In this document: positions 1 to 45,035 of the stretch, in pieces
Layout of the letters: each line of letters starts with the position of its first letter
Position numbering within the stretch: position 1 is the first letter of the stretch
Assembly (NCBI GenBank): GCA_024276465.1
Contig: JAJRXD010000021.1
Location: 1 to 45,035 of the forward strand
DNA: 45,035 nt
From: Deltaproteobacteria bacterium
GTDB taxonomy: Bacteria; Desulfobacterota; WTBG01; CAIYCZ01; CAIRTM01
Direction: 5' to 3'
Notes under the pieces: generated by a model
The model's database searches: none
What the model saw: the letters and a program-made list of their open reading frames with translations, nothing else
What the model was told of the DNA's origin: nothing
Program-made: the position numbers and the translations under genes

Positions 1-66
1 AGTGATGAAAAAGACAAAAATGTCACTGTAGTCTTCATTGCAGTCAAAACATTTTATTCAGAAGTT

Positions 67-2117
67 ATGACACGCGAAAAAACAACTGAAATCAGCCCCG
101 GCTTTTTTAAGGCAGACAAAAGCAGGCTTTTTTTGCTGCCCTGATACTTGCAGTAACAGTTGCCGGTATTGTCTACAGGACAATCGGAATTAATAATGAC
201 CTGTGGTTAGATGAAGCAATGTGGGCACAAAAATTAGTTAATAATCCGCTTGTAAAATCAGAGTTTCGCCCTATCGGATTTATGGCAGTAACAAAGGTTC
301 TGATTAGCATTAAAAACAGTGAATTTACACTGAGGCTTTTTCCATATCTGTCATCGATATTCGCGATTTTTTTAACATATTTTATTGCAAGAGAAATTTT
401 TAAATCAAAAGTTACAATATTACTGTCCATGTTTTTAGTGTCCTTTAACCCCATATTAATCTCATTTGCCAAGGAATTTAAACCTTACAGCGTTGAGTTT
501 TCTGTCCATCTGCTGATAATATTGATTTTGCTTTTGTATATTAAGAGAAAAATTCATTTAACGCCCTGTCATATTATGGGCATACTGTTAATTGCTTTTC
601 CGTTTGCCTATAATATTGTCTTTTTATATCCATCTGTATTTCTGCTGTTATTGCTTGAGGCTTATCAGGGAAAGAAAACCGGGAAATTTATTGCTTTGAT
701 ATGTATTGTCTGTGCAGGACTTGTGGGGTTTTTACTGTTATTCACAGGGGTGTTTTCAGGCAGTACTATACAATCCAGTGCCATATACTGGGGGAAAAAA
801 TACAATGTTTTTTATTTATCAGGTGGTCTGACAAATCACATAAAATGGATCGTCAATAAATATTTCGGACTTGTCCTGAACTCAGGCAGACTCGAAGTTT
901 TCTGGAATTTTATTCCTGTCAAATATCCGGCACAGCAATTCAGATGGTTTTCTGTTACTGGTATTATAGACACTACACTTGTAACTGCTCATTGCATTGG
1001 TTTTGCATATCTTATTTTAAAGAAGAAAACAGAAATCTTATTGCTGTTTGTTTTGCCTGTTTTTGTAGTTATATTATTTAATGTTTTAGGCATATGGCCA
1101 TTCGGACCATTTCGGGTAAACCTGTTTTTGTTCTGTTATTTTCTGATTATATCTCTTTATGGCATTGATGCGGTAATAAACAGTTCGAATACACGTTTCA
1201 ACCAGTGTATGACCGTGCCTATTGTCATCATTTTAATTTTTCTGCAGCTGCCATTTAAGCCGGAATATTATGAATCAAAAAAGCATATACCTGATTCAGA
1301 TATGAAATATGTTTTAAACACCATACTTAAGATGGATCATATGGATCTTTTGGGTCACGTTAAAAACCAGAAACGACTGATAATGGCAGATGAACATTCC
1401 TTTCATCAAATCAAATATTATTTAAAAAATCACACTGAATTTTCAAACAAAAACAGGGACATATTTGCTGCTGATTATAAAATATTTAAAGTCAGAAGAA
1501 TGCGAGAACTTAATACCCGTGGCTATGTAAATAATATCAAACCTGTGTGGATAATAAACTCTAATATCAGGGATATCAATAATGCTGATAAATATCTAAT
1601 CAGGGATAATATTATATTCAAAAAGATTTTCAAGAAGAATCAAAATGAATTGATCTATTATCTGCCCCATACTGTATCTAATATAATAACATTTGATCAG
1701 AAAAATGGATTTGAGGGTATCAGGGGCTTATCAAACATGGATCTGAAAAGGGAAATGAGGCATGGCAGGGAAGTGCTGGTCGCCAGGTCGAGCGGGAGAA
1801 ATTCCTTTTTGGAGTTTCAGGAAATCAAATATCCAAAGGACAGGTTTCTTTCAATCAGTGCACATATAGAGAGCCCTGCCTGGACAGATCTGCGTATTTT
1901 TTATATGACGGAATCAGACAAACAGTATAGTGAATCAAAAAGCGTAACAATATGGATTGAGTACGGACAGAACACCCTGAATGCAGTAATTAATGATAAA
2001 AATATTTACGGCAAAATTTTAATGAGCCCTGGCAAGGTTCCAGGCAAATACGTGATCTCTGAAATCAGCATATATTCAGTGGGCGGGGTTTTAACGAAAT
2101 CGTCAATTAAGGAATAA
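67..2117 (+). CDS. Polytopic GT39/ArnT-type glycosyltransferase, apparent frameshift near its start
   Basis: A membrane glycosyltransferase of the dolichyl-P-mannosyltransferase/ArnT superfamily (PF13231-like) is the best match. The first extracytoplasmic loop reads NNDLWLDEAMWA, with the acidic D..DE signature of these lipid-linked-sugar-dependent enzymes. About ten hydrophobic helices fill residues ~1-330 of the open frame and a soluble ~250-residue C-terminal domain follows. The frame open from 219 has no start codon upstream of ATG 219 before the TAA at 108-110, and starting at 219 would delete the first helix and the DE loop. The other frame supplies MTREKTTEISPGFFKADKSR from ATG 67 (that frame is open from base 1). 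The two frames join exactly if the seven-T run at 128-134 had eight Ts. The next gene follows after 4 nt. Substrate is unknown; it probably transfers a sugar to surface glycan or lipid. Confidence 0.7.
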
Positions 2118-2121
2118 TTCC

Positions 2122-3867
2122 ATGGGTATTTATAAAAAACTTTATTTAAGCTGTGCAGTTATTGTTATTCTCGCTTTATTTTCAGGGTTTTCTGTGCGGG
2201 TTTGCTTCTCCGGCAATACAACACACAGGAAGGTCTTTTTAATCGGATTAGACGGGGCTACATGGGATGTGATTTCTCCGATGATAAGCAAAGGAGACCT
2301 TCCTAATATTCAGAGACTGATGCGGGAAGGCAGTCATGGTATTTTAAGGTCTGAGGCTCCAACAAGGTCCCCTGCTATCTGGACTACCATGGTAACCGGC
2401 AAGAATCGTAGAGAACACGGGATAGTTGATTTTACTGTCCGCCTTGAAAAAGGTGCAGGGGGGTCGGTTCCTGTAACAAGTAATATACGAAAGGTTAAAG
2501 CACTCTGGAATATTTTAACGGAAAATGGAATTTCTTCAGGGGTGGTAAACTGGTGGGCAAGCTGGCCGGCTGAAAAGGTGGATGGCTTTATAGTTTCTGA
2601 CAGGGCTTTTTACAAGGGGGTGCAAAACACAACCTACCCCCCTGTTCTTCAGGACAGGCTGGCTTTGTTGCCCGGGACAGAGACAGAGTTTTTACATAAC
2701 GAGATAAACAGGATTTTTGATGTGGCAGCTACCCCATACAAACGGAATCTCTTTGTGAATATTTTTAAAAGTGATGATCCTCTGATGCATGTTCCGCCAA
2801 GAGTGTTTGATAAAGATACCTTTGTTTTTGAAATTGGAGATTATTTTTACAAAGAGTTTGCACCGGATTTTTATGCATTATATTTTAAAGGGGCAGATAT
2901 CCTGTCCCATCGTTACTGGAAGTATTTCATGCCCGATTCTGCGAGATGGAGATTCAAACCGTCAGACGGAGATATAAAAAGATATGGGAATGTCATCCCT
3001 GAATATTACAGATATATTGACAGGATAATTGGTGAAATTGTTAAACTTGGAGATGATGCCACAACCATTTTTATTGTATCAGATCATGGCTTTGGGCCAA
3101 GACCTGGTGAAGGCGGGTTAGATTATAATTTTAATTTTATTTTAGAAAAACTGGGATTATTAAGATATAAAAAAGGCGCAAATAAAGAGATAGATTATGA
3201 CAAAAGTATTATTTACAATGATGCGCTGCCATGGAGAAACGCAAAGTTATTCCTGAATTTCAAAAAGAATAAAAGCAATGGCATGTTGAATTGCAAAGAC
3301 TACTACAGTCTGGTAGAAAACATCAGGGAGAGATTAAGAAAAATTAAAACCGTTAGAGGCAGAAAACTGTTTAACAAAATCAGGGTTGGTAAAAAGAGTG
3401 GTAATTGCTTTGATGCTGATAAGCCGGACCTGTTAACTTATGTAAATAATAAAATACTTCCTGACAGGGAAATAATTATTAACGGGAAGCTTTTTTCAAC
3501 ATCTGATTTCATTTTTTACAGAGGGCTTTACGGAAGTCATCAGATACCTGTCCAAAAGACAGATGGAATAATTATCATGAGTGGCAAGAATATTAAGCAG
3601 GGTAAGAAGACCGGAAATGCTACCATCTATGATATTACACCAACAATTCTTTATCTTTTTGGCCTGCCTCTGGCAAGGGACATGAAGGGGGTTATTTTAA
3701 AAGAGGCAGTAGAAAAAGACCTGCTAAGATCAAATCCTCCCCAATATATTACCACTTTTGAAGATTTAAAACCCGGAAAAAAGACAGAAGACAAGCCGAT
3801 AAAAAGTCCTGCAGATGAAGATATAAAGGAAAAACTCAGGGCTTTGGGTTATGTTATTCCGGATTAA
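2122..3867 (+). CDS. Type I phosphodiesterase / nucleotide pyrophosphatase-like (alkaline phosphatase superfamily) protein
   Basis: This 581-residue protein belongs to the alkaline-phosphatase superfamily, PF01663 branch. An N-terminal hydrophobic segment (residues ~5-30) is a signal peptide or anchor, so it acts in the periplasm. The metal-site elements appear in order: LIGLDGATWD near residue 40, the nucleophile region APTRSPAIWTTM near 78, GADILSHRYW near 255, VSDHGFG near 320 and GSHQIP near 475. This gives the expected two-metal Asp/His set and a Thr/Ser nucleophile. Family members hydrolyse or transfer phosphodiester groups. Beside a GT39-type glycosyltransferase it may process a phospholipid-linked donor or decorate surface glycan, but that is inference. 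It starts 4 nt after the upstream gene, so the two are probably co-transcribed. The ending LRALGYV is common in related proteins of polysaccharide loci. Confidence 0.8.
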   Translation: MGIYKKLYLSCAVIVILALFSGFSVRVCFSGNTTHRKVFLIGLDGATWDVISPMISKGDLPNIQRLMREGSHGILRSEAPTRSPAIWTTMVTGKNRREHGIVDFTVRLEKGAGGSVPVTSNIRKVKALWNILTENGISSGVVNWWASWPAEKVDGFIVSDRAFYKGVQNTTYPPVLQDRLALLPGTETEFLHNEINRIFDVAATPYKRNLFVNIFKSDDPLMHVPPRVFDKDTFVFEIGDYFYKEFAPDFYALYFKGADILSHRYWKYFMPDSARWRFKPSDGDIKRYGNVIPEYYRYIDRIIGEIVKLGDDATTIFIVSDHGFGPRPGEGGLDYNFNFILEKLGLLRYKKGANKEIDYDKSIIYNDALPWRNAKLFLNFKKNKSNGMLNCKDYYSLVENIRERLRKIKTVRGRKLFNKIRVGKKSGNCFDADKPDLLTYVNNKILPDREIIINGKLFSTSDFIFYRGLYGSHQIPVQKTDGIIIMSGKNIKQGKKTGNATIYDITPTILYLFGLPLARDMKGVILKEAVEKDLLRSNPPQYITTFEDLKPGKKTEDKPIKSPADEDIKEKLRALGYVIPD

Positions 3868-3996
3868 ATCCATTGCTACTTCGTATCATGTGCCGGCATT
3901 AGAGACAAATTAGCGCCTGTTTTATATTGATAAGGTCCTGGAATGTTCTGATGGATCTGCAGGGCAGGCCGGTTTTTAACACTGTCAAATTTTTGC

Positions 3997-4034
3997 TTGA
4001 CAAATAGTCTTTTTATACGATACTTACTTAAGTT
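3997..4034 (+). promoter_or_regulatory. Candidate promoter/operator of the hicBA pair
   Basis: A consensus -35 TTGACA at 3997-4002 is followed after 16 nt by GATACT at 4019-4024 (4/6 to TATAAT). The 8-bp palindrome ACTTAAGT at 4026-4033 sits over the expected start point. HicB antitoxins normally repress their own operon through such dyads, so this is a plausible operator. Only the match itself is seen. Confidence 0.45.
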
Positions 4035-4092
4035 AACAGAAATGTGCACCAAGAGGGGAAAGAGGCAAAACAAACCTGTAAGAGAAAAAATA

Positions 4093-4446
4093 ATGCATAA
4101 AACAGAAAAACAGCAAGTGTTTTTTAGTATAAACTTACCCTGTAAACTCAAAAAAAGGAAGAACTGGTTTGTATCTTCTTGTCCTTTATTGGATATTCAC
4201 TCTCAGGGTCCCACTGAAAAAACAGCTAAAAAACATCTCGTAGAAGCAGTTTTTTCTTTTTTCATCTCCTGCTTTGAAAGAGGCACTCTTGATAAAGTAT
4301 TAAAGGACTGCGGTTTCAGTCTTTTAAAATCTGAAACAGTCCAACAAGTACCGGCAAAATCTATCAGATCGTCTAAAGACTCAATCTTTGTACCCATCCC
4401 CTTGGCAGTTAAGCCCAGACACACTGCTCAGACATGTCACGCATAA
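4093..4446 (+). CDS. hicB: HicB-family antitoxin
   Basis: A predicted 117-residue antitoxin. Residues ~15-70 follow the HicB partial RNase H-like fold: a strand (FVSSCPLLDIHSQG), the GPTEKTAKKHLVEAV helix and FFISCFERGTLDKVLKDCGF. It overlaps the downstream HicA ORF by 13 nt, the usual arrangement of translationally coupled hicBA pairs. I chose ATG 4093; ATG 4042 is an in-frame alternative that would add 17 basic residues and lies only ~12 nt downstream of the likely transcription start. Neither has a strong Shine-Dalgarno. The C-terminus (VKPRHTAQTCHA) shows no obvious ribbon-helix-helix or HTH. The family assignment rests on the fold pattern plus the partner. Confidence 0.65.
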   Translation: MHKTEKQQVFFSINLPCKLKKRKNWFVSSCPLLDIHSQGPTEKTAKKHLVEAVFSFFISCFERGTLDKVLKDCGFSLLKSETVQQVPAKSIRSSKDSIFVPIPLAVKPRHTAQTCHA

Positions 4447-4676
4447 TCCCCGTACACTGGAAGATTCTCGAATGTATTTTTAAAAAGTATGGATTTGTGT
4501 TTGAGAGGCAGGTAGGTTCACATCTTACATACAGCAAAAGAGGCGTAGACAGACCATTAGTAATCCCGGCCTATAAAGAAATAGACGCAGATATAATCAG
4601 AGGTCTAATGCGCACCGCAAATATGACCAGGGAAAGATATTTTGAATTACTAAAAAAGTGTAAAAAATCAGCATAG
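4434..4676 (+). CDS. hicA: HicA-family mRNA interferase toxin
   Basis: An 80-residue double-stranded-RNA-binding-fold toxin of the HicA/YcfA family. Its fingerprint is the KILECIFKKYGFVFERQVGS helix-strand followed by the catalytic His in GSHLTYSK, then the PLVIPAYKEID strand-turn and an IIRGLMRTANMTRERYFELL C-terminal helix. Known HicA proteins cleave mRNA and are neutralised by HicB. The start overlaps the end of hicB by 13 nt. The length (usual range 60-90) argues that it is intact. The pair may help to stabilise this repeat-rich locus or act in phage defence; that is inference. Confidence 0.8.
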   Translation: MSRIIPVHWKILECIFKKYGFVFERQVGSHLTYSKRGVDRPLVIPAYKEIDADIIRGLMRTANMTRERYFELLKKCKKSA

Positions 4677-4739
4677 CTAATTCAGGAGACATTTTTTTTA
4701 CAAACACTAACGTTTACAAGTTCCAATCCCTGATCTCCC

Positions 4740-4827
4740 GGATTTAAGGCGTAAGCCTTTTATGAAACCTTTACAGGTTAATCCCTAACAGGTTAATTCC
4801 TGTGGCTTATTGCCAATTGGCTGTTTT
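4740..4827 (+). repeat. ~85-bp dispersed direct repeat, copy 1
   Basis: This stretch is close to identical with 8519-8602 in the same orientation: a shared GGCGTAAGCCTTTTAT core, then a CCTTTACAGGTTAAT block and TAATTCCTGTGGCTTATTGC. The main difference is a small indel. It lies in the 296-bp gap 4677-4972. The rest of that gap is non-coding and includes a perfect hairpin GCGCAT-GA-ATGCGC at 4856-4869 and low-complexity 'cctttgtgc' text similar to other intergenic stretches. The two copies flank the minus-strand block 4973-8407. Confidence 0.85.
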
Positions 4828-4972
4828 TACCTTGTGCCTTTGCCCAATTCCTTTCGCGCATGAATGCGCTCCTACAGCTGTTTTGCTCTAATCCTCTGTC
4901 CCTTTGTGCTTTTGTCCCCCTGTGAACTCTGTGGTTCATGTTTTTTTTTATCTGATTTTTGACAGTACTCCC

Positions 4973-5893
4973 CTATCCCTGTAACATCCCGGACAAAAGC
5001 TTCTTATATAACATTATGTAGGCTTTTATTGTTTCGTTAATGGTTGTATAATTTCTCCTCATAAAACTGATCAGGATTCTGTTTAAAGGCTCAACAAACA
5101 GTATGGTAAAGCATATAATAAGGCTTTGAGGTGCAGAAAAATGTTTTTTAAAATATTTTATCCGGCTGTTAAGTGACAGAAACAACCTTTTAGCCATTAT
5201 CTGTTTAGACACCCCCCCTCCCTCATGGAATATTAATGCCCCGTCCCAGTAATAAATCGTTCCCCCTGATTTTCGTATTCGTGTACTGAAATCCAGATCT
5301 TCATAATACAGAAAAAAGCGTTCGTCAAACCCCCCAACTTTATTTAAAAGTTCTTTTTTAAAAAACATAAATGAACCCATTACATGATCAACCTCCCGGC
5401 TTGATTCATGATTCCATTCAAGCATTTTATATGAACAAAATATCTTTGGGGAAAGAGCACTTAAGCCTGTAGAGGTGTTAAATGCATTAAACAAGGTGGG
5501 CAGCCTGCAGCACCCTCTGTTTGTAATGTGTTGTTTGCCTGTCTGCTTAATGCCGATCAGATCATAATTGTTTTTTATGAAAAAATTAAATGTTTTACTT
5601 AAGGTGTTTTTATATAACCTGACATCAGGGTTTAGCAATAAAATATAATCGCCATCTGCATATCTGAAACCAGTATTACATGCTGCAGCAAACCCGGAGT
5701 TTTCTCTGTTCTTTATTATTTTAATATTGTTATTTTTGGGAATCAGTCCTAAGGAATTATCTGTTGAATTATTATCCACAATAATAATTTGTACTTTAAA
5801 TGTATCCTGGTCTGAGGCTGTTATAGAATCAATGCACTTTCCAAGTAAAGTTCCGGAATTCCAGTTTACTATTAATATGGTAATGAGGTTCAT
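4973..5893 (-). CDS. GT2 glycosyltransferase (rhamnosyltransferase WbbL-like)
   Basis: A 306-residue inverting GT-A glycosyltransferase. The N-terminal strand ILIVNWNSG, the nucleotide-binding IIIVDNNSTDNS and NRENSGFAAACNTGF, and the metal-binding LLLNPDV are those of the WbbL-like branch of family 2. FFLYYEDLDFSTRIRKSG around residue 200 holds the acceptor-side ED motif. A hydrophobic stretch near residue 255 (SLIICFTILFVEPL) may touch the membrane. WbbL-type enzymes often add dTDP-rhamnose, but the sugar cannot be read from sequence. It is the last gene of a three-gene minus-strand unit, 91 nt after the preceding gene. It acts at the cytoplasmic face on a lipid-linked acceptor. Confidence 0.85.
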   Translation of the reverse strand: MNLITILIVNWNSGTLLGKCIDSITASDQDTFKVQIIIVDNNSTDNSLGLIPKNNNIKIIKNRENSGFAAACNTGFRYADGDYILLLNPDVRLYKNTLSKTFNFFIKNNYDLIGIKQTGKQHITNRGCCRLPTLFNAFNTSTGLSALSPKIFCSYKMLEWNHESSREVDHVMGSFMFFKKELLNKVGGFDERFFLYYEDLDFSTRIRKSGGTIYYWDGALIFHEGGGVSKQIMAKRLFLSLNSRIKYFKKHFSAPQSLIICFTILFVEPLNRILISFMRRNYTTINETIKAYIMLYKKLLSGMLQG

Positions 5894-5984
5894 GTGGTCT
5901 GCAATTGATATTTAATAGTTCAACTTTTTTACGAATGAACAAAAAAATAAAAAACAATTCCTGTTCATCTGTTTTGTATTTATT

Positions 5985-6908
5985 TTATAACCGAACAGCA
6001 AAAAATTTGTGGTAGAATTTTATCGCGATGTTATAAATATCCTGTCCTAAAAAGGAAGATAAAAAGCCTGCGAGATACTTGATGTTCAAAGGATTGCATG
6101 TAACACTTTCCCTGAAGAAATTTCTTGCTCTCCTGATTTCTCCATTTGCTGCAAGCATAAAAGCCAGGGCAAAATAATGTTTTGCTATTAATTTGCTGTC
6201 TTTTTTAAAATCACTGAAATGTTTTTTCAGGATATATTCCAATGCCTGAATAAGAATTGCAGTATTTGTCCAGATTCCATCCGGTTGTTGTTCTGAAACA
6301 AGCAGGGCTTTATTGACATATTTGAAATTATAATATTTTGAGACCCTGAGCCACATTTCCCAATCAACAAGACGAGACAGGTTTTCATCAAACATTCCTG
6401 TTTTAGAGAAACATTCTTTTTTAATAACCACAACCGGTGTGGTAATGAAATTTTTTTTAAGGAGTTCTCCATGAATATTGCCTTCTTTCTGTTGAATATC
6501 CTGTGCTGGAATGAATATTTTTTTATTGTTTCCTGTACGCCAGAACCCGCAATAAACAACATCAAATTCAGAGCAGGGATCTGTTAAATACACCATCTGT
6601 TTTTCTAATTTGTCCGGACTCCATTCATCATCATCATCCTGAAAAGCGATATGTTCTGTCCGGGCATTTTTTATCCCGGTATTTCTCGCTGCAGCGTTCC
6701 CCAGGTTTTTTTCGTGAAGGATGTAGCGTATTCTATGGTCATGAAAACCTGTCACGACTTCCCGGGTATTATCTGTGGAATGATCGTCTACAACAATAAG
6801 TTCAAAATCCCGGTAAGTCTGGCACAGTACACTTTTGATGGATCTTTTTATCAAATGTGCACGATTGTATGTGGGGATAATCACACTAACTGCTGTTTGT
6901 TGATTCAT
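5985..6908 (-). CDS. GT2 glycosyltransferase with helical C-terminal tail
   Basis: A 307-residue family-2 glycosyltransferase. It opens with VSVIIPTYNRAHLIKRSI, then LIVVDDHSTDNT, NLGNAAARNTGI and the DXD-containing AFQDDDDEW near residue 92. After residue ~220 comes a helical, TPR-like tail (HYFALAFMLAANGEIRRARN and the CNPLNIKYL region). The GT2 at 17994-18851 has the same domain order and tail, so the two are probably paralogues. The ATG overlaps the stop codon of the upstream flippase (ATGA), which argues for translational coupling. Donor and acceptor sugars are unknown. Confidence 0.85.
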   Translation of the reverse strand: MNQQTAVSVIIPTYNRAHLIKRSIKSVLCQTYRDFELIVVDDHSTDNTREVVTGFHDHRIRYILHEKNLGNAAARNTGIKNARTEHIAFQDDDDEWSPDKLEKQMVYLTDPCSEFDVVYCGFWRTGNNKKIFIPAQDIQQKEGNIHGELLKKNFITTPVVVIKKECFSKTGMFDENLSRLVDWEMWLRVSKYYNFKYVNKALLVSEQQPDGIWTNTAILIQALEYILKKHFSDFKKDSKLIAKHYFALAFMLAANGEIRRARNFFRESVTCNPLNIKYLAGFLSSFLGQDIYNIAIKFYHKFFAVRL

Positions 6909-6939
6909 GTTTTTTTAGAATCGTTCAATTGCAGGTTAA
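6905..6939 (+). repeat. Recurrent ~35-bp motif, copy inside the 3' end of the flippase gene
   Basis: It reads TCATGTTTTTT, then TAGAATCGTTCAATTGCAGG, then TTAAG. It closely matches 11272-11306 and more loosely 13241-13275, 24770-24805 and 41081-41112. Here it overlaps coding sequence (final residues of the flippase), unlike the other copies, which lie just upstream of genes. Confidence 0.6.
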
Positions 6940-8407
6940 GCAAAACTTCCTTTATAGTATCAGTGATTTTATGTTTTGAAAGGTCGAAAAGGTACACAAT
7001 AGCTGAATATGTAATAACAAACAAAACCACCATTATTAACAGTGCAACAATGTTCTTATCATAGCAGAAATTTTTGTTTATTAAAACCACAGCAAAACCA
7101 GCAAGAAAAGCAGCAGAAAGCGGCAGAAAAACAGCTGCTAAAAAATCTTTGTATCTGAAATTGATCATTTTTTTTGTCTCTATACTGATCATTAATAAAG
7201 CAGCTAAATATGAAATTGTAACAGCTAAAGCGGTGCCAAAAATACCCCACAAGATGGTTAGCGGATAAATTATTAGAACAATCATAATCAGCTGAATGCC
7301 TGACAGTTTTGTTGTAATTTTCGGTTTGCCTAAACTTACAAGAATTGGGCCCATTGATGTCCCTATTGATCTTATTACTCCATAGAAGCAAAGAACCTGC
7401 ATTGCCGGGACCATTGGCATCCATTTATCACCTAAAAACAGCTGCGTGAACTGCAGGGCAAATATAAAAATACCCCCTGCGAGGGGAAAAGATAATAAAG
7501 CTGTCAGCCTTAAGACCTTAAGATATGTTTCTTTCAGTTTTTCCATATTATCCTGCATTTTTGAGTATGCTGGGAATGAAACTTGAGAGATAATATGGGT
7601 TATTTCTGTGGCAGGCAGATTAGAAAGTTTGTATGCCATTCGATAAAAGCCTAATGCTGTTATGCCAAGAATTTTTCCGACAAAGATATCATCACCCTGT
7701 ATGATTAAAAAGATCAATATGCTTGAACCTAAAATCCATCTGCCAAAACCAAAAAGATCCTGAAATTTTTCTTTGTCAATTCTTATCCTGGGTCTATAGG
7801 GATGAATCACGTAAGAGATTATCAGCCTGATAACATGGGCTGCGAGTCCGCCCCAGACAAGCGCCCAGACACTCCGCAACATAAAGGCCAGGAAGACTGA
7901 GACAGCCAGATCAACAACAGTTGCTGAAAACTCATAAATAAATTGTTTGTTAAACTCCAGTTCCTTCTGGAAATAGAAAACACCTATGTTACGAAAGCCC
8001 GAAAGGAGTGTGGAAACAGCAATAACTCTAATTACTAATATGGCCTGGGGTGAATTAAAAAATTTTCCCACCAGAGGGGCAGACAGGAAAAGCATTAGAA
8101 ACAGAATGATTCCACGAACAGCTAAAACCGTCCATGCTGTATCAAGGTATGGCCTGACGTCTCCTTTTTTTTGTATCAAGGCTGCCTGAAACCCTGTCTG
8201 AGAAAAAGTTTCCAGGGTTGAGATGGTCAGCATGACGATTCCAAGAAGGCCGAAATCATCCGGAGACAACAGTCTTGCCAGGATTATTGTTCGGATAAAT
8301 CCCAGGCCCTTGTTAACTGTTGATAATGCAAAAGCCCATGCCCCACCCCTGACTACTCTTTTCGAAAGAGGCTCTGTTTTTTCTGTGTTCTGGTTTATTG
8401 TTGTCAA
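6905..8407 (-). CDS. Wzx-type O-antigen/polysaccharide flippase
   Basis: A 500-residue MATE/MOP-superfamily transporter with about 12-14 hydrophobic helices. The N-terminus carries VVRGGAWAFALSTVNKGLGF and the ARLLSPDDFGLLGI loop characteristic of the WzxC/PST branch (PF13440). It should move undecaprenyl-linked repeat units from the cytoplasmic to the periplasmic face. It is the first gene of the minus-strand unit and overlaps the following glycosyltransferase by 4 nt. The start at 8407 gives a basic, cytoplasmic N-terminus, as expected. The last codons lie inside a copy of a 35-bp motif seen elsewhere in the window (6905-6939 on the plus strand). Confidence 0.88.
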   Translation of the reverse strand: MTTINQNTEKTEPLSKRVVRGGAWAFALSTVNKGLGFIRTIILARLLSPDDFGLLGIVMLTISTLETFSQTGFQAALIQKKGDVRPYLDTAWTVLAVRGIILFLMLFLSAPLVGKFFNSPQAILVIRVIAVSTLLSGFRNIGVFYFQKELEFNKQFIYEFSATVVDLAVSVFLAFMLRSVWALVWGGLAAHVIRLIISYVIHPYRPRIRIDKEKFQDLFGFGRWILGSSILIFLIIQGDDIFVGKILGITALGFYRMAYKLSNLPATEITHIISQVSFPAYSKMQDNMEKLKETYLKVLRLTALLSFPLAGGIFIFALQFTQLFLGDKWMPMVPAMQVLCFYGVIRSIGTSMGPILVSLGKPKITTKLSGIQLIMIVLIIYPLTILWGIFGTALAVTISYLAALLMISIETKKMINFRYKDFLAAVFLPLSAAFLAGFAVVLINKNFCYDKNIVALLIMVVLFVITYSAIVYLFDLSKHKITDTIKEVLLNLQLNDSKKT

Positions 8408-8518
8408 GGTTTTTTAAATGTAGAAACAATATGTCACAGATAATGTCACATGAAGTTCAAAAAAGAAAATGTCAAAAAACTCCATTTTATCTCTTCCGGA
8501 GTTAATGCGTAAGTCCAG

Positions 8519-8602
8519 GATTTCAGGCGTAAGCCTTTTATAAAACCTTTACAGGTTAATTCCGGATTAATTCCTGTGGCTTATTGCCAATTGCCTGTTT
8601 TT
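8519..8602 (+). repeat. ~85-bp dispersed direct repeat, copy 2
   Basis: Same orientation and near-identical to 4740-4827. It sits in the 550-bp divergent gap between the flippase gene (minus) and the GT4 gene (plus). Apart from this repeat and the palindromic element that follows, the gap holds no supported gene. Confidence 0.85.
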
Positions 8603-8749
8603 TTCTTTTGTCATTTGAAGGTGCATGCCTTTAATTTGAAGCTTTTTGCTTTGCCATCAAAGTTTATAAAAAAGTTCTTTTCAATGGACAATATTCAAAG
8701 CTTAAAGCATACTGTAAGGGATTGCAAGTATCATATATATTCTAAATAG

Positions 8750-8919
8750 TGTCTGAACGAAAAGTCCTGATTCACAGCTGTTATTGCGAGGAGTGAGGAA
8801 CCTCGATAAAATCGGGGCAGGCCCCGACGAAGCAATCCCACTGTTTTCAAGAGATTGCTTCGGTCATGCTTTCCTCGCAATGACAGAAAAATACGATTAA
8901 TGTACTTTTTGTTCAGCCA
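8750..8919. mobile_element. MITE-like palindromic element, copy A
   Basis: The ends are imperfect inverted repeats: TGTCTGAACGAAAAGT at the left, and TGGCTGAACAAAAAGT when the right end is read on the opposite strand. Inside lie a second nested inverted pair (ATTGCGAGG ... CCTCGCAAT) and a GC-rich hairpin (TCGGGGC-AG-GCCCCGA). The same outer ends occur at 16508-16625. It encodes no transposase, so it is probably a non-autonomous miniature element or a REP-type unit. The plus-strand flanks (AAATAG on both sides) hint at a short target duplication. Confidence 0.7.
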
Positions 8920-8957
8920 CCAAATAGTATGATTTTCAACAAGGGACAAAGCATAGT

Positions 8958-10034
8958 TTGAAAATACTTTTTCTCCCCAAATATAATTATTCAGGTGCCA
9001 GCTCCAGATACAGAACTTACCAGTTTATCCCTTTTTTCACGGAGAAGGCAATTGCCTGCAAAGTCGAAAGTTTTTTTGATGATGCGCACATATTATCAAT
9101 CAACTTAAGCAGAAGAGCAGCAAAGCTTAAATTTTTAAGGTTTATACTGAAAAGGTTTATGCTGATTTTCAAGGCAAAGAAGTATGATCTTCTTTTTATT
9201 GAAAAGGAACTGATCCCCTACTTTCCCTCTGTGATTGAAACAGTTTTAAAATGGATGGGTGTTAAATTTATACTGGATTATGATGATGCTGTTTTTCACA
9301 ATTATGACCAAAACAGTAACCCTGTAATTCGTCTGCTGCTGAGAAATAAAATTCCCAATATCGTGAAAAAAGCAGATTATGTTATAGCTGGAAGCACTTA
9401 TCTGTATAATTATGTATTAAAACTCAATAAGAATGTGCGAAAAATTCCAACGGTCATAGATTTGAAAAAATATCCACTCCTAAAAGATTCAGAGGAGGAA
9501 GAGGAGTTTATTATTGGCTGGACAGGGTCGTATTATACCAGCAGGTATGTCAATCTGATTATGGATGTACTGAAAACTTTTGCAACAAAATACAGTTGCA
9601 GAATTTGTCTTTCAGGATACAACAAAAAATTATTACCTGATGATATGAATAAATTTGTAAAGATTGTTGATTGGGAAGAAGAAACCGAAGTCAGGGAAAT
9701 TCAAAAATTTTCTGTTGGCATTGCACCCATGGAAGACAGCCCTTTTTCACGAGGCAAGTGCGCATTTAAATCTGTTCAGTATATGGCCTGTCAGATACCG
9801 GTAATTGCTACCCCGATTGGTGCAAATGGTGAAATTGTAAAGCACAACGAAAACGGATTTCATGCCAGAACTCCTGAGGATTGGTATAAATACCTGGAGT
9901 TTTTTTATTTGAACAGGGAAAAAATTAAAGAATTCGGGGGAAAAGGCCGTATGCTTGTAGAAAATGAATACTGCCTGCAAGCACGCATGGAGCAGTATCT
10001 GGAAATATTTAATTTTGTGAAAGGTGCTTTGTAA
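8958..10034 (+). CDS. GT4-type (group 1) glycosyltransferase
   Basis: A 358-residue GT-B glycosyltransferase. The N-terminal domain begins MKILFLPKYNYSGASSRYRT. The C-terminal domain has GWTGSYYTS, VGIAPMEDSPFSRGKCAFKS and the YMACQIPVIATPIGANGEIV motif, which corresponds to the nucleotide-sugar-binding E-x7-E region of family 4. The start is TTG at 8958, with AAGGGA 11 nt upstream; no nearer ATG gives a complete N-terminal strand. Its stop overlaps the ATG of the ATP-grasp gene by one base, so the two are co-translated. It likely extends a lipid-linked glycan in the cytoplasm; the sugar is unknown. Confidence 0.83.
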   Translation: MKILFLPKYNYSGASSRYRTYQFIPFFTEKAIACKVESFFDDAHILSINLSRRAAKLKFLRFILKRFMLIFKAKKYDLLFIEKELIPYFPSVIETVLKWMGVKFILDYDDAVFHNYDQNSNPVIRLLLRNKIPNIVKKADYVIAGSTYLYNYVLKLNKNVRKIPTVIDLKKYPLLKDSEEEEEFIIGWTGSYYTSRYVNLIMDVLKTFATKYSCRICLSGYNKKLLPDDMNKFVKIVDWEEETEVREIQKFSVGIAPMEDSPFSRGKCAFKSVQYMACQIPVIATPIGANGEIVKHNENGFHARTPEDWYKYLEFFYLNREKIKEFGGKGRMLVENEYCLQARMEQYLEIFNFVKGAL

Positions 10035-11017
10035 TGAAACCAGGCAAAGGGGGCTTTAATATATTGTTTACCTGTGTTGGCAGACGGGTCTCTCTGATCA
10101 GGCATTTTCAGAGAACTCTGGCAGTACTTGGACTGGAAGGCAGGGTGGTGGGCACGGATGTTTCAGAAGATGCGCCGGCATTTCATGTGGTTGACAGGGC
10201 ATACAGGATATGTCCTGTTGATGATCCTGGTTATATAAAACAACTAATTGAATTATGCAAAAGCGAGCAGATAAAACTTCTTTTCCCTCTTATTGATACT
10301 GACCTGCTGAAACTGTCTGAAAGCAGAGCTGATTTTCTTGAGGCAGGTACAAATGCCGTAGTATCAGATCCGGAAGTAATAAGGATTGCCCTTAATAAAT
10401 ATAGAACCCACGATTTTTTTGTGTCAAACGGGCTTGATTCCCCGGAGGTTTTTGACATGGGAAGCATGGTTGAGGAAAAGTTCAAGTATCCTCTTTTTAT
10501 GAAGCCCATGGATGGAAATGCAAGCAAGGGCATATTTAAAATAAGGGATGAAAGGGAGCTTCTTTTTTTCAGAGATTACGTTCAAAAGCCCATACTTCAG
10601 GAGTGCATGCATGGCACTGAGTTTACCCTTGACATATTGTTTGATTTTAACGGCAGGGTACGCTGTGTTGTTCCGAGGAAGCGGATAGAAGTAAGAGCAG
10701 GGGAGGTAAGCAAAGCTGTAATTGTTGACAATAAAAACGTTGTAGAACAGGGGTGGCGTGCCGGAAATTCAGTGAAAGGCGCAAGGGGATGCATTAATAT
10801 ACAATGTTTTTTAACCGAAGATGAAAAGGTTAAATTTATTGAAATCAATCCCAGATTCGGGGGGGGTGTGCCTCTTTCCCTGCAGGCAGGAGCGGATTTT
10901 CCCAGGTGGATTATTGAGATGGTGAGGGGGAATGATCCTGGAGACCTCAGAAACAGCTACAAGAAAAATACTTACATGCTTCGGTATGATGATGCGATTT
11001 TCCTTGATGGCCTTTAA
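10034..11017 (+). CDS. ATP-grasp family ligase (carbamoyl-phosphate-synthase-like)
   Basis: A 327-residue ATP-grasp enzyme with a PylC/CarB-like pre-ATP-grasp domain (NILFTCVGRRVSLIRHFQ, then VVGTDVSEDAPAFHVVDRAY). The ATP-binding segment has YPLFMKPMDGNASKGIFKI with its nucleotide-binding Lys, and the metal-binding KFIEINPRFGGGVPLSLQAG. Such enzymes join a carboxylate to an amine or other nucleophile through an acyl phosphate. In surface-polysaccharide loci they are thought to attach amino acids or similar groups to sugars. The start overlaps the upstream stop (TAATG). The nearby acyltransferase, HAD phosphatase and DegT aminotransferase fit a sugar-modification module. Substrate not identifiable. 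Confidence 0.78.
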   Translation: MKPGKGGFNILFTCVGRRVSLIRHFQRTLAVLGLEGRVVGTDVSEDAPAFHVVDRAYRICPVDDPGYIKQLIELCKSEQIKLLFPLIDTDLLKLSESRADFLEAGTNAVVSDPEVIRIALNKYRTHDFFVSNGLDSPEVFDMGSMVEEKFKYPLFMKPMDGNASKGIFKIRDERELLFFRDYVQKPILQECMHGTEFTLDILFDFNGRVRCVVPRKRIEVRAGEVSKAVIVDNKNVVEQGWRAGNSVKGARGCINIQCFLTEDEKVKFIEINPRFGGGVPLSLQAGADFPRWIIEMVRGNDPGDLRNSYKKNTYMLRYDDAIFLDGL

Positions 11018-11317
11018 TCCGGAATTTGCAGTTGGCATCTACTGAGGACAAAAATCTCTTGCTGTAAAGCTTGTTTCAGGATTTTGCTCCTCAACATATC
11101 TGTTGATATGCCTGCGTCACAAAATCGTTCCAACTGCACGTTTTGCTAAGGGGGGGCTTTTTCCCCTCGCTACGATCCCTGCTGCAAAATCCGGGTTTAA
11201 CCTTAGACCTAAGCAAACAAGCAGGCAACCCTCTTTGGCAAGGCGGAAAGATGTGGGTGATGTTTGCGATATCATGTTTTTATAGAATCGCGCAATTCAG
11301 GTTAAAATAATGCAGAC
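11018..11317 (+). other. 300-bp intergenic stretch carrying the 35-bp motif (11272-11306)
   Basis: No convincing gene is present; a 60-codon ORF at 11103-11285 has no family resemblance and low-quality composition. A G-run/C-run hairpin-like segment lies near 11149-11167. The text CCCTCTTTGGCAAGGCGGAA at 11229-11248 resembles CCCCCCTTGGTAAGGTGGGA at 13218-13238. Both precede a copy of the 35-bp motif (11272-11306 and 13241-13275) and a start codon 11-12 nt further on. The near-palindrome GAATCGCGCAATTC at 11285-11298 looks like an operator. Confidence 0.6.
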
Positions 11318-12352
11318 ATGAAAAATATCCGGCTGTTCTATTTAGATTTTATCAGAGCATTATCAATATTATTAATTATATTCTTTCATTATAATGTCTG
11401 GTCAGAAAAAATTATTTCATCAGATGTTGTGCTGTTTAAATATTATTCTTTTGCCGGGGCAATAGGAGTCAGCTTGTTTATTGTTCTGTCAGGTGCTGGA
11501 CTGGCCTGCAGCAATATTAACAACTTTAACCTGCTTCATTTTTACAGGAAAAGATGGGTAGCTATCTTCCCGCTATTCTATTTAACTTATATGGTTCTGG
11601 TAATTGGCTGCATTATAATTTTTAAACATTTACCTTTTTCAGGAAGGAACATCTTTACATTCCCCCTTACCATTTTTGGATTAGATGGTTTTTTCCGTTA
11701 TAAAGTAAACAATTATTATCTGATTGGGGAGTGGTTTTTGGGTTTTATCATAATATTTTATTGTTTTTTCCCGGTTATCAGATATTTTTTTGTCAGGAAT
11801 GAACTGCTTACACTGATTGCATCAGCAGTAATAACAATTTTATCCTTTTGTTTTTGCAATACAGAGATGTCTATTGTAAGGTTTCCACCAGTCAGGGGTT
11901 TTGAGTTTGTTCTTGGGATGTACATTGGGGCAAATACAAAAAACTGGCCTGTATCTGTCTATCCCATATTAGTGATACTTGCAATTTTTACTTTAATTTT
12001 ACTTTCATCATTTAATTTATTAAATGTTCTTTTTGTCCGGCAAATAATTCTGGGACCATTACTGTTTATTGCAATATCTTCAGCAATAACAATATTTAAA
12101 ACAGACAGTACAGCTAAAAGCATAATTGGATTTTTCAGCATGTATTCATACGGGGCTTTTTTGTTTCACCACAAATTTATTATTAATTTTCTTACTTGTG
12201 TTAAGGATAATGTTAATTCAAGATCAACTAACTTTATTTTATTTCTATCAAGCTTAATAATTATTTATTTTGTTTCATTCATCCTGACAAATTTTGTAAA
12301 ATTAAGTCTCACTAACTATAGAAAATGGAAGGGCGCGCACATTCAAGCATGA
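11318..12352 (+). CDS. Acyltransferase family 3 membrane protein
   Basis: A 344-residue integral membrane O-acyltransferase (PF01757, OafA/NodX-like) with about ten hydrophobic helices. The family signature is at the N-terminus: FYLDFIRALSILLIIFFHYN, ending in the catalytic-type His of helix 1. RKRWVAIFPLFYLTY (residues ~77-90) is the conserved Arg-rich loop. Such proteins add acetyl or other acyl groups to surface sugars from the cytoplasmic acyl-CoA pool. ATG 11318 is preferred because ATG 11310 opens only a three-codon reading frame (MQT, stop). The stop overlaps the start of the HAD gene by 4 nt (ATGA). Confidence 0.85.
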   Translation: MKNIRLFYLDFIRALSILLIIFFHYNVWSEKIISSDVVLFKYYSFAGAIGVSLFIVLSGAGLACSNINNFNLLHFYRKRWVAIFPLFYLTYMVLVIGCIIIFKHLPFSGRNIFTFPLTIFGLDGFFRYKVNNYYLIGEWFLGFIIIFYCFFPVIRYFFVRNELLTLIASAVITILSFCFCNTEMSIVRFPPVRGFEFVLGMYIGANTKNWPVSVYPILVILAIFTLILLSSFNLLNVLFVRQIILGPLLFIAISSAITIFKTDSTAKSIIGFFSMYSYGAFLFHHKFIINFLTCVKDNVNSRSTNFILFLSSLIIIYFVSFILTNFVKLSLTNYRKWKGAHIQA

Positions 12353-13044
12353 GATTGAAAAACAGTGGAATCATGGTTTTTGACCTTGATGATACGCTTT
12401 ACCCGGAAACACAATTTGTTGAAAGTGGATTTCAGACAGTAAGCACCTATCTGAAAAATAATGGAATTGTATCCGGAGATCTTTTTCATGCAATGTGGAA
12501 GAAGTTTTGTGAGGGTGCAAGGCGAACTATCTTTAACGATGTTTTAAAAGAGGCTGGGGCTGTTCCTGATGATAACCTTATAAAAAAAATTGTGGATGTT
12601 TTCAGGTATCACAGTCCAGCCATATCCCTGTACCCTGATGCAATATCTGTGTTAAACCGGTTCCATATGAAAAAAAAGATGGGACTGCTCACTGATGGTT
12701 ATCTGCAGATGCAAAGGAACAAAGTAAATGCACTGAAGATAGAACGTTTTTTTGATGCTGTTGTGTTTACTGATGAACTGGGTGGAAGCAGGTACTGGAA
12801 ACCGCATACTGCGGGTTACAGAAAAATCATGGATCTTTTTTCGGTGTCCGGTAAAGATTGTCTTTATGTTGGAGACAATCCAAAAAAAGATTTTTTCGGG
12901 GCACGAAAACTTGGCTGGAGGACAGTTCGGATAAAAAGGGCAGACGGTATTTACAGAGATGAGAATGTTGCAGGGCCTGATTACCAGGCTGATATTTTAA
13001 TTACAGATCTTAATGAACTTTCTCTGATTATAGAACATCCATAA
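12349..13044 (+). CDS. HAD-superfamily phosphatase
   Basis: A 231-residue haloacid-dehalogenase hydrolase. Motif I is MVFDLDDTLYPE (nucleophile and acid Asp), motif II is LLTDG, the motif III Lys is in RYWKPHTAGY, and motif IV is YVGDNPKKDFFGA. A helical C1 cap lies between motifs I and II, as in nucleotidases and N-acylneuraminate-9-phosphatase relatives. ATG 12349 overlaps the previous stop as ATGA; ATG 12325 in the same frame would add eight residues and a 28-nt overlap and is less likely. In context it probably dephosphorylates a sugar-phosphate intermediate made for the surface glycan. Confidence 0.85.
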   Translation: MRLKNSGIMVFDLDDTLYPETQFVESGFQTVSTYLKNNGIVSGDLFHAMWKKFCEGARRTIFNDVLKEAGAVPDDNLIKKIVDVFRYHSPAISLYPDAISVLNRFHMKKKMGLLTDGYLQMQRNKVNALKIERFFDAVVFTDELGGSRYWKPHTAGYRKIMDLFSVSGKDCLYVGDNPKKDFFGARKLGWRTVRIKRADGIYRDENVAGPDYQADILITDLNELSLIIEHP

Positions 13045-13116
13045 GTTTAAACTGAGCTATTTTTCAGATAAAGACAGTGTGTGCTAAGGGGGTTGATGAA
13101 TAATTCTGGTTGTTGA

Positions 13117-13166
13117 GGCACAAAGTTGCAAAGGCACAAAGGCACAAAGTTGCAAAGGCACAAAGT
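13117..13166 (+). repeat. Short tandem repeat (8-nt unit)
   Basis: The unit GGCACAAA alternates with GTTGCAAA in the order A-B-A-A-B-A (a 24-nt higher-order period), then a partial unit. It lies in the 242-bp gap between the HAD and aminotransferase genes. It is non-coding; related 'ggcacaaag' text appears, reversed, near 4830-4930. No spacer structure is present, so it is not a CRISPR. Confidence 0.8.
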
Positions 13167-13240
13167 GTTATAAGAAAATTTGTCGGTAAGGTGGAAAAGA
13201 GACAACCCCCCCTTTCATCCCCCCTTGGTAAGGTGGGAAA

Positions 13241-13275
13241 TTATGTTTTTTTGAATCGATCAATTTAGGATAAAG
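13241..13275 (+). promoter_or_regulatory. Recurrent 35-bp motif upstream of the DegT gene
   Basis: TTATGTTTTTTTGAATCGAT followed by CAATTTAGGATAAAG, ending 11 nt before the DegT start. It resembles 11272-11306. ATG 13276 opens a four-codon leader (MDAK) whose TGA overlaps the main ATG (ATGA at 13287-13290). Function is unknown; operator, promoter or mobile-repeat edge are all possible. Confidence 0.45.
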
Positions 13276-13286
13276 ATGGACGCAAA

Positions 13287-14453
13287 ATGAAGATTCCCTT
13301 GTCAAATCCTGATATTACTTCACAAGAACGAAAAGCAGTGTTGGAAGTACTTAAAACTTCTGATTTGAGCCTTGGCCCGAAACTCGGAGAGTTTGAAAAA
13401 AAAGGGGCGCAGTATGCCGGAAGAAAATACTCGGTTGCAGTTAACAGCGGTACCAGCGGCCTGCACCTTATAATCAAATCACTCGGTATTTCCAGGGGTG
13501 ATCTTGTTATAACAACACCCTTCAGTTTTATTTCCTCTGCAAACTGTATGCTTTTTGAAGGGGCAAGACCGGTTTTTGCTGACATTGAAGAGGATACACT
13601 TAATATATCTCCTGACAGAATTGTTGAAACAATAAAAAAAAATTCCAGGGGAAAAATAAAGGCTGTTCTTGCTGTTGATGTTTTCGGACACCCTGCAGAC
13701 TGGGATTTACTGTACGACATTTCTGAAAAGCACAACCTCAGGCTTATCGAGGACAGCTGTGAGGCAATAGGCGCACAATATTACAGCGCTGATGGTTTGC
13801 ACAGAAAAAGATGGAAGAAACACAGAAAGGCAGGTTCATTTGGAGATGCAAGTGTTTTTGCTTTTTACCCGAACAAGCAGATAACAACAGGTGAGGGCGG
13901 GCTTATACTGACTGATAACAAAAAAATGTACGATTTATGCAGGAGCATGAGAAACCAGGGCAGAGGTGATGGCTCAGGCTGGCTAAATCATTTGAGGCTT
14001 GGCTATAATTACAGGCTGAGTGATATTAGCTGCGCTTTGGGAATTGTGCAGCTGCAGAGAATAGAAAAAATTTTAAAAAAAAGGGAGCGTGTTGCAAAAC
14101 AGTACAGCAGGAAGCTGGAATCCATTAATGGCATACTGACACCATTTTGTGCTCCAAATGTAACAATGAGCTGGTTTGTTTATGTGGTTCGTCTTGAAAA
14201 AGAATTCAGTCGAAGGCACAGGGATGAGATCTTGAAAAAGTTGAGGAAAAAAGGGGTTTCCTGCAGCTCTTATTTTTCACCTATTCATCTGCAGCCCTTC
14301 TATAGAAAAATGTTCGGGTTCAAGAGGGGTGATTTTCCTGTTACTGAATTTGTGGCAGACAGGACAATTGCTCTGCCGTTTTATAATAATTTAAAGAATT
14401 CTGATATAGGATTTGTGGTGGAAAGCCTGAAGGCGGCAATCGAAAAAGTTTAA
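13287..14453 (+). CDS. DegT/DnrJ/EryC1/StrS-family PLP-dependent sugar aminotransferase
   Basis: A 388-residue fold-type I aminotransferase. The characteristic segments are IPLSNPDITSQE at the N-terminus, VNSGTSGLHL (PLP phosphate binding), VDVFGHPADW, LIEDSCEAIGA with the pyridine-N-binding Asp (~D156), and FAFYPNKQITTGEGG with the Schiff-base lysine (~K197). C-terminal FSPIHLQPFYRKMFG is typical. It should convert a keto-sugar nucleotide to an amino sugar using glutamate. The substrate could come from the FlaA1/CapD-type dehydratase encoded just downstream on the other strand. The length is normal. A 14-residue insert (YYSADGLHRKRWKK) near position 165 is somewhat unusual. Confidence 0.88.
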   Translation: MKIPLSNPDITSQERKAVLEVLKTSDLSLGPKLGEFEKKGAQYAGRKYSVAVNSGTSGLHLIIKSLGISRGDLVITTPFSFISSANCMLFEGARPVFADIEEDTLNISPDRIVETIKKNSRGKIKAVLAVDVFGHPADWDLLYDISEKHNLRLIEDSCEAIGAQYYSADGLHRKRWKKHRKAGSFGDASVFAFYPNKQITTGEGGLILTDNKKMYDLCRSMRNQGRGDGSGWLNHLRLGYNYRLSDISCALGIVQLQRIEKILKKRERVAKQYSRKLESINGILTPFCAPNVTMSWFVYVVRLEKEFSRRHRDEILKKLRKKGVSCSSYFSPIHLQPFYRKMFGFKRGDFPVTEFVADRTIALPFYNNLKNSDIGFVVESLKAAIEKV

Positions 14454-14565
14454 CCCGAATTGATTTACTTATATAAAACAATTCAACTGTTAGATTCTGC
14501 CAGCGTCTTGATTGTTGCGGGGGGGTGAATAATTTGAGCTAAGACCACAAGCAGGAATTGTGTTA

Positions 14566-16467
14566 TCAGGGTAATTTTTTAGTGTTGTTCAGGGTAGGAT
14601 TAATGGTTGCTTCAGGAACCATGTTTTTTATCAAATCAAAAATTGTATCAGCATTATCTCTTGCTTTTGCCAGAGCCCGTTCTGCCTTTGACACCTGAAT
14701 CCTGTAATTCAGGTAGCTGAAACCACTTCTGGAGAGTTCCCTGATTTTTTTATAGGAAGTTGGAAGGATATTTTCTCCTTTCCAGTAAAGCTCTTCGTGA
14801 AGTTTTTCTCCTTCCCGCAGCCCTATATATTCAATAGCAATGTCCTTGTTCGGGGTTAATCCGGAAAGTTCAATAAGATTTATTGCCAGCTTTGCTATAT
14901 TTGCCGGTTCTCCCATATCAAGGAGAAATATTTCACCACCTGTTCCCATCGTGCCTGACAGAAGTACAAGATGAACCGCCTCCGGAATTGTCATCAGGAA
15001 CCGTGTTGCTTCAGGATGTGTTACTGTAACCGGGCCTCCCTCGGCGATCTGTTTTTTAAAAAGAGGAATTACACTGCCGCTGCTGCCGATAACATTACCA
15101 AAACGGACGGAAATAAATTTTGTCGGTTTGGCCCCGTATGTTTGAAGCAGCTTTTCAGTCATTCTTTTGGTTGTTCCCATAATGCTTGAAGGATTTACAG
15201 CTTTGTCAGTGGATATAAAAATAAATTTTTTTGTTTCAAACTTTACACTGAGATCACTTATTATTTTTGTTCCCAGGAAGTTGTTCCTGACCGCTTCAAT
15301 GGGATCTTTTTCCATTAGAGGAACGTGCTTGTAAGCAGCAGCATGATATATAACATAAGGATTAAAGGCTGACAGCACTTGCTCAAGCTTTTCTTTGTTA
15401 AGGATATCTCCTGTAATGGTTATCACATCAAGTTGAGGGAATTTTTTTCGTATCTCAATATCAATATAGTACAGGTTATTTTCATTTCTTTCATACATAA
15501 TTAAACATTTGGGGTTGAACTGTGCAATTTGTCTGCATAGCTCTGACCCGATTGAGCCTCCGGCACCTGTAACCATGATGGATTTATTGCAATGTTCCTT
15601 TTGAAGTATGCTTTTTTCATCTTCAAAAGAAACTGCCGGCCTGCCCAGCAGTTTGTCAGGATTGACATCGCGCATCTGGCTGACAAATGTTTTTCCGGAT
15701 ATGAGTTTTGTCATTCCGGGAAGTGTCTTGAATTCCACATCAGCATTTTCGCAAACCTCAAAAATCTTAAGAAGCTTTTTGTATGGAGCTGAAGGAACAG
15801 CAATCAGGACTTCGTCAATGTTGTAACGATTAACAATTTCCGGAATTTCAAGATAGTTGCCAAGGACTTCAATGTTTCTGAATTTAAAGCCTTTTTTGGA
15901 GGGGTCATCGTCAACAAATCCGACAGGGTTGATGTGCAGCTCTGAAAAACTGCTTTTGATTTCATTTAGAACCGTTATTCCTGTGTTTCCGGCGCCTACT
16001 ATGAGGACATTTTTCAGGGAGCCCTTGAATTTTTTTGTTTCAAGCTGTTCCCTGATCAGTCTGGTTATAATCCGGATGCCGCAAAGCAGAAGAAATATGA
16101 GCAGAAAGTCCATTACAAACACAGAACGGGGAATGCCTTTTAGGCCGAAGAGAAAAACAACCATTGCAATAAAGAGCAGAGAACTGAACAGCACAGCGTT
16201 AAATATTTTCATAAAGTCTTCTATGCCCACATAACGCCACCAGCCGCTGAAAAGGTCAAAATAGTAAAACAGCATGAGTCGTGAAATTATCAGCAAGGGA
16301 ACTGTTTTTAAAAAAGGATCCATTACCAGAGACGGAAAAATCTGGAAGTCAAATCTGAGCATGAAGGAAAAAAAATATGATGAAGGTATTAGAAGTGCCT
16401 GTATGACTGTAATTAAAATGCGCCTGTGTTTTCGAAGAAAATTATCAAGATATTTTGCCTGGTTCAT
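14566..16467 (-). CDS. Membrane-anchored UDP-sugar 4,6-dehydratase (FlaA1/CapD/WbpM family)
   Basis: A 633-residue protein. Four N-terminal hydrophobic helices span residues ~15-135, followed by a first Rossmann domain (VLIVGAGNTG at ~154-163) and a catalytic SDR domain (VTGAGGSIGSE at ~299-309). The active-site segment STDKAVNPSSIMGTTKR has the SMK-type arrangement (M430, K434) that replaces SYK in the long WbpM/PglF branch. It converts UDP-GlcNAc to the 4-keto-6-deoxy intermediate that feeds bacillosamine, QuiNAc or FucNAc pathways. It is convergent with the DegT gene and separated from it by 112 bp without a clear terminator. The start gives a basic cytosolic N-terminus. Confidence 0.88.
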   Translation of the reverse strand: MNQAKYLDNFLRKHRRILITVIQALLIPSSYFFSFMLRFDFQIFPSLVMDPFLKTVPLLIISRLMLFYYFDLFSGWWRYVGIEDFMKIFNAVLFSSLLFIAMVVFLFGLKGIPRSVFVMDFLLIFLLLCGIRIITRLIREQLETKKFKGSLKNVLIVGAGNTGITVLNEIKSSFSELHINPVGFVDDDPSKKGFKFRNIEVLGNYLEIPEIVNRYNIDEVLIAVPSAPYKKLLKIFEVCENADVEFKTLPGMTKLISGKTFVSQMRDVNPDKLLGRPAVSFEDEKSILQKEHCNKSIMVTGAGGSIGSELCRQIAQFNPKCLIMYERNENNLYYIDIEIRKKFPQLDVITITGDILNKEKLEQVLSAFNPYVIYHAAAYKHVPLMEKDPIEAVRNNFLGTKIISDLSVKFETKKFIFISTDKAVNPSSIMGTTKRMTEKLLQTYGAKPTKFISVRFGNVIGSSGSVIPLFKKQIAEGGPVTVTHPEATRFLMTIPEAVHLVLLSGTMGTGGEIFLLDMGEPANIAKLAINLIELSGLTPNKDIAIEYIGLREGEKLHEELYWKGENILPTSYKKIRELSRSGFSYLNYRIQVSKAERALAKARDNADTIFDLIKNMVPEATINPTLNNTKKLP

Positions 16468-16507
16468 GTTATTATGAGTCCACAGTCTGTGACAGGATAC
16501 TGTTAAT

Positions 16508-16625
16508 TGTCTGAACGGAAAGTCTATTAATCACATCTATTCTGTCATTGCGAGGGAGGTATCCCGCAGTAGCGGGATACCTCCCTCGCAATGACAACCC
16601 GGAATCAGGACTTTCCGTTCAGCCA
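16508..16625. mobile_element. MITE-like palindromic element, copy B
   Basis: The outer inverted repeats CTGAACGGAAAGTC (16511-16524) and GACTTTCCGTTCAG (16609-16622) match perfectly over 14 bp. Nested inside is a perfect 25-bp stem, 16543-16567 with 16572-16596, around the tetraloop AGTA. The outer ends match copy A at 8750-8919, so both belong to one non-autonomous family. It lies between the dehydratase gene and the broken GT4 gene. RNA from it would fold into a very stable hairpin and could act as a transcription block. Confidence 0.82.
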
Positions 16626-16731
16626 CTATTAAAAGCTCTTGTTGAGCAATTTTCAAATTTTTAAAAAATTGCTGCATTTAATTATAAAAAGTATCAAAAA
16701 AGATGTTTGCTGTCAAATCAGTTGGTTTGCA

Positions 16732-17985
16732 ATGAGACGAAAATACAAAATTGCAGTGGTGGCTGCATGCCCGTTCCCCACAAACCAGGGGTCTCAGGTA
16801 TTTATTAAGCAGCTTTCAAGGGCTCTTTCAGAGAATGGCCATGAAGTTCATATTGTAACGTACCACTTTGGCTAAGAAACTGATGATGCCTCACTTACTA
16901 TTCACAGAATACCTGGTCTCATACCTTACAGAAAAATGAGGGCAGGGCCTGCATGGCGAAAGCCGTTTCTGGATATCCTGCTTTCTTTAAAGCTCTTTCA
17001 GATAGTGAAAAAATATGGCATAGAGATTATTCATGCCCATAATTATGAGGCGACATTATCCGGAATTGTTGCCAGGGTTTTTACCGGAGTGCCTGTCCTG
17101 TTTCATACCCATGGTGTTATGGATGATGAACTTCACACCTATTACCAGAACAGGTTTGCCCGGTATATTGCCAGAAAGGGGGCATGGCTGCTTGATACAG
17201 TTGTCGCAAGGTGGGCAGACCATATAATTGCTATCAGTCCGGAGATAAAACCTTTCATGGAAACCAGAGTGCATGATCACAGCAAGGTGGATTATATCCC
17301 TCCTGGAATTTTTTACCCTGAATTTGTTCCTAAAGGCAGGGAGAGTGTTCGTAATGTCCATAATATAGGGCAGGGGCCGATGATTCTGTATACAGGTAAT
17401 CTTGACAGGTACCAGAATCTGGATTTTTTAATAAATAGTTTTTCACTTGTCCTGAAAAAAATCCCGGAGGCAAAGCTTGTTTTATTAACCCATTGCGAAA
17501 CTGACTATTATGAAAAGTTATGGTGTGATTCAGCAGTCAAAAAAAATGTGATTTTAGTAAAAAATTCCGGATTTGATGAAGTACAGCATTTTTTAGAGGA
17601 GTCCAGTCTAACTGTTCTTCCAAGGACATCATGGTCAGGTTTTCCCATAAAGCTTTTAAATTACATGGCTGCTGGTAAAGCTGTTGTGACCTGCGAGAGT
17701 TCAGCCAAGGCAATAGAGCATCTCAGGGATGGGCTGAAAGTGAAAGACAATGACATGGCAGGATTTGCTGAGTCAATTGTGGTACTGCTTAATGATGATG
17801 AACTGCGTAAGAGACTTGGTGATAATGCAAGGATTAAAGCAAGAAACTGTTTTGCATGGGATCAAATTACAGTGAAAGTTGAAAAGCTTTATGATAGGAT
17901 TCTTGCTGAAAAAACAGGCAGTGATGGTTGCAGGCTTCTGAGCAAAAAAGCAGATTCCGGTTCAAAAACAGTAAGGGGTTTATAA
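16732..17985 (+). pseudogene. GT4 glycosyltransferase interrupted by an in-frame TAA
   Basis: The reading frame from ATG 16732 encodes MRRKYKIAVVAACPFPTNQG and SENGHEVHIVTYHFG, a normal GT4 N-terminus. It meets TAA at 16873-16875 (codon 48). The same frame then continues without further stops to 17985: ETDDASLTIHRIPGLIPY, IIEIHAHNYEA-type sequence (IIHAHNYEA), ILYTGNLDRYQNLDFL, and the donor-site region RTSWSGFPIKLLNYMAAGKA. Joined, it would be a full-length ~417-residue GT-B enzyme. A single nonsense substitution is the simplest explanation; a sequencing error or readthrough are alternatives. Reinitiation at ATG 16936 would lack the first Rossmann strands and is unlikely to be active. Confidence 0.8.
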
Positions 17986-17993
17986 AGAAAAAA

Positions 17994-18851
17994 ATGTCAG
18001 ACAAGGTAAGTGTTATAATTCCAACATATAATCGTGAAAATTTTATAAAAAAAGCTCTTGATTCAGTGTTAAGGCAGACATTTCAGAATTTTGAGATCAT
18101 TGTTCTGGATGATGGGTCCACAGATAATACCAAAACAATAGTTGAGGGTTACAGCGAGAAGGTGCGCTATTTTTACCAGGATAACAGGGGAATTGCAGGG
18201 GCACGCAATGAGGCAATCAGGAAAAGCTGCGGAGGGTTTATTGCTTTTCTTGACTCAGATGATTACTGGATGCCTGAAAAGCTTGAACGCCAGATGGAGC
18301 TTTTTCGTAAACATACGGAATATGGTATGGTCGCGTCCTGCTGTTCTTCTGTTCGACTTGACGGCAGTTTCAGAAAAAAAAACAGGCATGGAAAATCAGG
18401 ATGGGTACTGAAAGACCTGTTTGAAAAAAATTTCATCCGCACCTCTTCAGCAGTGATAAAACGGGAATGTCTGAACAGGGCAGGATTGTTTGATGAGGAA
18501 TTTGAGGAGTGCGAGGAATATGATCTGTGGTTGCGCATAGCTGCTCTGTATCCTGTGGGTTTTATTAACGAGCCCCTGGCTGTATATGTTGATAATCCTG
18601 ACGGGGTCAGCACTGACAGTCTTGCAGGCCGTCTTTTCAGGTTGAGGGTTCTTGAGAAGGACTATCTGAAAAAGAAAATTCCGGAGAAAATGTACAGCAG
18701 AAGAATTGCAGACACATGCCATTATATAGGCAGGCATTACATAAAAAGAGGCCGCAGGGCTGAAGGCATTACATATCTTAAAAGAGCCCAGATGCTTGAA
18801 CCTCTTTATGTGAAGAATTTATTTTATTTAGGGTTGAGTTTATTGAAGTAA
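17994..18851 (+). CDS. GT2 glycosyltransferase with helical C-terminal tail
   Basis: A 285-residue family-2 glycosyltransferase. It starts MSDKVSVIIPTYNRENFIKK, followed by IIVLDDGSTDNTK, GIAGARNEAIR and the metal-binding FLDSDDYW near residue 90. The tail after residue ~225 (CHYIGRHYIKRGRRAEGITY, then LKRAQMLEPLYVKN) is TPR-like and parallels the GT2 at 5985-6908. An upstream in-frame ATG at 17928 lies inside the preceding GT4 frame and adds basic, non-conserved residues, so ATG 17994 is preferred. It sits 8 nt after the broken GT4 and is the last gene of the polysaccharide block. Confidence 0.85.
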   Translation: MSDKVSVIIPTYNRENFIKKALDSVLRQTFQNFEIIVLDDGSTDNTKTIVEGYSEKVRYFYQDNRGIAGARNEAIRKSCGGFIAFLDSDDYWMPEKLERQMELFRKHTEYGMVASCCSSVRLDGSFRKKNRHGKSGWVLKDLFEKNFIRTSSAVIKRECLNRAGLFDEEFEECEEYDLWLRIAALYPVGFINEPLAVYVDNPDGVSTDSLAGRLFRLRVLEKDYLKKKIPEKMYSRRIADTCHYIGRHYIKRGRRAEGITYLKRAQMLEPLYVKNLFYLGLSLLK

Positions 18852-18929
18852 ATAAGGTATGGAAGAGCTTTTATACTACAGCGATATTTTTATCTTCTTG
18901 AGCTTAATTCTGGGGACACAATACTTAAC

Positions 18930-19282
18930 TCAAGTATCTTTCTTTTTCGGTCCTGGTTTTAACGGTCGAAGAATACGACCCAGTCTCTTTTCTACTGTTT
19001 CAACAAAATGCTCACTGCCAGGTGGTCTGCCATTGCGCTCATGCTTGCGCCAGTTGCCTTTCGTAAGGCTTCTTCCAAAGCCGGAACAGCAATAACGTGA
19101 ACGTGGTTTGACATCAAACAGTAAACCCATATCTCCACATTAAAACGATTGCACCATTCAGACATGAGGGAGATATATTCATTGTAGTCTTCCCCGCTGA
19201 AAAAGGTCTGCTGACTTTGATTGCCGCGCTGCGTTATGTGGTGGGGGAGCCCGGACGCAACTACTTGTCCTGTTCTTGCCAT
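18930..19282 (-). pseudogene. Truncated, frameshifted RAYT (Y1/IS200-like) transposase
   Basis: The N-terminal frame (start 19282) encodes MARTGQVVASGLPHHITQRG, WCNRFNVEIWVYCLMSN and the HUH metal motif NHVHVIAVP. It then runs into ALRKATGASMSAM and stops at 18992. A second frame carries the normal C-terminus, NGRPPGSEHFVETVEKRLGR followed by ILRPLKPGPKKK. Intact relatives are about 200-240 residues. The middle part, including the catalytic Tyr helix and the LNPVRA-type segment, is missing, and the two parts are out of frame near 19070. It cannot encode an active nuclease. Confidence 0.8.
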
Positions 19283-19342
19283 GGTCAGACAATACTATTG
19301 CCAGACACCTTTATCAATAATTCAGTATTTGTTCCCAGAATT
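19273..19342 (+). repeat. 70-bp direct repeat, copy 1 (RAYT 5' end)
   Basis: The stretch beginning TTCTTGCCATGGTCAGACAA is matched at 22701-22771 in the same orientation, with only a few differences near its right end. It contains the RAYT start codon, leader and terminal repeat. With the second copy it brackets the BREX remnant. Confidence 0.9.
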
Positions 19343-19713
19343 CGTGCAATTGTTTTTTACGATGATTTAATTTTCTCTTTCTGTTTTGACCTTATATGAC
19401 AAAACAATATGCTAAATATAGTAAAAATAAAGAAATCTTAGTTAATTGACAGTTGTTTTTGGCTTTGGTAAGGTAGTAAATATTTGTAAAACTATATAAA
19501 TATAGGCAATAGTATCCTGTATGTATTTTTAACTCCGTTTAACCTGAGGTAGCCAGATAGTGCCTATCTTGGGGTTAAAAGATATATCGTTAATGAGTGT
19601 ATATAAAGGGCTGCCTTCAAACAAGGCACCTTTAGAAGTTTAAAACAGAATGAGGTAAATGGGTTTGCTCAGGTGGTGCGGCTGATAAACCGGAAAAAGA
19701 AGAACAATAATCA
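19343..19713 (+). other. 371-bp leader region of the BREX remnant
   Basis: No ORF of note. It is AT-rich, with a consensus -35 TTGACA at 19446-19451 but only a weak -10 (TAAGGT) 17 nt later, and a possible TTGACC...TGCTAAAT pair near 19390-19417. BREX operons usually have a long upstream regulatory region, which this could be. Nothing else is recognised. Confidence 0.4.
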
Positions 19714-20262
19714 ATGGAACTATTGAATAACACAACAGAACCTGGCGTTTATAATACCGCAATAAATGTTATCGGTGGGCTGAGGGATTGTAGTGTCATT
19801 TTCAAAGCCATAGATTCTCATTTCAGTCAATCCGACTCATTGAAGGAGCTCGTCAATCAGCGGAATGAATTTAATCTGCGTACAGAAAAAAGCCGCACAA
19901 GGATTGAGCGCGAGGTAAGAAAATCATTTTTACAGTTTGAGAATGAGGATCATCAGGAGCTCATTCAGGGGGTTTTCAGCGAATGCGTGCCTCTGCAGGA
20001 TAAAGAGTTGGTTCTGGTCTGGCAGTTTGCTTTGAACAACAGATTATTCAGAGAAATCACATCAAGGGTTTTCGTAAAAACCTATTACTCCGGACGTGCC
20101 AGCATATCCAAGGATGATATCATGGCCTATCTGAAAGAATTTATCCGTCAAAATGAGTTCCTGCAGATCAGCTGGTCGGAAAACACAATCAATACACTTT
20201 CTACTAAATATTTGAATCTGATGAGCAAGCTCGATTTTTTAAGTACCGGGAACGCTCGCTAA
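19714..20262 (+). CDS. brxA: BrxA (DUF1819) of a BREX phage-defence system, C-terminus altered
   Basis: A 182-residue protein matching the BrxA/DUF1819 pattern: an all-helical N-terminal half (EPGVYNTAINVIGGLRDCSV, then ELVNQRNEFNLRTEKSRTRI). A middle part reads LVLVWQFALNNRLFREI, and a winged-helix-like C-terminal half ISKDDIMAYLKEF...ISWSENTINTLSTKYL. BrxA is the first gene of type 1 BREX operons, a DNA-binding accessory factor. The last residues (LSTGNAR) seem to come from a deletion junction, because from about 20241 the DNA in another frame encodes a PglX tail. brxB and brxC, which should follow, are gone. Without partners it is unlikely to act in defence. Confidence 0.65.
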   Translation: MELLNNTTEPGVYNTAINVIGGLRDCSVIFKAIDSHFSQSDSLKELVNQRNEFNLRTEKSRTRIEREVRKSFLQFENEDHQELIQGVFSECVPLQDKELVLVWQFALNNRLFREITSRVFVKTYYSGRASISKDDIMAYLKEFIRQNEFLQISWSENTINTLSTKYLNLMSKLDFLSTGNAR

Positions 20263-20516
20263 TAAACCGCCAGAGCGATCTGGTCGGAAACGAAAGTGCC
20301 GAAGCCCAGAACGAAAAAGACCTCATCTTCAGGCAGCTCAAGGAGATTGAAGCCTTCAAGGTCAAGATTGATGAACTGTTAGCCGAGGGCTACAATCCGA
20401 TCCTCGATGATGGTGTCGGCAAAAACATTGCCCGGGCCCTGCAGAAGAAAAAAATGATCCCATACGAGGTGCTCAATGCAGGTCAACTTAAAAAGTATTT
20501 AAATGCGGATTGGTAG
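20241..20516 (+). pseudogene. pglX: C-terminal fragment of BREX methyltransferase PglX
   Basis: In the frame ending with TAG at 20514-20516 the DNA encodes KYRERSLINRQSDLVGNESA, EAQNEKDLIFRQLKEIEAFK, LAEGYNPILDDGVGKNIARA and EVLNAGQLKKYLNADW. The NPILDDGVGKNI element is typical of the PglX C-terminus in BREX systems. Only ~90 of more than 1,000 residues remain; all methyltransferase motifs (FxGxG, NPPY) are lost. There is no start codon with a ribosome site. The left limit is approximate because the fragment merges with the end of brxA. Confidence 0.6.
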
Positions 20517-20570
20517 GGATAGCTGATTATGGTCCACAAAAGACACGAAAAGTACGAAAGAGAGTCAAGA

Positions 20571-21671
20571 ATGAACATGGAGAGACCTGAATTGTTAGGC
20601 GATATTCGGGAAATTATTTCTCAGGCCCGGATATTGACACAAAGGAGTGTAAACTCACTTCTGGTGTTTTCCAATTTTCTGATTGGTATGCGGATCGTAG
20701 AAGAAGAACAGGAAGGGGATGAGCGGGCAAAGTATGGACAGGAGACCTTAAAACAACTGTCTGCTCAGTTAACGAAAGAGTTCGGCAAAGGCTATTCTCA
20801 TCGAAATCTGGAGCTTATGCGAAAATTTTATCTAACCTATCAGGAGGATCTGCAAATTTCGCAAACAGTGTCTGCGAAATCTCAAATCGAAAAATCTCAA
20901 ACAGTGTCCGGAGGGTTAAACCTGGTTAAAATCTCGCAACAGATGTCTGAGAAATTGCCGTTGAGCTGGTCCCATTATCTCTTTTTGATGGGGATTACCA
21001 ATACTGATGAACGGCGGTTTTATGAACAAGAGGCTTCCGGCGAAGGATGGTCGCTACGGGAATTGAAACGGCAGTTTAATGCCAGTCTTTATGAGAGATT
21101 GGCGTTAAGTAGAGACAAAGAGGGCATAAAAAAACTTTCCAAGAAAGGTCAATTTATAGAAAAGCACAGTGATGTTGTGAAGGATCCATATGTGCTTGAG
21201 TTTTTGGATTTAAATGAAAAAACGAGATATTCAGAGACAGAGCTGGAAACAGCCATTATTGACAAGTTGGAGCATTTTCTTCTGGAGCTGGGTAAAGGCT
21301 TCCTGTTTGAGGCACGCCAAAAACGGTTTACTTTCGATGATGAACACTTCTTTGTGGATTTGGTTTTCTATAATCGTCTGCTTCGCTGCTATGTGATCAT
21401 TGATCTGAAAATTGGTGAGCTGAAGCATCAGGATCTCGGTCAGATGCAGATGTATGTCAATTATTTTGACCGATATGTAAAACTTGAGGATGAGCAACCG
21501 AGTATTGGAATCATCCTTTGCAAAAAGAAAAAAGATTCTCTGGTAGAAATTACTCTGCCTGAAGGAGCTAACATCCATGCAGCAAAATATCAGACCTATC
21601 TTCCTGACAAAGAAGCACTGAAACAGCAACTGGAAGAAGCTCAGATGGAATGGGAGGCTCACCGTGATTGA
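20571..21671 (+). CDS. DUF1016/YhcG-type PD-(D/E)xK nuclease
   Basis: A 366-residue protein with an N-terminal DUF1016_N helical domain (LLGDIREIISQARILTQRSV, then LTKEFGKGYSHRNLELMRKF). A C-terminal PD-(D/E)xK nuclease domain follows, whose core is DDEHFFVDLVFYNRLLRCYV followed by IIDLKIGELKHQDLGQM. The Asp and the D-x-K pair lie at the expected spacing. The family is found next to restriction-modification and BREX genes and in other mobile defence loci. ATG 20571 is preferred over ATG 20529, since the 20529-20566 stretch (CCACAAAAGACACGAAAAGT) resembles a common intergenic low-complexity repeat. The length is normal for the family. It appears to be the only intact gene of the remnant. A repeat-like ISQTVS/KSQTVS segment lies near residues 105-122. 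Confidence 0.85.
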   Translation: MNMERPELLGDIREIISQARILTQRSVNSLLVFSNFLIGMRIVEEEQEGDERAKYGQETLKQLSAQLTKEFGKGYSHRNLELMRKFYLTYQEDLQISQTVSAKSQIEKSQTVSGGLNLVKISQQMSEKLPLSWSHYLFLMGITNTDERRFYEQEASGEGWSLRELKRQFNASLYERLALSRDKEGIKKLSKKGQFIEKHSDVVKDPYVLEFLDLNEKTRYSETELETAIIDKLEHFLLELGKGFLFEARQKRFTFDDEHFFVDLVFYNRLLRCYVIIDLKIGELKHQDLGQMQMYVNYFDRYVKLEDEQPSIGIILCKKKKDSLVEITLPEGANIHAAKYQTYLPDKEALKQQLEEAQMEWEAHRD

Positions 21672-22245
21672 TAAATGGTTTAAAAATGACCTGCAGAGCA
21701 TTTATGCCAACCATTCGGTGGCAGTGTTCATTGATGAATCCGGCGATGCGGAATTCTTGCTGAAAACTGTCAAAGGTGAATTTACCATTCATCAGGCAAA
21801 CTCTGAGGTGGAAGAGCTGCATGTAAAATATCTCATCGAAAAGGCGCAGCCCACCCATGAGAAGTTCCTTGTTTATACCCGTTCAAAAAAAGATGAGCTC
21901 AAGTTCATCCGGGAATATTGCGAAACCTGTGGTTGCCTGGAAATCCGTTACCTGCAGAACTACATCAAGGACAAGGTCCACCAGACCCTGAATCTGAATA
22001 TCAACCTTCCCAAAGAAGAGCTGCTTGCCGCAGCCAAAGTCAGTGTTGGTAAGGATAGCACCTACTGGATGGATCTCAGTCATAAAGGTGCAACCGAGAT
22101 TTTTGACCTGAACAAGGAACTACTGCCTTTCGTTCACGACCCCGATACCTACTCAAAAGAAAAGTACGACGCGCAGCTTCGGGAGACCTTCTACCGTAAA
22201 GTCAATGATCTGCTTGGTCAGTTGTTTCCGGTAGTGGAAAATTGA
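21664..22245 (+). pseudogene. pglZ: N-terminal fragment of BREX phosphatase PglZ
   Basis: The GTG at 21664 overlaps the nuclease stop. The 193 residues look like a PglZ N-terminal domain: VAVFIDESGDAEFLLKTV, VKYLIEKAQPTHEKFLVYTR and LKFIREYCETCGCLEIRYLQ, followed by NYIKDKVHQTLNLNI. Full PglZ proteins exceed 800 residues and carry a metal-dependent phosphatase domain, all of which is missing. At 22240 the sequence runs into a brxL tail in another frame. The identification depends partly on the neighbours and is reasonable rather than certain. Confidence 0.6.
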
Positions 22246-22697
22246 ACATTTCTGGCATAAGCGGTACTGCAGTTAAGGAGAACATCAAAAACACCTACCA
22301 GTATATCAAAGCAAATGAAAAGATACTGCTCAGTGAACAACACTCATTGAAAAACTATGATATTTCTGTTCAGATAACGAACATGTTGGGTGCAGCTGTA
22401 TCAACCGGAATAGGAGCTGCTGTTTATACTGCAATACTGTCATCAATATATAAAAAAAACCTAAAACCCGGACTTGGCATTTTAGGAAATATCTCAATTG
22501 GAGGAGCAGTCGAAAGGTCAAACAACTTTGTTGATAAGGTTTCCATGCTTTCCGAAAACGGAGCCAAAAATGTAATTGTTCCCATGGACAATCTGAATGA
22601 ACTGCAGGATATCCCTCAGTCTGTACTGGGTAGTACTGATGTCCCATTTTATTCAAACTGTCAGATGCTGATGCAGAAGTGCATTATTAGTGAATAG
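22242..22697 (+). pseudogene. brxL: C-terminal fragment of BREX Lon-like protein BrxL
   Basis: The frame opens at TTG 22242 without a ribosome site, four bases into the end of the pglZ fragment. It encodes ISGISGTAVKENIKNTYQYI, then VQITNMLGAAVSTGIGAAVY and a Lon-protease-like C-terminus (LGILGNISIGGAVERSNNFV, ENGAKNVIVPMDNLNELQDI). BrxL is the last gene of type 1 BREX operons; the AAA+ portion (~500 residues) is missing. Three bases after its stop (22695-22697) the second 70-bp RAYT-end repeat begins. Confidence 0.62.
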
Positions 22698-22700
22698 ACA

Positions 22701-22771
22701 TTCTTGCCATGGTCAGACAATACTATTGCCAGACACCTTTATCAATAATTCAGTATTGTGTCCCCAGAATT
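22701..22771 (+). repeat. 70-bp direct repeat, copy 2 (RAYT 5' end)
   Basis: It matches 19273-19342 in the same orientation. Read on the minus strand it ends with the first ten nucleotides of the RAYT coding sequence (ATGGCAAGAA) and then diverges. Its terminal repeat AGTATTGTGTCCCCAGAATT is less mutated than in copy 1. Bases 22742-22771 double as the last codons of the amidase gene. Confidence 0.9.
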
Positions 22772-24736
22772 AAGAAACAGCTCCACAAGTGATTTATAAA
22801 TGCCGTCAACCGCCTGTATGGTTGATTCAGGAAGGGAAAGCCAGACAGCAGGCATTGAGGTGTGAATAATCACATACCTTGTTGATGTAAAAATTTTGCA
22901 CCTCTTCTTAATCTCCATCAGGTTTTTACAGAGTAAAGCGGCAAGGGTTTCCCCCTGAGTGCTTTTAAAATAATAACCGGCAGAAACCCCTTTGCCTGCA
23001 ATTTCAACAGTGAAAAACAGATCTGCTTTTTCCTGTCCGGCCATGACTACTCTTTCCTGTGCAGAAGGGGCAGGAGGCTTTTTCCATGTGAGGATTACAG
23101 TGCCCCCGGCATTTTCTATCCTTTTTTTAAGCTCAGTGATGACGGGCAGTGATTCAACTGATGAACGGGCAGGATCAAGAATTATTGTTCTGTTAAAGAA
23201 AACCCCGTCATCTACTGGTTCAAGCAGAAGGTTCTCAATCGACAGGCTTCCCCTTGAAAGGGTTGGAGAAAAAAACAGTGGCTGATAACCTCTTTTTAAA
23301 AGTTTATAGGAAGCTGCATTTGCAGCATCTGTGCTGTCGTATGCAAATCCATTTGAGTCTGAAAGATCGACTGTGCGGTTGTTTCTGACAAGTTTTGCAT
23401 CTTCCACAGGGTTTCCGAAAGAATCGCGTATGGTTGCCATCAGCAGTGCCTCTTTCGGAGGACCGAATTTTACCTCGCAATGAGAAACAGCATTGCCGGA
23501 AGTAACAGTTACTGTTACTTTATGTGCTTTTTTATCCGATATGAGAATTGCCCTGGCTTTGCCGTTTTTTGTCTGCCTGACGGGCTGTAGAAAACTGCCG
23601 CCTGTAGAAGAAAGTTTTAATACTGTCCCGTCAATGACAGGTCTATTCATGGAATCCATGACAAGAATATCAACAGGGGTGCCGGACATTTCGCCGGAAG
23701 GAATTACCGGAAAAACAGGCGAAACCTCGATATGGTCTGGCGGTAATGAAACAGTAAAAGAGAGACATGTTTTGCCCGAACTGTTCCCTGCTCTGTTTCG
23801 GGCAGAAACACAGTACCGGTGAATGCCGTTTTGAAGTGGAAATCGCGGGGAAAAAGAGATGAACCCTTCCTCCTGAAAAGAAAATTTTGTTACTGCCTTG
23901 TGGTCAAGAGTTACTTTAACGGAAGATGTATCAATTGATGTGTTGTCTGTTCCGGGATAAATGTGTGCAGTGATCTGTGGTTGAGGGTCTGTCAGGATAG
24001 TATTCTCCGGATATGAAAAAGCAATGTCAGGGATACCCTTTCTGAAATAATTCAGAATTCCAGTAAAGTAACCTTCAGCTTCTGTGCTGAGCTGCCTGTG
24101 GAAGGAAAGCATGCCCTCGTTTTTCCTGTTTGTCATGAATGATGCTTCCCCTAAAATGGCAGGGGCATTTGTGTTTCTCAATACAGTATAATTTCCGGGA
24201 TGGATATCAGCTTTTTCTGCCTGCAGTTTTTTCTGCAGGGCTTTGCAAATCTCGTTGGCTATATCCCGGGAAGGGCCTGGGTCGGAAATTTTAAAAAATA
24301 TGCTTAGATCATTTCTTTTTCTGTTGTTAACTGCAGAATTGTGATGAATGCTGATAAACAGGTCAGTACCATAATTATTGCTGAGTTCGGAACGTGCCTG
24401 CAGATCCTTTTTGAGAATAAAATCCTGATCCGTTAAAACAGTTGTATCAGAACTTCGGGTAAGAACAGGGAAGGCTCCAGCAGACTTCAAAAGCCCCCAG
24501 AGATAGAGGGCTACGCCAAGATTGACTTCAGATTCTTTCAAGCCATTCAGCCCTACTGCGCCAAGCTCCTGTCCACCATGTCCCGGATCGATAACAATTG
24601 TTTTTCCTTTCAAAGGGCTGGTGTCAAATCCGGACAGCTTAAGAGTTGGTGCGGGTGGAATTGCAAGTCTAAAACAGCCTGCAAAAAGCAGGCAAAATAA
24701 AAAAAACATTATTATTAAATTATTTTTTATATGCAT
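22742..24736 (-). CDS. Lipoprotein N-acetylmuramoyl-L-alanine amidase with Ig-like and carboxypeptidase-regulatory-type repeats
   Basis: A 664-residue peptidoglycan amidase. The N-terminus is a lipoprotein signal ending in LLFAGC (Cys ~21). Amidase_3 domain (residues ~45-230): VIDPGHGGQE, the Glu in LKESEVN, SIHHNS and the catalytic Glu in ILGEASFM complete the zinc site (H~53, E~68, H~131, E~197). It cleaves the amide between MurNAc and the stem peptide. Beta-rich domains follow: an Ig-like segment around 240-330, one with VPVILVMDS/AILIS elements, and a carboxypeptidase-regulatory-like segment (ATIRDSFGNPVEDAKLV). ATG 24736 is preferred; TTG 24754 is an alternative. The last ~9 residues (NSGDTILNY) are encoded by the RAYT-end repeat, so the original C-terminus may be lost. 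Confidence 0.86.
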   Translation of the reverse strand: MHIKNNLIIMFFLFCLLFAGCFRLAIPPAPTLKLSGFDTSPLKGKTIVIDPGHGGQELGAVGLNGLKESEVNLGVALYLWGLLKSAGAFPVLTRSSDTTVLTDQDFILKKDLQARSELSNNYGTDLFISIHHNSAVNNRKRNDLSIFFKISDPGPSRDIANEICKALQKKLQAEKADIHPGNYTVLRNTNAPAILGEASFMTNRKNEGMLSFHRQLSTEAEGYFTGILNYFRKGIPDIAFSYPENTILTDPQPQITAHIYPGTDNTSIDTSSVKVTLDHKAVTKFSFQEEGFISFSPRFPLQNGIHRYCVSARNRAGNSSGKTCLSFTVSLPPDHIEVSPVFPVIPSGEMSGTPVDILVMDSMNRPVIDGTVLKLSSTGGSFLQPVRQTKNGKARAILISDKKAHKVTVTVTSGNAVSHCEVKFGPPKEALLMATIRDSFGNPVEDAKLVRNNRTVDLSDSNGFAYDSTDAANAASYKLLKRGYQPLFFSPTLSRGSLSIENLLLEPVDDGVFFNRTIILDPARSSVESLPVITELKKRIENAGGTVILTWKKPPAPSAQERVVMAGQEKADLFFTVEIAGKGVSAGYYFKSTQGETLAALLCKNLMEIKKRCKIFTSTRYVIIHTSMPAVWLSLPESTIQAVDGIYKSLVELFLNSGDTILNY

Positions 24737-24769
24737 ATATATATTGGTATCCAATAGTTTTTTTATGCT

Positions 24770-24805
24770 TCATGTTTTTCTATTAATTGCAAAATTCAGG
24801 TTATA
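24770..24805 (+). promoter_or_regulatory. Recurrent motif in the amidase/amidohydrolase divergent gap
   Basis: TCATGTTTTTCTATTAATTG then CAAAATTCAGGTTATA is a diverged copy of the 35-bp motif (compare 11272-11306). It lies between the two divergent genes, 84 nt upstream of the amidohydrolase start. A separate perfect dyad TATTGG-TAT-CCAATA at 24742-24756 lies next to the amidase start and could bind a regulator. Confidence 0.4.
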
Positions 24806-24889
24806 TATTTTTTTAGTGACTCTTTTGTGTATAATGTAGCCTGTTTTTTTTCAAGAAATATTTAAGGAAATTATTTGGCAGGAGGCGCA

Positions 24890-26473
24890 ATGTTTGATGT
24901 TCTGATTAAAGGCGGTATTCTTATTGATGGCACTGGATCTCCAAAACTGGTTGGGGATGTGGCAGTAAATGGAGATGAGATTGCAGAGGTGGGAAGGCTT
25001 GACAGTGCACAGGCAGCAGAAACAATAGATGCAAAAGGCCTTTTTGTCTGTCCGGGATTTATTGATATTCATTCTCACTCTGATTTCAACATTCTTGCTG
25101 ATCCTCCAGGCCAGTCCAAAATTCAGCAGGGTGTTACAACTGAGGTGTGTGGCAACTGTGGCATGTCTGCAGCGCCTCTTTCTGGAATGGTGCGCAAACA
25201 GCGTGAAAAGAGCCTCGAAGCTTTTGGTCTGGAAATAACCTGGTCAACGCTTGAGGAGTTTATAACAGTGCTTGGGGCGGCTAAACTCTTTTCAAACATT
25301 GCTCCTCTTGTTGGTCATGGAAACCTGAGGGGTGCTGTTGTTGGATATGAAAACAGGGCCGCATCCTCATCAGAGGTTGAAGAAATGGAGGGTATGCTGA
25401 CAGAGGCCATGGAGTCAGGGGCATGGGGGCTGTCAAGCGGGCTCATATATCCCCCAGGGGCTTATGCTCTAAGGGAAGAACTCGTGCAATTAGCCGGGAT
25501 TGTTAACAGATTCGGTGGTATTTATACTTCCCATATACGGAACGAAGGCGACTTTGTGACAGATGCAATTGAAGAAGTTCTCAATACAGCAAAACAGTCA
25601 GGAGTCCCTGTCCAGATTTCACATCTTAAAGCCATGTGGAAAAGAAACTGGGACAAGATCTCAAATGTTTTTGAAATGATTGAAAAAGCAATAAAAGATG
25701 GAGTTAAAGTTACAGCTGACCGCTATCCATATACAGCTGCAAGCACGGGGCTTGATTCAGTATTTCCAGCCTGGGCATGCCATGGAGGCAGGGATGCTGA
25801 GATTGAGCGGCTGCAATCATGCAGCAGCAGGGATAAAATTTTTAAAGATGTACTTAAAGGTATGACTGAGGAGGAACTGGCCTGTGATATTACTATTTCC
25901 AGAGTATCCTGCACTGGTAATAAAGCTCTTGAAGGAAAAAACCTTGGAAAGGCTGCGGAGCTCAGGAGCCAGTCTGTGAAAGATACATTGTTTGACCTGC
26001 TTGTTGAGGAAGACCTGGAGGTCGATGCTGTCTTTTTTTGCATGAGCAACAGTAATCTGAAAAAAATCCTTAAAAAAAGCTATGTAATGATTGGTTCTGA
26101 CTCTTCAGTCCGGGATGCTCAAGGCCCATTATCAAAAGGAAAGCCTCACCCAAGGAGTTTCGGAACATTCCCGAAAGCTATCAGCAGGTTTGTGTTTGAG
26201 GAAAAAGTCCTGACTGTTGAAGAGGCCATAGAAAAGATGACAGGCAAACCTGCAGAGAAAATGGGAATTACTGACAGAGGGTTTATTAAAAAAGGCTGTA
26301 AGGCAGATATTGTGATACTGGACATGGAAAATTTGCAGGACAAATCAACCTATGAAAATCCTCATAAATATCCAACAGGAATAATTCGTGTTATGGTAAA
26401 TGGTAAATGGGTTTTAAAAAATGGATCTGTTACAGGCAAATATGCCGGAAAGGTACTTTTAAAAAATATGTAA
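24890..26473 (+). CDS. N-acyl-D-amino-acid deacylase (D-aminoacylase, amidohydrolase superfamily)
   Basis: A 527-residue amidohydrolase. The N-terminal beta sandwich begins MFDVLIKGGILIDGTGSP. The metal site then appears in order: PGFIDIHSHSDF (HxH), EVCGNCG (bridging Cys typical of D-aminoacylases), SHIRNEG, QISHLKAMWKRNW and MIGSDSSVRD (catalytic Asp). The family hydrolyses N-acyl-D-amino acids or N-acyl-D-glutamate; some act on D-dipeptides. ATG 24890 follows a perfect AGGAGG at 24880-24885; TTG 24875 upstream is rejected for that reason. Paired divergently with a peptidoglycan amidase, a role in turnover of D-amino-acid-containing wall material is plausible but inferred. Confidence 0.87.
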   Translation: MFDVLIKGGILIDGTGSPKLVGDVAVNGDEIAEVGRLDSAQAAETIDAKGLFVCPGFIDIHSHSDFNILADPPGQSKIQQGVTTEVCGNCGMSAAPLSGMVRKQREKSLEAFGLEITWSTLEEFITVLGAAKLFSNIAPLVGHGNLRGAVVGYENRAASSSEVEEMEGMLTEAMESGAWGLSSGLIYPPGAYALREELVQLAGIVNRFGGIYTSHIRNEGDFVTDAIEEVLNTAKQSGVPVQISHLKAMWKRNWDKISNVFEMIEKAIKDGVKVTADRYPYTAASTGLDSVFPAWACHGGRDAEIERLQSCSSRDKIFKDVLKGMTEEELACDITISRVSCTGNKALEGKNLGKAAELRSQSVKDTLFDLLVEEDLEVDAVFFCMSNSNLKKILKKSYVMIGSDSSVRDAQGPLSKGKPHPRSFGTFPKAISRFVFEEKVLTVEEAIEKMTGKPAEKMGITDRGFIKKGCKADIVILDMENLQDKSTYENPHKYPTGIIRVMVNGKWVLKNGSVTGKYAGKVLLKNM

Positions 26474-26498
26474 AATTGACCGCTTTTTACGGTGTCAT

Positions 26499-26529
26499 CA
26501 AAACAGGGGTGGCAATTGTCCCTGTTTTG
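26499..26529 (+). terminator. Hairpin after the amidohydrolase gene
   Basis: CAAAACAGGG (26499-26508) pairs perfectly with CCCTGTTTTG (26520-26529) around an 11-nt loop. The 3' arm is T-rich and is followed by TCTT. It may be a weak intrinsic terminator between this gene and mobA; no proper U-run follows. Confidence 0.5.
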
Positions 26530-26531
26530 TC

Positions 26532-26560
26532 TTGACAGGGAATAGATGAAAAGATATATA
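26532..26560 (+). promoter_or_regulatory. Sigma70-like promoter for mobA-mod operon
   Basis: A perfect -35 TTGACA (26532-26537) is separated by 17 nt from TATATA (26555-26560). An inverted repeat TATATAAA/TTTATATA (26555-26562 and 26584-26591) overlaps the -10. It loosely resembles TATA-rich ModE operators, but the spacing is not the classical one and no modE is nearby. Confidence 0.55.
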
Positions 26561-26603
26561 AAAAAACAATAAATTCTCTTCTATTTATATAAATAATCAA
26601 AAC

Positions 26604-27206
26604 ATGGTTACAGGTATTATTTTAGCTGGCGGGACAAGTCATCGAATGGGACAGGACAAAGCATTAGTTCTGTTACACGGCCGCCCTCTTATTTGTCATG
26701 TGGTAGAGGCTCTGAAAAAAGCATGTGACAGGATTCTGATTGTGGCTCAAAAGCAACAGGATTTAAGCTTTTCAGGGATACCTGTTGTTCATGATATTAT
26801 TCCAGGATTTGGTGCATTGATGGGCATTTATACTGGATTAAAAAATGCCGGCACGAAATATATTCTGGTTGCAGCCTGTGACATGCCTTTTATTCAGCCG
26901 TCTGTGCTCAGGTGCTTAACCACGCGTGCTGGGGATGTGGATCTTGTTGTGCCCAGGATTAACGGGTACCTGGAACCCCTTCTGGCTGTTTATTCCAAAA
27001 GGTGCATTGGCCCCATTGAAAAAATGATTCGTTGTTCGGAAAAATGCATTTATGATTTTTTTTCAGAGGTGAATGTCCTGGAAATACAGCAGAAAGAGCT
27101 TCAGCTGCTGGACCCAGAATGCAGGAGTTTTATTAACCTTAATACTCCCCATGAACTTGATAAAGCTGCCGGTATCAGTAATGAAAAAAACCATATTACT
27201 GTTTAG
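26604..27206 (+). CDS. mobA: Molybdenum cofactor guanylyltransferase MobA
   Basis: A 200-residue nucleotidyltransferase that links GMP to molybdopterin, giving the bis-MGD cofactor used by NapA/formate-dehydrogenase-type enzymes. The signature IILAGGTSHRMGQDKALVLL (residues ~5-24) binds GTP, and ACDMPF (~residue 90) holds the Mg-binding Asp. GALMGIYTGLKNA is also family-typical. It is the first gene of the operon and overlaps the binding-protein gene by 26 nt, so the two are translationally linked. No strong Shine-Dalgarno precedes ATG 26604. Its likely client is the NapA-like enzyme at 36915-39638. Confidence 0.9.
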   Translation: MVTGIILAGGTSHRMGQDKALVLLHGRPLICHVVEALKKACDRILIVAQKQQDLSFSGIPVVHDIIPGFGALMGIYTGLKNAGTKYILVAACDMPFIQPSVLRCLTTRAGDVDLVVPRINGYLEPLLAVYSKRCIGPIEKMIRCSEKCIYDFFSEVNVLEIQQKELQLLDPECRSFINLNTPHELDKAAGISNEKNHITV

Positions 27207-28041
27207 TGGTCTGGTTTGCCTTATGTTTTCCTGTGGCTCTCAGGAATCTGCAAGGCAAACCGCATCCATTTCTGTTTTCGCCGGCTCGGCAGTACAGCTC
27301 CCTTTAAAGGAGATTGCAGAAAAGTTCAGGCAGCAGGAAGGGGTGCAGGTTGATCTGCTGTTCGGCAGTTCGGGTTTTATGCTGAGCCAGATGAGGCTTA
27401 CCAGCATGGGTGATGTATATATGCCAGGATCAATGGATTTTATGCTGAAAGCAAAACAGGAGAACCTGGTTGACCCTGGAAGTATCTCCACAGTTGCCTA
27501 CCTGATTCCTGCCATAAACGTAAAGTCCGGAAATCCTAAAAAAATATTTTCTCTTGCTGATCTGAGTCGCCCGGGCATTCGAGTGGGGATTGCCAGGCCC
27601 GAACATGTCTGCGTCGGGCTTTATGCTGTTGAGCTGCTTGAGGCAAATGGCCTGCTTAAATCAGTTCTTCCCAACATAGTGGTGACAACCGAAAGCTGTG
27701 CCAAGACTGCGTCAGCAATTGCTCTTTCCGATCTTGATGCGGTTATTGGGTGGCGGGTGTTTCAATACTGGTCTCCTGAGCGTATAGAATCTGTTCTAAT
27801 TAAGGACAAAGAGACTGTCCCCCGCATTGGTGTTATACCAATAGCCCTGACATCTATGGCAAAGGACATTACCCTGGCAAAAAAATTCATAGATTTTACG
27901 TGTGGTGGAGATGCGAGAGCTCTTTTCCGGAAGTGGGGTTACATTACTGATGAATCCAGGGTGCGTCAGCTGGCCCCCAATGCATGCATCGGGGGTGAGT
28001 TTCAATTGCCGGCTGACTGGATGGAGGGAAAGACAATATGA
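27181..28041 (+). CDS. modA: Molybdate/tungstate ABC transporter substrate-binding lipoprotein
   Basis: A 286-residue type-II periplasmic binding protein. MKKTILLFSGLVCLMFSC is a lipoprotein signal with Cys at residue 18. The ModA-type oxyanion-binding elements are SVFAGSAVQLPLKEIAEKF (Ser-Ala oxyanion loop) and LLFGSSGFMLSQM. ATG 27181 is chosen because it starts a perfect lipoprotein signal; the frame is open upstream to 27073 but only as a shadow of mobA. The stop overlaps the permease start as ATGA. Molybdate or tungstate (or both) cannot be told apart from sequence. Confidence 0.85.
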   Translation: MKKTILLFSGLVCLMFSCGSQESARQTASISVFAGSAVQLPLKEIAEKFRQQEGVQVDLLFGSSGFMLSQMRLTSMGDVYMPGSMDFMLKAKQENLVDPGSISTVAYLIPAINVKSGNPKKIFSLADLSRPGIRVGIARPEHVCVGLYAVELLEANGLLKSVLPNIVVTTESCAKTASAIALSDLDAVIGWRVFQYWSPERIESVLIKDKETVPRIGVIPIALTSMAKDITLAKKFIDFTCGGDARALFRKWGYITDESRVRQLAPNACIGGEFQLPADWMEGKTI

Positions 28042-28835
28042 AAAAAAAGAACAGTACAAAACTGTTTAGAACATTTATGTTTTCCATGCTTGCCGGCATG
28101 AGCCTCTATCTGTGCATTTTGTTCATAGCTCTTACAGGCTTTTTGAAAATTGAGGACATACCAGGCATACTAAGATCACTTGAAATACGTCACGCCATAA
28201 AACTGACTTTTTTCACCGCAACAGTTTCATCTCTGCTTGCCCTTGCAGTTGGAATGCCATGTGCTTATGTTCTGTCCCGTTACAGATTCAGGGGGTGCAA
28301 TTTTATCGATACGCTGCTTGACCTGCCTATTGTGCTTTCTCCGGTAGCGGTCGGAACAGGAATACTGCTTCTTTTTCAGACCGTGCCGGGGCGCTGGTTT
28401 TCTGAGCATGTGATGATTGTTGTCTTCAGCTGGACAGGGATAATTATGGCACAGTTTACGGTTATCAGTGCTCTTGCTATCAGACTTCTCAAGGCCACCT
28501 TTGATGAAATAAATCCCCGCTACGGGAAAGTGGCAAGGGTGCTGGGATGTACCCCTGGCATGGCTTTTATGAAGGTGGATTTGCCCATGGCCAGGCGCGG
28601 CATTCTGTCAGCCTGGATTTTAACATGGGCAAGGGCGGTTGGTGAGTTTGGGGCAACTGTTACAGTGGCTGGAGCAATAGCCTTGAAAACCGAAACTCTT
28701 CCATCCAGTATTTATCTGCACCTGAGCACAGTCCAGATCAGCCACGCAGCCTTTGTGATGACACTGATGGTAATCATTGCTCTTGTTGTTCTTTTTCTTT
28801 CACGTATTGTTCTGAGAAGGAGAGTGTTTATATGA
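28038..28835 (+). CDS. modB: Molybdate/tungstate ABC transporter permease
   Basis: A 265-residue inner-membrane permease with about six hydrophobic helices. The cytoplasmic coupling (EAA) loop contains VLGCTPGMAFMKVDLPMARR and WARAVGEFGATVTVAGA, the latter a hallmark of ModB/WtpB/CysT-type permeases. It overlaps both neighbours by 4 nt (ATGA), so the three transporter genes form one coupled unit. A homodimer of this protein should form the anion channel. Confidence 0.9.
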   Translation: MKKKNSTKLFRTFMFSMLAGMSLYLCILFIALTGFLKIEDIPGILRSLEIRHAIKLTFFTATVSSLLALAVGMPCAYVLSRYRFRGCNFIDTLLDLPIVLSPVAVGTGILLLFQTVPGRWFSEHVMIVVFSWTGIIMAQFTVISALAIRLLKATFDEINPRYGKVARVLGCTPGMAFMKVDLPMARRGILSAWILTWARAVGEFGATVTVAGAIALKTETLPSSIYLHLSTVQISHAAFVMTLMVIIALVVLFLSRIVLRRRVFI

Positions 28836-29938
28836 TAGATGTGCAGGGTCTGAGCGTTAAGGCCGGAGATTTCCGGCTCCGTGACATTAATCTTGGGATT
28901 GAAGACAGTCGTTTCGGCGTTATACTTGGTCCATCGGGCGCAGGCAAGAGCCTGCTTCTTGAGTCCATAGTCGGATTGTGCAGCCCTGATCAGGGCAGGG
29001 TTGTGATCGGGGGGATAGATGTTACAAAGAGCAATCCGGAAGATCGGAACGTGGCTTATGTTCCCCAGGACATGACTCTTTTTCCGCATCTGAGTGTGCG
29101 GGGCAATCTCTGTTTCGGGGCTCAGGCGCGGCGCATGAGCAGTTCGGATATTAACATGCGTATGGAACAGCTTTCACAGCTGCTTGATATTTCACACCTT
29201 CTTGATCGCCTCAATCCAATGACTTTAAGCCATGGAGAGCAGCAGCGGGTTGCCATTGCAAGGGCACTTATGATTTTTCCCAGAGCAATACTTCTTGATG
29301 AGCCTTTTTCAGCTCTTGATGCCCTGCTTCGCCGTCAGCTCCAGCTCCAGCTGAAAAGGATTAACAGAGAGCTGAAGATTACCATCCTTCACGTAACACA
29401 CGACAGGGAAGAGGCCTTTATGCTGGGTGATAAAATCGGTATCATGATTGGCGGCAGGCTGGTTCAGGTTGGAAGCCGTGATGATATTTACTGCAGACCT
29501 GCAACAGTTGAGGCTGCCAGATTTCTCCTTAACCAGAATATTTTTATCGGGGAGGTGCTGGCCCGTGATGACCAGACCAGGACATTAACCCTGGGGGATG
29601 TATCAGGCCTGAACTTAAATGCTGTGGCATATAACGGGCTTAGACCTGGGGACATGGCACATTTTGGTATTCGTCCGGAAGAGATCATGGTGATCAGGCC
29701 CGGGATGGAACTGCGAAATCCTGTCCAGGACAATTTAATGACAGGGACAGTCGAGACGATCATGGAAAAGGGCGGGTCACATTTAATACTGGTCAGAATT
29801 TCAGAAATCGACCAGCCACTTGAAATAGATATTCCAAACTGTGCATTCAGAGATCTTGAGCTTGCAGAGGGCAAAACAATTCAGGTGTCCCTTAAAAAGA
29901 AGTCTGTCTGGACGATCCCCGCAAATTTTAGGTGCTGA
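28832..29938 (+). CDS. modC: Molybdate/tungstate ABC transporter ATPase
   Basis: A 368-residue ABC ATPase. Walker A is GPSGAGKS (residues 33-40), the Q-loop is YVPQDMTLFPHL, the signature reads LSHGEQQRVAIARAL in place of LSGGQ, Walker B is AILLDEPFSALDA, and the H-loop is HVTHD. After residue ~235 there is a TOBE-like domain (FGIRPEEIMV, then GTVETIMEKGGSHLIL), which in ModC/WtpC can bind oxyanion. It is the last gene of the mob-mod operon; a 102-bp gap with a regulatory site separates it from the redox island. Confidence 0.9.
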   Translation: MIDVQGLSVKAGDFRLRDINLGIEDSRFGVILGPSGAGKSLLLESIVGLCSPDQGRVVIGGIDVTKSNPEDRNVAYVPQDMTLFPHLSVRGNLCFGAQARRMSSSDINMRMEQLSQLLDISHLLDRLNPMTLSHGEQQRVAIARALMIFPRAILLDEPFSALDALLRRQLQLQLKRINRELKITILHVTHDREEAFMLGDKIGIMIGGRLVQVGSRDDIYCRPATVEAARFLLNQNIFIGEVLARDDQTRTLTLGDVSGLNLNAVAYNGLRPGDMAHFGIRPEEIMVIRPGMELRNPVQDNLMTGTVETIMEKGGSHLILVRISEIDQPLEIDIPNCAFRDLELAEGKTIQVSLKKKSVWTIPANFRC

Positions 29939-29963
29939 AAATTATTAAAAAAAATTATATTTA

Positions 29964-30005
29964 ATGATTTTAATCAATGAAACACTAAAAATAAAATGGT
30001 AAACA
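29964..30005 (+). promoter_or_regulatory. FNR/CRP-family box with class II promoter geometry
   Basis: ATGAT-TTTA-ATCAA at 29964-29977 differs by one base from the FNR consensus TTGAT-N4-ATCAA. The extended -10 TGGTAAACA ends at 30005. This puts the box centre (29970.5) 41.5 bp upstream of a start near 30012, the classical activator position. The first gene starts at 30041. An anaerobic or nitrogen-oxide-responsive regulator of this family is inferred. Confidence 0.55.
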
Positions 30006-30040
30006 AGAGTTACATGTCATAACTTTTCAGAGGAAAAATA

Positions 30041-31888
30041 TTGAGCAAGGAAAGACCCAAACTCACAGTCGAAATTCCTGACAGCGAATACTGGAGACGA
30101 CTGATAAAATGTCAGGATGCCTGTCCTGTTCATACAGATGCCAGGGGATATGTCCGTGCAATAGCGCAGGGAGAGTATGAACAGGCATTTCTTATTGCCA
30201 GGGGGCCAAACCCGTTAGCATCAATTTGCGGAAGAATATGCCAGGCTCCATGCGAAGAATCCTGCCGCCGCGCATCTGTAGACGACCCTGTTGCCATCCG
30301 CGCTCTGAAGCGTTTTGCAACTGAGCGATTTGGAGCTGAAGCAGGGAAAAATGATCCAGCTTCAATATTGCACAGTGTGCGCAGTATTGCCTCGGAAAAC
30401 GCTGCAAGAGATGAACTGAGACTGATTGAATCCGGGCTGAAAAGCCATGGGCAGGTGCATGTTAAAGGACGGAAGGTTGCTGTGATTGGAGGAGGGCCGG
30501 CAGGCCTTGCATGCGCCCATGATCTTGCGCTTTATGGTTTTTCTCCTGTTGTTTTTGAGATGGAAGCAAAACCAGCAGGAATGCTGTACACCGGGATACC
30601 GGAGTTTCGTCTGCCGCGAAAAGTGATTGATGCAGAGGTCAGGGTTGTTGAGAGCCTTGGTGTTGAGATTCGATGTAACACAACCGTGGGTAAAGATATC
30701 AGGTTTGACGAAATAAGAGATAAGTTCGATGCAACAGTTATTGCTGTTGGGGCAAAAAATTCAAAAGAACTGGGAATTCCGGGGGAAGATGCAACCGGTG
30801 TGTTTGGCGGTGTGGAGTTTCTGAGAAAATGCTCGCTTGGTCAGGAGGTTGCTCTTGGAAAGCATGTTGTAGTTGTTGGCGGAGGCTTTACGGCTCTTGA
30901 CTGCTCCCGCTCTTCAGTAAGGTTTGGCGCTGGTGATGTTGTCACAGTTTTATATCGCAGAACACGTGATGAAATGCCGGTAACACAGTATGAGCTGGAC
31001 GAAGCTGCCGAAGAAGGAGTCGGTTTTGAATATCTTGTTGCCCCTCTATCTATTGAGAAAGATAATGAAGGCAAGGTGACCGGAATCCGGTTGCAGAGAA
31101 ACCGGCTTGGCCCGCCCGATGCAAGCGGACGGCAAAGACCTGAGCCTGTACCAGGTTCGGAATTTGTTCATCCATGTGATACTGTGATACGGGCGGTGGG
31201 ACAGGAATCTGACATGGACTTTATTGATCCTGAACGTGATGGTTTAAGCTTTAACAAGTGGGGCCTTATAGACTGTGATGAGGAAACCCTTGCTGTTGGT
31301 GCAGAGGGGGTTTTTCTGGCTGGAGATGCTGCTTACGGTACCAGACTGGTAATTGATGCTGTAGCCAGCGGGAAAAAAGCGGCTCGTTCTGTAAATCATT
31401 TTTTGTCAGGGGAAAAAACATGTCCGGAGCTCAAGCAGAGACATGAGGATATTGAAAATTATGGTCGTGAAACTGGTTATGAAAAAATTTCCCGAAAAGA
31501 AATTCCTGCTGTTGATAAATTTGAACGTATTACGGATCATACCATTACTGTAGAGGTCGGCTTTGATGAGCCCCTTGCACGTCAGGAGGCAAGTCGCTGC
31601 TTTGATTGCGGGGTTAATACGATTTTTGATGGCCAGAAGTGCATTTTATGTGGTGGGTGCGCTGATGTATGTCCCGCCAGATGTTTAAAGCTGGTGCCTA
31701 TTCGGGAGCTTGGTTTGACGGAAGTTCAAAATGAAACAGCAAAGCAGTGTGTTGGCGAAGAATGGAGGCAGGGGTCTGCCATAATTAAGGATGAAGAAAC
31801 CTGTATAAGATGCGGGCTTTGCTCCAAACGCTGCCCCACTGGTGCAATTACAATGGAGAGGATGTATTTTTCGGAGGAATGCTCATGA
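30041..31888 (+). CDS. GltD-like NAD(P)/FAD oxidoreductase with C-terminal ferredoxin domains, fused into a Rieske/cyt b operon
   Basis: A 615-residue cytoplasmic-type flavoprotein. The N-terminal GltD-like Fe-S domain has Cys 24, 28, 63, 67, 71 and 75 (CQDACPVHT; ICGRICQAPCEESC). FAD binding is VAVIGGGPAGLACA (~147-160), and a second Rossmann for NAD(P) is VVVVGGGFTALDCS (~280). AVGAEGVFLAGDAAYGTRLV is the conserved C-terminal FAD loop. Two 4Fe-4S motifs end the protein: CILCGGCADVCPARC and CIRCGLCSKRCPTG. TTG 30041 is supported by AGAGGA at 30029-30034. The stop overlaps the Rieske start. It likely exchanges electrons between NAD(P)H or ferredoxin and the b/c complex on the cytoplasmic side. 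Confidence 0.85.
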   Translation: MSKERPKLTVEIPDSEYWRRLIKCQDACPVHTDARGYVRAIAQGEYEQAFLIARGPNPLASICGRICQAPCEESCRRASVDDPVAIRALKRFATERFGAEAGKNDPASILHSVRSIASENAARDELRLIESGLKSHGQVHVKGRKVAVIGGGPAGLACAHDLALYGFSPVVFEMEAKPAGMLYTGIPEFRLPRKVIDAEVRVVESLGVEIRCNTTVGKDIRFDEIRDKFDATVIAVGAKNSKELGIPGEDATGVFGGVEFLRKCSLGQEVALGKHVVVVGGGFTALDCSRSSVRFGAGDVVTVLYRRTRDEMPVTQYELDEAAEEGVGFEYLVAPLSIEKDNEGKVTGIRLQRNRLGPPDASGRQRPEPVPGSEFVHPCDTVIRAVGQESDMDFIDPERDGLSFNKWGLIDCDEETLAVGAEGVFLAGDAAYGTRLVIDAVASGKKAARSVNHFLSGEKTCPELKQRHEDIENYGRETGYEKISRKEIPAVDKFERITDHTITVEVGFDEPLARQEASRCFDCGVNTIFDGQKCILCGGCADVCPARCLKLVPIRELGLTEVQNETAKQCVGEEWRQGSAIIKDEETCIRCGLCSKRCPTGAITMERMYFSEECS

Positions 31889-32349
31889 GTGAAATGCTTA
31901 CAAAACCCGTAAAGAGGAGAGATTTTTTAGGTATAGTTACCATTGGTACATTTGCTGTGGCCATGGCTGCGGCACTTGCTGGAATTCTTCGGTTTTTCCG
32001 TCCCACTGTTTTTTCGGAACTGTCAAAAAAATATAAAATTGGGAAACCAGGAGGATTTCCTTTAGGGGAAGTAAGAGTTCCGCCAGGCAGAAGTGTTTAC
32101 GTGTTTCATGATGAAAGCGGGTTCTATGCCATATCTTCCAGATGCACTCACCTTGGCTGTATTGTAAAGCGTGGTCACGATGAATTTTTATGTCCCTGCC
32201 ATGGCTCCAGATTCAAACTCAATGGTGATGTTATCAGCGGGGCTGCTACCAGAGCTCTGGACTGGTATGATGTGTCCATGGCCCCGGATGGACAGCTTGT
32301 TGTGGATGAAGGGAAAAAAGTAAAAAAGGGAACTGTTTTTTTTGCATAA
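31885..32349 (+). CDS. Rieske 2Fe-2S protein of a cytochrome bc-type complex
   Basis: A 154-residue membrane-tethered Rieske protein. It has a Tat-like N-terminus (KRRDFLGIVT) and one hydrophobic helix (~residues 15-36). The cluster boxes are CTHLGC (87-92) and CPCHGS (103-108): C87, H89, C103 and H106 bind the cluster and C92/C105 form the disulfide. The start ATG 31885 follows GGAGG at 31873-31877 and overlaps the upstream stop (ATGA). The protein takes one electron from quinol at the periplasmic side. It lies directly upstream of the cytochrome b gene, as in standard bc operons. Confidence 0.92.
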   Translation: MSEMLTKPVKRRDFLGIVTIGTFAVAMAAALAGILRFFRPTVFSELSKKYKIGKPGGFPLGEVRVPPGRSVYVFHDESGFYAISSRCTHLGCIVKRGHDEFLCPCHGSRFKLNGDVISGAATRALDWYDVSMAPDGQLVVDEGKKVKKGTVFFA

Positions 32350-32361
32350 GGGGGAATAAAA

Positions 32362-33894
32362 ATGGCTTCATTTAAAACATTTATTGAGGATGTTAAAAGG
32401 GTTCCATCAGAGTTCATGGAAAGCCTTTTCAGACATGGCCCCCCGGAAACTGACAGAACAAGATCAGAGGCTGTTTTTCACAACCTTTTTCTGCATATCC
32501 ATCCGGTGCGGGTTCACCGCTGGTCGCTGAAGTCAACACTTACCCTTGGGCTGGGTGTAATGTCTACAGCATCTTTTGTGATCCTGACTGCAACCGGTAT
32601 TTTGCTGATGCTTTACTACAAACCTTCCACTATTCTGGCCTATGATTCAATAAAGGATATCCACTTTGTGGTGCCGACCGGCCGGTTTATGAGGAATATG
32701 CACAGGTGGGGAGCGCACTTAATGGTGATAGCTGTTCTTTTTCACATGGCGCGTGTTTTCTTTACAGCTTCCTATAAATCCGCGCGCCGGTTTAACTGGG
32801 TTATTGGTTTAATGTTATTCATATTAACTCTGATGCTTTCCTTTACGGGGTACCTGCTGCCCTGGGACCAGGTAGCTTACTGGGCTATTACCATATGTGC
32901 TAATATTGCCCAGTCTCCAAGGGAGCTTACTGACGCCCTGCACATTACCGGGTTTTTCGATCCAGGCGGCCTGACCAAAACAATTCTGCTTGGTGGAAAC
33001 GAGGTAGGTGAAGATGCGCTTATCCGTTTTAACATGCTGCACTGTATTTTATTACCCCTGGTGATCTCATTTTTTATGGGCATACATTTTTGGCGCATTC
33101 GCAAAGACGGAGGCCTGGCCCGCCCTGAAGATGCTGATGATAAACTTGGCCCCCTGCCTGACGGTGAAAAGCCAGACTTTACACAGGCTCCTCAAAAGAC
33201 TTATGGGCTTATGGCTTTTGTGAGGGGGTCATCTCCTGTGGTTGGGAAAGGGCCGGAGCATACTGTGCCGGCATGGCCCCATCTGTTTTACGCTGAGCTT
33301 GCTGTTTTTATGATAAGCTTTGTGATTATGCTTGCGTTGTCTTTGCTGATGGATGCTCCTCTGAAGGAGCTTGCTAACCCGCTTGTGCCTGAAAATCCGG
33401 CAAAAGCTCCATGGTATTTTCTGGGATTGCAGGAGCTTGTATCCCATTCCGCTTTTATGGGAGGGATAGGTGTTCCGGTTATTGCTCTTTTAGGACTGTT
33501 TCTTATCCCATATCTTGACAAGGAAAAAACGCCTGAAGGCATATGGTTTGCCGGAAAGGGTGAAAAGTCTGTAACTGTTAAATCAGCTGTATTCGGGCTG
33601 ACAAGCGTAATTTTGATAGAGATGTTTACTATCAGATTCGGGTGGTTGAGAGACTGGATGCCGGGCATTCCTCAACTGATTGCCATACTTGTAAACCCGG
33701 GTTCAGTTTTAACACTGATATATATGCTATGGTCAATCAGGATTTTCCGCCAGACAGGATCCATGCGTCTTGGGGCAGTTGCGATTTTTACATGTTTTCT
33801 TGCGGGATTTTTGGTGCTGACTGTCATAGCGGTACAGTTCAGAGGCCCAAACTGGGATTTTTACTGGTGGCCTAACCTGTGGCCTAATCACTGA
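32362..33894 (+). CDS. Cytochrome b subunit (b6-type N-domain plus C-terminal subunit-IV-like domain)
   Basis: A 510-residue membrane protein with about eight to ten helices. The haem ligands are H114/H128 (spacing H-x13-H) and H227/H242 (H-x14-H). The second spacing is that of b6-type cytochromes rather than classical mitochondrial-type b. PWDQ (167-170) stands in the helix C region. The quinol-site motif of the C-terminal part is PENPAKAPWYFLGLQELVSH, with PAW in place of PEWY. A long soluble linker (~250-300) joins the two parts. AGGGGG precedes ATG 32362. It oxidises quinol or quinone at two sites across the membrane. Confidence 0.9.
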   Translation: MASFKTFIEDVKRVPSEFMESLFRHGPPETDRTRSEAVFHNLFLHIHPVRVHRWSLKSTLTLGLGVMSTASFVILTATGILLMLYYKPSTILAYDSIKDIHFVVPTGRFMRNMHRWGAHLMVIAVLFHMARVFFTASYKSARRFNWVIGLMLFILTLMLSFTGYLLPWDQVAYWAITICANIAQSPRELTDALHITGFFDPGGLTKTILLGGNEVGEDALIRFNMLHCILLPLVISFFMGIHFWRIRKDGGLARPEDADDKLGPLPDGEKPDFTQAPQKTYGLMAFVRGSSPVVGKGPEHTVPAWPHLFYAELAVFMISFVIMLALSLLMDAPLKELANPLVPENPAKAPWYFLGLQELVSHSAFMGGIGVPVIALLGLFLIPYLDKEKTPEGIWFAGKGEKSVTVKSAVFGLTSVILIEMFTIRFGWLRDWMPGIPQLIAILVNPGSVLTLIYMLWSIRIFRQTGSMRLGAVAIFTCFLAGFLVLTVIAVQFRGPNWDFYWWPNLWPNH

Positions 33895-33901
33895 GGATGT
33901 C

Positions 33902-36694
33902 ATGGAAAACAAACAATCAAGAAACATTAAAGTAATTATTCTGGTATGCTCGGTGTTAACTTTATTTTTGCTGGCAATAGCAACAGTCCAGGAAAACATA
34001 TCAGTTGAATGGAAAGATTATCAAAGGGCATACTGTACCGAGCTGCTTGCACAGACGCGGACCGGCGGGGACCGGGCAGCTGCAGATATAAACATTAAAA
34101 TCAGGCAGCTGTATTTGCCCCAGCTGAACCGTACTGACCGGTGCATAACATGTCATATTGGTATTGATAACCCTGCTCTGGAGGATGCTGATCAGCCAAT
34201 AAGATCCCATAGCGTAAATTATTTTGAGCATCACCCCATAAGTAAATTCGGATGCACAGTATGTCATGAAGGACAGGGCAGAGCAACGACCTCGGAGGAA
34301 GCCCACGGAGAAGTAGAATTCTGGCCCAGTCCACTTCTGAGGGGAAAACTTGTTTACACAAGCTGCGGGCGCTGCCACTATGATAATGATCTTTATGGCG
34401 CAGACAATGACCTTTTTGTTCCATGGAAAGATCCTCCTCCGATCATGAAGGATGAATTAAAATCTTCAGTGGCTGGAGGAAAGAATATTGCGAGCGGCAA
34501 ACAACTGGTGTTGTCATCAGGATGTCTTGGCTGTCACAAGTACCGCGGGCGTGGTGGGACTGTAGGACCGGATATTACCTATGTTGGGGACAAAAGCGAA
34601 CATGGTTTTGATTTTACAAACATTGAGGGTGAACATACAGTACAGCAGTGGCTGTTTGAACACTTTAAAAATCCTGACAGGCTTTCACCCGGTACTCTGA
34701 TGCCTGCCATGGATCTGAATGATCAGATGGCCCGCGATTTAACCATGTATATGCTGAGTCTGCACAGAAAAAGCATGCCGGCATCCCATACTCCCGTACC
34801 TCCGAGACGAAATGGAGAGATGGCAGGCGGGGACCAGCTGTACAGCATGTTTTGCAATTCATGTCACGGCAGAGACGGGCAGGGAAGCACGGTCAGAGAC
34901 CCTGTTTCTGAAACTGCAGCCGATGTTCCCCCGGAACTGATGGTTCCATCGCTGAACAATCCGGATACTCAGGCCATGGCCAGCAGGGAGTATTTTGAGT
35001 ATATAGTGAAACACGGTCGCCCGGATACCACAATGATTCCATGGGGAACAAAAAACGGAGGGGGGCTGAGGTCTGATGAAATAGAGCGTATTGTATCTTT
35101 TATGCGTACGTGGGATGGCCCCGAACCTGATGTTACAGCAGTTTCTGCTTTACGAGGAAATGCGAAGGTGGGCAGGATTTTTTACAACAGGTACTGTTAT
35201 GCGTGTCATGGGACAAAGGGGGAAGGAGGGATCGGCACAACGCTAAATGCCCCGAGTTTTTTAGCTGTTGCCTCGGATGAGTTTCTCTGGCGCACACTTA
35301 CAGAAGGCAGGCCTAATACTGCAATGCCGGGATGGAAGCAGTTTGATTCCCAGCAGATCAGCGATCTGATTGCGTATATGCGGGGCTGGCACGCGCAGAG
35401 AAACAGCAAAAAGGATGTGCTTGATATGGTTGTGTTGGCAGAAAACGGCAGCCCTGTTTCATCAGAAATTGGCAGGACGATCTATAAAGCAAACTGTGTG
35501 ATGTGCCACGGCTTATCAGGTGAAGGTGACCTTGCCACATCTATTTCAACGCAGGAATTTTTAACCATTGTGGACAATTCCTACCTTTACGATACCATTG
35601 TGCTGGGCAGGCCGGGAACGGGAATGCCTGCCTGGCGTCACTTGTCAAGTCAGGACATGGCATCTCTGATTGCTTATTTGCGAACCTGGCAGAAAGAAAA
35701 AACCCGCATCCCAGCTGATATCCAGTTAAGGGGCGATTGGGATACCGGGGAGATATTGTACTCAAGAAACTGTTCAGGCTGTCATGGTGGCAATGCAGAA
35801 GGTGGAGTAGGTCCCCAGCTTAACAATCCTGTGTTTCTGCAGACAACAACCGACGTATTGCTGTATGAGTGGGTGGCAAATGGAAAAACAGGAACACAGA
35901 TGCGGGCTTTCATCAGGGGCAGTCAGGGAATGGCAGATCTGAGTCATAGCCAGATTAAAGATATTATATCATTTGTCAGGTCCTTTGAATGGCGTTCCAG
36001 GGTGTCTGTGATGCGGTCACCTAACGGCCGGCCTGAGCTGGGAAGACTGTGGTATGCTGTTATGTGCACTTCATGTCATGGAGACAACGGAGAGGGGGCA
36101 AGTGGTCCCTCGCTTTCCAATAAATCATTTCTGCACGCAGCATCGGACGGATACCTGATGGCAACGATGTCTCTTGGCCGTGACGGTACTGAGATGCGCC
36201 CGGTAAAGAAAAGCCCTCAGTCCATACTGTCACTAAGCAGTGACGAGGTAAATGATCTTGTCGCATACCTGCGTTCGTGGGAAATATTTCCACCTGATTT
36301 TCAAATACCCCACAATTTTATTATCCCGTGGGACTTGACGCGTGGAAAAAAATTATATGTATCAAACTGTTCAGGATGCCATGGGCTGAATGGCAAATCA
36401 GAGATTTATGAGCCCGGACTTTCAGCCTGGGCTCCGTCTTTGAATAATGAGGGGTTCCTTGCAGCAGCAACCGACGGTTTTATACAGGCAACAATCGTCC
36501 GGGGTCGCACGGGGACTGCAATGCAGGCTTTTGGAATTGGCATGCAGGGGCTGGTCGATTTATCCAGGGAAGAACTTGACGACATTGTGGCGTATATAAG
36601 GCAATGCTCAACAGTGGCTTCATCTCCAATGACAATTCCTGCACAGAAAACAAGAGTTGTTATAGGTAATGCAGAGGCAAAAGATAACGGTTGA
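33902..36694 (+). CDS. Membrane-anchored cytochrome c with ten CxxCH motifs (three plus seven monohaem modules)
   Basis: A 930-residue periplasmic cytochrome. One N-terminal helix (residues ~9-28) anchors it. A first segment has CITCH (81), CTVCH (118) and CGRCH (155). Seven class-I-like monohaem modules follow at ~208, 318, 432, 532, 624, 722 and 823, about 100 residues apart. Each is followed by a Met candidate for the sixth ligand (LMPAM, TMIPW, TAMPGW, TGMPAW, TQMRAF, TEMRPV, TAMQAF). The modules are clearly related to each other (repeated CHGxxGEGG and LIAYxRxW elements), so they arose by tandem duplication. It lies after Rieske and cytochrome b and should be the c-type electron exit. 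Its stop TGA is also the first bases of a miniature inverted-repeat element. Confidence 0.9.
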   Translation: MENKQSRNIKVIILVCSVLTLFLLAIATVQENISVEWKDYQRAYCTELLAQTRTGGDRAAADINIKIRQLYLPQLNRTDRCITCHIGIDNPALEDADQPIRSHSVNYFEHHPISKFGCTVCHEGQGRATTSEEAHGEVEFWPSPLLRGKLVYTSCGRCHYDNDLYGADNDLFVPWKDPPPIMKDELKSSVAGGKNIASGKQLVLSSGCLGCHKYRGRGGTVGPDITYVGDKSEHGFDFTNIEGEHTVQQWLFEHFKNPDRLSPGTLMPAMDLNDQMARDLTMYMLSLHRKSMPASHTPVPPRRNGEMAGGDQLYSMFCNSCHGRDGQGSTVRDPVSETAADVPPELMVPSLNNPDTQAMASREYFEYIVKHGRPDTTMIPWGTKNGGGLRSDEIERIVSFMRTWDGPEPDVTAVSALRGNAKVGRIFYNRYCYACHGTKGEGGIGTTLNAPSFLAVASDEFLWRTLTEGRPNTAMPGWKQFDSQQISDLIAYMRGWHAQRNSKKDVLDMVVLAENGSPVSSEIGRTIYKANCVMCHGLSGEGDLATSISTQEFLTIVDNSYLYDTIVLGRPGTGMPAWRHLSSQDMASLIAYLRTWQKEKTRIPADIQLRGDWDTGEILYSRNCSGCHGGNAEGGVGPQLNNPVFLQTTTDVLLYEWVANGKTGTQMRAFIRGSQGMADLSHSQIKDIISFVRSFEWRSRVSVMRSPNGRPELGRLWYAVMCTSCHGDNGEGASGPSLSNKSFLHAASDGYLMATMSLGRDGTEMRPVKKSPQSILSLSSDEVNDLVAYLRSWEIFPPDFQIPHNFIIPWDLTRGKKLYVSNCSGCHGLNGKSEIYEPGLSAWAPSLNNEGFLAAATDGFIQATIVRGRTGTAMQAFGIGMQGLVDLSREELDDIVAYIRQCSTVASSPMTIPAQKTRVVIGNAEAKDNG

Positions 36695-36854
36695 TGGCGT
36701 CGTAAAAAGTCCAATCTACTGCATTGTAGTATTTTTTTTGCTGCTCGAAATATTAGATATATGCCTTCGCACCAAAAAAACACTACGCTTTGTATATTGA
36801 ACTTTTAACTTAGCCATCTGAAACAACCTTGATTAGCTTTTTACGAGTTTATCA
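36692..36854. mobile_element. Miniature inverted-repeat element between the cytochrome c and NapA genes
   Basis: The ends TGATGGCGTCGTAAAAAG (36692-36709) and CTTTTTACGAGTTTATCA (36837-36854) are inverted repeats matching at 14 of 18 positions. A second, looser inverted pair lies inside (TGTAGTATTTTTTTTG against CAAAAAAACACTACG). It has no ORF. The family type is familiar from deltaproteobacterial genomes, from memory and not checked. It fills most of the 220-bp gap and separates the b/c operon from the NapA operon. Confidence 0.72.
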
Positions 36855-36857
36855 CGG

Positions 36858-36906
36858 TTGACGAATTTGTAAAAATAACCATTTACTACCTGAATTTTGC
36901 AGGAGG
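36858..36906 (+). promoter_or_regulatory. Candidate promoter and strong ribosome site for the NapA gene
   Basis: TTGACG (36858-36863), an 18-nt spacer and TTTACT (36882-36887) form a plausible sigma70 promoter just outside the miniature element. AGGAGG at 36901-36906, 8 nt before ATG 36915, fixes the start. An inverted copy of the TGCAAAATTCAGGT core seen at 24788-24801 overlaps it (36888-36902). Confidence 0.45.
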
Positions 36907-36914
36907 ACTAAAGC

Positions 36915-39638
36915 ATGGAAAGACAAAGAAGGAGGCCAATTAAATTTAACAGAAGAGAATTTTTAAAAGTAGCTGCAAAGACAGGTGTTGTGTGTACTGC
37001 GTGCAGTCTGGCGCCGGCTGAGTTAATCCAGGCCCAGAACTCACCTCCCTCAGGAGTCAGGCTGCTGCAATCGGCGTGTCCATACTGTGGCGTAGGATGC
37101 GGAACTCTTATTAAGGAACAGGATGGAAAAGTTATAGGAATGGTGCCGGATAAAAAGCATCCGACAAACAGGGGGATACAGTGCATTAAAGGACTTAATG
37201 CGCATGAACCCATTTACCGTGACCGGCTTACTTATGCGCTTGTACGAAAGGACATGAGCGATCCTCTTCAAGGGTATGTTTCGAAAACCAAGGGACGTTT
37301 TGACGATGATGTGTTCAGAAAAGTTTCTCTGAAAGAAGCTGAAGAGATCGCAGTTGAAAGGACTGCCGAGATAATCAGGAAAAAAGGCGGGAATCACGTT
37401 GGACTCACCGGATCAGGCCAGCTTACCATGGAAGCACAGTGGATTGAAAATCAATTGATGAAAGCCGTAATAGGCAGCAATTCAATTGAAGCTAATGCCC
37501 GTATGTGTATGACCTCTGCAGTAACCGGATATTTTCATTCGTATGGCTCTGATGCCCCGCCGACAAGTTATGAAGACATTGAGGAAGCCGACTTTATAAC
37601 GTTCTGGGGGCATAATGCCAGAGAGGCCCATCCCATCCTGTTCTGGAGAGTAGCTGATTACAAAAAAAGAAAGGGCATCCCGACACTGGTTTCCGACCCC
37701 CGCAGAACCGGGACTGTTATAGGTCTGGAATCGATTAATCCCCGAAACAGCTATCATATTCAGACCCTGAATGGAGATCTGAGCTATCATAATGCAATTG
37801 CATATGTGCTGCTGACTAAATATCCGGATGCGTGTATGCCGGAAAAATGGCTTGAGGAGAAAACAGATGGGTGGAAAGAGTACGTTCATGGTGTTAAGGC
37901 CAGGTATTCACCGGAGCAGGTGGTCAGAAACCTGAAGATGCTGGACAATGGCAGGGTTACGGTTGAGGGGATCGAAAAAATTGCCGAAGAATGGGCCAGA
38001 GCAAGCGTGCTGGGACGGCAGAGAGGCCGAGGCGGTGTGCTGACATTCTGGGGTATTGGTTATAACCAGATGCTTCACGGTCAGCACAATACCATAGGAC
38101 TTATAAATCTGCACTTGTTGACTGGTAATCTGGGTCGTCCCGGCTGTGGAAGCCACTCCCAGACCGGTCAGCCGAATGCCATGAGCGAGCGCCTTATGGG
38201 AGGGCTGACAGGCCGCCTTCCTTTTAACCAGCCCCTTAAAAATGTAAAGTGGCGTAACCATATTGCAGATTCGTGGGGGGTTTCCCACGACCGCCTTGCG
38301 CAGACTGCAGTACTTAAAAATCCGGGTATGGTTTTAGGTATGATGGAAAGGGCACTAAAGGGCGGTTTGGATGCCATGTATTTTATTTATACTACGCATG
38401 TGCATCTGCCTGATGTTGATACACTGGTGAGGCCGGCACTGACCAGGATGTTTGTGGTTGTCCAGGACATTTACCGCCATGCGCCTAATAACCTGTATGC
38501 TGACGTTATATTCCCGGCAGCAACATGGGGTGAGTGGACAGGAGGAACCTACATACAGTCCGAGCGCAGGTTGTATATCTGTGATGGCACGAAAAATCCG
38601 CCTGCAAACTGTATTCCTGACATGGATCTTGCCATTGACAAGGGGAGGGGCATTGCAAAGAAGCTGGGCATGGATCCGGATAAGATATTTCCTTTCAAAA
38701 AGAAAATAAAGCTTGGAAACGGTCTTATGGCATATGATCCGGAGGATGTGTTCAGGACTATTGTTAAGGCAAGCAAGGGATCTGACTCCGATCTTACCGG
38801 AATGCTTGATGTTGAGAAAGAGGATGGAATCGGGCTTTATGACCAGCTTCGCCGTTTGCGTGGTGTCCAGTGGCCGGCACCTACTGCAGAGATTGCGCGC
38901 AGGGGCGGTACCCCGAGGCGGTATCTTGGACAGGAGGGATGGGCAGGAAAGCCATATGGAGCATTCAGACGGCCGAATGGAAAGGCAAAATTCAAGCTGT
39001 GTGAACAGGATTACACAAAGCTCAAAGCAGTCACAGGCAAACTTATGAAGTATGGGCACAAAGACCGTCCTGGCGCAGGTCCTTTCTTTATTGATGAAAT
39101 TGCAGATGCTAAAGCCAAGGGGCGGACAAACCTTCTGGTTCAGGCCAGAGATGCCGGTTTAACTCCTGAACTTCCTGATCTCGATGTTTACAACAATAAA
39201 AGCAAGGGTCTTGGTTATCATAAAAAAACAGACAAATATCCTTTCTGGCTTTCTCTTGGCATTGTGTACGAGCATTTCCATACTTCCAAAACAATTCGGG
39301 GAGCAACTACATTAAAACTTGTTCCTGAGCAGTACGTTGAAGTAAATGAAAAGGATGCAGAACGTTACGGGCTTAAAGACAGTGAAAAGGTGCGAATTGT
39401 CACAAGAAGAGGAAGTTATGAAGCTCGTGTCTCTGTTGGTACAAACAGTATGATTAGACCAGCACGCAGTGAAGTTCCCCCGGGATTACTTTTTAGTCCC
39501 TGGAACCTTTCCGTGGCAGACAGTGCTGATCCGGCAAAGAACAGGTGGATGGTTAATGCTGTCAGTCACCGCGCATGGGATCCTGTGAGCGGCCAGGCAG
39601 ATTACAAAAAATCAGCAGCCAGGATTGAGAGGATATAA
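36915..39638 (+). CDS. napA: NapA-type periplasmic molybdopterin oxidoreductase (nitrate reductase-like)
   Basis: A 907-residue bis-MGD enzyme. The Tat signal is NRREFLKVA (residues 12-20). The 4Fe-4S ligands are C55, C58, C62 and C90 (CPYCGVGC ... GIQCIKG). The Mo ligand is C198 in NARMCMTSAV. Nap-like landmarks follow: EEADFITFWGHNAREAHPIL, the LLTGNLGRPGCGSHSQTGQP segment and VIFPAATWGEWTGGTYIQSE. E. coli NapA is 828 residues; the extra length is mostly C-terminal. Nitrate is the likely substrate, but closely related branches use other oxyanions, so the name is provisional. mobA and the Mo transporter lie upstream and NapG/NapH-like genes follow. No NapB, NapC or NapD is seen. Confidence 0.85.
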   Translation: MERQRRRPIKFNRREFLKVAAKTGVVCTACSLAPAELIQAQNSPPSGVRLLQSACPYCGVGCGTLIKEQDGKVIGMVPDKKHPTNRGIQCIKGLNAHEPIYRDRLTYALVRKDMSDPLQGYVSKTKGRFDDDVFRKVSLKEAEEIAVERTAEIIRKKGGNHVGLTGSGQLTMEAQWIENQLMKAVIGSNSIEANARMCMTSAVTGYFHSYGSDAPPTSYEDIEEADFITFWGHNAREAHPILFWRVADYKKRKGIPTLVSDPRRTGTVIGLESINPRNSYHIQTLNGDLSYHNAIAYVLLTKYPDACMPEKWLEEKTDGWKEYVHGVKARYSPEQVVRNLKMLDNGRVTVEGIEKIAEEWARASVLGRQRGRGGVLTFWGIGYNQMLHGQHNTIGLINLHLLTGNLGRPGCGSHSQTGQPNAMSERLMGGLTGRLPFNQPLKNVKWRNHIADSWGVSHDRLAQTAVLKNPGMVLGMMERALKGGLDAMYFIYTTHVHLPDVDTLVRPALTRMFVVVQDIYRHAPNNLYADVIFPAATWGEWTGGTYIQSERRLYICDGTKNPPANCIPDMDLAIDKGRGIAKKLGMDPDKIFPFKKKIKLGNGLMAYDPEDVFRTIVKASKGSDSDLTGMLDVEKEDGIGLYDQLRRLRGVQWPAPTAEIARRGGTPRRYLGQEGWAGKPYGAFRRPNGKAKFKLCEQDYTKLKAVTGKLMKYGHKDRPGAGPFFIDEIADAKAKGRTNLLVQARDAGLTPELPDLDVYNNKSKGLGYHKKTDKYPFWLSLGIVYEHFHTSKTIRGATTLKLVPEQYVEVNEKDAERYGLKDSEKVRIVTRRGSYEARVSVGTNSMIRPARSEVPPGLLFSPWNLSVADSADPAKNRWMVNAVSHRAWDPVSGQADYKKSAARIERI

Positions 39639-39649
39639 TATAACGATAG

Positions 39650-40255
39650 ATGAACCGCCGCGTTTTTTTAAAAAATGCTATTGCTGTAAGTGGAGCTGCC
39701 ATAGGCTATTCAGTCTGGATGAGCCCTCTGGCAGCCACGTCCAGGAAGAACAGGCAATTCCTGCGTCCACCAGGAGCTTTGCCTGAACCTGAATTTGTTT
39801 CGCGGTGCATCCAGTGCCTTCGCTGTGTTGATGCGTGTCCAAACCATGCTATAATAACACTTTCCGAGTCATCAGATAAACTTTTGCAGGGTACGCCGAC
39901 CCTGAAACCACGCAGACAGGCATGTATGCTCTGCAATAAAATCGAAGGTGAGTTTCTCAAGTGTACAGAAGCTTGTCCGACCGGAGCTCTTCAGCCAGTG
40001 AGCAAGGATCCTTCAGGAATTCAGCAGAAAGTAGCAATAGGTACTGCTGAGATTGATAAAGCCCTGTGTTACTCCTACAATAATTATATCTGCGGGTCAT
40101 GTTATCGCGCATGTCCATTTCCCGGGAAAGCCATGACCCTTGGAATGTGGGAAAAGCCTGAGGTACATGCAGAATTCTGTGTTGGGTGCGGATTGTGTGA
40201 ACGTTCATGTATTATGTATCCCCAGGCAATAAGGGTAAAACCAAGGGGTTGTTAA
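39650..40255 (+). CDS. napG: NapG-like Tat-exported polyferredoxin, first copy
   Basis: A 201-residue periplasmic or membrane-bound protein with a Tat-like N-terminus (NRRVFLKNAIAVSG) and the NapG/MauM landmark RPPGALPEPEF. Four 4Fe-4S sites follow: CIQCLRCVDACP, CMLCN...CTEACP, CGSCYRACP and CVGCGLCERSC. In Nap systems NapG passes electrons from quinol, via NapH, towards NapA. It starts 11 nt after the NapA stop, and its own stop overlaps the start of the next gene by one base. It is shorter than typical NapG (~230 residues). Confidence 0.85.
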   Translation: MNRRVFLKNAIAVSGAAIGYSVWMSPLAATSRKNRQFLRPPGALPEPEFVSRCIQCLRCVDACPNHAIITLSESSDKLLQGTPTLKPRRQACMLCNKIEGEFLKCTEACPTGALQPVSKDPSGIQQKVAIGTAEIDKALCYSYNNYICGSCYRACPFPGKAMTLGMWEKPEVHAEFCVGCGLCERSCIMYPQAIRVKPRGC

Positions 40256-40980
40256 TGGGGGTCACGCGCAGGGAGTTTTTAAAAAAAATATTCAACATTT
40301 CAGGTTCTGCTGCTGTAATAGTGTCAGCCTTTGCTGCAGGACACCTGCTGTTAAAAGAACGTTTTTCACGCTATCCTGCAATACCGGGCAGGAGGGTTGG
40401 AAGTGGTTTTCGGTTGATACGGCCACCCGGTGCTTTGGGGGAAAAATTGTTTCTTGGCGCCTGCATACGGTGTTATCGCTGTCAGGATGCCTGTGATATT
40501 GGCGCTATTCAATTTTTTACCGAGGCTGACCGAAGATATTATCACACGCCCTACATTGATCCTTCCATAAAGGCATGCAATCTGTGCATGAAGTGCACTA
40601 AAATATGTCCAACAGGTGCTCTGATTCCAATGGAAGTTGAATCAAGGGCAAAGGTCAACATGGCTTCTGTTGAAATCAGAAAGGACCTGTGCCTTTCCTA
40701 TAAGGCAAAAGCAATTCGCAATGAACAGGCTTTGCTGATGGAAGCTGGAAGAGAGCCAACAGAGTCTCAGGCTATAGTTGAGCGGCGGGGACCGTGTGGC
40801 GAATGTTACATGTTCTGCCCTTTGCGTAAACGAGCAATTAAGCTTGAGCCGGGATCTTTTCTTGCCCCTGTTGTTATTGCTGAAAATTGTGTCGGGTGTG
40901 GAATGTGTGAAGAAATATGCAGGGTAATGGTACGTGGTATGCCGGCCATCAGGGTTTTAGCAACACGTAAAAAGGCTTAA
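40255..40980 (+). CDS. napG: NapG-like Tat-exported polyferredoxin, second copy
   Basis: A 241-residue paralogue of the preceding gene. The Tat motif is TRREFLKKIF; RPPGALGEKLFLGACIRC is the NapG landmark. Fe-S motifs are CIRCYRCQDACD, CNLCMKCTKICP, CGECYMFCP and CVGCGMCEEICR. ATG 40255 follows AAGGGG (40243-40248) and overlaps the upstream stop; an earlier in-frame start at 40207 lies inside the first copy and is rejected. A tandem NapG pair next to one NapA is unusual. One copy may serve the NapH-like protein at 41116 and the other the one at 42646; that is inference. Confidence 0.85.
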   Translation: MGVTRREFLKKIFNISGSAAVIVSAFAAGHLLLKERFSRYPAIPGRRVGSGFRLIRPPGALGEKLFLGACIRCYRCQDACDIGAIQFFTEADRRYYHTPYIDPSIKACNLCMKCTKICPTGALIPMEVESRAKVNMASVEIRKDLCLSYKAKAIRNEQALLMEAGREPTESQAIVERRGPCGECYMFCPLRKRAIKLEPGSFLAPVVIAENCVGCGMCEEICRVMVRGMPAIRVLATRKKA

Positions 40981-41080
40981 CAAAATCTAAACCGAAATAT
41001 TTTTTACATTACAGGCACTGCAGCAGCTTTTCAATTAAATCTGCTCAAAATTAGTGCTGTGACAGTCTTTTGTGAAGAGG

Positions 41081-41112
41081 ATATTTTGAGAATCGCACAA
41101 TTCAGGCAAAAG
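41081..41112 (+). promoter_or_regulatory. Recurrent motif upstream of the NapH-like gene
   Basis: ATATTTTGAGAATCGCACAA followed by TTCAGGCAAAAG is a diverged copy of the 35-bp motif. It ends 3 nt before ATG 41116, so it covers the ribosome-binding region. The other 100 bp of the 135-bp gap 40981-41115 show nothing recognisable. Confidence 0.4.
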
Positions 41113-41115
41113 TAA

Positions 41116-42645
41116 ATGACAGGACAGAAACCACAACATATTATGCTGCAACTGTTGCGACGCTGCAGCCAGATATTCATAGTTGCAGTTATTATAGCAC
41201 TTCCGTTTTTCAGCCTGTATGAACACTATCGTGCAGCAAATGCCATTGATGACATTCAGTTAATGTCAGGGCTGAGGGGAAAGGTCCTGGCACTAATTGA
41301 CAACAGGTTCTCTCTAACAGATGACCCTCAGGTGATCCTCGAAAATTTTAAGGGTACTCTGTGGTCAATGCGGTTTGCCGGCATAGAAATAAGCGACCCT
41401 CTTGCAGTGGCAGAGATGACAGCATCTTCCGGGACTGTTTACATTCCATTCATACTGTCAGCTGTTATTCCGGTCATGCTCACATTGATATTGGGCCGTA
41501 TTTTTTGCAGCTGGATCTGTCCTGCAAACCTGATGTTTGAAATTGCAAACAAGCTGCGCTCCATACTGAAATTTGCAGAGATACAGACACCTGAGATTGA
41601 ATTTTCCCTTAACAATAAATATCTAATCCTTGGGACAGGGCTTATTGTCGCTTCAATAGTAAGCCAGCCTTTATTGTCTTTCATCTATCCTCCTGCTGTG
41701 TTAAGCAGGATGACACACGCTGTGATATTTGGGACAGCATCTGCCGGAATGATAATTTTAATGCTGTTGCTTGCAGGGATAGAAGTTTTTATCTCACCCA
41801 GGTGGTGGTGCAGAACCATGTGTCCTGGTGCCGCTCTTTATGCGCTTATAGGCTGGCCCCGCCTGCTCAGGGTCAGGATTGCGGAGCATCGCTGTAACAA
41901 ATGTGGAAAGTGTGAAAAAGTCTGTGAACCTGGAATCAATCCTGTTGCAGATTCAGATGGTATTGAGTGTACTAACTGTGGTAAATGCATAAAAGTTTGC
42001 ACAGAGAGTGCTCTTAAATTCAGCGTGGGACTGCCGCCAATTAAAAGAAATTTGCGCACGCACGTAAAAAAACTGTCAAATGTTGTTTTGTTCTCAGGAA
42101 TTGCTGTTATGCTCTTTCTGGCATTGCCGCCCCCTGCCTGTTGCCATCACATTCTGGGCTTACCGCATTACTCATACAAGGAAAACTATCCACAGGCCCC
42201 AACTCTTGAATACCCTGCGTCTTCAGGCCCATATGATGTGCTGCTTACAAGTTATCCGGGAAAACCTGTTCCAAAGGAGGCAGCTTCGCTTTCGTTTTAT
42301 ATTAAAAACAGAATTACCGGGGAGCCGTATGACAAGCCCATATCCATTCGGGTGTTAGAGACATTTACTTTTGGCAGATCCAGTGTAGTGCTCAAGCCGA
42401 CGGTATGTGAACCTTTCGAGAGGCCATATAAGCTGTATGTAACTTTTCCTGATGACGGGGAGTATGTTGTGGAGCTGATGATGGATGTGGAGGGAAGATC
42501 TGAAGTAATTCCATTTCTGCTGATAGCCGGTGAGCCTTCTGCAGCCACGTCCGTGCTCATCACGGCAGGTGTTCTTCTGATACTGTTTATTATTACAGTA
42601 CGGGCGATTAAGATTAAACGTGCACGTCATACTGCAGGTGCTTAG
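41116..42645 (+). CDS. napH: NapH-like membrane polyferredoxin with extra C-terminal periplasmic domain
   Basis: A 509-residue membrane protein. The NapH core has an N-terminal helix (~20-37), two helices around GRIFCSWICPANL (~125-138), a further pair, and WWCRTMCPGAALYALIG (~235-250). Two 4Fe-4S motifs follow, CNKCGKCEKVCEPG and CTNCGKCIKVCTES. Ordinary NapH ends near residue 290. Here another helix (~325-340), a ~140-residue beta-rich domain (PTLEYPASSGPYDVLLTSYP ... FPDDGEYVVELMM) and a final helix (~480-500) are added. The N-terminal loop (~40-105) is also long. It should pass electrons from quinol to the NapG proteins. Its stop directly abuts the next start. Confidence 0.82.
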   Translation: MTGQKPQHIMLQLLRRCSQIFIVAVIIALPFFSLYEHYRAANAIDDIQLMSGLRGKVLALIDNRFSLTDDPQVILENFKGTLWSMRFAGIEISDPLAVAEMTASSGTVYIPFILSAVIPVMLTLILGRIFCSWICPANLMFEIANKLRSILKFAEIQTPEIEFSLNNKYLILGTGLIVASIVSQPLLSFIYPPAVLSRMTHAVIFGTASAGMIILMLLLAGIEVFISPRWWCRTMCPGAALYALIGWPRLLRVRIAEHRCNKCGKCEKVCEPGINPVADSDGIECTNCGKCIKVCTESALKFSVGLPPIKRNLRTHVKKLSNVVLFSGIAVMLFLALPPPACCHHILGLPHYSYKENYPQAPTLEYPASSGPYDVLLTSYPGKPVPKEAASLSFYIKNRITGEPYDKPISIRVLETFTFGRSSVVLKPTVCEPFERPYKLYVTFPDDGEYVVELMMDVEGRSEVIPFLLIAGEPSAATSVLITAGVLLILFIITVRAIKIKRARHTAGA

Positions 42646-44832
42646 GTGGATAGAAAACGGGGAATAATGGGCCGATTTATGATTGCATTTCCGTATCTTT
42701 TGTTTGCTTTTATGATAGCAATTATCATATGGTCAAATGTCCGGGATCATCAGATATCAGCATTTAACTACTCCGAGACGATCCAAACCATGGCATCAAT
42801 TGGTGATGGAAAAGCTGTTGTCAGACAATCTGCTGATTCCAGTGTTTGTCAGAACTGTGGAAAGGATATTGTTGAGGATGAAAGCAATAAGGATAAGGCA
42901 GCCGGGTCAACATTCAGGTTTTGCTCCACACAATGCAGGGTCTCATATCTGAAAGATCGTATCAGCAGGATAACTGATAAAAAATCAAGCAGGATAGTAG
43001 ATCCTGTGTGCGGGATGGATGTAAATCCGTCGTGGGGGATAACCTTCAGGTATGAGGGTGTGACCTTTCATTTCTGTACGGAAATGTGCAGGAATGCTTT
43101 TGCTGCTGATCCGCTTTCACATATTGCTGTGAGGTGCATGGTTTGCCGAAATCCTGTTGTTGCATCATCAGCTCTTCCTGCCACCTACCTTGGGGAGATC
43201 TATTACCTCTGTTCGGATGATCACCGCAGTGAATTCAAATCTGATCCTGCCAGATATTTTATGCACAGTATGTGGGGTATCCCCAACTGGCTTTACTATA
43301 TTTCAATTGCACTGGTGCTTATTGTATCTTTTCTCATGTTTGAGGGGGCTTCTGCATACAAAAAAAAACCCGGATCCTTCACAAAATCAGCTTGTACCGG
43401 AACCAGGAGATCCGATCGTATTGACATCCTGAAGGTTCGCTTTGTAAGGGCGGTTCTCTGCTCAAGACCCTTCCGTTTTTTTCTACAGGTTTTCATGGCT
43501 GTTGCCTTTATGGCTATAATAGCTGCAGGGCTTTTTGGCAACCAGAATCCTGCTTTAAATATTGCACCAATTCTTACGTGGACAATATGGTGGTGCGGGC
43601 TCGTTGTTCTTATCATGTTTGCAGGTAAGGCATGGTGTTACATATGCCCGTGGGATGCAATAGCCTCATGGATAGAGAGGCTTTCCTTGTGGAAGAAGAC
43701 AGAAAGCGGCTTAGGGCTTGGCATTCCATGGCCCCGGGTGATACAGAATATTGCTCTTGCAACAATACTTTTTGTTGCTCTTACCTGGATAGAGATTGGT
43801 TTTAATGTAACCATGCGGCCAAGGTTTACAGCATATCTGGGGCTTGGAATGCTGGTGCTGGCGATAGTGTCTGCTTTTCTGTTTGAGCGAAAAAGTTTCT
43901 GCCGTTACGGCTGTCTGGTGGGACGTGTAAGCGGACTGTATGCTCTTTTTTCAGGGTTGGAAATTCGCCATAAAAGTTCCAAGGTATGCAAAACGTGCAG
44001 GGGTAAAGAATGCTACAATGGCAGCAAGTCTGCCTATGGGTGTCCAACTTTTGAACGGCCTTCTAAAATGATGACAAACACCTACTGTATTCAGTGTTCA
44101 GAGTGTCTGCAGTCGTGTCCCCATAATAACATGGCCGTGAACCTGAGGCCGTGGGGTGAGGACCTCAAGGTTGATGGCAAGTCCCGTACTGATGAGGCAT
44201 ATATGGCTCTTTTAATGGTTGCGATTACCGGTTTTCACGGCCTGACAATGACCCCTGTATGGGCAGGCTTGACAGAATCGATTGAAACACTTTTTCCTCT
44301 TGGACGCATAGGTGCTTTCAGTTTGTCAATGTTTACGATTATGAGTTTCCCGGTTGTGATTTATGCTGTTTTTATTTGGATGTCCCGCAGGATAGCTTTA
44401 AAGATTGATCCTGAAATTGCAAATCGCCTGTCATATCATGATTATTTTGTGAAATATGCTTATTGTATGCTGCCTATTGCACTTTTTTACCATCTTGCGC
44501 ACAACCTTGAACATTTGTTAATGGAAGGCCCCAAGATATTTGCTCTTATAAGTGACCCCTTTGGCTGGAACTGGAACCTGTTCGGAACAGCAGGACTTTC
44601 TATCCCCCCACTTGCATCATTGAGCGTGTTATGGATTCTGCAGGTAATTTTAGTCGGGGTGGGTCATATATACAGTTTATGGGCAGCCCGGAAGATCAGC
44701 AGACATACTTTCAAAAAAGACGTTGCAGCACTGCGCGGACAGTGGCCCATGCTTGCTGTTATGATAGTATTCAGTATTTTCAGTCTGTGGCTTTTGAAAC
44801 AGCCAATGGAGATGAGGACATCTGCAATGTAG
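42646..44832 (+). CDS. TRASH/YHS-type metal-binding domains fused to a NapH-like membrane polyferredoxin
   Basis: A 728-residue protein. One helix (~10-30) leads to three small Cys modules: CQNCGKDI...FCSTQC (68-97), a YHS-type DPVCGMDV...FHFCTEMC (119-148) and CMVCRNPV...YYLCSDDH (164-193). Such TRASH/YHS modules bind copper or other soft metals. A helix (~213-235) precedes a NapH/CcoG-like part: CYICPWDAIASWIERL, SFCRYGCLVGRVSGLYALF, CKTCRGKECY and CIQCSECLQSCP. More helices make up the last ~200 residues. GTG 42646 directly follows the upstream stop; ATG 42667, with CGGGGA before it, is an alternative start. Metal sensing or delivery coupled to membrane electron transfer is inferred. Confidence 0.75.
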   Translation: MDRKRGIMGRFMIAFPYLLFAFMIAIIIWSNVRDHQISAFNYSETIQTMASIGDGKAVVRQSADSSVCQNCGKDIVEDESNKDKAAGSTFRFCSTQCRVSYLKDRISRITDKKSSRIVDPVCGMDVNPSWGITFRYEGVTFHFCTEMCRNAFAADPLSHIAVRCMVCRNPVVASSALPATYLGEIYYLCSDDHRSEFKSDPARYFMHSMWGIPNWLYYISIALVLIVSFLMFEGASAYKKKPGSFTKSACTGTRRSDRIDILKVRFVRAVLCSRPFRFFLQVFMAVAFMAIIAAGLFGNQNPALNIAPILTWTIWWCGLVVLIMFAGKAWCYICPWDAIASWIERLSLWKKTESGLGLGIPWPRVIQNIALATILFVALTWIEIGFNVTMRPRFTAYLGLGMLVLAIVSAFLFERKSFCRYGCLVGRVSGLYALFSGLEIRHKSSKVCKTCRGKECYNGSKSAYGCPTFERPSKMMTNTYCIQCSECLQSCPHNNMAVNLRPWGEDLKVDGKSRTDEAYMALLMVAITGFHGLTMTPVWAGLTESIETLFPLGRIGAFSLSMFTIMSFPVVIYAVFIWMSRRIALKIDPEIANRLSYHDYFVKYAYCMLPIALFYHLAHNLEHLLMEGPKIFALISDPFGWNWNLFGTAGLSIPPLASLSVLWILQVILVGVGHIYSLWAARKISRHTFKKDVAALRGQWPMLAVMIVFSIFSLWLLKQPMEMRTSAM

Positions 44833-44906
44833 CTGTAAAAAATAAGGGAAAAACGCTTAACTTAGCTAACAATACTGGCGATGGGTTTAATAAATTTATT
44901 CTATCA

Positions 44907-44932
44907 GTAAAAACCTTGCCCTGAGGGCAAGG
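44907..44932 (-). terminator. Intrinsic terminator reading on the minus strand
   Basis: The perfect stem CCTTGCCC-TGA-GGGCAAGG (44914-44932) is preceded on the plus strand by TAAAAA, so on the minus strand it is followed by TTTTTA. It would stop transcription coming from beyond the right edge; for the redox island it is only a hairpin without a U-run. Confidence 0.6.
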
Positions 44933-44983
44933 TCACAGATCATAGGCTAAGCCATAAGAAGAAATGAATGGCCAAAAGCTAAC

Positions 44984-45016
44984 CTTCATTTTCTTTGACG
45001 GCCAAAGAAAATGAAG
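44984..45016. repeat. Inverted repeat at the right edge
   Basis: CTTCATTTTCTTTG (44984-44997) and CAAAGAAAATGAAG (45003-45016) are perfect 14-bp inverted repeats around ACGGC. The sequence after it (GCAAAAGAAAGGCCGCCC) suggests a dispersed repeat running out of the window. Confidence 0.7.
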
Positions 45017-45035
45017 CAAAAGAAAGGCCGCCCGC

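Follow-up and report, generated by a model that had tools for sequence, protein, structure and literature searches.

How a periplasmic molybdoenzyme of the NapA type is supplied with electrons, and why its gene should follow those of a Rieske/cytochrome b complex with an NAD(P)-binding subunit, is the question raised by nine redox genes of a deltaproteobacterium. They occupy positions 30041–44832 of the window, that is, of the whole 45,035-nt stretch of DNA that was analysed (contig JAJRXD010000021.1, assembly GCA_024276465.1). All nine open reading frames are present, co-directional on the plus strand, with intergenic gaps of 12, 7, 220, 11, 135 and 0 nt and two overlaps. Pfam and NCBIfam models bear out the nine consecutive redox genes of the original prediction: the first four encode a GltD-like FAD/NAD(P) and FeS protein, a Rieske protein, a b6-type cytochrome b and cytochrome c repeats, the last five a molybdopterin oxidoreductase, two NapG-like proteins, a NapH-like protein and a YHS protein with a NapH-like part. 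The listed starts of two genes probably lie too far upstream; the Rieske gene, whose frame opens at 31810, would rather begin at 31879 or 31885, and the second napG-like gene, opening at 40207, rather at 40255, so that the overlaps shrink to a few bases.

A search across phyla shows that the b/c and Nap genes are not neighbours in one genome only. Around 60 related loci, from Planctomycetota, Elusimicrobiota, Wallbacteria, Latescibacterota, Hydrogenedentota, Verrucomicrobiota and deltaproteobacteria, hold not a single gene out of order, and 23 of the sets are complete, the window included; such conservation is far beyond chance. A simple gene caller picked antisense reading frames in GC-rich contigs, and the conclusions are based on tblastn. 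In the literature covered (mostly open-access papers, few preprints) no precedent for the gene combination was found. The suggested link of quinol and NAD(P)H, through the b/c complex, to the periplasmic NapA-type enzyme is supported by this order, by a fusion in the ten-haem cytochrome and by correlated divergence; at the level of sequence the wiring is well supported, and complex formation, direction of flow, nitrate as substrate and bifurcation are inferred.

The NAD(P)-linked half has close counterparts. The original prediction took a bc complex with an NAD(P) subunit to be rare; anammox bacteria are already known to possess such complexes (PMC12954380), and the one in the island is a homologue of Kuste4569-4574 and Kustd1480-1485 of Kuenenia stuttgartiensis, with which it shares the Rieske protein, b6-type cytochrome b, subunit IV, NAD(P)/FAD/FeS subunit and multihaem cytochrome c. 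The GltD-like subunit (30041..31888, 615 aa) is 37–41% identical along its length to the corresponding NAD(P) subunits of the two Kuenenia complexes, L124_9808 and L125_3541; its FeS cysteines are kept, 17 cysteines recurring in 29 of 29 homologues, and the NADP-type RR motif that it carries is lost in most of them. The best PDB sequences for the Rieske protein (31885..32349) are Kuste4569 (9rk4) and Kustd1480 (9rk3); a Ser and Phe tuning pair like that of Kustd1480, the potential of which is +335 mV (PMC12954380), is found in 30 of 30 homologues. In the cytochrome b (32362..33894, 510 aa), which is 45–49% identical to its Kuenenia counterparts, the b6 part is fused to a C-terminal half matching the separate subunit IV genes of Kuenenia. 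The haem ligands H114/H128/H227/H242 and an N-terminal H45 are invariant (33 of 33); H45 aligns with His43/His62 of Kuenenia, the histidine proposed for a novel interface haem b, and an Arg and a Lys close to the proposed propionates of this haem also align. The interface haem is a prediction only, even in Kuenenia (PMC12954380). The haem-cn cysteine (WCMGG) was not found in the aligned module cytochromes b, which have LGLG or GLG there and C478 as their only conserved cysteine; this loss suggests an altered inner quinone site, and because of it the Rieske/b-NAD(P) part is best classed, by homology, as a variant rather than an identical member of the anammox-type complex. The island also differs from Kuenenia in a cytochrome longer by six monohaem domains and in having a NapA-like enzyme where Kuste4574 is an HAO-like octahaem protein and Kustd1480-1485 is without an assigned partner.

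The ten-haem cytochrome (33902..36694) joins the two halves. It contains exactly 10 CxxCH motifs, the number originally counted; each of 39 full-length homologues has all ten. Six methionine ligands are conserved as well, which suggests haems of high potential. The part with haems 1–4 is related to the cytochromes of the Kuenenia complexes, and residues 310–900 correspond to a stand-alone hexahaem protein (39% identity, locus L053) of the kind that elsewhere adjoins the same NapA; the whole is a fusion of an R/b-type cytochrome with six His/Met domains. The cluster has no tetrahaem gene and so lacks the NapM donor of the NapB-less NapMAGH type (Desulfovibrio, Caldithrix); in its place are repeat proteins with ten, six or two haems. 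A plasmid-borne cytochrome b-Rieske-multihaem cluster of Aureibacter was considered as a relative and rejected; its cytochrome could not be aligned with the ten-haem protein.

The reading preferred here, to which a probability of roughly 45% is given, is that the island encodes one respiratory module in which quinol electrons are split between a NapA branch and the reduction of NAD(P)+. Menaquinol would be oxidised at the outer site of the anammox-type Rieske/cytochrome b complex; the first electron would pass to the high-potential Rieske cluster and on to the ten-haem cytochrome, through haems 1–4 and then the six His/Met domains, and from there to the periplasmic NapA-like molybdoenzyme, most likely reducing nitrate to nitrite. 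The second would travel via the b haems and a further haem b, proposed to sit at the dimer interface, to the GltD-like subunit and along its FeS chain to FAD and NAD(P)+, so that oxyanion reduction would draw electrons uphill from menaquinol to NAD(P)+. With published E0′ values of −75, +420 and −320 mV (PMC6195509, PMC12954380), about 0.25 V would be left per menaquinol. Bifurcation is only proposed for the Kuenenia complexes too (PMC12954380).

The same wiring could also operate without bifurcation: a proton-motive Q cycle would feed NapA, and the GltD-like subunit would pass NAD(P)H electrons into the quinone/b-haem side, or run only in reverse under a proton-motive force. This is unlikely, with an appreciable minority chance, and has parallels. 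In Campylobacter jejuni Nap depends on QcrABC (PMC6195509), an electrogenic route from menaquinol over a bc complex to periplasmic Nap; there, however, Nap and the bc complex are ordinary, reside in separate gene clusters and have no NAD(P) subunit. The nap cluster of Caldithrix abyssi (Cabys_2564-2557) holds Rieske and cytochrome b genes with napA, napG and napH in the absence of NapB/NapC, is described as organised like that of Desulfovibrio, and its Rieske/b pair was proposed as the electron source of NapA (PMC5317091); it differs in its tetrahaem donor NapM and an adjacent eHao, and neither an NAD(P) subunit nor a ten-haem fusion is described. Rieske/b proteins have likewise been proposed to feed extracytoplasmic nitrate reduction by the Nar of Methanoperedens and haloarchaea; a NapH-like protein, as in the island, is part of the Methanoperedens nar cluster, but the enzyme is of the NarG type and an NAD(P) subunit is not described (PMC4683180). 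A further route from quinol to cytochrome c is alternative complex III/Qrc. In place of the Rieske/b genes, the NapA core of Elusimicrobia-type loci has an ActB/QrcBC-, QrcA- and NrfD-like unit of this kind, an exchange that also speaks for the preferred module. The unit would do the same job without an NAD(P) subunit; it belongs to an unrelated family with no Rieske protein or cytochrome b, and does not occur in the window. Against a plain Q cycle speak the strict conservation of the extra-haem histidine and of the NAD(P) subunit with its FeS chain, and the altered inner quinone site suggested by the missing haem-cn cysteine.

It is also conceivable, if improbable, that the same complex serves another chemistry, with selenate, chlorate, iodate or the like being reduced, or with the enzyme acting as an oxidase whose electrons flow backwards to NAD(P)+. 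The NapA-like enzyme (36915..39638, 907 aa) carries a Tat signal as in canonical NapA, and keeps every Nap catalytic residue checked, namely the 4Fe-4S cysteines, K92 of the lysine relay, the Mo-ligating C198, M199, D213 and R426; NapA is its closest relative in fold and sequence, the AlphaFold model (mean pLDDT 70, active-site loops low) being used for the fold only. The term "NapA-type" thus holds for residues and fold, but not in the sense of canonical NapA: scores lie far below the cut-offs (276.8 against 930.55 bits for TIGR01706, 300 against 904 for NF010055), and in the tree these Mo-bisMGD enzymes make up a single deep clade that branches outside Nap and Nas on a very long stem and is marked by a family-specific SERLMGG after TGQPNAM. 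At such a distance from characterised Nap the substrate is uncertain; nitrate reduced to nitrite is most likely. The scarcity of canonical nitrite reductases favours another substrate: of 30 module genomes, only 3 encode NrfA, and no NirK scores above cut-off. The NirS search, in which no control gave a match either, carries no weight. For nitrate speak the NrfA of the genomes whose NapA is 79% identical, the closest of the same phylum, and a nosZ group adjoining one copy of the module. Counted against the bifurcating module itself are the remote NapA clade, the few NrfA, the lack of any NirK above cut-off, the lost haem-cn cysteine and the mostly lost RR motif. A selenite/tellurite operon of the ExtPQ kind was rejected; the scores with NF040969 and NF040970 (235.3 and 61.8 bits) are below the cut-offs of 290 and 150, and apart from the cytochrome b and, at a weak level, one cytochrome c, no gene gives a score.

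NapB, NapC and NapD are not in the window, as originally stated. NapB and NapD were not found in the rest of the draft genome (181 contigs) either, and NapC-family matches are short fragments close to the cut-off. NapB is also absent from 27 of the 30 other module genomes, and another haem donor is therefore needed. The remaining Nap genes encode two NapG-like ferredoxins with Tat signals (39650..40255, below the NapG/MauM cut-off, and 40255..40980), a NapH-like polyferredoxin with a C-terminal extension (41116..42645, below cut-off) and a YHS (TRASH-like; PF04945) protein with a weakly matching NapH-like membrane part (42646..44832), all conserved in place. Since they are kept with NapA under either quinol complex, these polyferredoxins probably mature NapA or feed it directly and are not the main wire. 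That NapG and NapH feed NapA as they do in known Nap systems, with an independent Rieske/b-NAD(P) complex merely co-transferred in a redox island, would accord with this retention in both backgrounds and with the alternative donor role proposed for NapGH in Caldithrix (PMC5317091), but is very improbable given the fusion to a domain found alone beside NapA elsewhere, the order fixed in several phyla and the absence of NapB.

The proposed bifurcating module bears on the role of the Rieske/b-NAD(P) complexes of anammox bacteria, for which the downhill partner is uncertain. Here, in organisms other than anammox bacteria, a complex of this type shares its gene unit with a specific high-potential reductase, which makes the idea of bifurcation testable on a defined protein set. 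That menaquinol makes NAD(P)H directly, with nitrate paying in the same assembly, in a bifurcating nitrate respiration spread across phyla, is offered tentatively, the odds being somewhat against it; if true, NAD(P)H could be made by coupling to nitrate respiration in uncultured bacteria of several phyla, and the driving reaction of the anammox complexes could be understood by analogy, including that of Kustd1480-1485, for which no downhill reaction has been proposed so far. The quinol-oxidising part is exchanged between loci, being either Rieske/b or alternative-complex-III-like, around a constant NapA-NapG-NapH-YHS core. The deep clade beside Nap and Nas is present in environmental genomes, among them those from groundwater and vents, and would be missed by surveys using NapA cut-offs.

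Directly upstream, outside the conserved unit, lie mobA- and modABC/wtpC-like genes for molybdenum cofactor and molybdate/tungstate supply (26604..29938, plus strand; NCBIfam); moaA and moeA, likewise Mo-cofactor genes, are near some other copies of the module. An Rrf2 regulator was considered as the NO sensor NsrR, but only the Rrf2 superfamily scored above cut-off and no weight is placed on it. Promoter matches were at shuffle level, and terminator matches exceeded it only slightly. Contamination of the contig was rejected; the gene at 24875, the one gene on which this rests, has relatives of 50–60% identity within the genome's own family, and the contig is probably genuine. The NapA-like enzyme is absent from five same-family genomes compared, and the GC content of the module is 46.6% against 40.0% in the left part of the window, both of which fit a lateral gain of the module.

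The nine plus-strand open reading frames of the module (30041-44832) have the coordinates claimed in the original prediction, whose gene naming is matched by Pfam and NCBIfam; in the NCBIfam search, no module protein reaches the curated cut-off of a named nap equivalog. The Rieske and second NapG (NapG2) genes probably start about 70 nt and 48 nt inside the listed reading frames, respectively, which makes the gene junctions tight.

The module is real and conserved. Among 84,980 scanned species genomes 59 loci were found, and tblastn with all genes recovered in every one of them, and in several phyla, the order GltD-like, Rieske, cytochrome b, multihaem c, NapA-like, NapG, NapG, NapH, YHS-NapH, so the arrangement is not peculiar to this genome; complete sets of the queried types are present in 23 loci (the window included), none is out of order, and the incomplete ones are mostly truncated at contig ends. 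By their record titles the loci belong to Planctomycetota, Elusimicrobiota, Wallbacteria, Latescibacterota, Hydrogenedentota, Verrucomicrobia and deltaproteobacteria, but as the genomes are metagenome-assembled, individual phylum assignments may be wrong. The NapA clade is found in 14 of 392 planctomycete genomes (even sample), and among 297 genomes of the window's phylum close NapA relatives are encoded in the window's genome and five others only, three of one other family (79% identity) and two with about 53%; the five further genomes of the window's own family in this sample all lack one. NapA shows pairwise distances correlated with those of each partner (Mantel r 0.71-0.95, p about 0.0005; weakest for GltD), which is compatible with co-inheritance, though shared descent alone would produce a correlation as well. 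In many planctomycete copies a gene for an Rrf2-family regulator lies directly 5′ of gltD (e.g., L046, 2239-2694), and in several a hemerythrin-domain protein is encoded 3′ of the cluster (e.g., L036, 18291-18893).

Judged by sequence, the first four genes encode a variant of a complex type that is already known rather than a new kind. The best PDB sequences for the window's Rieske protein are both Rieske crystal structures of the anammox organism Kuenenia stuttgartiensis; its genome was found via the Rieske sequence (100% identity), and all proteins of both clusters (Kuste4569-4574 and Kustd1480-1485) were compared. The GltD-like subunit is 37-41% identical to its Kuenenia counterparts over the whole length (E to 1e-139), cytochrome b 45-49%, with its C-terminal half corresponding to separate subunit IV genes, and the Rieske protein 33-39%; the ten-haem cytochrome matches Kuste4573 with its N-terminal part (4e-10) and Kustd1485 with aa 61-445 (4e-36). 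The original prediction called a bc complex with an NAD(P) subunit rare; such a complex was already known from Kuenenia (PMC12954380), and the one encoded here is its homolog. Kuenenia His43/His62, the proposed ligand of a novel interface haem b (PMC12954380), aligns with H45 of the window, which is kept in 33 of 33 cytochromes b. All 30 module Rieske proteins share the Ser/Phe pair of Kustd1480, a Rieske protein with a potential of +335 mV (PMC12954380). An arginine and a lysine near the haem propionates are likewise aligned, and the FeS cysteines of the GltD-like subunit are conserved; the cysteine for haem cn found in the Kuenenia complexes, in contrast, is missing from the module cytochrome b. 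At its nucleotide-binding motif the GltD-like subunit (30041-31888 in the window) falls with its homologs into two subtypes, an RR type (YRRTRDEMP) in the window, the related G021/L072 and Kuenenia, and an LES type in most other copies; since an RR motif in GltD-type proteins typically goes with NADP binding, the bound nucleotide may differ between them, possibly as an NADP/NAD switch.

The count of CxxCH motifs in the multihaem protein is exactly ten, as had been claimed, and all ten are complete in 39 of 39 full-length copies. In the related loci L053 and L071, in whose fetched DNA no GltD, Rieske or cytochrome b homologs were found, the cytochrome is a six-haem protein (39% identity of the L053 protein to aa 310-900 of the window's); the cytochrome of G242 and of G016 has two haems. 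The ten-haem protein thus unites by fusion a subunit of the Rieske/b complex and a domain that elsewhere accompanies NapA alone. This fusion is the strongest sequence argument for physical wiring of the two halves; with the fixed gene order and the correlated distances it supports the link of b/c complex and NapA-type enzyme drawn in the original prediction, and wiring between the two is well supported by sequence. Each of the last six domains has one conserved methionine, likely the sixth haem ligand, and as His/Met haems are usually of high potential, they would suit nitrate (+420 mV) more than low-potential acceptors.

The quinol-oxidizing complexes were apparently exchanged around a constant NapA-NapG-NapH-YHS core. 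The Elusimicrobia-type loci lack the four Rieske/b genes, and 3′ of YHS-NapH lie genes for a six-haem QrcA-like protein, an ActB-like protein (QrcB and QrcC fused) and an NrfD-type membrane protein, by their similarity an alternative-complex-III or Qrc-like unit (L057, 18195-22094; L085, 17768-22769; also L055, L063, L066, L070 and L075, the last with a nosZ-nosD-ABC-nosL-like group just upstream). The NapH-like protein of the window (41116-42645) carries at its C terminus a long extension of about 170 aa without Pfam match, the counterpart of which appears as a separate small gene in L071 (region 10407-12034); extension and YHS protein hint at a metal-handling or maturation role.

In a tree with E. 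coli NapA, plasmid Nap and Nas, Desulfobacterota-type relatives and Fdh, the NapA-like enzymes form one clade (SH-aLRT 100) beside Nap/Nas; their stem is 3.2 changes per site long, and with such branches the joining point is uncertain. Cluster ligands, the lysine relay, Mo-Cys198, Met199, Asp213 and Arg426 are kept, and SERLMGG after TGQPNAM is family-specific; D. desulfuricans NapA is both the closest sequence match and the best fold match of the AlphaFold model (moderate quality). The possibility that NapB and NapD encoded elsewhere serve this enzyme finds no support, as neither was found in the window's genome; NapB was also not found in 27 of 30 other module genomes.

Nitrate as substrate, the direction of electron flow and bifurcation are proposals. 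What weakens the nitrate assignment most is the scarcity of nitrite reductases: NrfA is present in the three genomes with 79% identical NapA, absent from the window's genome and found in 3 of 30 other module genomes, and no NirK scored above cut-off in module genomes; with nitrate as substrate, most of these organisms would end at nitrite or depend on a different nitrite reductase. The leading rival to bifurcation is an ordinary Q cycle in which NapA serves as electron sink, for which C. jejuni provides a precedent (PMC6195509). In bifurcation, menaquinol electrons would be split, one passing down to NapA and nitrate and one up to NAD(P)+. With E0′ of -75 mV for menaquinone and +420 mV for nitrate (PMC6195509), and -320 mV for NAD(P) (PMC12954380), one electron goes downhill by 0.495 V and one uphill by 0.245 V. 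Since 0.25 V would remain per quinol (about -24 kJ/mol), bifurcation with menaquinol is possible thermodynamically; with ubiquinol, at about +100 mV, the sum becomes unfavorable.

The searchable literature yielded no description of the module. The nearest published case found is the nap cluster of Caldithrix abyssi, which contains Rieske and cytochrome b genes, the NAD(P) subunit and the ten-haem fusion not being described there (PMC5317091). The kinds of component are known; what looks new is how they are combined, together with the fusion cytochrome and the NapA clade.

Upstream of the module, outside the conserved unit, NCBIfam identifies mobA-, modA-, modB- and modC/wtpC-like genes, which plausibly supply Mo cofactor. 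The left part of the contig (219-18851) is a large polysaccharide/glycosyltransferase gene cluster, and between it and the module lies a gene for a YhcG/DUF1016-family PDDEXK nuclease (20529-21671). Just past the module, near the contig end, lies a strong inverted repeat (44984-45016; CTTCATTTTCTTTGGCCGTCAAAGAAAATGAAG), possibly the one that broke the assembly.
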